Origin: Piper betle
Lineage: Eukaryota; Streptophyta; Magnoliopsida; Piperales; Piperaceae
DNA length: 64,000 nucleotides
Reading direction: 5' to 3'
Assembly (NCBI GenBank): GCA_033002965.1
Contig: JAURVB010013550.1
Coordinates: 1 to 64,000 of the forward strand
The position numbers were made by a program, and so were the translations under genes. Below, in pieces: positions 1-64,000 of this stretch; position 1 is the first letter of the stretch, and each line of letters starts with the position of its first letter. The notes beneath the pieces were generated by a model, which made no database searches, was not told the DNA's origin, and saw nothing but the letters and a program-made list of their open reading frames with translations.

Positions 1-1369
1 AGTATCCTTTTAATGCATTACCAGTTCATACTGAACAATACCCACATTCTGTACATGGTTCACAATATTAAGAGATTTGCAGGTTAATGTAAAAATAGAT
101 ATGTAAATGCACTGTTATAAAGAAACCAAAATATGGTAAAAGTGAGAGTGCAAGAACACAAAGGATGTTCATGAAGGCAATTAAAAAGAAATGGAGTTAC
201 CACATTGAATCATTTTAGTATATCTCTTGCAATGAAATTACAAACCATCACCAGTTCAAGTTTTTATCAATATCAAAGGAATGGAGATTCCTTATCTTGA
301 ACAGAAGAATCCAATTTGACCTAGATTTTATTGTGATCTCACAAGGTCCTAGCTAAACATAACAAAAATCTGATTAACATGGAGTTTAAATCAGCATTTC
401 ATTTACATTTACAAATAACCAAAATAAAACAGTAAAATACCCAAAAAAATCTAACGAAATAAACTATGACGGCAACATTGTCATTATGACTCATACGCAA
501 CAATTCTACAAATATGCGACCGCTGCCTTGTAGTCATGTCCTATAGATCAGTGGCTGCCATATGAGAGAAGCATATACATACTAATGATCAAACATAAAA
601 GGATGTGCACTCCAAAGCCGTATTCCAATTGAAATTAAGGATAAACCAATTATACAATACTATGCTTTATGCTTTATGGACCAAATGTTAATGGGGCATA
701 TCATTATCAATAGTTGAGGATGGAAAAATTGAGCCTGTCAGGGTAGTCCAAGCATCATGTTACAGGGGAAAAAAGATAAGGAAAAAGAAAAAAGATATTC
801 AAAATTATGGACTGCAGGATGATATATTAAAATTTCGACCACTAAAAACATTCTACAATCTATTTATCGACTTGGTTGTTATGGGTAAAATTAGGCTTCT
901 TTCAATTTTCCAAGAAACCAATATTCCAAATTTCATGCCAATAAATTAGACTCTATAGTTATGAAGTAAGCCGACATTAAACTTAATTAATCAAACTAGA
1001 AATGAAATGTAATCACTCACCTCCAATTTCGGACCATAGTGACTGACACAAGTACATATGAATACAATGATAAGATAAAATACTGCAACCGATATATATA
1101 GCACCGAAAAACACTTGTGGCGATCAATACTAATCCACACAATGTAAGGACGGGTAGCTCAATAAAAACTTTAATCCATTTCAAATGTCCAATCAACAAG
1201 CTCCAAACCCAAAAAAATACACAAAGAAAAACCCAAAAAGTCACAAATTTAAACCACTAGTAGAGCACATCGAGGAACCGTGCAAGTAATGAAGTAAGGG
1301 AGAGCAAGAGATGAGAAAGAAAAAGATATATAGTACAGTCGAATAACAGACTTAACAGCTCCCCAACCA

Positions 1370-2470
1370 ATATGCATACCTCCCGGTGTTACTCGATGCA
1401 GCTCCTATATATACAGAAAGACATGCCAAAGCAAAGACGTGAACATCGCCATGACCAAAATGAAGGACTCAGTCCAAGCAGAGCCCCAGATGACAACGGG
1501 AGAGAGCACGCACGCACACGACCATGGACATTCCATGATTGTTCACCGGCGTGCTCTCTCTCGTTGTCATCTCGTTCCCACAATTGAGATTGAACACCGG
1601 TTTTTAACACCACCTGCACCAAACAAATACCCATCAAATAACGATGAAAATCAAACTAATTTGGGAGGTAAAGGCAATCCAATCTCAGATTTAGTGAGAA
1701 GCATAGATACATAATTTAAATAGCAAAAGATTTAGCTTGGAAACTCCAAGTAAAAAGCGACAATTTCGATTTCATTTTCAAAGAAACGGGAAGTGAAAGA
1801 TCGAATCTTTAAATGGTTTAAGCAGCGAGGACGAACAATTAGAACTTCACAATTAAACTCAGATTTACATAAAATATCATCCGCTCCATGACTTGAAAAA
1901 AAAGTGCCTTACAAAAAAAGACAAATAGACGCGGGTAAATACGAGAGAGACCATACCCAACTCAAAATAAATGAACAAAACATCAATTACATAGAAGGAT
2001 ATAAGCAGCAAGTTTTGGAATATCAAAAGATAAAGATCGTTAATATACCCAACAATATCAGACACATGGAGGAGATCAATATATAACAAAAAAACAAGAA
2101 AACAAAGGAGTGTAGCATGAGAGTTGCTAGCTAGACCACCAAAGAATACGAAACAACGTTGACGATGATTCTACTTACGCATGCTATTAAAGGCAACAGA
2201 AACCGCGGAATCCAACCGACCCCAAAGCAAGTGCCCAAACTGATCAAAAGATGTCACAAAATTAAAAGGAAGAGGATGGAAACCCCATCCCCCACCGAAG
2301 ACGAGATAGAAGTTGGTAGAAAAAAGTGAGAAACATTACAGAGGAATAGGGATGGTCGGATGCGTGGCGACGTTCGTGTCCGGACGCTAGAATTGACTTC
2401 GCAAGTACGACGCAGCCACTTGAAGCCCTCCGTAACAAAATTACGGTGTGATTGGTCGCACATTTACCAA
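1370..2470 (-). ncRNA. MIR535: Inferred primary transcript of MIR535 (copy 1)
   Basis: Read on the minus strand, a good donor (GTAAGT) follows 2179 and a good acceptor (TTTGGTGCAG) precedes 1613, giving an intron of about 565 bases (1614-2178) upstream of the hairpin. A further donor-like GTATGC lies near 1371-1380 after the hairpin, and a GTGAGT donor near 1016-1021 suggests more downstream exons. A CCAAT box on the minus strand at 2451-2455 is kept in copy 2. The 5' limit near 2470 is a guess. Short open frames here (for example 1389-1637 minus) overlap the hairpin and are not believed to be proteins. Confidence 0.5.
1488..1572 (-). ncRNA. MIR535: MIR535 precursor hairpin, copy 1
   Basis: A stem of about 24 bp with one mismatch in the arms closes a loop of about 40 bases. 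On the minus strand the 5' arm (1549-1569) reads as the 21-nt plant miR535-5p, beginning TGACAACGAG and ending GAGCACGC. The 3' arm (1489-1509) is the expected star strand, differing by one base. miR535 belongs to the miR156/529/535 group, which targets SPL transcription factor mRNAs; it is present in many angiosperms but absent from Arabidopsis. The identification is from memory of the mature sequence; the foldback is seen directly. The same mature sequence recurs in copy 2. Confidence 0.9.
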
Positions 2471-2911
2471 CCATATCTCTCCCTCTTTTTTCTTTAATGG
2501 TCTTAACTTTCATAGGTGAGACTTATACCTAATAAAAAAATGCTTCGATTTTATTCAAAATAAAGGGTAATTACAATGTTATTTATTTCAACGCAAAATT
2601 AATTCAAAGGACAATCATATCATTATTAAAAATTTCCTTCCTACAATAATCATTAAAAATTTACACAGTTAAAAATAAGCTTCTTATTTTCCTACAATAT
2701 GCTCTTAATAATTTCAACAAACTAGCTTCAAGTCTATAAGTTTTGACAGCTATTAGATAATCAATTATTTAAGATTAATTACGGATTCAGTAAAATAAGT
2801 GAAATTTGTCTTCCATTAATTTTACAGAATACGCGCCTCCTAAGGTAGATCTTATTCTCTTGGTGAGGGTTTGTCAGTGGGCTGTGACGTGTTCATCTAA
2901 TTCAAGCCCAT

Positions 2912-3017
2912 TAATTATGCTATTATTTTTTTCCCCGACGCATCCAACACAAGAGCTTAAGGCCTAATTATGCCATTATTTTTTCCCCTGACGCATCCAA
3001 CACAAGAGCTTAAGGCC
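2912..3017. repeat. 53-bp tandem duplication (two units)
   Basis: Two units, 2912-2964 and 2965-3017, share the core CGCATCCAACACAAGAGCTT and differ at only a few bases. The paralogous stretch in copy 2 (about 12960-12995) lacks both units, so the sequence is copy-1 specific. It lies between the MIR535 region and the GASA gene. No gene is recognised in 2471-3318. Confidence 0.85.
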
Positions 3018-3318
3018 CAAATTCAGTAATTTCCATAAACCTATCACTAGTCAGCTTCAATTACTGAACTACATCATCGTAAGACACTTCAATGGATAAC
3101 AAGTGATTAATAAGAAAATTTGAGGAAAGGCTATAATTTGATGGCTCAATTAATATATAATAGTGAGGTCGGGAATTCCAAATGGAAAAAATGCATAGAA
3201 AAATGAAAATTGCTTCATCACATAGAATATATCATAGTTCTCAAACAACATTCGATTATTATTCATCAACCCGCCATTATTCGATCATAGAGTAGGTTCA
3301 CGACTCATCGAGAATATG

Positions 3319-3915
3319 TCAAGGGCACTTGGGTTTGCCTTCCTTGGTCTTCTTATCACGATAGCAGGGGCACTCATCCTTGTTACCGTAAAATCCTGAT
3401 GGCACACAATGGCACTCCTCGCAGCATGGTATACAGAACGACATGCAATAATCTTTCCTGTGCTTCGTCTTCGAACATCTGTAATCACATTTAGCTGGGC
3501 ACTCTGCAAGTAAATTGAATAGCCAAACATCAATTTACTTAACTCCTAAACCAGCCATACAAGCGGACAACATACAACCAAAGCCCTATATCACTACATA
3601 TAATTCTTACTTACTAACGAGGAACATAAATAGGGAGCCAAACCGCCCATCAAACTTCAACACACAAGAGCAATCGGATATTTTAGCTAGCTCGAGTTAG
3701 AAACCAATAAGCTTGACAAAACTAATAAGATAAATAGCAAGAAGGGAATGTGTATAATACCTGATGGGTTAAGATCTAAAGTTGACATTAGTTCTCCATC
3801 ACCATATTTTGTGCTAGCCTACAAGAATATAGGCAATATATGAGTTAAACCTGTGAATTATAAGGTAGATGGTGAAGAAGGATAAAACGAAGAAGAATGA
3901 TGTTGGTGTTCGCAT
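3319..3915 (-). CDS. GASA/snakin-family cysteine-rich peptide (intact copy)
   Basis: Three exons on the minus strand: 3851-3915, 3761-3813 and 3319-3503, joined at GT-AG sites in matching phase (2, then 1), giving 100 residues. Residues 1-21 are a hydrophobic signal peptide (MRTPTSFFF start). A short acidic linker follows, then the C-terminal GASA domain with all 12 cysteines in the family order, including [23 protein letters not shown] and KPKCP. GASA/snakin peptides are secreted, gibberellin-regulated peptides linked to growth control and antimicrobial defence; which role applies here is unknown. The exon 2 acceptor used is the CTAG at 3814-3815, because the AG five bases earlier breaks the frame. 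Confidence 0.92.
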
Positions 3916-5457
3916 ATATACTACTGTGCTAAAATGTATTATCTACTGTAAATGTGGGAAAATTTATTATCTTCCATAAATGGGATATTTAAAGCCTGAT
4001 AAAAAAATTGGGAAAATTATGTTGTTCAGTATGTTACAGTGTACATGAGAGAATGACAATGTTTAATGTTTCTTACACTAGCGGAGAAGCAAACAAGCAG
4101 CGACATGGCAAGGACAAGGGTGAGAAATATAAGTGGAGAACGAGCCATTTCTATGTTTTTTATTGTCTCAAGATTGGAGTGCTTTCTTTTGTTCTAGATT
4201 GGTATTGTGAATGGTATTAGAACGTATTGGACTCCTACTTATAGAGAAGAGGAGAAGAGAAAATTTGTTATTGGGAGGCTTTGTAGAGATTGGATTTGAT
4301 GGAACATGAAAGGTTTGAAGGATTGTGAAAAATGAATGAGCTCATTGATGAGATTTTCAATGCTCAGGGAAAAACATCAAGTTGTTGGACTCTTTATTTT
4401 GCATCGAGCATTTAATACTTGTACTTTTTCACATGTTTACATGTAACCTTTATGCATGCTTGTTTTGTACCCGAATCCTAATCCTAATCTAATGTTTAGG
4501 AGGTCTAGGATGGTCTTGCTTGTTCCACCTTGAGAGACTGGTTTGGGTCTTGGTGGTCACGGAGTTGTTTTGGTTGAGAGCCATTGGTGGATGTTGGAGT
4601 GGCCTCGACTTGAGGTTAGTAGAGTTTCAATGAAACAATGGATTATTTTTGGGGAAGTACCAGAGAGAGTCTTGTGGTGAGATTGGGAGAATCTCAGAGT
4701 GAGATTAGTCATGGTCCTCAAGAAAGAACCATAGAGCTAATTCTCTGATGAGATATTAGATAAGTCTCAAAATGAGATTAATCATGGTCTTTAGGGAAGA
4801 ACTAGAGAGGTGAGTCTTGTGTGAGACCAACATGCTATTGGATTAGAAATGTTGATTGATAATGTTTGAGTGGAAAATGGGTTGAGAGACATCAAAATAT
4901 TTTTAATCTTTCTTAGAATGATGCATTTTTCTCTGTGAACTTAGTAATTTTGTCGTCCACGTTATTTTCTCATTGTCTATATTTTGCTCATTCTCTTTGC
5001 TGTTTACGTCGTTCTAATTTTGGGATGTCCATATCCCCAACATGTTTTTCATAGAAATAATATATTTTTGTAACCACCAAAGATGACTCGTGAACTCCAA
5101 GAGATGGATAAGATGATGTATATGAATGGAATTTTTTCATGCAATCTTGTTGACTGATCATTTATTTTGTAATGACTAAGTATAAATTGATATATTAGTT
5201 ATTTTTTAAAAAAAGTTAAACAAACATAAAGATACCAATCAAAGTTGAAGATCAATGTTCATTAATATACCTGATTTTACTCTAATATCATAAGACTTGT
5301 TAACTATTTAAAGGATTTTATATTCTATCCACTTTAAAAAAATTTGTCAATAAAATTTCTTTCTGTGATGGACGAACCTTTTTATGATCCAAGATTAGCC
5401 GGACCATGTTCAATTCTCAATAAGGCCAACAATTGCAATCAAATATAATCTTTCCTC
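3916..5457. other. Upstream region of GASA copy 1, no gene seen
   Basis: This is the presumed promoter and upstream intergenic DNA of the minus-strand GASA gene. It is present as a diverged copy at 16672-18085 plus 23396-23475. I find no coding frame with recognisable similarity. The stretch 4500-4860 has weak internal repetition around GAGATTAGTCATGGTCTTCA-like phrases. Confidence 0.6.
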
Positions 5458-8400
5458 CCATTTTACCCTTCTTTTTCGGTGTGCGTTCCTAAAACACGCT
5501 CCTAATAATTGGTCACTCATCGGATTGGACGACTCACACCCATATATTATATTTATTTATTTATAATATCTTACGGGCTTAGCCCTTAGAATTGACCAAT
5601 TTGTTGCAACATCTTCCCTTTTTTTGTTTCCTTTTACATAAAAAATAACAATATATGCATCGAACTAATGATATTTTACCAATATCCAGCATCCTTTTAC
5701 TCCATTTCAAATTACACATCGCTGAGTTAATATGTTATTTTTTAAAAAAATAATTTTACAACTCCATAAAACAAACAATATCCTTACGCTCCATTTCAGC
5801 TTGCCCATTTCCGCTAGTTAACATGATTTTTTTTCTGTTGCAATTCTATAAAATGAAGTAAATAGTTTCAAGTAAAATGGTTCTACTTTTCAATGCATTA
5901 AGCATGTGTAGGCACAAATAAAAAATGAGTAATATTAAAAATTATCCATATATGAAAAATTAAAATGCGGGAATTTTTTTCTCCAGGGTATAGGTGGATG
6001 ATTTGAGTCATAATACACCGACTTGATCAACCTCAGACTTGTGGTGTGTGTGTATAGGACCAGTACTGTATGTTGAAATGAACCAGCTGCCTGCTGAGTA
6101 GTCAGCACGGACACAAGATGCCAGCTCTTCACAAAAACCGGCAAATAGCATAAGGTAATAAAATAACACCAAAGCAATGACAGTAATGGTGAAAGAAATA
6201 GTTCTCATTATTGATCATTAATTATAGGATACTATCAAGAAAGTAATAGCCCGTACATGTTGAGGATCCAAAGCAGTCATGTTGAGCATGGCTCTATGAG
6301 ACAGGCATTTACAACCAAGAGAAGTCTACTGATGTTGTCAATCTATCCCCTTCCTGAACGTTCTTCCCGCTTGTGTTGGTTCCCATAGTTGAAGCAGTGA
6401 TGCATTCTCCCTAAAAAGCAAACACCCACTTTGCAGCACTATTGTCTCCATAAGAGACCAACCTCAGCACAAAAGGACTACTATATATCACTGTCTACAT
6501 ATTCAGAGAGACCCAGAAAAATACGAGCCGAGTAATTGGAAAGAGGATTATCTCGAGGAAGTTGGAGAAGGGTGGCAAAGGAGATAAGCCAGTACTATGT
6601 GTGTCACATTGAGGTCGTCCTCATGCGCACACATAAATCATCCTCCTCGTCAAGGCATACCGTGACCTTTCATTTTGCCAACTACATATAATTCTCTTTC
6701 CTCCTCTAAAACACGCACACGCACGCGCACACACACATACTTTCTTTCTCACTTCTTCGCTTGTCTACTGTGTTAAATTTCATGGCAGGTGAAGGCCTCT
6801 CCTGAGCAGCTGCCGGTTATGATCCCTGATCTGAAACCTTTTCTTTCGGATCGCTCAGACAAGCCGGTTTCTGGCCATTAGGGTCTTTGCTGACAAGATT
6901 GACACTTATGCATCGGTCTGTCCTGATCATCAAAAGTTAAAAGACTTTTTTTGCATTCAAGACGAGACTAATGATCCAACAATGCACAGATATAAGAAGT
7001 ATTGTGCAATCTGGATTTCCTGGGAGATTTCACTTCTTGACTGGACGTTGGGTCTGTTGATTTGAAGGATTGAGCACCTGATGCACAAGTCAAGTTGGAC
7101 GTATCATCTCCAAGTATTCAAAATTCAGCTGAGCTGTAATTCTCGGTGATGGAGCTTCTAGCATTTGATCCAACTTGCAGAATTGCTTAGAGAGAGCAAA
7201 ATAAGATGCAGAAAACAAAGTCCACAAGCGCTTTGTTTATCTTGAATATTCTGCTTAGTTCATAGGTTCAAGCTGAGGAACCAATGATCAAGAGAATATT
7301 TATGCACTACAAGGTTGGCTTGATATAATGACTGTCACTTTCAGAAGCCTGTTCACTTTTTGAACCCTAATTATCAAACAAACTCTTACTTTTCATCGCC
7401 TAGGAATTTCCACAAAATCATCACTTTATGCCAAGGAGCTGGCATTTGACCATGTTAATTCAAGAGGAAAATACGCGTTAATATTAACCCACAAATACCA
7501 TTTTTTCTGCTTTCTTACGTCATCTTCTTCTGAAGTGCATCTCTTTAAGCTGAACATGACTGCGTTGATACAACTATCAATTCAGTTTTCAGAATAATTG
7601 ATTTGACTTTTCTCGTATTTTGGCTACCATCTACTATCATCTGCAATTTGAGACTAACAATAAATAAATAATAATTTCACAACAGGATTCTGTCCATACC
7701 AAGGCTTGAAGTCGCTGGGAAGTAGCCTCCTTCAATCTCCACACAAAGATTTTTCTTTTTTGATTAGGCCATCCTTCACATATTCCTGTCCTTTCAAAAG
7801 GTAACACGGCATTAGATTTAATAAAAACATAATAAAGTAGCACGTCAATGAGAGAGTATACACCAGAGTATCGACACGGACAGTGTCTAATATTTGTCAA
7901 TAGTCCAGAATTATCGCTCAGAGGTGGTAAAAGACTATTACTGCATGCAAAAAGCTAGCCTTACAGTCCAAAATCAGGTAAAATACATATTTCTGTGATA
8001 GAGTGAGGAAATAAAAGAAGATAATAAAGGAGGGGAATTCAGTCTTCTTTCATAATAATCTGGCCATTAACAAAAGTCCGATACTCTATTTATGGACATA
8101 GACACAAACAACTAAGTAGAGATTTTAGCATAAATCTCTCAATTATTCTTCCTAAAATCTCTATCAGAAACTACATACCAAATTGACTAAAAATATATCC
8201 TAATTTCACTCGGTCAATGAAAAATAATTTCATAATTTCATGGCACTTTATTTAAAAAAACTACTAAATTGTACTACATCATTCTACTACAGCAAAAATT
8301 CATGTTTTAGTAAGTAGTTTACCTTACTATTTGAGAAATATAATATTTTCAAACTAAAAGCTACTTGAAATGAATTGCATCTTTTGTAATCCACATGCTA

Positions 8401-8851
8401 TCTGCTAGAGAGGTTCCACTTTAACAATCAAGTTTCTTATCCTATAATCTCAATTATGTCATCTCCAAAGAATACATGATTGACATACAAGTAATGTAAG
8501 CACCATATATTACATTTTAATTAAAGTCCTAACCCATCTGCTTGATCAAATTCGTTTACCCTCTTGCAATAAATAAATTCCACTTTCCTACTAAATTTTC
8601 ACGTACTAGTGGAGTAAACCAACAACACTAAATTGCATAGTATTCTTCAAAATAATCGGCGCAAAATCATTAATTATTGTAACTGGGTTGAGTTACACAT
8701 GGTTTGGCTCATCTTATCCCAATTCACAGGTTCATGACTCCAACTTCAATAAAGTAAAATGTGTTATAAATGATATGAAGTGTTCGATAGGATGATGTGG
8801 GAATAGGAATAGATGGTCATTTTCTACAACAACATCCATACTAAACTAGAC
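5458..8851. repeat. Duplicated block P, copy 1, with an unrecognised gene relic
   Basis: This block recurs at 33930-37395 in the same orientation, with small and medium indels. At 6785-7070 (plus) it holds an exon-like remnant: an AG acceptor is followed by a frame reading VKASPEQLPVMIPDLKPF and then SDKPVS, interrupted by a TAG; the following frame resembles RIFADKTDTYAS in the other copy. Both copies are disrupted, at different positions. I do not recognise the family. The remainder is AT-rich and shows no other coding signal. Confidence 0.7.
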
Positions 8852-9516
8852 AAATGTGGTTGTCTAGAACAAGATCTTTATTTTGAAATAAATAACTTAT
8901 TGTTCTTAGTCTGCCATATAAATTTACGGGGAAAAGTTTACTTAATAATTCAAAGGCCTAAAAGTCAAGGATTTCAATGACGGATTTTAGTCCCATTTCC
9001 ACCTATCACAAACCAAGATATTTGAGATATCTTGTTGTGTTGTATTGCAGTAGATAAAATACAATCACTTAAGAGAGCTAAGTATCATGACTTCGCAACA
9101 CAAATACAAAATATTGAAAACTGCCACATATATATGATGATTGCACTTATGCAAATGATTGCATTTAATTTATTGTTGGCATCATGCATTTTTAAATAGG
9201 GTACCTAAAAATATGTGACCATTTTTATTATTTTGTTTTTATATTCTTAAGTCATGATGGCTTCAGAAAAAAAAGACATGAAATTTAGCTCTTTTAAGTA
9301 TCGTACTTAATTTATTGTTGTCCATTGCAACAAGATATCTCCAATATCTTCGCTGAAGGCTATCTGAAATAGGACCAAAATCCAACATCAAAAATTAACC
9401 TTGATTTTTAGATCTTTTAATCGTTAAACAAATTCTCCTTGTAAATTTATATGATAGACCAAGAATAAAATATTATATATTTCAAAATAAAGATCTTGTT
9501 ACAGGCAAGCACATTT
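8852..9516. mobile_element. Non-autonomous element with long terminal inverted repeats
   Basis: The left end (8852 onward: AAATGTGGTTGTCT, then AACAAGATCTTTATTTTGAA) is matched by the reverse complement of the right end (AAATGTGCTTGCCT, then the same AACAAGATCTTTATTTTGAA). Imperfect similarity of the arms extends for about 190-280 bases with a short central region. No coding capacity is seen. The size and long inverted repeats fit a MULE-type or foldback MITE; I could not find a convincing target-site duplication, so the class is uncertain. It sits close to the point where similarity to 37395 stops. Confidence 0.7.
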
Positions 9517-10049
9517 ATTTTGCTCCTTAATTTTTTAAAAAAATAGTTAAATCATACCACATCTCATATCCAAGGATACATAACTGAAAACCTTCAAACA
9601 CAATCCTTGAATTAATTCTTTTTAGTATTTTGCAATTTTTGCGAAGACTGGTTTAAGCTTACTAGTATACTTAAGATGTTCTATTGCTTAGAAATTTAAC
9701 AAACTATGGTCATTCTAAACAACGAAAGAATCCATAACCGTCAAGTGCATGTAATTAAGTGAACATGAACGAGATTTTAAAAAAATTGCAAATCGCATGT
9801 CTCACACCTAATGGAAAAAATACTATTTTGAATACCAATATTAATAAAAAAATTTCTAAATGATATCACAATTTACTGAAGTAGTAAAAACATCAAATAC
9901 TTACATTATCTTTTATCTAATCAATGACTCAATTTGACATACCATAAAACCCCTCACAAGCAAAAAATTGATCAATACATGAGAATAATATAGATTAGCT
10001 AGAGAGAGGAAATACATGAATTTTTTCATTTTTCATTATACTAGTTTCT
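9517..10049. other. AT-rich spacer at the end of duplication copy 1
   Basis: AT-rich, no coding frame and no recognised repeat. It ends with CATTATACTAGTTTCTA at the junction where the unit starts again at about 10050. Confidence 0.6.
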
Positions 10050-11458
10050 AGTATCCTTTTAATGCATTACCAGTTCATACTGAACAATACCCACATTCTG
10101 TACATGGTTCACAATATTAAGAGATTTGCAGGTTAATGTAAAAATAGATATGTAAATGCACTGTTATAAAGAAACCAAAATATGGTAAAAGTGAGAGTGC
10201 AAGAACACAAAGGATGTTCATGAAGGCAATTAAAAAGAAATGGAGATACCACATTGAATCATTTTAGTATATCTCTTGCAATGAAATTACAAACCATCAC
10301 CAGTTCAAGTTTTTATCAATAATCAAAGGAATGGAGATTCCTTATCTTGAAGAGAAGAATCCAATTTGACCTAGATTTTATTGTGATCTCACAAGGTCCT
10401 AGCTAAACATAACAAAAATCTGATTAACATGGAGTTTAAATCAGCATTTCATTTACATTTATAAACAACCAAAATAAAACAGTAAAATACCCAAAAAATC
10501 TAATAAAATAGCCTATGACGGCAATATTATCATTATGACTCGTACACCATAATTCTACAAATATGCGACTGCAGCCTTGTAGTCATGTGCTATATAGATC
10601 AGTGGTTGCCATATGACAGAAGCCTATACATACTAATGATCAAACATAAAAGGATGTGCACTCCAAAGCCGTAATCCAATTGAAATTAAGGATAAACCAA
10701 TTATACAATACTATGCCTTATGCTTTATGGACCAAATGTTAAGGTAATGGGGCATATCATTATCAATAGTCGAGGATGGAAAAATTGAGCCTGTCATGGT
10801 AGTCCAAGCTTCATGTTACAGGGGAAAAAGATAAGGAAAAAGAAAAAGATACTCTAAATTATGGACTGCAGAATGAAATGTTAAAATTGCGACCACTAAA
10901 AACATTCTACAATCTAATTATCCACTTTGCTGTTGTGGGTAATATTAGGCTTCTTTCAATTTTCCAAGAAACCAATATGCCAAATTTCATGCCAATAAAT
11001 ATGACTATAATTAAGAAGTAACCGAGCATTAAACTTACTCAATCAAACAAGAAATCAAGTGTAATCACTCACCTCCAATTTCGGACCACGGAATAGAAAG
11101 CCAACATCATCATTAGCAATGACCATAGTGTACTGACGCAAGTACATATGAATACCATGATAAGATAAAAAACTGCAACTGGTATATATAGCACCGAACA
11201 GCACTTGTGGCGATCAATACTAAACCACACAATGTAAGGACGGGTAGCTCAATAAAAACTTTAATCCATTTCAAATGTCCAATCAACAAGCTCCAAACCC
11301 AAAAAATACACAAAGAAAAACCCAAAAAGTCACAAATTTAAACCACTAGTAGAGCACATCGAGGAACCGTGCAAGTAATGAAGTAAGGGAGAGCAAGAGA
11401 TGAGAAAGAAAAAGACATATAGTACAGTCGAATAACAGACTTAACAGCTCCCCAACCA

Positions 11459-12563
11459 ATATGCATACCTCAAGGTGTTACTCGATGCAGCTCCTATATA
11501 TACAGAAAGACATGCCAAAGCAAAGACGTGAACATCGCCATGACCAAAATGAAGGACTCAGTCCAAGCAGAGCCCCAGATGACAACGGGAGAGAGCACGC
11601 ACGTACACGACCATGGACATTCCATGATTGTTCACCGGCGTGCTCTCTCTCGTTGTCATCTCGTTCCCACAATTGAGATTGAACACCGGTTTTTAACACC
11701 ACCTGCACCAAACAAATACCCATCAAATAACGATGAAAATCAAACTAATTTGGGAGGTAAAGGCAATCCAATCTCAGATTTAGTGAGAAGCATAGATACA
11801 TAATTTAAATAGCAAAAGATTTAGCTTGGAAACTCCAAGTAAAAAGCGACAATTTCGATTTCTTTTTCAAAGAAACGACAAGTGAAAGATCGAATCTTTA
11901 AATGGTTTAAGCAGCGAGGACGAACAATTAGAACTTCGAACAATTAAACTCAGATTTACATAAAATATCATCCGCTCCTTGACTTGAAAAAAAAGTGCCT
12001 TACAAAAAGACAAATAGACACAGGTAAATACGAGAGAGACCATACCCAACTCAAAATAAATGAACAAAACATCAATTACATAGAAGGATATAAGCAGCAA
12101 GTTTTGGAATATCAAAAGATAAAGATCGTTAATATACCCAACAATATCAGACACATGGAGGAGATCAATATATAACAAAAAAACAAGAAAACAAAGGAGT
12201 GTAGCATGAGAGTTGCTAGCTAGACCACCAAGGAATACGAAACAACGTTGACGATGATTCTACTCACGCATGCTATTAAAGGCAACAGAAACGGCGGAAT
12301 CCAACCGACCCCCAAGCAAGTGCCCAAACTGATCAGAAGATGTCACAAAATTAAAAGGAAGAGGATGGAAACCCCATCCCCCACCGAAGACGAGATAGAA
12401 GTTGGTAGAAAAAAGTGAGAAACATTACAGAGGAATAGGGATGGTCGAATGCGTGGCGACGTTCGTGTCCGGACGCAAGAATTGACTTCGCAAGTACGAC
12501 GCAGCCACTTGAAGCCCTCCGTAGCAAAATTACGGTGTGATTGGTCGCACATTTACCAATCAT
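11459..12563 (-). ncRNA. MIR535: Inferred primary transcript of MIR535 (copy 2)
   Basis: The exon-intron signals of copy 1 are preserved: donor GTGAGT after 12268, acceptor GGTGCAG before 11702, and the downstream GTATGC donor near 11460-11470. The CCAAT box (12540-12544, minus) is also present. The change from GTAAGT to GTGAGT keeps a functional-looking donor. The transcript limits are inferred, not seen. Confidence 0.45.
11577..11661 (-). ncRNA. MIR535: MIR535 precursor hairpin, copy 2
   Basis: Same foldback as at 1488-1572. The mature miR535-5p arm (11638-11658, minus) is identical to copy 1, and the star arm (11578-11598) is also identical. One base differs in the loop (CACGTAC in place of CACGCAC). 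Both copies therefore have the sequence needed to give the same mature microRNA. Confidence 0.9.
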
Positions 12564-13253
12564 ATCTCTCCCTCTTTTTCTTTAATGGTCTTAACTTTCA
12601 TACGTGAGACTTTTACCAAATAAAAAATGTTTCGATTTTATTCAAAATAACGGGTAATTTCAATGTTATTTATTTCAACTCAAAATTAAGGACAATCATA
12701 TCATTATTAATAATTTCCTTCTACAATAATCATTAAAAATTTACACAGTTGGAAAATAAGCTTCCTATTTTCCGACAATATGCTCTTAATAATTTCAACA
12801 AACTAGATTCAAGTTAATAAGTTTTGACAGCTATATTAGATAATCAATTATTTAAGATTAATTAAGGATTCAGTAAAATAAGTGAAATTTGTCTTCCATT
12901 AATTTTACAGAATACGCGCCTCCTAAGGTAGATCCTATTCTATTGGTCGGGGTTTGTCAGCGGGGTGGACGTGTTCATCTTAAGATTTGCATAAACCTAT
13001 CGCTGGTTAGTTTCGATTACTGAACTACATCATCGTAAGACACTTCAATGGATAACTAGCGATTAATAAGATAATTTGAGGAAACACTATAATTTGATAG
13101 CTCAATTAATACATAATAATGAGGTCGAAAATAACAAATGGAAAAAACGCAAAGAAATATGAAGATTGCTTCATCACATATAATATATCATAGTTCAGAA
13201 ACAACATTCGTTTATTGTTCATCATCCCACCATTATTTGATCAAAGAGTCGGT

Positions 13254-16200
13254 TCACAACTCATCATGAACATGCCAAGGGCACATGGGTTTGCCTTCCC
13301 TTGTCTTCTTTTCACAATAGCAGGGACACTCATTGTAAAACCTACGATTCGAGTCATGGTTTTATATTCAGAACTGGTTGATTTGACCGTTATTTTTTAG
13401 TCGAGTCAGTTTCGGAACACGTGTACTTAGCTGACGCCAGTCGTGTGTATAAACTATGAGGGTCATGCGTACCCAAGTATATGATGATAACGTTATGAAC
13501 ACAGCAGAACAGAATGAGTTATCAGAATATATAAGAGTATACTAGTTCCTTGTTTTTATTTTTATATATAGTGGATCGTAGAATTAGTCTTAAGCTGTTT
13601 ACCACGTTAGGACACGTTACAGGCAGTTTGGGCGGGTTGATAGTTCTAGATCATATCATTATGATGTTTTAGTGTTTATTTATTTTATGGGATTTTTTCA
13701 ATTTTTATGGAATTTTTTAGGATTTATGGCAACTTAATTATTATTCTTGACTTGAGCCGGAGACGAGTCAAGTAATATTTAGAAGTTTGCCACTAGCCCT
13801 TTTTCTTCCCTCCCAATGCTTTCTTCCCCAAACCCTTTTCTGGCCGTCGTCCAGGCCTCCACGACGCTGGATCACCGCGCCCACATTGCGCTCACATCAC
13901 TGATTCTGTCGCCGACGACCATCATAGCCACCATCCAGTGGTTGCCTCGACACCTTTGACCAACCCACAACCCTCCCCGACCGGAGCGAAGGCCATCGCC
14001 ACCCAGGCCGGCCGAATCTAGCCACCCACCACCGTCGCCTCTACTTTAATCATTTTCCGACGAGCCACCCCCTCGACCAACCACGTCGACATTGTGGACA
14101 TGTCGGGCTCACCGAGTCGGTTCCAATGGTACCCAATATGACCCATATCCAGCCAGTAGACGCCGCCAGTGATTGCTGTCGGAGAACACCCAGAAAGTTG
14201 CCAAAAAACCACCGGAACCCGCCCAAAAACCAGATTTGCATGAATTTGGCAGATCATCCACCGAGTTCATCCAGTCGAACCTAATCAACTTTGGATGCCG
14301 CCGAGCGTCGGATTCGAGCTCCGAGACGAGTGTGAGACCCTAACAGTCGTGGACCGCCTACGACGAGAGGTATAATTACCTCCTATTTGATTATTTAAAC
14401 TTGATGATTGTTAGCATAGCAAGTTAGGGTTGATTAATTATCATGATAAATATTTGACTATGGATGAGGTGATAAGTGCATGATGCAATTAATTGAGAAT
14501 GAATAGTACGTGATCTAATGAGGTAGATCGAGTCTGAGCATGATAAGTGACCACGACGTAAGTTAAAAAACACAATAAAATTTGTATGAATAGGATTAGT
14601 TAGAATTATTTTCACACGTATGATTATTTGATCATTGATTGAGGTTCATTGAGTTTGATGCATCATTTAGTTAGCAAGCGTTAGTATTTAGTTTTGATGT
14701 GTAGGTACGGAGTGGGAGCTCGCCGCCTAGGCGCGATGACACGCTTGGAGCTTCTACCAAATCCGTTTAGGACTCGTCTCTGTTTTACTCTACTCTATTG
14801 AATGTTTGTTTTAATGCTTGCAGGACGAGTTATTTGGCGTTTAATCGAATCCTACTTAACTTGGGACGTTTAGCCGAACACTTTTCCAGATTAATAACCC
14901 CTCGAGGATGATTTCGAAAACAAGATCCACCACAAGTTGCCTTCAGGCCTATTGTATAAATCTCTTCCTAGGCCTATATATATAATTTTATTGAGTTTTT
15001 AGTGAGACGAGAGATGGAGAAACCGACTGCACATACCATGAGCGGATGTCGTGACAGTCAAAACGGGCTCTGGATTAGTGCAGCGGACTGTTCCATTCTT
15101 GAGGGATCCTGACAACTTCACGTTTGAGTTCCTCACACCTAGAAAACATGGAGGTTTGTGGGTTTAGTACAGTGTATATCTGGACTTGTGGTTCAAAGGG
15201 TACTAAATGCGACTGCCTGAGAGTACTCGGCCTTCGTGCTCAAGGCCACGAGAAATATGGAGGTAAGGAGAGGGCTTAGGATTTGAGACCAGAAAATGTA
15301 GTAAGAAAATGCCGAAAGCAACATTAGTAGCAGCAAATCAGTAAGTTCGGGATGCTACCGAGTTTGCAGCCTAGTGGCTCCTCAATAGGTGCCCTTCAGA
15401 GTGTTCACGAGGAGTATCTGATGTTTTCTTTCATATGAGAGTATGCTCTCATAGCCAGCTTGTTATAGTTATTTTTCTTTCTTGACCAGTAACACTTGTT
15501 ACTGACGTGTTTTTATAATATATGTAGGTAATAATCACTAGTTGGAGGAGCCAGTCAAGACGGAGGAGCACTAATGTCGCTTACACACATGATAGTTGAT
15601 AGAGTGGTTAATATTTTGTTATGATCTTATTATATTGTTGTGATGTGATTAAATACTAAAATATGAGGGCATGATGAGATTAAATGCTAAGACATTATGA
15701 CAAAAAAAGGAAATGTAAATAGATTGCACAGCAGAAGTATGGTGGGTTGAAACCCAAGTTGTAGATGAGTATACAACATATTAGATTATGTGTGATTGAA
15801 ATCATTGATATATGCATATATATATTTGTATATATTATTTTGACAGGGTGGACCCTAATTACACTTTTAGGGGAGACTCTATCCATTGTATTTCAGAATT
15901 TTTATGTGATTTTTATCGTAATTGTAGTGGTGTGTAAATTAGTTTGCATGTCATCCATATAGTATCATGTGAGGATTCTATGCATTCATCCATGCATGAT
16001 GAGTAATGTCTTCATCTTAAGACGTCAAGATTAGATCCGCACGAGTTGGGTACAGGTTAGCCGACCTAACCTGGGCCTGTAACATGTCGGTCCGGTTCAC
16101 GAACGTGAACCGGATTTGGGGTATTACACTCATCCTTGTTACCGGCAAACCCTAATGGCACACAAAGGCACTCCTCGCAGCATGGTATACAGAACGACAT

Positions 16201-16671
16201 GCAATAATCTTTCCTGTGCTTCATCTTCGAACATCTGTAATCATATTTAGCTGGGCACTCTGCAAGTAAATTTAATAGCCAAACATCAATTTAAATAACT
16301 CCTAAACTAGCCATACAAGCGGACAACATACAACCAAAGCACTATATCACTACATACAATTCTTACTTACTAACGAGGAACATAAATAGGGAGTCGAACT
16401 GTCCATCAAACTTCAACACACAAGAGCAATCGAATATTTTAGCTAGCTCGAGTTAGAAACCAATAAAGCATGACAAAACTAATAAGATAAATAGCAAGAA
16501 GGGAATGTGTATATTACCTGATGGGTTAAGATCTAAAGTTGAGATTAGTTCTCCATCACCATATTTTGTGCTAGCCTACGAGTGCATAGGCAATAGAAGA
16601 GTTAATCTGTGAATTATAAGGTAGATAGTGAAGAAGGATAAAACGAAGAAGAATGATGTTGGTGTTTGCAT
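13254..16671 (-). pseudogene. GASA/snakin gene copy 2, disrupted by a solo LTR
   Basis: Exon 1 is 16607-16671, exon 2 is 16518-16570, and exon 3 is split into 16129-16259 and 13254-13333 by the LTR at 13334-16128. Four further lesions are visible. The exon 1 donor reads CACAG-ATTAAC, so GT is lost. The second conserved cysteine (AKC) is now AKY. The original stop codon is TGG, extending the frame by seven codons to a stop at 13254. A conserved arginine near CPCY is replaced by cysteine. The intact paralog is at 3319-3915. It is very unlikely to make a working peptide. Confidence 0.92.
13334..16128. mobile_element. Solo LTR (2795 bp), copy 1 of the family
   Basis: Begins TGTAAAACC and ends GGGTATTACA, and is flanked by the 5-bp duplication CTCAT (13329-13333 and 16129-16133). 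The same five bases occur once in the intact GASA paralog, which is the empty site. No gag-pol region follows, so it is a solo LTR formed by recombination. The length and ends fit a Gypsy-type element, not proven. It contains a GC-rich stretch (13840-14360), a TATAAAT box near 14955 and splice-like motifs (AGGTATAATTACC). Three relatives start at 18086, 24990 and 45112 in the same orientation. Confidence 0.9.
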
Positions 16672-18085
16672 ATATACTACTGTGCTAAAATGTATAATCT
16701 ACTGTAAATGTGGGAAAATTTATTATCTACCATAAATGGGATATTTAAAGCCTAATAAAAAAATGGGGAAAATTATGTTGTTTAGTATGTAACAGTGTAC
16801 ATGAGAGAATGACAATGTTTAATGTTTCTTACACTAGCGGAGAAGCACGAAAGCAGCGACATGGCAAGGATAAGGGTGAGAATTACAAATGGTGAGCAAG
16901 CCATTTCTATGTTTTTTATTATCTTAGATTGGAATGCTTGGTATTATGAATGGTATTGGAACGTGTTGGACTCCTACTTATAGAGAAGAGGAGAAGGGAA
17001 AATTTTTTATTGGGAGGCTTAGTAGAGATTGGATTTGATGGAATGTGAAAGGTTTGAAGGATTGAGAAAAATGAACGAGGGCATTGATGAGATTTTCAAT
17101 GCTCGGGGAAAAGCATTTAGTTGTTGGACTCTTCATTTTGCATCAAGCATTTAATACTTGCACTTTTTCATTATTTACATATAACTTTTATGCATACTTG
17201 TTTCGTACCCTAATCCTAATCTAATGTTTAGGAAGTCTAAGATGATCTTGCTCGTTCCACCTTGAGAGACTGGTTTGGGTCTCAGATGGTGGTCACGGAG
17301 TTGTTTTGGTTGAGAGCCAATGGTGGATGCTGGAGTGGCCTCGACTTGAGGTTCATAGAGTTTCATTGAAATAATAGATTAATTTTAGGGAAGTACTAGA
17401 GAGAGTCTTGCGGTAAGATTTGGAGAATCTTGGAGTGAGGTTCGTTATAGTCTTCAAGAAAGAACTAGAGGCAATTCTCCGGTGAGATATTAGATAAGTC
17501 TCAAAATGAGATTAGTCATGGTCTTCAGGGAAGAACTAGAGAGGTGAGTCTTGTCTGAGACCAGCATGCTATTGGATTAGACATGTTGATCGATAAGGTT
17601 TGAGTGGAAAAGAGGTTGAGAGACATCAAAATATTTATAATCTTTCTCATAGTGATGTATTTTTCTCCGTGAACTTAGTAATTTTGTCATCCATATTATT
17701 TTATCAATGTCTATATTTTGCTTATTCTCTTCGTTGTTTATGTTGTTCCAATTTTGGGAGGTCCATATCCCCAACATGTTTTCATGGAAATAATATATTT
17801 TTGTAGCCACCAAAGATGGCTTATGAACTCCGAAAGATGGAAATTTTTTCATGCAATCTCATCGACTCGTCATTTATTTTGTAATGACTAAGTGTAAACT
17901 TATAGATTAGTTATTTCTTCAGAAATGGTTAACTAAAAAAAGGAAATCAATCAAAGTTAAAGATAAATCCTCATTAATATACCAAACTTTACTCCACTAT
18001 CATGAGACTGGTTAACTATTTTGGAGATTGTATATTTTATCTACTTTAAGAAAATTCCGTTCATAAAATTTCTTTATGTGACTCA
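16672..18085. other. Upstream region of the GASA pseudogene, no gene seen
   Basis: Diverged copy of 3916-5330. It is interrupted at 18085 by the second LTR insertion and resumes at 23396. No coding frame is supported. Confidence 0.6.
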
Positions 18086-19192
18086 TGTAAAACCCGCAAT
18101 CTGAGTTAGGGTTTTATACTCATGAATTGATCGGTTTAGTCGTCTGGTTCGAGTCGAGTTAGTTTCAGAACGCGTGTACTGAGTTGACGCCGATCGCATG
18201 TATGAGCTATGAGGATCATGTGTACCCAAGTATGTTATGATAACGTCATGAATATAGCAAAAAAGAATGAGCTATCAGAATATATGAGAGTATGCCAGTT
18301 TACTTTTACATATATATAATGGATCATAGAATTAATTTTAGATTGTTTACCGTGCTAGAATACGTATTTATGATGTTTGGGTGGGTTACTAGTTGCAGAG
18401 CCTGTCATTGTGATGTCGTGGCTTATATTATATTTTATGGGATTTACTCCTAATTTTTTGGATTATTTAAGGATTTATTACAAGTTAGTTATTATTTTTT
18501 ACTCAAATCGGAGTCGAGTCAATACTTATTTATGATATTGCCGTCAACCACCTCCCGCCCCTTTTCTTCTTCCCCAAACCCTGATCGCTGCCGCACCACC
18601 CTCTGCTTGTAGTCGTTGCCGCCGCCAACACCATCTCGGCGCCGATCGAGGCCGCCTAGCCCCAAGCGCCATCGTCGTGCCGCCCCAAGCGCTCCCGGCA
18701 ACCACCTGGCCTCCACAATGCGAGGAAGCCATGCCCTTGTGCTGCGCTTCCATCACCGATCCCGCCGCTATGATCCAGTGGTCACCTTGACACCTTCAAC
18801 CCTTCCACGACCTTTCCTGAATGGAGCGGAGCCCATCTGCCTCCTATGCTGAGCAGATCTTAGCATTCATCACCGACCGCCCCTGTTTCTGTCATTTTTG
18901 GTGAGCCGCCACCTCCACCGGGCCGGTGCCAATGGTACCCAATACCATTTCTATCCCACCAGAAGACGCCACCGAAAAACCACCAGAAAGCTACAGGAAA
19001 ACCACCAAAATCCACCGAAAAACTGCTGGAACCCTAACGGAAAACCAAATTCGCTGGAATTTGTCGGATCTTTTGTCGAGCTCATTCAGTCAAACCGATC
19101 GAACTTTAGACGTCGACAAGTGCCGAATTCGAATTCCAAGACGCGTGACGAAACCCTAGCCATCATTGATTGCCGATGACGTGAGGTATAAC

Positions 19193-20064
19193 CCGGGTTG
19201 AGAAAATCGGCCGATTCCGTGCGGAATCGGCCGATTTAAATCGGATCGGCGCGATGCCGATCCGATTTCGGGGCCGACCGATCGGTCGCTGAATCGGCCG
19301 ATTTCGGCCGATTCCAACCGATTTAACTCGGAATCGGAATCGGCCGATTTAAATCGGAATCGGTTTTTTACGAAATTACTAAAATACCCTAGGTATGATT
19401 TTAATTAAATTAATTAAGCATGGGTAAAATGGTAATTTGGCTTTTAAAACCCTCCCCGCTTCCGCCGTCGCGCTCGCTCCGCCGCCCTCCGCTCCGCTTC
19501 CGCCGCAGCTCCGCCACGGCCGTCCGACCACGCCACTGCCGTCCGACCACGCCACTGCCGTCCGACCATGCCGCCGCCCCGTTTCCGCCCCCGCCGTGCG
19601 TCCCCGACTCCGGGGTCGCCGCCCTCCGCTCCGCTTCCGCCGCAGCTCCGCCACGGCCGTCCGACCACGCCGCCGCCCCGTTTCCGCCTCCGCCGTGCGT
19701 CCCCGACTCCGGGCTCGCCGCCGGCGGGGGTAGGGAGGGGAGGGTGGCATTCTCGTAATTAAAAGTTGACTCGAGTGTAACTCGAGTCAAAAATAATAAT
19801 TAATTTATAAATAATTTTAAAAAAATCTTAAAAAATATTTAAAAATATCATAAACTATAATACACAGAATAATATCAAAATAACATCAATACCTAATTTT
19901 AATATATTTATATTATGAATTATCAAATTATTATATATAACCGATTAAATTAATTTGGACCGATTCAACTGAACCGATTCCTGGCCGATTCAGACCGATT
20001 CCGATTCCGATTCCGATTCACTGGAAAACCGATTCCGATTCCGATTCCGATTTATGCAACCATG
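19193..20064. mobile_element. hAT-like non-autonomous element
   Basis: 872 bp with an 8-bp target duplication GGTATAAC (19185-19192 and 20065-20072). Imperfect 18-bp terminal repeats match at 13 positions (left CCGGGTTGAGAAAATCGG, right complement CATGGTTGCATAAATCGG). The subterminal regions are packed with AATCGG/CCGATT motifs on both strands, as expected of transposase-binding repeats in hAT elements. The core 19440-19745 is GC-rich with an internal duplication offset by 137 bp; open frames there come from base composition and are not believed. Copies of the LTR at 14370 and 46150 show the empty site. Confidence 0.85.
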
Positions 20065-21394
20065 GGTATAACTACCTTTGATTTAATTATTTAAAATTTA
20101 TGATTGTTAGCACAACATGCTAGGATTGATTAATTGCCATGACGAATGTCTAACTATGAATGGAGTGATGATTTGTATGATTTGATTAATAGTGAATGAA
20201 TGTTAAGTGATCTAATGTAGTACATTAAATTTGAGCATGTTATTCGACTACAACGTCACTTAGAAAAACACAATAAAATTGGTATGAATAGGATAAGTTA
20301 GAATTATTTTCACATTGATGATTGTTGAATGTGATGGATGATGATTGTGTTAGGAGTGTAATGTTCATGTCGAGTTGATGCATCATTCAATTAGCGGGCG
20401 TTAGCTTCTAGATTTGATATATAGGTATGGAGTAGGAGCTCGCTGCCTAGGAACGAGGACATGCTTGGAGCTTCTACTATGTCCGTTTAGGACTCGTCTA
20501 TGTTTTATACTCTATTCTAATACATGTTTGTTTTATTGCTTGCAGAACAAGTTAAGTGGCATTTTATTGGATTCCACTTAACTCTGGTCATTTAGCCAAA
20601 CAATTTTTCGAATTAATAACCCTCCAGGATGAGATCCCTTGAGGGTGATTTCAAAAATAAGATCCACCACAAGTTTCCTTTGGGCCTATTATTTAAATCC
20701 TTTCCTAAGCCTATATATATAATTTTATCGATTTTTCAGTGAGACGAGAGATGGTGAAACTGACGTGCACATACCATGAGCGAATGCACGTGACAGTCAA
20801 AGTGGGCTCTTGATTAGTGAGTAGACTGTTCCATTCCTAAAAGATCTTAACAACTCCACGTTTAGTTCCTCACACTTGGAGAACGTGGAGGTTTACGGGT
20901 ACTGTTAAGTACAGGGCACGTCCGGACTTGTGGTTCAAAGGGTACTAAAGGCGATTACCTGAGAGTACTCGGCCTTCGTGCTCAAGGCCAGGAGAATTAT
21001 GGAGGAAAGGAGAGGGCTTAGGATAAACTTGTACTCCCGATGGACCAGAGAAAAATGAAATGAGAAAAATGCCGAAAGAGGCATCAGCAAAGCAGTCAGT
21101 TCAAGATGATATCGGGTTTGCAGCTCTAGTGGCATCTCAATAGATGCCCTTGAGAGAGTTCTAGTGAAGTATTCAAATGTTTTTCTTCATATGAGAGTTA
21201 GCTCTTATAGCCAATTTGTTATAGTTATATTTTGGACTAGTAACGTTTATTACTGACATGTTTTTATACTATATATGGGTGATAATCACGAGTTGGATGT
21301 ACCAGCTTGGACGGAGGAGTACTGATGTCGCTTAAACACACGTCAGTCAATAGAGTGGTTAACATTTTGTTTATGATGTTATTATATTGAGAAT

Positions 21395-21487
21395 GATGTG
21401 ATTAAATGCTAAGACATAGTGATATGATGTGATTAAATGCTAAGACATGATGATATGATGTAATTAAATGCTAAGACATGATGATAT
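21395..21487. repeat. 31-bp tandem repeat, three units, within the LTR
   Basis: Units start at 21395, 21426 and 21457, each with GATGTGATTAAATGCTAAGA or a one-base variant. The LTR copies at 13334 and 45112 have fewer or more diverged units at the matching place (about 47495-47560 in the latter), so the array length varies between copies. Confidence 0.85.
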
Positions 21488-21610
21488 AATGTGAAATGTG
21501 ATAGACTGCATAAGTGGGTTAAGACCCAAGTTTCAGAGTAATTAATACAGTATAGATCAGAATTTTTGTGAATGAAGTTATTTGATATACATATATATAT
21601 ATATATATAG

Positions 21611-21920
21611 GGGTTGGGTAACCTGGGGGCGACTCGAATCTGGACCATCCGATCATAAGGACGATTCAGATCCTTTCCTCTCAAAACCCTAACCCCTCCC
21701 CTCCTCCCAAGCGCCACCGCCACCGGGCCGCTGTCGCCGCCGCCACGCGACCCCACCCTCGCCGCCACCGTAACTCGCCACCGTCCACGGGCGTGGGCGC
21801 GGCAAGGAGGAATGGCGGCGGCGCGTCGGGGCCGTTGTCGCCGCGTTGTTGCTGCGTTGCCGCGCTACCCCGCCACCGTCGCTCACCGCCACCTCCTCGT
21901 GACCCCACGCTAGGGACCCC
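21611..21920. mobile_element. Fragment of a TA-tract hairpin element
   Basis: Starts directly after a TA microsatellite and has the family layout: an end sequence (GGGGTTGGGTAACCTGG), then an imperfect inner hairpin (ATCTGGACCATCC pairing loosely with GGACGATTCAGAT), then a GC-rich core. It is cut off at 21920 by a second TA tract that starts the next element, and no matching right end of its own was found. Confidence 0.6.
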
Positions 21921-22257
21921 ATATATATATATATATAGAGGGGCGCTACCCTGCGCCAAAGGCAGAGTAGCGCCCCTGCACCACAAATTAATCTGGGCCG
22001 TCCGATTATAAGGACAGCCCAGATTAATTAGGATTTTTAAAAAATAAATTTAAATTTAATCTGGGCCGTCCGATTACAAGGACGGCCCAGATCGGGCACC
22101 CCCAATCCTTCCTCCGGTGCCGCCGCCGCCGTTGTGGCCCACTTCTTCCTCTGGCGCCAAGGACGACGGCGATGACGTCGGTAGGGTTGGGCGGGGCGGT
22201 GGGAGGTGGCGGAGGGAGGCAGCAGAGGCGGGGGCCGAGCGGAGCGGGGCAGTAGGG

Positions 22258-22436
22258 GCAGGGCGGTCTCTGGCGGAGGCAGGGCGGTCTCTGCGCGGGG
22301 CAGGTCGGTCTCTGGCGGAGGCAGGGCGGTCTCTAGCGGAGGCAGGGCAGTCTCTGGCGGAGGCAAGGCGGTCTTTGGTGGAGGCAGGGCAGTCTCTAGA
22401 GGAGGCAGGGCGGTCTCTGGCGGAGGCAGGGCAGTG
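22258..22436. repeat. 21-bp GC-rich minisatellite (eight units)
   Basis: Eight full units of the type GCAGGGCGGTCTCTGGCGGA plus one base, starting at 22258 and repeating every 21 bp to 22425, with a partial ninth unit. Because 21 is divisible by three, the array reads as a repeated seven-residue peptide in several frames, which explains the long spurious open frames. Confidence 0.9.
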
Positions 22437-22569
22437 GCCGGCGGGGGAGGGGGTGGGGGGTGCAGGGGTGGGGGGGAATGCAGGGCGGTGGGTGTGGGCG
22501 GAGTGGGGTGGCGGCAGGGCGGGGGAGGCGGGGCCGGGGCGAGGCGGGCTGGGCGGATGGGGGGCTGTT

Positions 22570-22627
22570 GGGCGGAGGGTGAGGGCGAGAGGGGGCGGCG
22601 GGCCTCTCTCGCCCTCACCCTCCGCCC
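22570..22627. repeat. 22-bp perfect inverted repeat in the E1 core
   Basis: The arm 22570-22591 (GGGCGGAGGGTGAGGGCGAG and two more bases) pairs perfectly with 22606-22627 across a 14-base loop. It marks the point where the core changes from G-rich to C-rich on the plus strand, as in the larger foldback of element Z. Confidence 0.9.
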
Positions 22628-23065
22628 ACCAGCCCCCCATCCCCTCCGCCCCACCACCCCCCTCGCCCCCTTCCCCGCAGCCCGCCCAGCCCTCGCCACA
22701 CCCCGCCACCCCCCGCCCTCCCCTCGACCTCCCCCCACCCCGCCCACCTCCCACCCGCCGCCTACCCACGCCGCCCTCCCCTTCTCCTCCGCCCACCCAC
22801 GCCGCCCTCGCCCCTCCTCGCCCACCCCCGCCCGGCCGGCCGCGGCCGGATCCCGGACGCCGCCCTCCCCTTCTCCTCCGCCCACCCACGCCGCCCTCGC
22901 CCCGCCTTGCCCGCCCCCGGCCGGCCGGCCGCAGCCGGATCCCGGCCGCCGGCGAAGGAGGGGGTGGTCGAAAAATTTTTTATCAAATCTGGGTTGTTCG
23001 ATCATAATCGGACGACCCAGATTATCCTAGCACAGGTAAGGGTTTCCTGCCCAGGAAACCTTTAC

Positions 23066-23100
<35 letters not shown>

Positions 23101-23475
23101 CATATGTTGATTTGATGGGTGGCTCCTAATTGCACTTTTAGGAGAGACTATGTTCATTTTATTTTTAAAATTTTTATTGATTTATCACACTTGTTGGTGT
23201 GTAAATTAGTTTGCATGTCATCCATATAGTATCATGTTAGGGTTTTGTGCATTCATCCATACATGGCAAGTCGTATCTTCATCTTAAGATGCTAATATTA
23301 GATCCACACGAGTTGGGTTCAGGTTAGCCAACCTAATTGGGGCCTATGACATGCCGGTTCGGTTCACGAACGTGAACGAGATTTGGGGTATTACAACTCA
23401 TGAACCTTTTCACGAGCCATAGACCATGTTCAATTCTCAATAAGGCCAACAAATGCAATCAAATATAATCTCCTT

Positions 23476-23669
23476 CTAGTCTATAATAAGATTATCAAAT
23501 GATTACAATTATTTTGAGCATAAACACATCGCCTTAATGGCAAATCATCTTACTTAAAACTCATGTTGTAATTAATAGTTCATAAATAACTTGCAATCTC
23601 AAATTTGTGTTTATAGGAAGATAATAGATTGCAAATAATTGGTGATTGTAAATTTTAAATAGTTTGCCA
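23476..23669. other. AT-rich spacer, no gene seen
   Basis: Short AT-rich stretch between the end of duplication copy 2 and the copied 5' end of the small membrane protein gene. No coding frame or repeat recognised. Confidence 0.5.
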
Positions 23670-23962
23670 CTTGTCTTGGATGGTCGTCCTGCCGGCAACC
23701 GTCGCCCCTCGTGCTGGCTTGATCGTCTCTACATCTTGGTGCAACCATATATGAGGTTGATATATATTGATACGGTAGACGCTAGCCCAATATCAGACCA
23801 ACCCACAAGTACGTAGAATGGTTCATAGCTCAATTTTTGACCGGATATTCAGTTCGGAAAATACTTAATTCAATTCGAAGTTCCCTAACTCAATTGATCA
23901 ACCGATTTAGCAAATCTTTAGAGCTCAAAAAATTCAGTCATAATTTTGTAATATATATATAT
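23670..23962 (-). pseudogene. Copied 5' end and promoter of the small membrane protein gene
   Basis: Closely resembles 38446-38740, which holds the N-terminal codons and upstream region of the minus-strand gene at 37805-38528. Shared phrases include GCTGGCTTGA, TACGGTAGACG and CCAATATCAGACCAACCCAC. Only the first part of exon 1 is recognisable; the membrane-spanning region and exon 2 are absent, so this is a truncated duplicate. Both copies end in a TA tract on the same side; in this copy the tract borders element Y. Confidence 0.8.
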
Positions 23963-23964
23963 AG

Positions 23965-26900
23965 GAAAATATTACTATGCGCTGCCTTATTTGGCAGCGC
24001 ATAGGCAGCGTGTATTATGGTGGCCGTTGGATCGAAATCCAACGGCCACCATTCTTTCCATCACTTTCCCTCCCCCACTGCCCCACACCGCCGCCCCCGC
24101 CCCGCCCGCCACCGCCGCCCCTCCGCCGCCGCGCCCCCCGCCAGCAGCCCCTCCCCCCCCACCTGCCCTGTTTCCCCCTGCCCGGTCCACCGCCTCGCCC
24201 CCCCTGCCCTGTTTCCCCTGCCCCCTCCGCCGCCTCGCCCCTGCCCGCAACCCTCCCCCCACCCCCGCCCGGTTCCCTACCCCCCACCGCCTGTTTTGCC
24301 CCACCCCCGCCGCGGCCTCGCCCGCCCCTGCCCTGTTTTCGCCACCCTCCCCAGCCGCCCATTTCGCCCCCACCCCTGCCACCGCCCCGCCTGTCGACCA
24401 AGCTCCTCCCCGCCATCTGCTGCCCTAGCCACTCCACGCCGGCGTCACCTGCTTCACCACCGACGGTGGCGCGACAAAACACATGGGGAAAGGAGCGATG
24501 GCATTTTCGTAATAAAAATTTGACTCGCTCTTAACTCGAGTCAAATTTACAAAATAAATTTTAAAAATAAAATATAATAAAATAAAAAATTGACTGGCTC
24601 CTAACTCGAGTCAATTTTATGAAATAAATTTTTAAAATAAAATAACATAAAATAAAAAATTTGACTCGCTCCCCGCTAACGCCGCTGCTTGCCGACCACC
24701 TCCTTGCCGCCACCCACACCCTTCCCCCGCCCCCCCACACCCGCTGCCCCCTGCCCCCCATCGGCCCAGGCTCCACCTCCTGCCGCCCCCTGACCCCCTC
24801 CCGCCGCCCCCTGCCCCCCATGCCCTCCCTGTCCCCCCTGCCCTGCGTCGTCTCCCCGATCTTGACTAGAGTCTAATTAAAAAAATATTATTTTATATTT
24901 TTAATTTATTTCACAATAATTTTTAATTTTTTTAAAAAAATACAAAACCATAAAATAAATTATTATAAAATGAAAACTTGACTCGATCCTGTAAAACCCG
25001 TGACTCAAATCAGAGTTTTACAAGAGTGAACCAGTCGGCTCAACCGTCAGTTCGAGTCGAGTCAGCTTCATGGACCGCAAGTTGAGTTGAGGCCAGCTGT
25101 AAGTTATGAGCGATGAGGGTCATATATGCTCAAGTGTACAATGATAATGTCTAAAAGATAATGAAAAATGGGTTATCAAGTATATAGAGGTATACAGTAT
25201 TGATTGTTAATTTTATTTAATCGAAGAATAGTTTTAGGCCGAATAACGTATTAGGACACGTTGGATTATATTCAGGTGGGTTATTAGTTATAGAACATAT
25301 CATTTGGATGTTGCTGTGTTCGTTTGATTTTACGGGATTTTTCCCAATTTTTTTGGATTTTTTTAGGATTTATTAGGAGATAGTTATTATTATTAACTCG
25401 AGTCAGAGTCGAGTCAAGTTTAATTTACAAAAGTGCCATCGCACGCCCCTTCATCTTCCCCGACACTTTCCCCTCCCAAAACCCTACCGCCACTTTGTGT
25501 CGTCGCCACCGCCGCCACGACCCACTCCAGCCACCGTCTCGCCGCTACGACGGCGGAATCGCCCCACAAGCCGCGACGCCCTCCCTCGTCAATTCACCAC
25601 CGTCCGGGCCGCGCCGCCACCGCTGTGATCCCGACAACCACCCCCTCGCCGTCGCCTACGTTTCCCCCATCATCCCAACCGCCATCGAGGCCGGCCGCAG
25701 CCCCAATCGGAGCACGCTATCGCCGCCGCCGCCCGTTTTCAACGCCGTTACCGACAGCCATCGCCACCCCGGCTACTTTGTTTGACACCACCATCGGACC
25801 AAGCTCGTCGAGCTGGTGCCGATAAACCCCTAATTGCCCCATCCCAAACCATCGCCGAAATCCGCCAGAAAATTGCCAACACTCGTTGGAAAACCGCCGG
25901 ACAATTGGATTCGTGGGAAATTCGTCGGATCATCCGTCGAACGCACCCGGTCCAATCTAATCGGACTTCGTACGCCGCTAGGTGCTGAATTCGAGTTTCG
26001 AGCCACGAAACGGAAACCCTAGTCGTCGTCGATTTTCGATAACGCGAGGTATAATTTATTTTAACTTAATTATTTGAAAGTATTGATTATTAGAATTTCA
26101 TGCTAGGATTGGTGAATTGTGTGTTATAATAATATATATAAATGTAGATTTAAATAAGGATAAATTATGAAATTTGTTTGATTGAGTGGTGTTAAAAATA
26201 GAGGCTAAGAAACTAATTAGGGTAACTAGGTAATGATCATGATCTAATACAAACTAGCCTAAGTAGACTTGCTAGAATTGATATAGGTTGATGTGTGCTG
26301 ATTGATGCGTGATTGTGTTGATTGTGTGTGCATGTTATAGGATGTGTGATTCATAGGTTGATGTGTGTTGATTGATGCGTGATTGTGTAGGTACGATGTA
26401 GGAGCTCACTGCCTAGGCGCGTGGACCCATTTGGAGCTTCTACCAGGTCCGTTTAGAACTCGTTCTCTGTTTTACACTACTCTATTGTGTATTTGATTTA
26501 TCATGTGCAGGACGAGTTAAGTGGAGTTTTATCGGATCCCACTTAACTCGGGTCATTTAGCCAACAGTTCTTTTTTTCGGATTAATAACCCTTGAGGATG
26601 AGATCCCTCGAGTTTGTTTTCGAACTTCAGATCCCGCTCAAGTTGCCTTCGGGCCTATTGTATAAATCCCAACCCAGGCCTATATATGTATAGTTTTTGC
26701 GTTTTCAGTGAGAGATGGGATGAGGGTTACTTGCGAGGGTAGGGTGGCGGCTACGAGCGGGGGGCACATAGGTGGTGGGGAATGCAGACAGGGCCGCAGC
26801 TGTCGGCAGGGCGGGGGGTGGGACTGCGGCGACGGACCGGGGGGGGGAGAATCGCGACTGTGGGTAGGCGGCTACGAGTGAGGGCGGGGGCTGGGGCAGA

Positions 26901-27200
26901 GGCTGAGGCGGCCAACCCAGGGCGGGGTGGGGGCAGGGGAGGCCGGCGGGGGCAGCATCAACAGCGGGGCGAGGGCAAGGGCGGTCGGCAGAACGGGGGC
27001 ATTGGGCAGCCGGCGGACGGGGGCATGGGGCGGCCAGCGGGCGGCCAGGTGGCCGGCGGGCGGGGGCCAGGCGACCGGTGGAGTGGGTTTTGTGGGTGGA
27101 GGGGGAGGGATTGATTGTGGACCGTTGGATTAGATCCAACGATCCACGTGAGGCAGCGCATATGCGCTGCCAAAATAGGGCAGCGCACAGTAGCGCTGCC
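23965..27200. mobile_element. TA-tract twin-hairpin element Y (interrupted by an LTR)
   Basis: The left end follows a TA tract and has a perfect outer hairpin (23977-24002, ATGCGCTGCC) and a perfect inner hairpin (24019-24050, 14-bp stem). The right end has an inner hairpin (27118-27146), a 20-bp perfect palindrome (27152-27171) and a further stem (27178-27200) ending at the next TA tract. The left core (24060-24480) is C-rich and the right core (26718-27110) is G-rich on the plus strand. The LTR fragment at 24990-26717 lies inside. No believable gene is present. Treating both ends as one element is an inference. Confidence 0.65.
24990..26717. mobile_element. Truncated LTR, copy 3 of the family
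   Basis: Begins TGTAAAACCCG after GACTCGATCC and follows the other LTRs through the GC-rich zone (25430-26045), the AGGTATAA motif and the CTCACTGCCTAGGCGCG zone. It ends abruptly within the stretch GTTTTCAGTGAGA-GATGGG, about 1.1 kb short of the normal right end. No right-hand target duplication exists. The missing end was probably lost by deletion. Confidence 0.85.
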
Positions 27201-27218
27201 TTATATATATATATATAT

Positions 27219-28014
27219 AGAGGGCCGCTATGGTGCGCTGCCCTCTTTTGGCAGCGCACTATGCGGCGCTAAATCTGGGCCGTTGGATCTCGATCCAACG
27301 GCCCGGACTAATTTGTCAAAAAAACACCCCCCCCTGTTGCATCTGGCTCGCCGCTCGCCCCCGCCGTCCGGCGGAGCCTCGCCGCGGCCGACCCTCGCCC
27401 CAGCCTGCCCGCCGGCATCCCTGTCCCCCTCGGCGGCGGCCCCTGCATCTGGCCCGCCGCCCGCCCCTGCATCTTGCCGCCCGCCCCTGCATCCCGCCCG
27501 CCCCGCCCCTGCATCCTGCCGCCCGCCCCTGCCATCCGGCCGAGCCTCGCCGCGGCCCATGCGGCCGACCCTCGCCCTAGCCCGCCCGCCCGCCGGCATC
27601 CCCGGCCCCCCCTCGGCGGCAACCCCTCATCGGCCCACCAGCCCTCCGCCACCCTCCCGCCCCTGCATCTGGCCCGCCTCATCGGCCCACGGGCGGGGGG
27701 CGGTGGCGGATGGCGGTGGCGGGGGCGGTGGCCGGGGGGCGGCGGGCCAGATGCAGGGGCGGGAGGGTGGCGGAGGGCTGGTGGGCCGATGAGGGGGCCG
27801 CCGCCGAGGGGGGCCGGGGATGCCGGCGGGCGGGCTGGGGCGAGGGTCGGCCGCATGGGCCGCGGCGGGGCTCGGCCGGACGGCAGGGGCGGGCGGCGGT
27901 GGGTGGGGGGGTTGGTATTTTGGGAGGGTGGCTGGGCCGTTGGATCGGGATCCAACGGCCCAGATTTGGCACCTCATGGTGCGCTGCCAATAGTGGGCAG
28001 CACACCATAGTAAA

Positions 28015-28019
<5 letters not shown>
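27219..28019. mobile_element. TA-tract twin-hairpin foldback element Z
   Basis: Best-preserved member, about 800 bp between TA tracts. The left end has an outer hairpin 27233-27259 (GTGCGCTGCC stem) and a perfect inner hairpin 27277-27304 (GGGCCGTTGGAT stem). The right end has a perfect inner hairpin 27936-27963 and an outer hairpin 27980-28008 with one mismatch. The two ends are inverted copies of each other over about 75 bp. Inside, 27519-27679 and 27741-27897 form a second large inverted repeat (about 95% by eye) around a 61-base centre. No gene is called. Confidence 0.85.
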
Positions 28020-28050
<31 letters not shown>

Positions 28051-29586
28051 TAACAGCATAAACATGAACATGTTTCCCACGTATAAACCATATTTACATT
28101 CTTTTCCCACATTCAATAAATTTTGGAAGATATCATGGTGATTTTTACAACATGGGGAAGAGACAAGATGAAAAATAAGATAAAAAAAGAGTTGGTAAAG
28201 ATCTTAGACCATGAAATACGAAATTAAGGGAAGATAATAATTTTCAAAACTCTATATAAACACACAACTATGATGGCAAATGGTAGGCTCAATGTTGCTA
28301 CTAAGAGAAGAAAAAAGGGAAGAAGAAGAAGAAGCCGAGAGGAAGAAGTGAATGGAGAAAGTGGAGGACGCCCGGTCATTTACAATCTGTAAATACATTC
28401 TTGTAGCGGGAACTGAATTATTTCCTTGCTTGCATTTGCAAAAAGGCCTGCTTGGATACTCAATAACTTAACAAAATTTGGTACCCATCTTATGTAATTG
28501 GTCTATTGATCATATTAATGCTCTATTTAAGTTTATTAGTGCTGGATGAAGTGGTTCCACACATTACATTTTGAGGACAATGATGTATTGCTTTCGGGCC
28601 TAAGAGATGTAAAAAATACATAGAACGTACATTATTAATTTCTTGTTTAACGTTGACCATTTTCAAAAAATAATTTACAAAAAAGCTTTTTTTATAAAAA
28701 AATGTTCATTTCAACTACCAAATGTACCGTAAGTTGCATCAAGACAAAACGTCTCCCCATAGCGTCTAATGCTGATTTACAAACACAAATTAAATTTATT
28801 ATTTTATTGTATTTTGGTGATTTTTGCTAACAATGAAAAATCATACCTTGCGACAGTCTGTCCCTTCAGAAAATTCTAACCATCTGAAACGAAACAAATC
28901 CCAAATCCTCCTCACTAATTTGTTCCGGGGGCATAGCCAGTACCACCACACAAACCATTTCCACCCTAGGTGGTTTTCGTTGGGCTTAAAGGAGCCAAAG
29001 AGCTTGACTGGTAGCACATAACACAGCCAATGCATACACATTTGATATCACATGAAAGTGTTAATATGGGTACTTTTGTGGTTCATACTGCATGGTGTAA
29101 CTTAAGACCCACTAAATCAAAGTTTGGTCGTCTTCTAAACAAGAGTCTAAAGCAAGTGGAGATAGAAGGGAAGGTAAGGAAGATGCCCACCCTCTGCTAC
29201 CTTGGTATGCAAGTGATGCAAGCAACATGAGGATGGACTTTGAAGCTAAATACAGTTTTAGCTCTCCAACACAAAATCCAGTTTCAAACTCTGCAATCAC
29301 TGCATGATCAACCAATCTCTCCAAATTTACTGTTTTAACAACACACAAAACAGCTTCGTCTTCCAACTTTTTGATTACCATCTTTATGAGTCTCCATTAC
29401 CCACCAAACCTGCAATCTCTCTACATAAAAATCATTCTCTCTTGCCACTCAAGCCAAAGGGAGACCAATACAACGAACCTAGAGCCACCTACGGGTGCAA
29501 TTCACACACGGAGAGAGATAGGCCACAACCACCTCTCAAGCATCTCCAATCCACGTTGGTTTTATAGTTCAACTTTGCATTAAGGT
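28020..29586. other. TA microsatellite and intergenic region, no gene recognised
   Basis: Starts with a TA tract (28020-28045). A purine-rich run lies at 28306-28365. Short open frames at 28824-29041 and 29030-29381 show no family features that I recognise. The stretch before 29587 may hold the 5' untranslated region of the RIC-like relic. Confidence 0.5.
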
Positions 29587-30344
29587 ATGAATGACCGATT
29601 GGAGAGGCTGGCAGTTCAACTTTAGCATTCTAACATTGCACTAATCCAGCCCAAGAGGGACAAAGAGTTACGTCTGCCTTTCCCAGGTAATAAAAGTACA
29701 TATTCTGATCATGTTGCTCTTGTTTTTTGCCTTGTTTTCTTCTCTAATTTATGGGCACTCAAATACCGGATGGAGGAGAAGAGGACACCAGTGTGACCAG
29801 GTATAGAATGAAGAACATGTCTGGGTTGTTCCCCATGCCAAAGACGAACATCTCTGAGGGTCTGCATCGACTGATAAAAACCAAAAGGAGTAATTTCTTC
29901 CAACTTACCAGTATGGAATCCTCCACAGCTTCCTCTGCTCTATAGCAGTTTTGCATGGCTATGTAAAAAACAATAACTTTTAATACTAAACTATAATATT
30001 GTTAGTTCACTGTGCATTTAGTCAAAAACCACAACAGACCCATGTACCATAAATTGAGTTTGATACAGATGGATGAAATGACTTTGTGTTGCCTAGTGTT
30101 CAAGGAGGAAGAAGAAGAGATAGAAATATATATGGAGATAGGGAACCCAACGGATGTTAAGCATGTGACTCACATTCGATGCGACGGCTTGGCTACTACC
30201 AATATTTCAGCCAAGGGTTGGGATGATTTTAAAGCAGCAGAGTTCTTCTCCCTGTCACCAATCACTCTCCAGCAGCATGGGATCAACATTGCAGCTCAAG
30301 CTGATCCAAACCTTTTCAATACATACTGTTTAAAGCAGGCTTGA
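29587..30344 (+). pseudogene. RIC4-like ROP-interactive CRIB protein, decayed
   Basis: Three exon-like blocks. Exon 1 (29587-29686) reads MNDRLERLAVQ and then hits a TAG at 29623; the RIC4 group starts with a similar M-x-DR-x-ER motif. Exon 2 ends at 29910 with PMPKTNISEGLHRLIKT, and exon 3 is 30097-30344 (phase 1 junction) with KEEEEEIE and MEIGNPTDVKHVTHIRCDG. RIC proteins bind active ROP GTPases through the CRIB motif to organise actin and calcium in polar growth. The conserved HIGWDG of the CRIB is HIRCDG here, and exon 1 has a stop, so function is doubtful. The start of exon 2 is not resolved. Confidence 0.75.
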
Positions 30345-31342
30345 GATACCATTATTTACCTTAATCTTGTGTGACCTTTTCTTTTTTATTGTTGGCTTGA
30401 AGCATGCATAACCCAATGAAAGATGACCCCTCTAACATCAATGCCCACTTACATACTAGCCACTGCTTGACTCTGAAGATTACAACTTTGCCTTCAATAT
30501 GAATGCCACTCTAACATCAATGCCCTTACCGTGTGCCCAGAAAATAATCTATCTTGGTTCCTTGCTGATGACAAAAAGCAAGAAGAAACTCACAATTGCA
30601 GCCAGTGTAACTGCAGTTAAAAAGCCATCAAAAGGAATATCACACTGACGTTGTAAATATTGATATGGACAATTCCATTTTCTGCTCTTTTCAAATTAGT
30701 CCGCATGCCTTGAGTCCTGAAAATTCATAAAACAAGAATCTGCTAACGACTACTAGATTTGATATATTTTTTATCATATAATGACAGATAATGAATAACC
30801 ATACATAGAAACGCATCATTCATTCAAGAAAGAAAACTATTTGCCTCTTACAATGGCAGCAAAGTCTCTCTCCATGTGTTGCTTCCTTTCATTTCAGTTC
30901 TAACGAAACTGTACTCCTGTTTCTTCATCAACAGGTAGCATTCTCTGTGTCATTGCGGGTATTCTTGTATAAATAATGAGTTAAAATGTTTCCTACAATC
31001 ATTTGCATCAAAAGTATGCCCTTGATCAAAATTGAATCTAACCGCCATTATAACTGGATGTTAAGTCAATCCTTATATCATTATAATCAATCTAGTTATG
31101 AAAATTTGTGATTCGTGTTCTGCCGAAAGCAGGATCACACAGTCACCTGCTGAAAAATTTTCAAAAATTTTCAGAATATCTGTTTATAGGAGCCAAATCA
31201 AAAAATTAGCAAAGTTTTGAACAGATCAAATTAGTAATCATGTACCTGATGCTGGATCTACTTGTTAACTTCCACAAACCAACTTGCATTGAAAATCAAC
31301 AGAACAACAGGGATGCCACTGAGGGTAATAGTGCCAGGATTA
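30345..31342. other. Intergenic region between two pseudogenes, no gene seen
   Basis: AT-rich and without a recognisable coding frame. It includes the 3' flank of the RIC relic and, on the other strand, the presumed 3' untranslated region of the decarboxylase pseudogene. Confidence 0.55.
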
Positions 31343-33782
31343 TTATTTACAGACAATAATTGAACCTAGCTCATGATCAGCTGCACCGCTGATTGTTGTT
31401 CCTTTCTCTCTTATGTCCAATAAATATGAAACAGCTTCTTCAGTAATGATCTCAGCAGGAATGGGTAAGAAGATATACACTCTCCACAAACCAGCAGAAT
31501 GCTATCTTTAACATTCACTCTTCTCTTACTGGCAAAGAAGGAATCTCGAGGGCTCAAACGTAAGCACATGTGAGCAAAAGGGGTGCAACCCATACCCTCC
31601 ATGTTTCTTGCTCTATCAGTATTCCAGTTCTTCCTTGACAAATCCACTATTGACTCTTCAAGTCTCCTTGTATGCTCTCTGCATGTGCCCAGGCTTATAG
31701 CAACTGTTATAGACCTAGTTCCAGCAAGTTCAGTAATCACACCATGTTTATCACATAGAAAGTCATCTACTTCGTAGCCAGATGGACCAAGCTCCCATAA
31801 TCCTATCGTCAGACGTAAAGGATCCACAAAAGTAGAGTTAGGGAAATCGTGTTTGGCCATCACTGATATGCCACTAATTTTTTCGATTACCATTTTACTT
31901 TCCATCGCCAAATTCCATTGCTTCATTAAAAATGGTATCTGGATTTTGACTTAATTGAGCTCTTGCAGCATCTAAGGATGCTAGAAGAAGATAATTTGGG
32001 CTAGTGCTTTGAAGCATCTGAAGGCACTGACTTACCCTTTCTTCATCCACAAAATATCCACACACATGCAGCATTGAGGACTGAGTAAGAGAACTAAGAA
32101 CCTTGTGTGTTGACTGAATGGCAAGATCAGCACCTTGCTCAATTGCAGTCGGAGGCATCAAATAATGGAATTTAAAGTAAGGTCCATGCGCTTCATCAAC
32201 TATCAATGGAATATTATGTAAATGGCACAATTCTGAGATAGATTTCAAGTCACTGCATATTCCGTGGTAAGTTGGTGAGGTTATCAGCACTGCACCTATT
32301 CTTCTTCCTTCAGTCTCTAAATCATCTATAGCTTTCTTTACTTGCAAACTTGTGATACCGCCAGATATATCCCTGTCTGAATTATATTCAGGTATGATAT
32401 ATCTTGGCAATGCTCCAGATAAGACCATAGCAGACGTAGCAGAAATATGGGAATTACGAGGAAGAATAAGTGAATCTCCAGGGGAACAAGTAGCCATAAC
32501 TGTCACCAGAACACCGCATGTGCTGCCTCCAACAAGGAACCATGTTTTAGAAGCTCCAAAAAGCACTGCAGCTTTCTGCTGTGCCTCCAATATAGCACCT
32601 TTTGGAGAGAAGATGGTCATCCAATTCTGGTAGCTCAGGTAAATCATGTGCAAATACTTCCCCTCCAATTAGATTGGTCAATGAAGGTGGAGCAGCCAGA
32701 CCCCTATTATGCCCAGGAAAATGGAAACCCGCAGAATTCTTTAAAGCAGAAGTTTGAAGAGCGTTAACCAATGGAGCATCTACAGTTTGAAAAGCATCAC
32801 TTGAAGCAGAAGCGAAAGACGCAGAGTTGAAGTCCTTACTGGCAATTGGTTGTGCAGTGCTCATGCTGTTTTATGTAATTGGCGATCAACTGACTTGAAT
32901 TTAGTTGAGAGACCACACACAGCTTTGTAGAGTTAGATTTTGTAGTGTGACACTTGCCCAAAGATCTGTGCAAGAAAAAGCAGCAAAATGCAAAAAAAGA
33001 TAATGGTAAAGAGAAATAATTTTTCTATATGCTGCTTCTAAGACTTGCCAAGCAGGCTCCATAAAATACATAAATTCTATATTTGATAACATAAATAATA
33101 TTTATCAGCTTACATAGTTTCGTAGCTATGGATTGTTTCCAAAATGCACAAACCAAAGCACAAGTAGTAGCAAGGAATCTCAACTCAGACAGAAAAAGAC
33201 AACAAGCTAACATGATGCTTTTAAGACTATCGTGTACAATACTCCCATTCTTTCACAATGCAAATGAAGGTTTCCATTTCCAAGCAGAATTTCACTATCA
33301 GAAATTAAAAGACAATGCACAATATAGAATAACGAAAGATTTAATCGAATGCCCTAGCAGAAAACAACTACATCCGTTCTAATTCCACCGCTCATCCCAT
33401 ACTACACACGCAATAACACCAACAATTCTGTCAACAGTGGAGAATCATTTCCAACTCTAATAGCATTAATTTGATACAAGCACTACAATGTTGCCCATCA
33501 ACTAGGAATCTCATTACAAATAGGCACACACACACACACACACACACACGCATATGTATGTAAAGAGATAATCCTATTGTACCTCGTAAGAACATCATAA
33601 ATGAGATAAGGAAAGGAACAAACATTTATACAAAGTATGAGAGTGGATAAGGAGGTAGCAACCTGCGGGATCGGGAACTAGGCGCCGACATAACAATGCT
33701 ACAGGCTACAACTCCCACAATTGTAGGAATGAGTAAGAGCAAAAGGTGGTGGAGATGGTGGAAGAGCTAACCTGGCATACAT
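31343..33782 (-). pseudogene. Orn/Lys/Arg decarboxylase-like gene with frameshifts
   Basis: The main block 32864-31343 encodes, in three alternating frames, the PLP-dependent aspartate-aminotransferase-fold decarboxylase found in plant plastids and bacteria. Visible motifs in order: FHFPGHNRG, HDLPELPELD, FLVGGSTCG, TSPTYHG, VDEAHGPYF, and STHKVLSSLTQ with the PLP lysine. One extra base near 32615, one extra base in the A-run 31910-31912 and one missing base near 31457 shift the frame; after correction the frame ends at 31343-31345. An upstream exon-like block, 33663-33782, starts MYARLALPPSPPP, like a plastid transit peptide, and also needs a one-base shift. The link between the two blocks is not resolved. 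Either a pseudogene or a region with assembly indels. Confidence 0.8.
33525..33549. repeat. CA microsatellite
   Basis: Uninterrupted CA dinucleotide run of about 12 units, within the presumed intron or 5' region of the decarboxylase pseudogene. Confidence 0.95.
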
Positions 33783-33929
33783 GGTTTTGGAATCGAGAAT
33801 GATCACCGAAGTTGGGTGTGGCAGCCCGTAAGTAGTGGGAAGAGACTCAGGCCGAGCAATTATTAGGCTGTGTATTTAAGGATGAACACCGAACTAGGCG
33901 CCATTTAAGGATGTGCAAGACATTTTTCC

Positions 33930-36900
33930 CCATTTTACCCTTCGTTTTCGATGTGCGTCCCACAAAAAAATTAATTTTACAACTTCATAAAACAAACAAT
34001 ATCCTCAGATTTGTGGTGTCTGTGTATGTTGAAAATGAATGGGTGGGGGATGAACCAGCTGCGCACTGAGTAGTCAGCATGGACACAAGCTGATGTTGAG
34101 GATCATCTTCACAAAAAACCGGCAAATAACATAAGGTAATAAAATAACATGAAAGCAATGACATTAATGATGAAAGAAATAGTTCTCATTATTGATTATT
34201 AATTATAGTATATTATCAAAAAAGTAATAGCCCATACATGTTGAGGATCCAAAGCAGTCATGTTGAGCATGCCTCTGTGAGACAGGCATTTACAACCAAA
34301 ATAAATCTACTGATGTTGTCAATCTATTCCCTTCCTGAACTTTCTTCGCGCTTGTGTTGGTTCCAATAGTTGAAGCAGTGATGCATTCTCCCTAAAAAGC
34401 AAACACCCACTTTACCTGTTCAAAACTAACTTCACTCCCGACACCTGAAACTCAAGTGCTTGCCATGTTTGCCACCAGTGATGGGGCAAACTGTGATCAC
34501 AGAGAGTATTGCAGCCAAAATTGCGGCACTACTGTCTCCATAAGAGACCAACCTCAGCCCAAAAGCACTACTATATATCACTGTCTACATATTCAGAGAG
34601 ACCCAGAAAAATACGAGCCGAGTAATTGGAAATAGGATTATGTCCCATTGAAGCCAGAGATGAAGTTGGAGAAGGATGGCAAAGGAGAGAAGCCACTATT
34701 GTGTGTTACATTGAGGTCGTCCTCATGCTCACACATAAATCATCCTCCTCATCAAGGCCTACCGTGCCCTTGCATTTTGCCAACTACATATGATTCTCTT
34801 TCCTCCTCTAGAACACGCACTCGCGCACACGCACACACATACTTTCTTTCTCACTTCTTTGCTTGTCTACTGTGTTAAATTTCACGGCAGGTCAAGGCCT
34901 ATCCTGAGCAGCTGCAGGTTATGATCCCTGATCTGAAACCTTTTCTTGCGGATATCTCAGACAAACCTGTTTCTGACCATCAGGATCTTTGCTGACAAGA
35001 CTGACACTTATGCATCGATCTGTCATTATCATCAAAAGTTAAAGACTTTTTTCATTCAAGACGAGACTAATCATCCAACAATGCACAGTTATAAGAAGTA
35101 TTGTGAAACCTGGATTTCCTGGGTGATTTCACTTCCTGACTGGACCTTGGGTCTGTTGATTTGAAGGATTGAGAACCTGATGCAGAAGTCAAGTTGGACG
35201 TATTATCTCCAAGTATTCAAAATTCAGCTGAGCTGTAATTCTCGGTGATGAAGCTTCTACCATTTGATCCAACTTGCAGGACTGCTTAGATAGAGCAAAA
35301 TAAGATGTATGCAGAAAACAAAGTCCACAAGCGCTTTGCTTATCTTGCCAAAATAATATGCTAGCTCCAGAAGATGATGAATTTTCTGCTTAGTTCATAG
35401 GTTCAAGCTGAGGAATCAATGATCAAGAGGGTATAAATGCACTACATGGTTGGCTTGATATAATGACTGTCACTTTCAGAAGCCTGTTCACTTTGTGAAC
35501 CCTAATTATCAAACAACTCTTACATCTCATTCTCACCTCATGCCAAGGAGCTAGCATTTGACCATGCTATTCAAGAGGAAAATACGTGATAATACTAACC
35601 CACAGATATCTTTTTTTCTACATTCTTTCTTTATCTTTTTCTTCTGAAGTGCATCTCTTTAAGCTGGACATGACAGCGTTGATACACCTATCAATTCACT
35701 ATTCAGAATAATTGATTTGACTTTTCTCGTAATTTGCCAACCATCTACTATCATCTGCAATTTGATACTAACTATAAATAAATAATAATTTCAAAACAGG
35801 ATTCTGTTCATACCAAGGCTTGAAGTCGGAGGGAAGTAGTCTCCTTCAATCTCCACTGAAAAATTTTCTTTTTGATTGGGCCATCCTTCACATATTCCTG
35901 ACCTTTTACATGGTCATACAGCATTACTTTTAATAAAAATCATAATAAACTAGCATGTCTCTGAGAGAGTATACACCACCGTATCGACTCTGACAGAGTG
36001 TCTAACATTTGTCAATAGTCCAGAAATGTCGCTCACAGGTGGTAAAAGACTATTACTGAATGCAAAAAGCTAACCTTACAGTCCAAAATCAGGTAAAATA
36101 CATATTTCTGTGATAGAATCGAGGAAATAGAAGAAGAAGATAATAAAGGAGAGGAATTCAGTCTTCATTCATAATAATCTGGCCATTACAAAAAGATCGA
36201 TACTCTATTTATAGACAGACACAAACAACTAAGTAGAGATTTTAGCATAAATCTCTCAATTATTGTTCCTAAAATCTCTAAAAGAAAATATATACCAAAT
36301 TGACTTAAAATATATCCTAATTTAACTCAGTCAATGAAATATAATTTCATAATTTCATGGCATTTTATTTAAAAAAACTACTAAATAGTAAAAAACCGTG
36401 TTTGAGTAAGTAGTCTACCTTACCTATTTGAGAGAGATAATATTTTCAAACTAAAAGCTACTTGAAATGAATTGCATCTTTTGTTAATCCATATGCTATC
36501 AGCAAGAGAGGTTCCTATTTAACAATCAAGTTTCTCTTCCTATAATCTCAATTATGTCATCTCAAGAGAAGAAATGATTGACAGAGATATCCTCTCCCTT
36601 CCAACCTCAAGTAAAGGGGAAGAATCACATACAAATAATGTAAGCACCATAAATTACATTTTAGTACTGCAAGTATCTTAAAACTTGAAATTTCAACGAA
36701 CATACAATATATTAGACTAATTAGTAGGATATTTGTCGGGGGCACTAATATTTAATTTTCATATTCAACATGTAATGATCATATAGGAAGTATGACTTTG
36801 TGAGCAAAAGTAAAAAATTTTTGTGCCATAAGTGAACCTTTTGTTCAATTTTGAGAGCTCATCAAATTCATAGATAAGAAACAATTCCATGAAATAATAG

Positions 36901-37395
36901 ATAATCAATTTGATAATTAAGAAACCATGGATACACAGAAGCGAATTATCAGTACATGCTTTTCATATGTTTGTACTTGACAAAAGCTTTAATAAAAATA
37001 CCTTTCATTTTGAAAAAATATAGTCTCACCAAATGGTTCTGGAAAAATATATGAATATACATAACATCATTTTAATTAAAGTCCTAACCCATCTGCTTGA
37101 TCAAATTCGTTTTCCCTCTTGCAATAAATAAATTGTACTTTACTACTAAATTTTCACGTACTAGTGGAGTAAACCAACAACACTAAATTGCATAGTATTC
37201 TTCAAAATAATCGGCGCAAAATCATTAATTATATAACTGCGTTGAGTTACACAGATGAATTGGCTCATCTGACCCCAATTCACAGGTTCATGGCTCCAAC
37301 TTCAATAAAGTAAAATGTGTTATAAATGATATGAAGTGTTCGATAGGATGCAGGGGGAATAGTAATGGATGGTCACTTTTTACAAGAACATCCAT
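33930..37395. repeat. Duplicated block P, copy 2, with the same gene relic
   Basis: Corresponds to 5458-8851. The left edge is a composite: 33930-33960 matches 5458-5492 and 33968-34010 matches about 5745-5784, with the DNA between them missing. The relic (plus) at 34890-35165 reads VKAYPEQLQVMIPDLKPFLA and then SDKPVSDHQDLC before a TGA; the neighbouring frame continues RIFADKTDTYAS and KKYCETWISW. An exon-like block reading KPEMKLEKDGKGEKPLL precedes it near 34648. I cannot name the parent gene. A segment of about 405 bp at 36665-37069 is absent from the other copy. Confidence 0.75.
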
Positions 37396-37804
37396 AGTAC
37401 ATGTAAAGAACAACTTCCAAATGTTCTCGTATTTTAACAATTATATATGAACAATTGTAGACCTTATGTTTCCTTGGATATGAGATGTGGCAAAGCTTTA
37501 CTCTTCTTTTTATTGTTAAGGAAGTAAACAAATGTGTTGCTTTGCCCAAGTCTCTGGCTTCATTCTTCATCTCCATAACATAAAAAAGTCAACCTCACCG
37601 TGTTATATCTAACTATGCCAATAATACTGAGTTATCCTCTTGTAGAATTGGCTAGAGAATATGAGCAAGTTTTTACAGAGTTTCAAAAGAACAAACATAC
37701 GTTTTAAGACATCTCTTTTGCAACCAAACCCTTCATCCAATATTACAAAACAACTTACATGCTCATAATCCATACAAGGATCACGCACCTATCTTCTTCC
37801 ACTA
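37396..37804. other. Spacer downstream of the small membrane protein gene
   Basis: Unique sequence after the end of block P. A 67-codon minus frame (37373-37576) has no recognised features. Part of the stretch is probably the 3' untranslated region of the gene at 37805-38528. Confidence 0.5.
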
Positions 37805-38528
37805 TTAAGGCCAGAAACTATTGCCGGGCTTCTTCACCAAAATCTGGTTATACTCCGGCCTAGATGTCTGCAAAAATGAATTGAAACACTTACAAAAAAA
37901 CCCCACAACTGGTAAGTACAGAAAACCCAGAGATTGATTGGTAAACTATAGAGTTTATTCAATTAAATATATGAATCTTATTGTTCCTCTAAACTAGAAT
38001 GAGAACCACCGGGCCTATTAATCAATGATTCTTCCATGGGCCAACTCATTGAACCGCCACAGTCAAAATCGAGTCAGAAGCATACACCACATACTTAAGC
38101 AGATGTTAGATTAGACAGTATAAGTTTGACCAAAACCATTCTATTCAGCTCCTAAGGAACAAATAAGTTGAGATCCATGAGTACCCAGTCAATTAAGCTA
38201 TGTTCTATTCCAATTCTACCAAAAAAGAAAAAAATCCAGCAATTAATTACCCACATCCAATTGATCCATAATTACAGCAAATTACATCCAGAGAAACGAC
38301 AAATATTTTGTGGAGATAACTGACCAGATCTTTGAAGATGAGGAAGGCGATGAAGAAGAAGAGGAAGAAGAGGATCTCGAACTCCGCCAATCGGACGAAA
38401 TCGAATACACTGTTCACCACCCTCGTGAGCGCCGACTCTCGACCGCGCGGGTGGTCGCCTCGCCGGCGGCCGCCGCCGCCGCCGCCCCTCATGCTGGCTT
38501 GACCGTCTCCGCGTCCCGGCGCAACCAT
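37805..38528 (-). CDS. Small conserved plant membrane protein, 88 residues
   Basis: Two exons, 38325-38528 (68 codons) and 37805-37867 (20 codons plus stop), joined in phase 0 at a GTCAGT donor and a TTTTTGCAG acceptor. The N-terminus is rich in Gly and Arg (residues 1-30). Residues 34-52 are conserved-looking (LTRVVNSVFDFVRLAEFE), followed by one hydrophobic segment (residues 51-65) and the C-terminal tail TSRPEYNQILVKKPG. I recall small uncharacterised plant proteins with this same tail, so the join is well supported, but the function is unknown to me. The 5' part is duplicated at 23670-23962. Confidence 0.85.
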
Positions 38529-38733
38529 ACATGACGTTGATATATATATTCATACGGTAGACGTTGGCCTAATATCAGACCAACCCACAACTAATTAGAC
38601 CGGTTCACAGATCAATTTTTGACCCGATATTCGGTCCCGAAAATACTTAATTCAATTCGAAGTTCCCTAACTCAATTGACCAACCGATTTAGCAAATCTT
38701 TAAAGCTCAAAAAAATCAGTCATAATTTTTTAA

Positions 38734-38801
38734 TATATATATACATATATATATATATATCATAATATCTTCGGTCTGGTTCACAAATGAACCAGACCGT
38801 T
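38734..38801. repeat. TA tract followed by an 11-bp perfect hairpin
   Basis: A TA-rich tract (38734-38760) is followed at 38776-38801 by GGTCTGGTTCA, a CAAA loop and the exact complement. It lies at the position matching the left end of element Y beside the copied promoter (23950-24002), so it may be a remnant end of the same element type. Confidence 0.6.
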
Positions 38802-40915
38802 CATGTTATATCATTTGCCATGGTCTAACTTTTCACAATAACTACGAGCAAAAACACCTGCACAATGAGCGGGTATAATAATCAATTGAGATATATTAAG
38901 AAAGAAGAAAATATTTTACAACCGCACATTCATTAAAATATATTTTGTAATGAATGGTTATAGAGTTTTTAAAATAATATTAAAAGAAACCTACATTTTA
39001 GACATTATTAAATAAAAATAATTTAATTACATGAATACATAAAAATTTTCATTTTTTAACTTCAATTAGAACAAATATCATTAATTTAAAAAGGAAAACG
39101 TAAAAGAACGAAAATTATACAAAACAGTTGAAGTAGTATTTTTTAAAAAAATTATTGAAGGAATAGATTATAAAGAAGATAAGAAAATGCATTTGGAAGA
39201 AAATATGATAAGGAAATAGTAGAGATTATTAAAAATAATAATAATAATACTAATACACAAAAAATAAAAAATAACAATTTTTTCTTACTTTAGAAAGAAC
39301 AAACTAATTCATAAATTTAATAAGGGAAACATTTTTTTTAGTTTTAACATGCAAAGACAAAATAATTAAATATAGTTGAAGAAGAATTTTTTTCCTTAAA
39401 AAAATTATTAAAGAAATGGTTTGCTAAGACGATAAGAAAAGTTGTTACTTACATTGATTTAAAAAAATCCTATGAAGGAAAAACCACATGAAACAAATAT
39501 AATGAGATTTTTTTAAAAAATGTTTGATGAATATTAAAAATCAAATGAATAGATATATATAACATACCACTGTATTTTTCTTTCTTCCAAAAGAGTCATA
39601 AGTGATAAATTGTGATGGGTATCTTTAGAAAAAATATATGATGCATAAGAAAAAAAATTTTAGGAAAATATCAAATTTATAAGAAATTTTTTGATAAAAA
39701 AAGATGCAACATCCCTTTTAAATATAATATTTTTGAAAAATTACAAACTAATGAGTGTAAACTTTTATCAAAAAATACATCCCATAAGAGTGTGTATTCT
39801 AAAGAAGATACCCTTATATAAAGAAACACATCACATAAAAAAGACCTATTTCTAGATAATTGTTTCCACTTAAAATAGAATGATTCATCTTATTGGAGTA
39901 CTTCTTGCCTGCTGTTTAGAAGGAAAGTGACACATTTTATAAGAATACCCTTTCTAAATAATTGCGTTGAAGAAGCATGGAGAGGAATACCCTTTATAAA
40001 TAGTTGCATCCTTTAGAGTAAATCTGGTAGGGGGTGGGAATTTATCATCTATTATAGTTAAGTATTAGATTATACCTGTATTAGTGTCTTCCGGAAGAAT
40101 TAGTGCACTCAACTTGCGTTGAAATAAATTTTTTAAAAAAATTCTTTAATTTGAAGTGAATGGGTTGTTACAAATAGGAATGTGGCATGCGTGTTTAGGT
40201 ATGTTCAATTGGCTTGAATTGGATTTTCAAATAACATATTGACATATAAGTCACAATTTAATCATCAAAGTTTAATACATCATAAGTTAATTAAAGTACC
40301 CTTATTTTGCCCTAATTGAATAACTAAACCTTATTAGCAAGTAAGCTTCTCGAGCCAATTCTTTCAAGTGTCTCATTCGTAGTTGGGCATAGATTTTATT
40401 ATATTATATTTTTTAGGCGATGGGCGTTGTTTTTGCGTAAATTAAGTACGATATGATCAATCCCGTTTACTTGGATTTTACAAATAATGTTCCGTGCAAT
40501 TTTTACAAGTCCACATTTATTCTTTTCTAATTAATATTTGAGATTTTTTAATTAACATGAAATTCAACAAACCCATTTTTTCCCCCACTTTGAATTATGT
40601 GAGGATTGAATGAACCCCCAGATGTAGTAGTAATGCAGCTCAATCTCTTCAGACTTTTACTGGTGTGGGCAAGAACTTATAATTTCTTCAACTTCTTCAT
40701 TCCTTGAATGAATGTTTAGAAAAAGAAAAGAAAAACTTCACAATATTCATTGACCAAACCAGCAGAGACATGAACACGAGCAGCTTGAAATGAAGCTTAA
40801 TTGGGTGTTCAGTGTTTGATTGCGTTTTTTGATATAATTTTTTTAATAAAATTAAAAATAAAAATAAACCCAATATTGGATGCCTACAAAATTGCAGCCT
40901 GCTCACATATATAAC
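38802..40915. other. AT-rich intergenic region, no gene seen
   Basis: Very AT-rich. Two diverged stretches at about 39125-39200 and 39370-39440 resemble each other (GTTGAAG, TTTTTT, AAAAAAATTATT, AAGAAAT), suggesting an old local duplication. No supported gene. Confidence 0.55.
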
Positions 40916-42332
40916 TCATTTTTCTTTGTGTACAGTTAACACTGATTGCCGGTAGGCACTACAAGAAACAATGGTAGAAGAAAAAAAGGCCAACGTGAAG
41001 AAAGATGGTGTGGTAGAGGAAGTAGTACTGGACGTGTCTGTGCTTGGCACAGTCGGATTTGGCGGCGAGAATCCATCGGCGCCGCCGTCTACACCCACGC
41101 CGAAACCGGGTTTTGGAGTCGTCGGCGTGTTTGTAGTTCCGAATCCGGGCGTCGTTGGGCTTGTAATACCTCCGGCGGTACTGCCAATCCAATGAAGTTC
41201 AATTTGATCAAATGCATTTTGTATTACCCAGAAACTCGCGCCATACGTAAACACAATTTTTTATATAAACAATGGAGTAAATTTATATAAATAATGATGA
41301 TTTATGAATCATGCCGATATAATGTTTAGCATTACATTTCGGTCAGTTTGTAATATATTTTTTAACATTTCTGAATCTCAGGAGCAGAGCTGAAAAAGTG
41401 TTATATATAATTTGGCCATTGAGGGAAACTCTGCACAATTTTGATGCAACGAAGCTACTTTATTTATTAGGAGTACACTTTAGAGTGTGCATTCGAAGTG
41501 TTGGATTCTAAAGAAGACAGCAAGAGTTTGCCGGTAAAGTAATGGAGACGTTGCCTTGGTTTTCTTTTTCTTCGTTCACTTTCCTTTCAGAAAGAAGAAA
41601 AAGAAAAGCAAAATCTTTGAACTGCCTAGCTTCCCCTCAAGGATGCTCTGCCCACCATTAGGAGTTAGGACCAATACTTTCTTTTTGCTATTTCACCTCC
41701 ATTTCAATGCATTGAACTCAGTCATACTCCAATAAAAATTGTTGGTCGAACCTATACTATTTCTCTCTCTCTGTCTCTCACGCACACACAGAGACTAAAA
41801 GAAAAAGAAAGAAGCTAGCGTTCATACCTAGTGGACGAAGGGTACACACAGGATCCATAACCTACAAAACCCAAAAATAAAGAAAAACATAGAAATGTTA
41901 ATCAACCATCTACCTATATACATAAACAACAGAGAACAAGCAATTATCAACGTACCATTAACCGACGAACATGCATAAAACAGAGAACTAAAAGACGAAG
42001 AGCTTACTGGGATCAGACATGGCGACCCCGGCGGTACCGGCGAAGTCGCAAGAGCCGGCGGCCATGGCCTTGCGCTGGAAGTAGCTGTTGAAGGCGTAGG
42101 AGGCGTGGGCGTGGATGGTGTTGGGCAGGTAGCACAGTCCGTTGGGCTGAATCGGAGAACAGTCGGCGCCGGAGCCGCAAGCGTAGTCCAGCGCCAACTG
42201 CAGCATTTTGTCGTCGGCGTTGCTCCGAGCAATGCACCAGCTCGCGCCGCTGTCGCCGCCGACGACCGACACCGTCACCGCCGCCGTGAACAAGAGGAGA
42301 GAGTTTGATCGAAATAGCAAGGAGAAACCCAT
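40916..42332 (-). CDS. X8-domain callose-binding protein (PDCB-like)
   Basis: Three exons: 42008-42332, 41828-41861 and 40916-41180, in consistent phases (1, then 2), giving 207 residues. Residues 1-25 are a signal peptide. The X8/CBM43 domain (about residues 31-118) shows SWCIARSNADDK, LDYACGSGADC, IQPNGLCYLPNT, ASYAFNSYFQRK, GSCDF and YGSCVYPS. A Thr/Pro/Gly-rich linker follows, then a moderately hydrophobic tail (SFFTLAFFSSTIVS) that may be a weak GPI signal. Such proteins bind callose in the wall at plasmodesmata. The six-cysteine pattern is complete. Exon 1 is GC-rich. The tail ends in a polar extension, unusual for a GPI signal, so the last exon end is the least certain part. Confidence 0.88.
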
Positions 42333-44629
42333 GAAAGGGATGGGTGGAGTGCGATAGAATTTGGTTGTTTCGAAAGTGGGTTCAGTAGGCAGCTGGTTCT
42401 GATAAAAAGTTTTGATGAACTATTGAAAAAGATAAAGGGAAGATTGGAGGTATTGGTATTGGAGATTTTGTAAATATGATTTCTTTTTCACTAATTTATA
42501 TTTGAGTCTATAGAAAAAATTTCACATCAACTTATATTTTTATATTCTAATTTGCCTTAATATTCCTAAATCAACTCAAGTTAATATAATTTGATGAGGT
42601 ATAATTTTTCTAGTTTGAAAAAATATTATAATTATTGATATTCTTATTGGTCCCTCTCAGCTCGAAAAAAGACCTTAAATTAAAAATTAGTTTAAAAAAT
42701 AAGGTTTTATTATTAGTTTATATATAAATCACTAATATTATTCATGACTGATACGAAATTAATCTAACAATTAACCCTCTCATACATTATACCAATTAAA
42801 TATCTCCCTCTGATATGTTAGGTCTACAAATTATACTAAAAGTCTAAGAGATTTTAATTTGAGTTGGCTAACATACTATATCATATTATCCGAATCACCT
42901 CCCCTTTATCTCCCCCTCACACATAGTAGGTTCATATCTTATGACTGAAGCTCTAAGAGACTTTAATTCAAAGTAATTGATATACCATAAGACAAATTAA
43001 AGTAACATCAAAACCAACTAAGCGCTGATACTATTATTGGGCCATAAGGCCAACAACTCTTATATCCACCTGAACATTACGTATGTGATAAAGAGAGTGA
43101 GAAAAGTACTCAATGTGGATGCCAGATATCCGGTGATGCCATTGTTGAAGGTGGTGAATAGGGAGTTTTTCTTCGGTGGGGGCCCTATGGTTTTGGGACA
43201 TTTATGCTGAAATAATTACAAAGACTAAGTAGAAGATCCTCTTTTTTTAATGAAAAATAGAAATTCTTCGAGAAGATGAAGTCTAGACACGAAGAATTTG
43301 GATCTAAATATGTCTGCTAAAATTCCAAAGTGGGATGCACATCATGCTTTTGCTGAGGATGTGTTAAAGTGGTGTGACATTTTAGCCATAGAAAACTGGA
43401 CGCTAGTGAAAAATCCTTCAATGCTAGTGTCATATAATGCAAATATCCACATATTACAGCAAATTTGGGGTTAAAACTCGTTTAAGTTGGATTTTGATCA
43501 AGGCTCGATGTTCAACAAGAAGTCAAACGAGCTGATCTAGGTTTGCATCCCTACATGACCCGTTCAAAACTCAATATTTTATATAAACATAAAAATTTAT
43601 ATATGTATACGAGATTTCTTCTCAGAGTTTAAATAAGTCCATAAAAGAGAATGAAATAGTATAATTTTAAGTAAGAATGTTCATGGTTGTATTATTTTAT
43701 GAGCAAAATTATACTAAATTAAGGTATTTGATTTTTGAAAGAAATTTTAATATAAATTGTACAAAAAAGAGTATTTGTGAATACAAATTAACTTGAGCTC
43801 AACTTGAAATTGAAGGCAAATAAACCAAGTTTTAGCTAAATAAAGTTAGATTCGAATGATCTAATGAACAAACCTAAATTCTTGGCCATAAAACTTTTGC
43901 CAAGCACCTTAGCAGATGTAAAAAATAGGCACAAGTTAATTAATCAAAGTCATTCACATAACATCATTCTTATATATACTTATAATTATAATCTTGAAAA
44001 CAATAATACAAAAAGCAAAGATCCCCCGAAGATATTGTGATCCTCCAACCATTCCCTTTACAAAAAATTAGAACAATATGTAAGTAATTGGTCAATAATT
44101 TAAATTAAAAATAATTCACTGTTGGCGGAAATATGTTTATAATCTTCAATTTGGTTGACATTTTTTAGGAAACAAATTAAGCCCGTTAATTTGTATTTGG
44201 CTGGGTCGCTACACTTGTCACCACCGAAGAGGTGAATACATTAATTTTAAACTAATGGTACACCCAATAATGCTGCTATAGGTAATCAATTTATTAGAGT
44301 ACAACAGTATTGAACACCCCAAACAACAATTACGATATGCCTTTACTTGAATAAATATAACCCATTGAACCAGACACAAACCTCATCAAGAGTTCTGGTT
44401 AATTAACAAGAAGAATCAAGGCATAAAAAGCAACTCATTGCACGAGATTTACGTACATGTATTGGTGAGAATGAACCAACAATAAGAAAAGATAGAGGAA
44501 GGAAATGTGTGCTGAAAAAGAAGGATTACACTAACGGGTGAGGCTTCGGCGACCAATCATTCTCATGACCTCTGCTCATATAGAGTTTATTGGGAAGATT
44601 TATTATATGAGATATGATAGCCTAAGTCT
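42333..44629. other. Intergenic region with a possible gene relic
   Basis: Mostly AT-rich. At 43125-43200 and 43320-43450 (plus) there are short coding-like phrases (YPVMPLLKVVNREFFFGGGP and, further on, KWDAHHAFAEDVLKWC, NWTLVKNPSMLVSYNANIHI) broken by stops and frame changes. This looks like an exon remnant of a real gene, but I do not recognise which one. The remainder shows no genes. Confidence 0.45.
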
Positions 44630-45010
44630 GGGCTGGGCGGGGGAAATTTCATGTTTCCAAATCAATATAGACTGTCTGATTATAGAGGCAATATAAATTA
44701 AATCAAACTTAAATAAGAAAAAAATTAAACTCCCACCACTGGCTGATAAAAAAACAAACTCTCACTTCTATGGCGGCCGAACCCAGCCGACTCTAGCCAG
44801 TTTTGACTATGGTCGGCCTCTTCCGATGGCGGGCGGCCGGACCAGGCTGCCTCCTGCCAAATCCAATCGCGACGGTCGGGTTCAGCCAACGGTGCCATCA
44901 TAGGTTAAGAGGGGGGAATTTTTTTAAATACATAATCATTTTGAGTCATCCTTCTAATCAGACGGCTTAGACTAATATGTGGGGCAGGAAATTTTCCATT
45001 TGCTTCAGGC
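44630..45010. mobile_element. Old, degraded twin-hairpin element
   Basis: Both ends keep the layout of the TA-tract family in decayed form: an outer GGAAATTTCATGTTTCC-type stem, then a diverged inner unit (GACTGTCTGATTATAGAGGC) on the left. On the right is a diverged inner unit (CATCCTTCTAATCAGACGGC) and a GGAAATTTTCC stem. The centre (44770-44900) is GC-rich. The TA tracts are no longer clear. Confidence 0.5.
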
Positions 45011-45111
45011 TCACATAAACTTTTCCCTAATTATATATCTTCTTCCCTAATAACTTTATCAAGATCTTCCCCAACCATTATTCTAACACTAATCCCATTA
45101 GATACCCCTAA

Positions 45112-46780
45112 TGTAAAACCCGCCCACGATTCGAGTCAGGGTTTTAGATTTAGAACCGGTCAGTTCGACTGTTATTTTCGAGTCGAGTCAGTTTCAAAAC
45201 ACGTGTACTAAGCCGACGCCAGTCACATGCATGAGCTATGAGGGTCATGCGTACTCAAGTATATGATGATAACGTCATGAACACAACAGAACAGAATGAG
45301 TTATCAAAATATATGAGAGTATGCCAGTTTTTTTTATATATACAGTGGATCGTAGAATAAGTTTTAGGCAGTTTACCGCATTAGGACACGTTACAGCCAG
45401 TTTGGGTGGGTTGATAGTTCTAGAACATATCATTATGATGTTTTGGTGTTTATTTGATTGTTATGGGATTTTCCTAATTTTTTTAGGATTTAATACGACA
45501 TAGTTATTATTCTTAACTCGAGCCGGACATGAGTCAAGTATTATTTACGATATTGCCACCCACTTGTTTTTTTTCTCACCCTCGACCTTTTCTTCTTCCT
45601 CGCCCAAACCCTTGCCCCGATGTTGCCCCTGTGCAGCATCGCCGCCGCTGCCATGGACACCACCCTGCTGCAGATCGGCGTCGCCTAGCCCGGCCACGGC
45701 GTAGCCGTGCTGTCCCGACCAGGCCCAGCCACCATCTGGCTGCCATGACACAAGGAAGCCCCGCCTTTGCGCCGCGCTTCCGTCGCCGATCGCATCGCCG
45801 GTGATCGTCGCCGCCATGATCGGGTGGTCGCCTCAATACCCTCGACCACCCATCGACCTTTCCCAACCAGAGTGGAGGCCGTCGCCGCCCAGGCCGGCCG
45901 GATCTAGTCACCCATCGCCGCCACCTCTATTTTAGCCATTTTTCAGTGAGTCGCCACCTCCGCCAACCATATCGACACTATAGAAATACCGTCAAAACCC
46001 GCCAAAAACCGGATTCATTGGAATTCGGCCGATCTTTCGCCGAGTTCATCCAGTCGAACCTGATCAACTTCGAATGCAGCCAAGCATCGAATTTGAGCTC
46101 CGAGACGTGCGACAACACCCTAACCGTCGCGGATCATCGACGATGTGAGGTATAATTACCTCCGAATTTATAATTTAAACTTTATGATTGTTAGCACAAC
46201 ATGTTAGGGTTGATTTATTGATGTGATTAATGCTTAATTATGGATGAAACGATGAGTTGCATGATGAGATTAAGTGTGAATGAAGAGTCAGTGATCTAAT
46301 GAGAGCATGATAAGTGACCACAACGTAACTTAGAAAAATGTAATAAAATTAGTTTGAATAGGATGAGTTAGAATTATTTTCACATCTATGATTATTTGGC
46401 TGTAGCTGGAAACTATTTGTATTTTGAGTGTGATGTTCATTGTGTGTGATGCATCATTTAGTTAGCGGGCGTTAGTATTTAGTTTTGATGTGTAGGTACG
46501 GAGTAGGAGCTTGCCGCCTAGGCGCAATGACACTCTTGGAGCTTCTATCAGGTCCGTTTAGGACTCGTCTCTATTTCTACTCTCTTCTATTGTATGTTTT
46601 GATTTTATTGCTTGCAGGACGGGTTAAGTGGCGTTTTATCAGATCCCACTTAACTCAGGCCATCTAGCCGAACAGATTTCCGGATTAATAACCCTCGAGG
46701 ATGAGATCCCTCAAGAACGATTTCGAAAACAAGATCCACCACAAGTTGCCTTCGGGCCTATTATATAAATCTCTATCCAC

Positions 46781-46838
<58 letters not shown>

Positions 46839-47983
46839 TTTGTGTTTTCAGTAAGACGAGAGATGGAGAAACCGACTGCACGTACCATGAGCAGATGTCA
46901 TGACAGTCAAAGCAGGCTCTAGATTAGTGCAGCAGACTATTCCATTCCTGAGAGATCCTGACAACTCTACATTTGAGTTCCTCACACCCGGAGAACGTAG
47001 AGGTTTACCGGTACTGTTAAGTACAGCGCATGTCTAGACTTGTGGTTTAAAGGGTACTAAAGGCGACTGCCTGAGAGTACTCGGCCTTCGTACTCAAGGC
47101 CAGGAGAAATATGGAGGTAAGGAGAGGGCTTTAGGATTCGAGACCAGAAAATGAAGTAAAAAAATGCCGAGAGAGGCATCAGCAACAACAGATCACTCAG
47201 TTCGGGATGCTACCGGGTCTGCAGCCTAGTGGCTCCTCAGTAGGTGCCCTTCAAAGTGTTCACCAGGAGTATATGATGTTTTCTTTCATATGAGAGTTTG
47301 CTCATATAGCCAGCTTGTTATAGTTATTTTATTTTCCAGACCAGTAACACTTGCTACTGACGTGTTTTTATACTATATGTAGGTAATAATCATGAGTTGG
47401 AGGAGCCAGTTTAGACGGAGGAGCATTGTTATCGCTTGCACACATGTCAGTCGATTGAGTGGTTATATTATCTTTATGATGTTATTATACGGTGAATGGT
47501 GTGATTAAATGCTTGAGACATGATAATGTGACATGATTAAATGTTAAGACATGATGATAGAATGTGAACCATGAATAGATTGCGCAGTGGAAGTGTTTTG
47601 GGTTGAGATCCAAGTTCTAGAATGAGTTTACAACATATTAGATTGTGTGTGAATGAAATTGTTGATATATGCATATATACTTGTATATATTATTTTGACA
47701 GGATGGACCCTAATTGTAATTTTAGAGAAGACTCTGTCCATTGTATTTTAGAATTTTTATGCGATTTTTATCGTAATTGTATTGGTGTGTAAATTAGTTT
47801 GAATGTCATTCATGTAGTATCATGTTAGGACTCTGAGCATTCATCCATATATGATAAGTCGTATCTTCATCTTAAGGCGCCGAGATTAGATCCGCACGAG
47901 TTGGGTTCGGGTTAGCTGACCTAACTCGGGCATGTAACATGCTGGTTTGGTTCACAAGCATGAACCGAATTTGGGGTGTTACA
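45112..47983. mobile_element. Solo LTR (2872 bp), copy 4 of the family
   Basis: Begins TGTAAAACCCG and ends GGGGTGTTACA, with the 5-bp duplication CCTAA (45107-45111 and 47984-47988). Collinear with 13334-16128 and longer mainly because of a 52-bp TA tract at 46784-46835. The GC-rich zone is 45590-46140. A TATAAAT box lies near 46765. No internal genes. It gives the empty site for the hAT-like insertion (near 46150) and for the TA-element insertion (near 47663-47695). Confidence 0.9.
46784..46835. repeat. TA microsatellite, 26 units
   Basis: Uninterrupted TA run of 52 bp inside the LTR, at the place where sister copies have only a few TA units (CCTATATATATAA near 14972). It is a potential target for the TA-specific hairpin elements. 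Confidence 0.98.
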
Positions 47984-48220
47984 CCTAACCACTATCTTTA
48001 TCTCAACTAAATTATGATTACAATCCCACTCGAAATTTTCTCTAGGTCTCCCTCCAAACTAATGAGTCATGACCTTCATAATTTATTTTCATCCCCCGTA
48101 TCTTTGGTCACCCACGTATGTACGGTTCGACCCTCGACAAACCTATACCAACTCAAGACGACCCACGTGGATTGAACCAAAACTGCCTGATAATTAACCC
48201 TCGGGTTTTATAAATATTAT

Positions 48221-48750
48221 TATGTAATCTTTATGTGACAAAAAACAATTTTAATTTTCACTGATTTATTAGAATATACACAAGAGTGTGCCCATAGTTT
48301 GGCATCTACAAGTAGAACAATTTTATGTAACCTTTATGAGACCAAAAATGATTCTAATTTTTATTGATTTGTTAGAATATACACAAGCGTACCTACAATT
48401 TGGCATCTACGTGTAGAACAACAATGTTATATAACCTTTTAGAAGACCAAAAAAATGGTGTATTTTCTTTGATTTGTTAGGATAAGAAGCATAACCGTGC
48501 GCTACAAATGTTAGTTAAATTTATTGTTCTAAAAAATTCAATTTTCAATAGATCTATAAATAAATTTTAAATAATTGATCATGGTGTTATGTAATCTTTA
48601 TGAGACAAATAACAATTGTGATTTTCATTAATTTGTTATAAGAATATACACATAAGTGTACCTACAATTTGGCATGTACTTGTAAAAAACAAATGTAATG
48701 TAACCTTTGTGAGACCAAAAATAATTGTGATTTTGTATTTATCTCATTAT
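48221..48750. repeat. Diverged tandem repeats of about 104 bp
   Basis: Units begin at about 48221, 48324, 48428, 48588 and 48697 with TATGTAACCTTTATGAGACC-like starts. They share TTTGTTAGAATATACACA and ACAATTTGGCATCTAC. Unit 3 is longer and more diverged. No coding potential. Confidence 0.75.
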
Positions 48751-49678
48751 TCAATAAGTATTTATATATAACATCAAAATTTATCCGATATTGAGTGCCT
48801 ATGGTACGACATCTTACCTAGTTTTTTATAATAAATTATCTTAAAATGCTTACCCAAATGCACTATCTTTTGGAAGACTCTAAGCCAATCAAAAGCGGCA
48901 GTGAGAGTGAGCGAGCTAACCATTAAACATGGTCCAAAAAGTCTTGCTTTTCTAGGTAGTGCACCTGTACCCACCACCTAATTTTTTCTCTTCTTGGTGA
49001 GATATTGTAATTTTTTTTATAAATAATATTAAAAGCTATAAAATTACCAAAAATAAATAAAAAATAATTGATAAGGGGGGTAATTTTTTTGAGGAAATTT
49101 CAGTTCCATATTTAAATACGGTCCGAGCCAATTAATGATCTTATCTTCTGTGGGGCTCGCCGACAGTTAGACAGCTAATACCGACAACCGAGTTTTAACC
49201 CTTCTTCCTCAATTTCGTGGGATTGTAATGTAACAAAGATTGATCGCAAGTGATAATTCGTGCTACTGGTGTGTACTAATTTCTGAATGAAAGAAACCCA
49301 TGTCAAAAAATTTTACATTCAAATTCACACTTAACTAACTGCTTCTGTACTTCCTCATGAGCTAACTCAGAACAACCAAACCAACTTCATTTATGAAGCG
49401 CAATCAAATTTCGTCTCCTCGTCTCCCTCATTTTTTAAACACTTGTATCTTTTTCATCACAAGATTTAGCATGTCCATGGCCAAGTCCCTCATCATGTTC
49501 ACATGTATCCCGTTCACCAGCCTTTCTGCTCGTTCGATGAACGCTACATCATGATGCAATACTCATCAAGAAAGCAGTTCTTAGTTCTTACCCAGAAAAA
49601 ACTGCATGCTAGCAATATGATAACAATAACCAGAAAAACAATTACATGAAGATACAAAAGATAAAGTTCCACTTTGTA
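48751..49678. other. Intergenic region, no gene seen
   Basis: AT-rich, without a supported frame. The last 200 bases are likely the 3' untranslated region of the minus-strand gene at 49679-50112. Confidence 0.5.
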
Positions 49679-50112
49679 TTAGAGGTGGCATCCAAAGCAA
49701 TTGCAAGTTTTGGGAGTGAATGAGCAGAAGCCGAAAGGCTTATGGGGTATGTTACAATTGATAGTGTAGCAACAAGGAGAAGGAAAACATATCCTAGAAG
49801 GGCCTCCACAGCAGGTGCAGAGAGCACAAATCCGGAAGACTCCCAGCCTTCTTCTCGTCTCGTTCACCACCAGCTTTCCAAATCCTTGCCCACTCAATGG
49901 CATCACCTCTGAGCTGTTCACAGTTTCCTGCCAACAAACACAGCTCCTCTCAGTTATTTCAATGCAGATCAAGGATGGTAAAGTAATGAGAAGAAGTTTG
50001 AGGAGAGACCAACATGAAAAGTTGCTGTTCCAGAGTGAGCAGAGACAAAACTGAGGAGGAGGAAGAGAAGTAGAAGGTCACGTAAATGACCCAAGAAAGA
50101 TATGGAGTACAT
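49679..50112 (-). CDS. Secreted cysteine-rich plant protein (DUF7866-like)
   Basis: Two exons, 50014-50112 and 49679-49927, joined in phase 0, giving 115 residues. The N-terminus is a strong signal peptide with a Leu-rich core (LLLLFLLLSF). The mature part has a NETRRRLGVFRICALC segment and a compact C-terminal cysteine module: CTCCGG, SPCCYTINCNIPHKPFGFC and PKTCNCFGCHL. I recall plant proteins of unknown function with this same module (domain label given from memory). The role is unknown; small size, secretion and paired cysteines suggest an extracellular peptide or wall protein. The donor CAT-GTTGGT was chosen because it keeps phase 0; it is not a strong consensus. Confidence 0.82.
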
Positions 50113-51188
50113 GTTATACTCTTGATCTTCCCCTCCGCCTGATCTGTTGCAAAGAGAAATTTATGGGCAGCTTGGTGTAATGGGTACTTGCCTTTTGTTT
50201 TCCTTGGTAGCAAATTGAATGTAATCTCTGCTCTGCAAATCTAGCTAGAAGTGGTGAGGATTAATGTAATAGTGATATCTACTTATGTAATATGGATGAA
50301 CAAGTGATGGCTCCCATCTCTTAGCTGCAATGAAAGGGACATGGATGGAAGGTCTGCTTCAGGAATTATGTGGATTTTCCCATTTCCGAAACAGTAGGGA
50401 ACTCTTTCACACTGTTGACAAATGCCAATGCTAAAACTTTTGGTTCCTCCACTTACAGGGGAAGCTGTGGAATGCAATACAACCATGTTGGGTAAGAACA
50501 AACATGAGGTAACCGAGAAGAATTTTCACTCACTATTTAATTGTATTAACTGCTTGAACAGTTAATGCTAGCTATAAAACAGGTTTGATGTGCCCATGCT
50601 TGGTGCATTTGGTGTCAGAGCTAAGGCCCTACATTTTAACTGTATACGAATTTCCCTGTTACATTAGGGACTATGTTAAGAACTCGAGTAATTTTCTAAC
50701 GTAGTACGCATTAGTACTAATATTGTATGGTTACCCACAACATTTTTTTAACATGGTACAAACTATGAACATTGTACAAACAATCTGATTTGCATTTGTT
50801 GAACATAGTACAAACTGTGAAAATAGCAAGGCCAAAATCTCTGGCTCCATGCCCATTATTTCTTTTTCTTGTTAATTTCGCCTTTCAAAAGTCTGTAATT
50901 TGCAGAAGAAGACTCATGGTATACAACTATACATTTTTTTAGGACAAAAAGCCTCACGAATTAGAAAAAAAAGCAATCACATAAGAAGAATTTACTACAG
51001 AATAATTTTCCAGTTGATTTCATAACATCACCACAGACACTTCCCCACATTGAGTCATCACAGCAAATTAGCCAGCCTTTACTTGACCTAATTTGGTCAC
51101 TTATGCTCCAATTCTCATATATGCTATATATCTCATTTGATAAACCTGTATACTGCAGCTGATCTGTTTGTATATTTCCTTTTCCTTA
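50113..51188. other. Intergenic region, no gene recognised
   Basis: Contains the presumed 5' flank of the cysteine-rich protein gene and the 3' flank of the AP2-type gene. A 72-codon minus frame at 50283-50501 has no recognised features. Confidence 0.5.
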
Positions 51189-54100
51189 TCAATTAACACC
51201 GTTCTCAGAGGCTGAAAGATCACTTCCCTCAAGCTCCGGATCACCACTACGCTCTGATGTCTCAAACATTTTCTTATTGCTTACACTTATCCTCCTATGC
51301 AGCTCTGAAGATTGATAAGGAAAGCAAATTAAAATGAGATTACTAGACTTACGATGTATTAGATAAGAAAATTCGGAATAAGGTAGATATAGCAAGGGAA
51401 GAGAATTACTTTTACTTGTTATTGCAATCCGGGTCTTCGTCAAAAATTCGACCCACGAGTACTGCCTTAATTCTTCTTTTTCCTCTTCAGGTAGCTCAAA
51501 GTTTGGCTCCCTTCCACACATGAAAGCCGCTCTGTGACACACAAGGCATATCTGTAAGTACTAATCCAAAACAAGCAAGAGTGTCAACAGGAAAGCATAT
51601 ATGACATTCATATCACAACAGACTAGATGAATTCCTTATTGATCCTCCCCTACCCTATTGCTGATTCTAGATAGATTGCAAGCAGTATACTTTCGTAAGT
51701 TATATCTTATCTTCCAAATTACCTGTCATACAAGTGTGCTGCTTCCTCCCTGGTCCCAACAGTGCCTAAATGAATTTGCTTCTTGTCAACTTTTATGGCA
51801 GCCTGCCATTTCATATTTTTGTAATAAACACCCCTCATAGGAAGTGTTTCCTGATCTTCCATATGCCTTCTTCGATGTCTCTTTCTCCGTTTAATGTCAA
51901 ACCCTTCAAAATAATCAGAATAAATTATGCCAGGAAAAAAAAGCTAGCTGCACCAGAAAACAGAAAATACAGAATTTTCACAAATTCTATTTCAACTAGG
52001 AGGTATATTTGGGAATTTGGCAATCAGATTGAACAGGCTTGTGCCATATTATTAAGGTTAGCTATGGCTAGAGTTTCAATACAAATTGTGGTACTTAATA
52101 CTAATATGGTCAGTTCCAGCAGCTAATAGTTTCAGGATCCATGTTTTGCAAGTGTAAACAGTAATAAACACCCATCCATACACAGAAATATACAAAGGCC
52201 ATATAGTTTGATCATGCTAACAAAATATATAGACTAGAATCATCATGAAAGGATAGTGAAACATTATACATAGAGTTGTCAATGTCAAGCAGAAAAGGCC
52301 AAGGATTAAACTCACAACCAGTGATTTTCAGAAAATTCTGAAAATCCAAAAATACCTATAGCATGAAGGTTCTGGCCCTTTTGTATAGATTTTGTAGAAC
52401 CATTAACCACATCAGATACATCAACCTGAAAAATTATATTTCATTAGTTACACATTTGTAATCACATGGATCCTAATTTAGGGTCCATGTCCCCAACACC
52501 CTTAGGGTATCTGGTGGAAGAAGAAGAAGAAGTTACACATTCAAGTGTTCGGATCAGAGATCAGAAGGAATAACCGAATACAGTCAATCAATAAAACAGC
52601 AGTTGTGAGCAAATTACAACCAAACTTGACATTTGCTCACACAGTGATGGCAAAAATTGACACGATAAAACACAAGCCACTCAAATAGTGGTGGCAAAAA
52701 ACAACCACATCATTGATTTGAAGAACACAACCATACTAACTGTAAATTCCAAAAAACCAGACATGTTTACTTTAAGCATCATTTTTCCTATTTCATAAGC
52801 AAAGCATCACATTTTTGCAGAGTTTATTCTGTGACATCAAAACAGACAGGACAAGAAAACACATTATTTTACTTTTCATAAGAAAAAAATATTATGACTA
52901 ATTCACAATAAAAGGGAAAAGTGTTGGCTCTTGTTAACAAGCATAAAAAATGCATTTATAGTTTCTTTGATCATTCTTTTATAGTATAGGAACTGCTTGC
53001 AACCAAACAACTAAACTTATGCATGTGAGGAAGAAGTTATCATCTCGGGATGTGAACTATTTTAGATGCCATTTATTGAAAATGTTGATTGAATCCACCA
53101 CAAAGAAGAGACAAATTTATGAAACAAAATCAAATGTTTGGAATTAGCTTGCATGCAACGTGTTACCATATCATTAGAAAATTCGCTTGCAATGTCTAAA
53201 TGGATTAGCTTGCATAAAAATTGCAATGTGCTACCATATCATTAGAAAATTCACTTGCAATGCCTAAATATCAGGTTAAAAAAAATGTGCACAACTTCTA
53301 GACAGAACGCAAACTGATTTGGCATCTTTCACATACAGAACTTCAAAAAACAACATAAGGAGATCGCATAGTCCCCACTTGCAACTGCAAATAAATGTGA
53401 CACCCCTGTTCTTTAGACGCAGCTAAAATTGAATCCCAGATACTCTTCTATTTACCTAGAAAAAGATAAACACACATTATATTCTAGACTCAGGAGGAAA
53501 GATCAACGATTTAGAGTAAGTGATATTTATAATGAAAATTTCAGAATATTAATAAAGAGCTCATTTGGAAGAACTGTCAAATAAACACAAACAGTCCTCA
53601 AAGATGCTCAAGTACAAATTTTGTTGATCGGTCTTATCTACACTTATCATTTTTATGATTTAAGACATGTCATGCTTACAAGGTTTAGAGGAGTGTGTAA
53701 GTTCCAAAAAATTGCCAACAGGGGGAATGGTATCAAAAACCATAAACAAACCACATACTTTCTTCTCCACGGGTAAGTAAATGGCATTCATGTTATCTGG
53801 ACAGGGAGATTTGGAGAAGTCAGCATCCTGCTCAGAGTTCTTAGCATCATTCTCTCCATCATTATGTTCAACAAGCTGAATGGGAAAGAAATTATGTCCT
53901 GCCAAAGAGAAGTAAATAAAGTTCGGGATAAATAAATAGGAACGCACATCAAGGGTGTGTCTCAACAAAGAAAAGGTTAAGCATGGCCTGAAATTTCAGC
54001 CATAATAAGAAATTAATGATCCAAAGGCTATATAATTAATGTTCACAAAAGAAAAAAAAATTAAGAATATAAAATCTTTGCCAAAATTAACATAACCTAG

Positions 54101-54582
54101 AAACGACATGTTGGATATGATTAGATGCATCATCCTTGATAAGGAAGAAGTTGCTGAGGGCTTATCACGGTTTAGAAGAGCTTTAAGTCACATAGAACAT
54201 AAAATACTGTTTCATCAAAAAGTCCCAGGAAGGTGTAAAAGGTAAACTCTCTTTAAGCAATTAGTGTAAAAAAATCCAGTACATTGGACATCAAAATATA
54301 TATCTCATCTTGCCATTTTGCATTCTTATCTTTAATTCAAAATGTAGAGTTGCATATCTCTCTTTCTTGCTTGATTAGAACTAAGAATTTGTCAACCAAA
54401 CAGAGTTCTACATTCAAAGACTGGGTAAGACAGCAAGATGCCCGCACAAATATTAAAAAAAAGGATATCAGGATCGAAGATGCTTGCCATTAAATGCAGA
54501 TGTATGATCACCTTCTAAAAGGGATGGAATTCAACATACCGCAAGAAAGACCCAAAAGTCTGCGACGACGCAAGCTGACCAT
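51189..54582 (-). CDS. APD1: AP2/ERF-like transcription regulator (At4g13040/APD1-like)
   Basis: Six exons: 54540-54582, 53759-53898, 52356-52425, 51723-51903, 51416-51531 and 51189-51304, all GT-AG with consistent phases, giving 221 residues. It starts MVSLRRRRLLGLSCG, the typical start of this family. A basic stretch (IKRRKRHRRRH) precedes an AP2-like domain: MRGVYYKNMKWQAAIKVDKK, IHLGTVGTREEAAHLYDRAA and FMCGREPNFELPEEEKEELR. The single divergent AP2 domain matches Arabidopsis At4g13040 (APD1), reported to promote salicylic-acid-based defence. The C-terminus is acidic and Ser-rich. Nothing in the coding frame is broken. Confidence 0.92.
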
Positions 54583-55960
54583 TGTTCAGTCAGATCCTCC
54601 TATTCCACAAAACTGAAGAAGATTATAAACTTCCTGAACATAGACAACCATTAAAATGCATGATTACTTTTAGCTTCGATAATCGTTATACCATCCAGGC
54701 AAGACTCAATTTTTTTCATCTTTTTCTAAACAGTGAAGAAAGGCTGAAGCAGACAATAAGTAACACATGCTCGTCTATGAAAGACTACAGTAAAAAGAAT
54801 CCTCCTCAAGGCGGCCCGCGTGCATAAAAACAAGTTTTAAATACATTAAGGTACCTCAGAGATAGAATATGGTTGAACCAGTACACAGAGAGAGCAACTG
54901 GATAGTCCTTTTGCAATCACAACAGTTTAATGAACTTAAAAGCTATTCATTAAAAGAATCACAAAGTGGAGTTTTACAATCTCGAATTAACTAACTAACA
55001 GCAATGTACTAGACCGAAAGTCGAGGGACACACTTTACAACCCCAACCTTGATTAGTTTTGATAAGGTCGACGGAAAGAAAGAAGAATCATCAACTGACT
55101 ACACAAGTAAGAAACGCTGGACTTGCAGAACCCAAACATCTAGGGCCAATCCAACCACTTACCGGCCACCCCATTGACAAGATCTTTGGGGGACAACCAA
55201 AACAAACACGTACACACAACGACCAACGCACTTCTACACACAACATAGACACGAAGGGAGACAAGATCAAGATCAGTAAACAGCAAGAAAAGAAAAAAGA
55301 ACTCTGCATGAGCCAGCTCCGGTTACAAACTCATGACCAGTCCACACTTCAGAACCATACAAAAAGAAAAGAACATGTAAACAATAAACCAACTTCCAAA
55401 ACCAAGAAAAAGAAAAACAATAATCAGTAAAGAAACAAAGAAGAATTCCCCAATAGTACTGACCCAAGTCAACCAGCTAGCTACCCAGCCAACCACCACC
55501 CTCCATGGAACCAACACCCAAGAGCCTCAAACAACCACGCAAACACAGACATAGCAGAAAAACAGCCATCACATACAAGCCAAAAACAGCATGAACACAA
55601 GCATTGGAAGACCTTACACGACAGAGACACAAGCACCACCCCATGGAAGACGAAAGAAAGAGACAAGAGTTGGCAGGCTTACCAGAGGTGAAGCAGGTTG
55701 GTGCAGGGGAAGATGAAGAGAGGGAGGGTTGTGGGCAGTGAAGGAATTGGGTGTAGTGGGATGGGATATGGAGGAAGGAAGAAGAAGGTGGCAAGGAGGA
55801 GGAGTAAGAGAAGAGAGAAGGCTTGGGTTTGTATCTACCACCCACCGTCACCTTTCTTCTATTATGTTTTGTGTCTTCGCGTCTTGTGTGTGGAGGTTGA
55901 GCAGCGTATGTTCTGTGATCCTTTCCCCCTCCCCAAATTACACTCCCTGCCCCTTCATAC
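54583..55960 (-). promoter_or_regulatory. 5' leader, leader intron and promoter of the AP2-type gene
   Basis: On the minus strand a donor-like CACCTCTG-GTAAGCC near 55687 and an acceptor-like TTCTTCAG near 54612 outline an intron of about 1.07 kb in the 5' untranslated region. The leader exon would lie at about 55687-55950. Open frames on the plus strand here (55059-55430, 55698-56009) lie opposite the intron and leader and show no protein features. Confidence 0.5.
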
Positions 55961-58900
55961 ATACAATTATAACTTAATTACTAACGCTAAGAAATTATTA
56001 TTAACATAATAACGGATTAGTATATTTATTTATGATGATAATTAACAGATAAATATTACTAAAAACTCAATTAGATATTCTCATATATTTTATATTTCAA
56101 CTCAAAGTTAATATATATACACATATATATAATTGGATAATAATTAGAATATACTCTTGCCCGATTTAAATAGAAATATAATTGCCTTGTAACTATTTTA
56201 ATGCACCATTGACTCGATTGCCTTTTAGTTGATATTCTTGTATCAATTAAAATTTTAGTCGATAGTAAACAATCTTAATACTTATATTAATACACAAGTA
56301 GGACGAGAAAAATATACTTTTTAAATATATTAATACAAAATATTTATTCATTATGTGTTTTTCATCATGATAATTTTTTGATGACTAGCTAATTATTTTA
56401 TGTTGTATTTATTTTAATAATTTTTTAGTTTAATGTTGAAGAATTTTTTATAAAGGATAAGTAGTATGCATATATTATAATTTGAGTGGTGGAAGATAGT
56501 TATTTGCCATATGACAAACGTCTATAATTTAATATATAAAGACTCCTAGAAGAGAAAAATAAATAAATTAATTGAGGCATTAGTAAATATTAATCAAACA
56601 TTCTATTTTATTGTACACTGATTAATAAACAAAATACGAACGTGTTAATCTTTTTTTCTATCGACTAAAATGGCATATACCCAACCATGTCAATTGTGTT
56701 TAACGAGAAGAAATATCACAACAAAAAATTTCAATTTGGCAGTATTTAAAATTTTTAATAAGGCATCTGCAGTTCAAGATGTGCAGCATAAAAAAATTCA
56801 GCAAAGTTAATTCAAGAAGATTAAAAAAGAGTTGTCTAATATTAAAATGTGTCCTATTTATATTTTATACTCATATAATATAGCTCAAACTTAATAACTG
56901 CATTTTTAATGTGTTATTAATATCATTAGGAAGCTATTAACACCAATTAATTACATTTTTATAATAATGCATGAGTTGATCAGATTAATGTCTCACTTGT
57001 ACATACTACATACATATATAAAAAATATATTATAAAAATTATATGCAATTGACTAATATGAGGGCAATATAGTCACATTGAAGGAGTCATGAGGGGTGGC
57101 TGATTGGTCTGGGGGATTGGTTGGGGGAGGTGAAACAAATGGGAAGAAGTTTGTTAAGCACTAAAAGAATGGGAGTTTTATATATTGATTGATTTCTATC
57201 GATTCTTGTTCTCAGGGCGGTTCATGGTGAGTCAAGTGAGTTTTGACTTCGATTTTAAGTCAAATTAATTAGTATTCGAGTTGATTTAAATTCGATATAA
57301 TTAGAAACTAATAATATAATTTTTATATAATAAATTATATTAAATTTTTTATTTTAAAAACAAGATAATTAAATGGCATAATTATAAATATAAAATAATA
57401 CAGTCATGCATATTTTTATTTGACATTATTATTATACTATGATCTTCTATAATTTTAATTAATTTATAAAAAGGAAATCAAGTATAAAAAAGGTCTAAAT
57501 TTTATTTTTTATATGAAATATCGAACTTCAAAGATTTGACATAAATCTAAATCCCTTTTATTTGACTTTTGAATTGAGCTCCTTATCAAATTTTTTTAAA
57601 AATTAATTATCGCAAATAGAAGTTAATCGAGATTTGAATAGCTCTATTTTTCTTTAAAAAGAAGCTTGAGAAAAAGGGTTGAAAACAGATTGGACGGGGA
57701 TTATTGGTAGGTTGGAAGTGGAACCTGTGATGGGGAAAGCACCGACGCAAGGCATAGAGCCTATTTATTTTGTGGGTCAAGCTACACCTATAGGTTCTCT
57801 ACTCCTCGCGAGTTCGGTTCTCTTAAAATCGTGTAAATTTGATATAAAATTTTCTTACGTTTGGATGTATTAAAATTTAGTAAAAAATATTTTAAATTTA
57901 AAATAAATTTATGTAAAAAATTAACAATGCAACATTTGTTTCTAAAAAATTAAAAAAATTGGTGGAAATTTTAAAGGCATATGCACGTGCATATTAAAAA
58001 GAACTTTTTATTTTTATTTTTTTCTTAATATCCAAATATATGAGAAAAAATTTTAAAATTTCCGCATATTTCATTTCATTGTATCTTCGTTTCATTTTAT
58101 TGTATGTCCATTTCATCTCATTTTTTTCACTTACACTATTTTCATGTGAATTAAACAGAATTTAAATACCAATTCTACTTTGTTTTCTTTCTAATGGCCA
58201 AATAATTATTTTTTAAAAAAAGTTTTTGAGTCCAGAGCTTGGACATGATGTAAGATATTGGGAGAGGGGCTCGATTTCGAAGGCTAGGGTCGAGAGATAT
58301 GTTATATGACAATTGTGTAGTGCATGGTGAATTCTAAAAAAAATGAATATTTCTAATATTTATATCTTAGTTGTAATATATAAAAATATACTTGTTAGGA
58401 GTTAAGAAGGTAATTTGTTGCAGCGGAAAGTAGACGGTAGGAAATCTTAGTCACGCTACAATAGATGCGCCATGTATGCACCTAAATTTGTATATTTCCA
58501 AGGCAAGTGAAGCTGCACCTCCTTTGTGCACGCACCCTTTTTTTTTGTTTTTGAAGTAAGTGGACTGCACACCGTCTAAATTAATTTTTTTAAAGCAAGT
58601 GTACTGAATTAAATTAGTATTGTTAGCTGTTTTTTTAATGACCGAGGCCATTTATAATTGGAATACATTTATGTAAAATAAGATACAAAACTAGTTATTT
58701 TATTTATAAATATTTATAGAATTTGAAATAAATTGGACTAGTGTAAGGTCGTATGAGTGTAGCAATGGGCTCAACCGATGTATTTTGTTAGACAATGCAC
58801 TATTCCACATATACAAGAGAAAGCTTTTATGCTCTTTGATTATTATGCACTTACAAATTTAAACAAAAATGATAATAAAAGTTGGCCAATTTTGATTTCA

Positions 58901-59229
58901 TGTAGATGATTTAAACTTATCAATTGAGAAATTGAAAATTTTAGCTATACTTGATTTTCTAAAAAAAAATGATTCATTGATTTTTTTCCGGGCATACCAA
59001 GTTAATTGATAGATGACATATGACTATTAATATGGACGACAAATATTAATAACACTTTAATTATATATACATAATTTTTATTAAATAATGAGATAAATTA
59101 TAATAATTTAATATTTTTTAAAAAATTTATTTTTAAGATAAATTATTATAGTTTAATTATTTTTTTACTAATTAAATCTCCTATTTTATTTTTTAAAAAA
59201 TAAATAGTGGTAAACTATATGGAGAATTT
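55961..59229. other. Long AT-rich intergenic region, no gene seen
   Basis: Consistently AT-rich with many short A and T runs. I find no supported coding frame, tRNA or terminal-repeat element. Frames at 57679-57873 and 58451-58651 have no recognisable features. Confidence 0.55.
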
Positions 59230-59640
59230 CAAGCACTATAATGTCTGGGTGTAAGGTCCACCGTTCTATCCATTTATATTCTCATCGTCGTTGCATGCGC
59301 TTTACTGGAGCCGACGACTATCTCATCGACAGCAGCGGCGCCTCGCCGACCACCTACCACGGCCGCCGACGTCTCCCCCACAACTATCCCTTCCCCCTCT
59401 CTTCGCCTCTCTTCTCCTCAACAACCCAATTCCCAGTACCTCCTCCGACCTCTGCACAAACTGCTCGTGTCTTCGCCCGCACGTCCTATCTCTGCACCAT
59501 GCATGGCTCCTCCAACCATACCCACCTCCTCCGCCTCCACTCCGGCCCCTTATCTTCCCGTCTCTGCCCCGCCTTCCCCACCGCCTCCGACGTCGTACAG
59601 GACTTCATCCTCCCCGCCACCTCTCCCCACAAATAGGATG
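59230..59640 (+). other. Isolated C-rich island of unknown nature
   Basis: About 400 bp with strong C and T bias between AT-rich flanks. Three overlapping plus frames are open (59241-59636, 59291-59677, 59467-59649), which points to base composition more than to selection. It could be a decayed exon of a GC-rich gene. The flanks are not TA tracts and no end hairpins were seen, so it does not fit the twin-hairpin family. Confidence 0.4.
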
Positions 59641-61473
59641 TGTATATGACCAGATCTGTTTTCACTTTCATCTGTAGTTCAATTATTTGTTTTGTCTGTG
59701 TTATAGATGGTAACAGCTTTCTCTTTCAAACATGTATATTTCTGCCAACTTTTCATGTACCTTATCTATCAATCTTGTTTTTTCTCACTTGGAAAGCTTT
59801 TATTTGCAAACAGTTCCCGCTGATTTGGTGAAAAACTCTTTTTTTCTTCCCTACTGTAATTCCTCAAATCACGAACACGAAAGAAATGATTTTTATCTTT
59901 TTCATCTTTATAAAAAGCTTTATAGCTAATGATGTTTTGTAGTGATGAAATTTATAAGTTAAGTAATTTTAAGGGAATTATTAAAAGTTATAATTAGTTA
60001 TCCATTGAGTGTAATAGAAATAATTAATTAAAATTAATTGAATTATTAATTTTATCACTAAGAAATATAGAGAAACTATCATCAAATAATGAAATTGACT
60101 ATTTATAATGATAAACTCTCATTTAAAAAACAATTGAATGAGAATATAAATTGTTATAATTTGGTTTAGTTATTTATTATATTTTAATAGGTTGAATTTC
60201 TTATTTTTTTCATTTTTTTATTTTCTTTATAGCAATAAGAGTAAATCTAAATTTGGGTTTGCAAGTTTGAATGCCTAAATTTTAATTCAAATTAAGATAA
60301 AAAAATTTGTATAATTTTTCATTCACACCGGATATAAAACCCAAATGAAATGACAAAATGCTTACGACAGTGTATTATGTGAAGGTGTCTTTTCTGAAAC
60401 AGTTGTTCATAAGCTATTAGCTACCACAAATCTTTGTCCCATTAAACACCAGAAGCCATCTTATTAACCACACAACTTAAACAGAGAAAAAAAACCCCTT
60501 TTGCAATACACGAAGGCCAATTTCATGGCATAATTGAAGCTTGCTTCATATGTACTCTCCCATTCTGGTTTCATAAAAAGTGTTTCTTATAGCAGCAGGC
60601 CCTGCGATGATGGCGGGGAATAAAGCAGGTTAACTAAGGGCAGTAGGCAGGACAGAATCACTGCTACATTCCTCAGAAATGGCAGGATTGCGTGCCTGGG
60701 TGACGAGGAATGATTGAATGCAAGCAAGATAGAAGGATAATTGGGTTCAACAGTAGCTCCACATGCACCCCTAGACGGAACCACCGACAAGAATAAACAA
60801 GCCAGTCCTGCACTGCACTTGAGGGTGCATGAGTGTGTATGTGCATGTGAGACTCAACCTTCTGAGTCCCATCTTCTCCGATTACCCCCTTCTCTTTAAC
60901 CCATCTTTTCCCCCACGTGGGACCATACATTCTCCACTTTATGAAACACCAAACGCTTCTAGGTACCACATCACTGTTATTATGCTTCTCGTGACACACC
61001 TAAATATGAACATTTTGACTCTACCGCAATTTTACACTTGAAGGGCATAGGCATAGTCAAGTTTTCGCGTTTGGAGATATCTGAGGTAGTGCAGGTTGTT
61101 TCGAACTTTTATCAGATTGAGATGAGAGAGTAGACATTTCACCAACCATGCATTAGCAGATTCAGAAAAGCAGTTAACAGTTTGCTTGTGTTAATTCGGA
61201 GTCGGCAAGTGTGGTCATTGTGACATGATTGCCGGTACCCCACAATTCGAAAGGAATTAAAAAAATTTTAGCGCTGTTCACGGCAGAATTTCTTCGTTTG
61301 CTTCCTTTTTCTTCTTTTGATTCACTTGATGTTTTCACCCCAATCCATACTTTTCTGTCTTTCCCACTTACCCTCCAAGCTATCTTTCACTGTGCTGCTG
61401 CTGCTTTAGTAGTAGTAGTACTCCTCCTCCTACAAGAGAGGAAGTTAGTAGCTCCAACCCCAAGAAGAAGAAG
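59641..61473. other. Intergenic region and 5' flank of the next gene
   Basis: AT-rich to about 60580, then mixed composition. No coding frame is convincing. A CT-rich leader (61300-61470, with CTCCTCCTCCTACAAG) precedes the start at 61474 and is likely the 5' untranslated region. Confidence 0.5.
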
Positions 61474-62445
61474 ATGATGGAGTTCTCCTCGTCTGTGTCA
61501 GGTGTTAGATACCAATTCATCAGTGCTCTGCTGCAGAATGCCGGCTTCTTGTACTCCAATCCCATATACTTGGCTTACTTCATATTCTTCTCGCCTTACC
61601 TTTTCAGAATCCTCTCCTACCTATCCCCTATCCTCCTCTCCATCTCCCTTGTCATATTCTGCATTGTCACGCTAGAAGAGCTCCCACCATTCGATGCATC
61701 ACCGGTGAAGTCTGAAGATGAAGATACAGACGCTCCCTTCTCTGACATCTTCGAGTATTGGCAGACTCCAGATCACCAGAATCAACCTCCAAACAGCTGC
61801 GAGCATTTGGAAGAGGAAGCTTCAACATTACCCATTTGGGTATCGAAAGAAATAGACCCCGCTTCATTAGAGAACCAGAACTCATCGAACAGCAATGCTT
61901 GCAAAGAGACAGCAACTGATCATGGAGGGGAAGAGACGACCGACCAAGAGATAGACAAGATCAAGACCCAGATTAGTGTGACAATTTGTGATGGTGAAGA
62001 GGAGAAATGCTGGTCCATGAGGCGAGAGAAGGAATGGAAGCGGACGTTGGCGTGCAAGCTATACGAGGAAAGAAGAAGCTGGGAAGGAGGGGAGGGCATG
62101 GACGTGCTATGGGAGATTCACGAGGCGGACTCTGCTAAAGCATCCATGAACATGGTCAAGAACAGCAAACCCAAGAGTGAGAACAAAACCAAGTCTTCTT
62201 CTAAGAGGTTCAACCTGCTGGCAAGGAAGCAGCACAAGGACGAGGAACGTGAAGAGAAGAATGATGGTGAGGTGGAGGAGGAAGAAGAAGAAAGTATGAA
62301 GGGGACGGTGTGTTGTCTGCAAGCTCTGAGGTTGTCGACTGGGAAGATGAATCTGGGCATTCGGAGCTCCAATCTGAGGAAGCTGTCCAAGGCGTTCAGG
62401 GGCATGCGCCACCTGATGAGAGGAGAGAAGCGAGAGTCTTGTTAG
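61474..62445 (+). CDS. Uncharacterised plant membrane protein, 323 residues
   Basis: Single exon. Two hydrophobic segments at about residues 30-46 (IYLAYFIFFSPYLFRI) and 50-67 (SPILLSISLVIFCIVTL) are followed by a long hydrophilic, acidic region. Near residues 185-215 a motif EKEWKRTLACKLYEER and EGGEGMDVLWEIHE resembles a motif I recall from a family of unstudied plant proteins. The C-terminus has an acidic run (residues 266-274), then a CCLQALRLSTGKMNLG segment and a basic end. It starts with two methionines; either could be used. Function unknown; probably anchored in a membrane with the charged region in the cytosol. Confidence 0.85.
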   Translation: MMEFSSSVSGVRYQFISALLQNAGFLYSNPIYLAYFIFFSPYLFRILSYLSPILLSISLVIFCIVTLEELPPFDASPVKSEDEDTDAPFSDIFEYWQTPDHQNQPPNSCEHLEEEASTLPIWVSKEIDPASLENQNSSNSNACKETATDHGGEETTDQEIDKIKTQISVTICDGEEEKCWSMRREKEWKRTLACKLYEERRSWEGGEGMDVLWEIHEADSAKASMNMVKNSKPKSENKTKSSSKRFNLLARKQHKDEEREEKNDGEVEEEEEESMKGTVCCLQALRLSTGKMNLGIRSSNLRKLSKAFRGMRHLMRGEKRESC

Positions 62446-63455
62446 TGGATTTGGTGTTCCAATTTTGTACAAAGCCAGCAAAAGCGATCCAATTGTTATC
62501 TACCTTTTCACACATTCATAGTCCAGATATTCAACCAGCTAGTTGTTACTCTTCCCATGCATTGCAAAATACAGGACTTAAAAGTTTAAGCTCCATTTTG
62601 ACATGACAGAAATCTTCATTTTAGGTCTTTCTAAACATTCAAACATTTTATTGTAACATGAAAAAAATATAAAATTTGGGCAAATTATAGGTGGCTGGTA
62701 TTATATATTTAATTTATTTTATATATAAGAAAAAATAGCCTTAAATACATGAGATATACTTATGAAAAGAAAAAGAATTATTTTGTGAGAAATAGAAGCC
62801 AGTTAAAGAAGCAAAGATTAAGCCCAAGCTTAAATTAAAGTCTCTTTTTTTAGGAGCCTTAGTATCAATTATTCGGTCACGGAGAAACAAGTAATATATT
62901 TTTAATATTGAATTAGAATCAATAAGAATAATAATTAAGTAAGTATTCGGTTGAAGTCTCTTTACTGTCGTAAATATTTATTAATTTTTTTAAAAATAGT
63001 AAAAACATAAGACATGTCATAAGACATATAATTTGTTATTTAATATAATACCTTAGATGCTTTATGGCTTATTTAAAATATATATTTATTTTTTTAATGT
63101 ATATAAAAATAACAATATCGTCTAACATGATTCTAATCGGACGGTGGATATTAAAAGTAGCTTATTCGAGATATACTAACTAGACTCTTAGAGCTAAAAG
63201 TAAGTATGAACGCCCACTAAATTCTCCAACCACCTACTAATAGTCTAATCTCACTAATCATGACGGGTCACCCTCAATCTACGACTAAATAAAAAATAAA
63301 AAATAAAAAACAAAAAATAAAAGCGTCGGTGGAATATATTATAGCTTATTTATTTATAAGCCCCCCAAAATCATGCCACCGACTCTCACTTCCCCGTCTC
63401 CACCGCACCCCGGCGTACAATCCTGACCCCGATCCCGATACCCACCGCCGGGGCC
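62446..63455. other. Intergenic region between the membrane protein and GAUT8-like genes
   Basis: The first 150 bases are the likely 3' untranslated region. An AT-rich spacer follows to about 63350, then a sharp rise in GC that marks the 5' region of the next gene. No other gene seen. Confidence 0.6.
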
Positions 63456-64000
63456 ATGTCCACCCGGCCGCGCCGCCGGGCCGCCGGCCATATCTTCCTC
63501 CTCCTCCTCCCCCTCGCCGCTCTCTCCCTCTTCCTCTTCCTCTTCCTCTCCTCCTCCGCCACTACCACCGCTTCCCATCCCCCGGTAATCCCTCCATTTC
63601 CCCCAATTTCCCGACCCCCTCATTTTATTTGCTGGTTGTTGTTGTTTCGATCGCTGACATTCCGATTCCGATTTCGCGAGCGCAGGTTGGTTTTTCCGGC
63701 GGGGCGCGGCGGTCGGTGCTGGCGGTGACGGCGGATCCGGTCAAGGCGAGGTTCGACGCGGTGTACAAGCAGGCCAACGACCACAGGCTCCTCGCTGGCG
63801 CCTACGCCTCCTACGCCCGCAAGCTCAAGCTCGAGAACTCCAAGCAGGTCCGCATCTTCGCCAACCTCGCCCGTAACTACTCGGATCTCATGTCCAGCCT
63901 GCCCTTCCGCTCCCTCGACGGCGCCGCACTCGACGAGTCCCTCCTCCGCCGCTTCGAGAAGGAGGTCAAGGAGCGGATCAAGGCCACCCGCCAGGTGATC
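63456..64000 (+). CDS. GAUT8: GAUT8/QUA1-like galacturonosyltransferase, 5' part
   Basis: Exon 1 is 63456-63584 and exon 2 begins at 63686 after a 101-bp intron (phase 0); the gene runs off the right edge. Residues 13-34 form a signal anchor (IFLLLLPLAALSLFLFLFLS), as in Golgi type II enzymes. The stem reads ADPVKARFDAVYKQANDHR, AYASYARKLKLENSKQVRIF and FEKEVKERIKATRQVI, close to Arabidopsis GAUT8 (QUASIMODO1), needed for normal homogalacturonan pectin and cell adhesion. The catalytic GT8 domain lies beyond the window. The 5' region is very GC-rich, a trait common in monocot genes. Confidence 0.92.

Follow-up and report, generated by a model that had tools for sequence, protein, structure and literature searches.

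What kind of mobile DNA lies between the TA tracts of this Piper betle locus, what moves it, and have such ends been described before? Three elements (E1, Y and Z), a fragment and a decayed copy bear on the question within the window, that is, the whole 64-kb stretch of DNA that was analysed. Their parts are as follows.

21591..21608, no strand: TA tract left of the fragment
21610..21920: fragment, from another family with the same plan as E1, Y and Z; left end GGGGTTGGGTAACC
21634-21675: inner hairpin of the fragment, whose outer hairpin has collapsed
21921..21937: TA tract between the fragment and E1, common to both
21938..23067: E1, a non-autonomous element of 1130 bp
21939..21977: left outer hairpin of E1
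21984..22031: left inner hairpin of E1
22059..22092: third hairpin of E1, of the inner type, on the left side
22983..23026: right inner hairpin of E1
23035..23066: right outer hairpin of E1, palindromic though its sequence differs from that of the left one
23068..23097: TA tract right of E1
23951..23962: TA tract left of Y
23963..27201: Y, 3239 bp, its interior holding a partial copy (24990-26713) of the repeat R
23975..24055: left hairpins of Y (outer 23975-24004, inner 24014-24055)
27111..27201: right hairpins of Y (inner 27117-27147, then outer)
27202..27219: TA tract between Y and Z, common to both
27220..28018: Z, 799 bp, a foldback across most of its length
27230..27309: left hairpins of Z (outer 27230-27262, inner 27272-27309)
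27932..28008: right hairpins of Z (inner 27932-27963, outer 27976-28008)
28019..28046: TA tract right of Z
44630..45010: decayed E1-type copy, bounds approximate

The common plan that the initial annotation had read into E1, Y and Z is borne out at six of six ends, each of which carries two consecutive hairpins and an adjoining TA tract. Folded as single-stranded DNA, every one of these ends forms two hairpins (z -4.8 to -10.1), and none of 200 shuffles of any end folds as well. Ten of the 20 strong hairpins in the window, the one at 38.7 kb included, lie within 120 nt of a TA tract; 0.8 would be expected, and none of 20,000 random placements reached this number. Terminal inverted repeats are present in Z, Y and E1, whose ends are alike, and a comparison of the two ends of Y gives z 20.8.

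Three further places had been put forward as members, of which two stand. A covariance model built on seven sequences of this inner hairpin recovers its own members and independently matches the inner hairpin of the fragment (E 7.8e-5), which supports membership of the fragment at 21.6 kb; the best further place in the window outside the elements has E 0.024. The left end of the fragment shows no folding beyond chance, 173 of 200 shuffles doing as well, and a homologue with an intact outer hairpin occurs in a stretch fetched from the genome (L023:3506-3596). When the window was scanned with each end, one clear outlier stood beyond the main cluster, namely the decayed copy, whose right end scored 35 against the left end of E1 (E1_L), where the mean is 11.3 (s.d. 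2.4) and the next score in the window 19. These two ends are alignable over 70 columns, and the decayed copy at 44.6-45.0 kb is supported on these grounds; it is absent among the matches of the inner-hairpin model in the window at E ≤10. The hairpin at 38.7 kb was rejected as a remnant end of the family, since its 38770-38801 reaches only E 1.1 in the model and no outlier appears there in the window scan with the ends.

The setting of these elements is itself repetitive. Repeat R, about 2.8 kb long, occurs at 13334-16126, 18082-23401 and 45108-47986 and in part at 24990-26713, with an apparent start TGTAAAACCC and an end ATTACA; one copy hosts the fragment and E1, and the partial copy lies inside Y. 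Repeat R is perhaps a solo LTR. Long duplications also link 1-5368 with 10050-18081 and 6031-8843 with 34003-37399, in pieces that are 87-94% identical. A host gene is represented by an exon on the minus strand at 31895-32668, within 31411-32668, which Pfam identifies as Orn/Lys/Arg decarboxylase-like; the open frame just downstream of this exon has no Pfam match. The decarboxylase exon matches a mixture of plants and cyanobacteria. A host gene has Aristolochia californica as its best match among named sequences, at 38%, while matches without a name reach 92%, and a host gene compared with the viral collection gave nothing. A protein-level search with the translated junction of the right end of Y and the left end of Z (Y_R/Z_L) gave nothing at E 0.1 (5 candidates), and the Z end has no match in the plasmid collection.

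The superfamily of the elements emerges from their copies elsewhere in the genome. The window's own assembly was searched (527 Mb, 11211 contigs), and all copy numbers given here are lower bounds. The Z end (27219-27305, 87 bp) has at least 40 scored matches among 692 candidates; 20 stretches were fetched around some of these, 16 with both Z ends and 4 with one, and the 16, together with the window copy, make a set of 17 copies with both ends present. The left end of E1 recurs with 88-97% match at no fewer than 39 further places (40 scored of 615 candidates), and that of Y at 39 further places or more (40 scored of 499). It had been expected that copies would end at coinciding positions and that every copy would be bounded by TA. 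The former is nearly always so: the termini of Z coincide among the 17 copies, save that some ends (at L013, L015, L020, L021 and L023) have lost or altered a few bases, and the junction of E1 reads GAGGGGCGCT in 18 of 20 fetched copies. The latter fails for three copies of Z and three left ends of E1. As in SaTar-type elements, microsatellite flanks are found for most copies, with 14 of 17 Z copies so placed (13 in TA, some of it imperfect, and one, L023, in mixed GT/TA) and 15 of 20 fetched E1 left flanks adjoining a TA run of at least 8 on a strict count. At two more E1 left ends (L097, L101) a TA run lies 3-4 nt away, as read by eye, and the remaining 3/20 lie outside microsatellites. The third hairpin of E1 recurs as well, with a second match about 115 bp inward in most of the 40 scored E1 copies.

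The three Z copies outside microsatellites are informative in another way. Each is bounded by a perfect target-site duplication flush with its termini, of 10, 10 and 9 bp at L010, L012 and L024, respectively; these lengths, recorded for the Z family only, fall within the 8-11 bp of MULE duplications. Target-site duplications of 9-10 bp are a hallmark of the Mutator superfamily (MULEs), and the superfamily is therefore identified as Mutator.

The plan is not confined to the families seen in the window. On the 20 fetched stretches, the inner-hairpin model has 105 matches at E ≤0.01, both strands counted, several of which belong to other families. Most of 17 such places that were examined have an outer and an inner hairpin next to TA, the exceptions being L025, without a clear outer hairpin, and L023:4172 and L019:94, without a nearby TA tract. 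A second inner hairpin lies within 260 bp of 8 of the 17 Z copies, forming unnested arrays joined by microsatellite; among them, L015 rests on a weak model match, and about 100 bp of other sequence intervenes at L009. If the TA tract next to each copy served as a fresh target, such unnested arrays would follow, including the two in the window (fragment-TA-E1 and Y-TA-Z).

Insertion can be read directly at one of these places. Two other copies of the host repeat in the window, at 14369-16133 and 46149-47986, lack the fragment and E1, and these empty paralogous sites show the insertion of E1. At about 15816 and 47665 they hold a short TA run of about 10 nt and 7 nt, respectively; the TA around the inserted fragment and E1 is longer, at 18, 16-17 and 30 nt. 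The left flank of Y has a relative at 38479-38743 (88% identity), where a comparison within the window found no match to the right flanks of Y or Z; therefore no empty site is readable for these two. The hairpin at 38772-38799 (CGGTCTGGTTCA..TGAACCAGACCG) adjoins a TA tract whose left flank matches the left flank of Y.

The same observations bear on how TA comes to be targeted. One published proposal would retain the identification as MULEs and attribute TA targeting to homologous recombination of circles with microsatellite filler (PMC5907723). Arrays joined by TA would be consistent with it, as would the mixed GT/TA repeats that flank L023, which a plain 9-10-bp duplication explains poorly. 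However, the empty sites of E1 offer only about 7-10 nt of TA, little for homologous recombination, and the Z family also yields clean duplications of 9-10 bp; we therefore consider recombination of circles rather unlikely here.

A source of transposase was found in longer elements. A search of the assembly for the MULE domain PF10551 gave 150 scored loci of 1143 candidates, all of those listed above the cut-off, and the inner hairpin was present at one of 30 loci taken with about 1.5 kb of flank (C5691, E 7.7e-8). There, FAR1 and MULE domains are followed by a G-rich core, the inner hairpin, the outer hairpin and 48 nt of TA, the left end being lost at the end of the contig. A protein search with the C5691 transposase (150 scored of 1212), with the hairpin model run on the 30 best loci, recovered C5691 again and added C9530 (E 1.4e-5), in which a TA tract is followed by the outer hairpin, the inner hairpin, a C-rich core and then a transposase that has MULE and SWIM domains. 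In all, the two sets of 30 loci, with 13 common to both, amount to 47 distinct MULE loci, of which 2 have the hairpin; the flanks of about 1.5 kb are too short for the others to count either way. A third locus, C10299, shares 94.5% identity with C9530 (2.5 kb) and 99.7% with C5691 (1.2 kb), and it holds an element with both ends.

37052-37091 of C10299: TA tract, left
37092-43344 of C10299: element of 6.25 kb
43345-43382 of C10299: TA tract, right

The two ends of this element are inverted copies (76% over 791 columns including the TA tracts, or about 650-740 bp of the element). Its right end carries both hairpins, and its left end the outer hairpin and a shortened inner one. Between them lie coding stretches of 262 aa with FAR1 and of 509 aa with MULE and SWIM, with stops between; the MULE domain (PF10551) has E 5.3e-33. 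C10299 thus holds the FAR1, MULE and SWIM domain set of the Jittery clade, and C5691 holds FAR1 and MULE. At the transposase-bearing ends, the outer stem measures just 8-10 bp and exceeds chance modestly, being reached by 3 to 5 of 300 shuffles. Inner-type hairpins adjoin both TA tracts of C10299 from outside, with no outer hairpin between, and C10299 therefore seems to have relatives as neighbours, some of them without the complete plan. In C10299, a host gene fragment lies inside a MULE, as in Pack-MULEs: the captured C-terminal part of a PP1 phosphatase (L092:19-216, E 1.3e-26), a piece for which Pfam gives no match. Two further stretches, presumably from an ankyrin/XB3-like gene by reading only, likewise have no Pfam match. 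C5691 and C10299 are 99.7% and 100% identical on either side of about 2.6 kb of internal sequence missing from one of them, and this near-identity, on the aligned sequences, points to recent movement or duplication. At C10676 (217260-217643 and 222717-222806), a MULE match of a second lineage lies 5 kb from a Y-type end, which may be chance.

The initial annotation had looked to a long coding copy for the source of mobility. What exists is a relative with a MULE transposase between ends of the same plan (C10299); such transposase-bearing elements have the plan and the core of the inner hairpin in common with E1, Y and Z, but not the full end sequences, and no copy combining Z, Y or E1 ends with a transposase occurs among the copies and MULE loci examined. 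Together, the 9-10-bp duplications and the transposase between ends of the same plan make it very probable that the fragment and the three elements E1, Y and Z belong to the non-autonomous TA-targeting MULEs, probably moved by the FAR1-MULE-SWIM transposase of the longer elements. Under this reading, a transposase from longer elements with the same ends would move them by cut and paste; insertion would occur mostly into short TA runs, which would then grow, and 9-10-bp target-site duplications would arise elsewhere. The GC-rich cores would be the inward portions of long terminal inverted repeats. Mobilisation of E1, Y and Z in trans by the C10299-type transposase line is what we infer from the plan and from the similarity of the inner hairpins, and the two hairpins would presumably act as the end-recognition sites of the transposase.

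Insertion into TA tracts and terminal hairpins are also what Helitron-like (HLE2/helentron) elements, moved by a Rep-helicase, would be expected to display. Helentrons of the HLE2 type are defined by the lack of a target-site duplication and by unlike ends. Here, however, the same hairpins recur at both ends as inverted copies, target-site duplications of 9-10 bp are present, and elements of the same plan carry a MULE transposase. Given the duplications and the symmetric inverted-copy ends, a helentron identity was rejected, and we regard it as extremely improbable.

Across seven ends in the window (the six and the fragment), the inner stem has two-sided changes in 8 of 18 pairs, a level reached by 2 of 500 shuffles. 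A wider set of 21 inner hairpins takes in the window, members of other families and the transposase-bearing element, leaving out the Z-family repeats, both L016 places, L019:94-146 and L015; two-sided changes occur here in 13/18 pairs (46 cells). The corresponding mean in shuffles is 7.1 pairs with 14.5 cells, and when the partners are slid the count does not exceed 5 pairs or 7 cells. Every row that lies beyond the window was retrieved by a model of the same stem, so that this larger count leans towards the stem; covariation counts can also be inflated by related sequences, and repair from arm to arm could likewise yield them. The outer stem is reached by at most one of 300 shuffles in 18 of 20 validly tested ends (the exceptions being the left end of the fragment, frag_L, and L025a), a count that omits L059, whose row measured a TA tract. 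Judged by the aligned sequences, the covariation shows that the palindrome is kept; the counts do not tell the reason for keeping it.

The arms of palindromes can be homogenised by template-switch repair or gene conversion. The hairpins may, accordingly, be non-functional, their arms kept alike by such correction, which would also give two-sided changes, so that the covariation counts cannot separate it from function. This alternative deserves some weight, although we lean against it: two hairpins stand in the same order at 18/20 tested ends, across families with dissimilar outer hairpins, and the core of the inner stem is conserved in sequence too. The outer hairpins, in turn, share little sequence, as between E1_L and the right end of E1 (E1_R). 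Among functional readings, it is conceivable, if doubtful, that a double cruciform is extruded and recognised by its shape, the FAR1-type transposase reading the inner hairpin while the outer hairpin, nearly free in its letters, and the cruciform-prone TA tract set the cleavage and target site. If true, this would amount to a structure-guided code for ends and targets common to unrelated-looking families, and would explain the mixed arrays of different families.

TA-targeting MULEs with these habits are already in print, as SaTar, MuTAnT, Ac-mMITE, TAFT and Micron. The initial annotation had seen no obvious match to the double-hairpin ends in Micron MITEs, HLE2/helentron elements or foldback MULEs; SaTar elements, which include Micron, are nevertheless the same kind (PMC5907723). 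They are described from guayule, rice (Micron being rSaTar2), sorghum and citrus (PMC5907723). As here, they are non-autonomous MULEs found mostly in microsatellites, often of TA, a minority having 9-10-bp duplications; they also form unnested arrays joined by microsatellite, and their transposase-bearing relatives lie in microsatellites too (PMC5907723). The main text of that paper, on which the comparison is based, does not use the terms hairpin, palindrom-, foldback or GC-rich (PMC5907723). MuTAnT and AutoMuTAnT of Medicago are likewise described as MULEs of TA microsatellites with a 9-bp duplication and modular foldback inverted repeats, AutoMuTAnT being a putative autonomous element with a Jittery-like transposase (PMC4486113). 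By that description, however, the foldback consists of four similar segments and not of an outer hairpin followed by an inner one and a GC-rich core (PMC4486113).

The Ac-mMITEs of pineapple have TA microsatellites on one or both sides in about 74% of cases, 1435 others have 9/10-bp duplications, and 46.1% of full-length copies are clustered (PMC8449440). Their ends are mostly GA...TC, and the left ends of Z and E1 also start with GA; unlike the situation here, that paper reports no autonomous partner, and its text is without hairpin or palindrom- (PMC8449440). The TAFT elements of maize, also treated in PMC4486113, are recounted in PMC5907723 as having a short TA target (6-8 bp) that expanded after insertion, an account that the post-insertion growth of TA here fits.

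More distant comparisons are also instructive. The Jittery clade resembles C10299 in having FAR1 at the N-terminus, a MULE domain and SWIM on the C-terminal side, with inverted repeats described as about 200 bp as against about 650-740 bp in C10299 (PMC6446971, PMC9569675). Tm1 of root-knot nematodes (PMC3169594) and Muta1 of Aedes (PMC5225508) are described as Mutator superfamily elements with 8-10-bp duplications and structured, foldback-type ends. Unlike those seen here, these ends consist mainly of tandem repeats of 12-15 bp and not of two hairpins (PMC3169594, PMC5225508), and Tm1 is reported to have no clear target consensus (PMC3169594). Abermu of barley, a MULE in TA-rich regions, was set aside as a match, its text being without microsatellite or hairpin (PMC9168764).

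The proposal that the elements are not yet described thus divides. Their kind is known (PMC4486113, PMC5907723, PMC8449440); among their features only the double-hairpin end may be undescribed, with SaTar, Ac-mMITE and MuTAnT compared by their text descriptions. Within the literature searched, the scope of which did not extend to supplements and most subscription papers, no description of two consecutive hairpins per end was found, and the papers listed for the hairpin sequence, sought in published text, are unrelated by title and abstract.

MULEs that target TA are on record from several plants (PMC4486113, PMC5907723, PMC8449440). One genome here offers many families of the same plan, and within a single family TA insertions occur side by side with clean duplications of 9-10 bp. 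With transposase-bearing relatives 94.5-99.7% alike over 1.2-2.5 kb besides, the question of how TA runs are chosen becomes testable, and the covariation in the double-hairpin end provides a concrete hypothesis on what the transposase sees.
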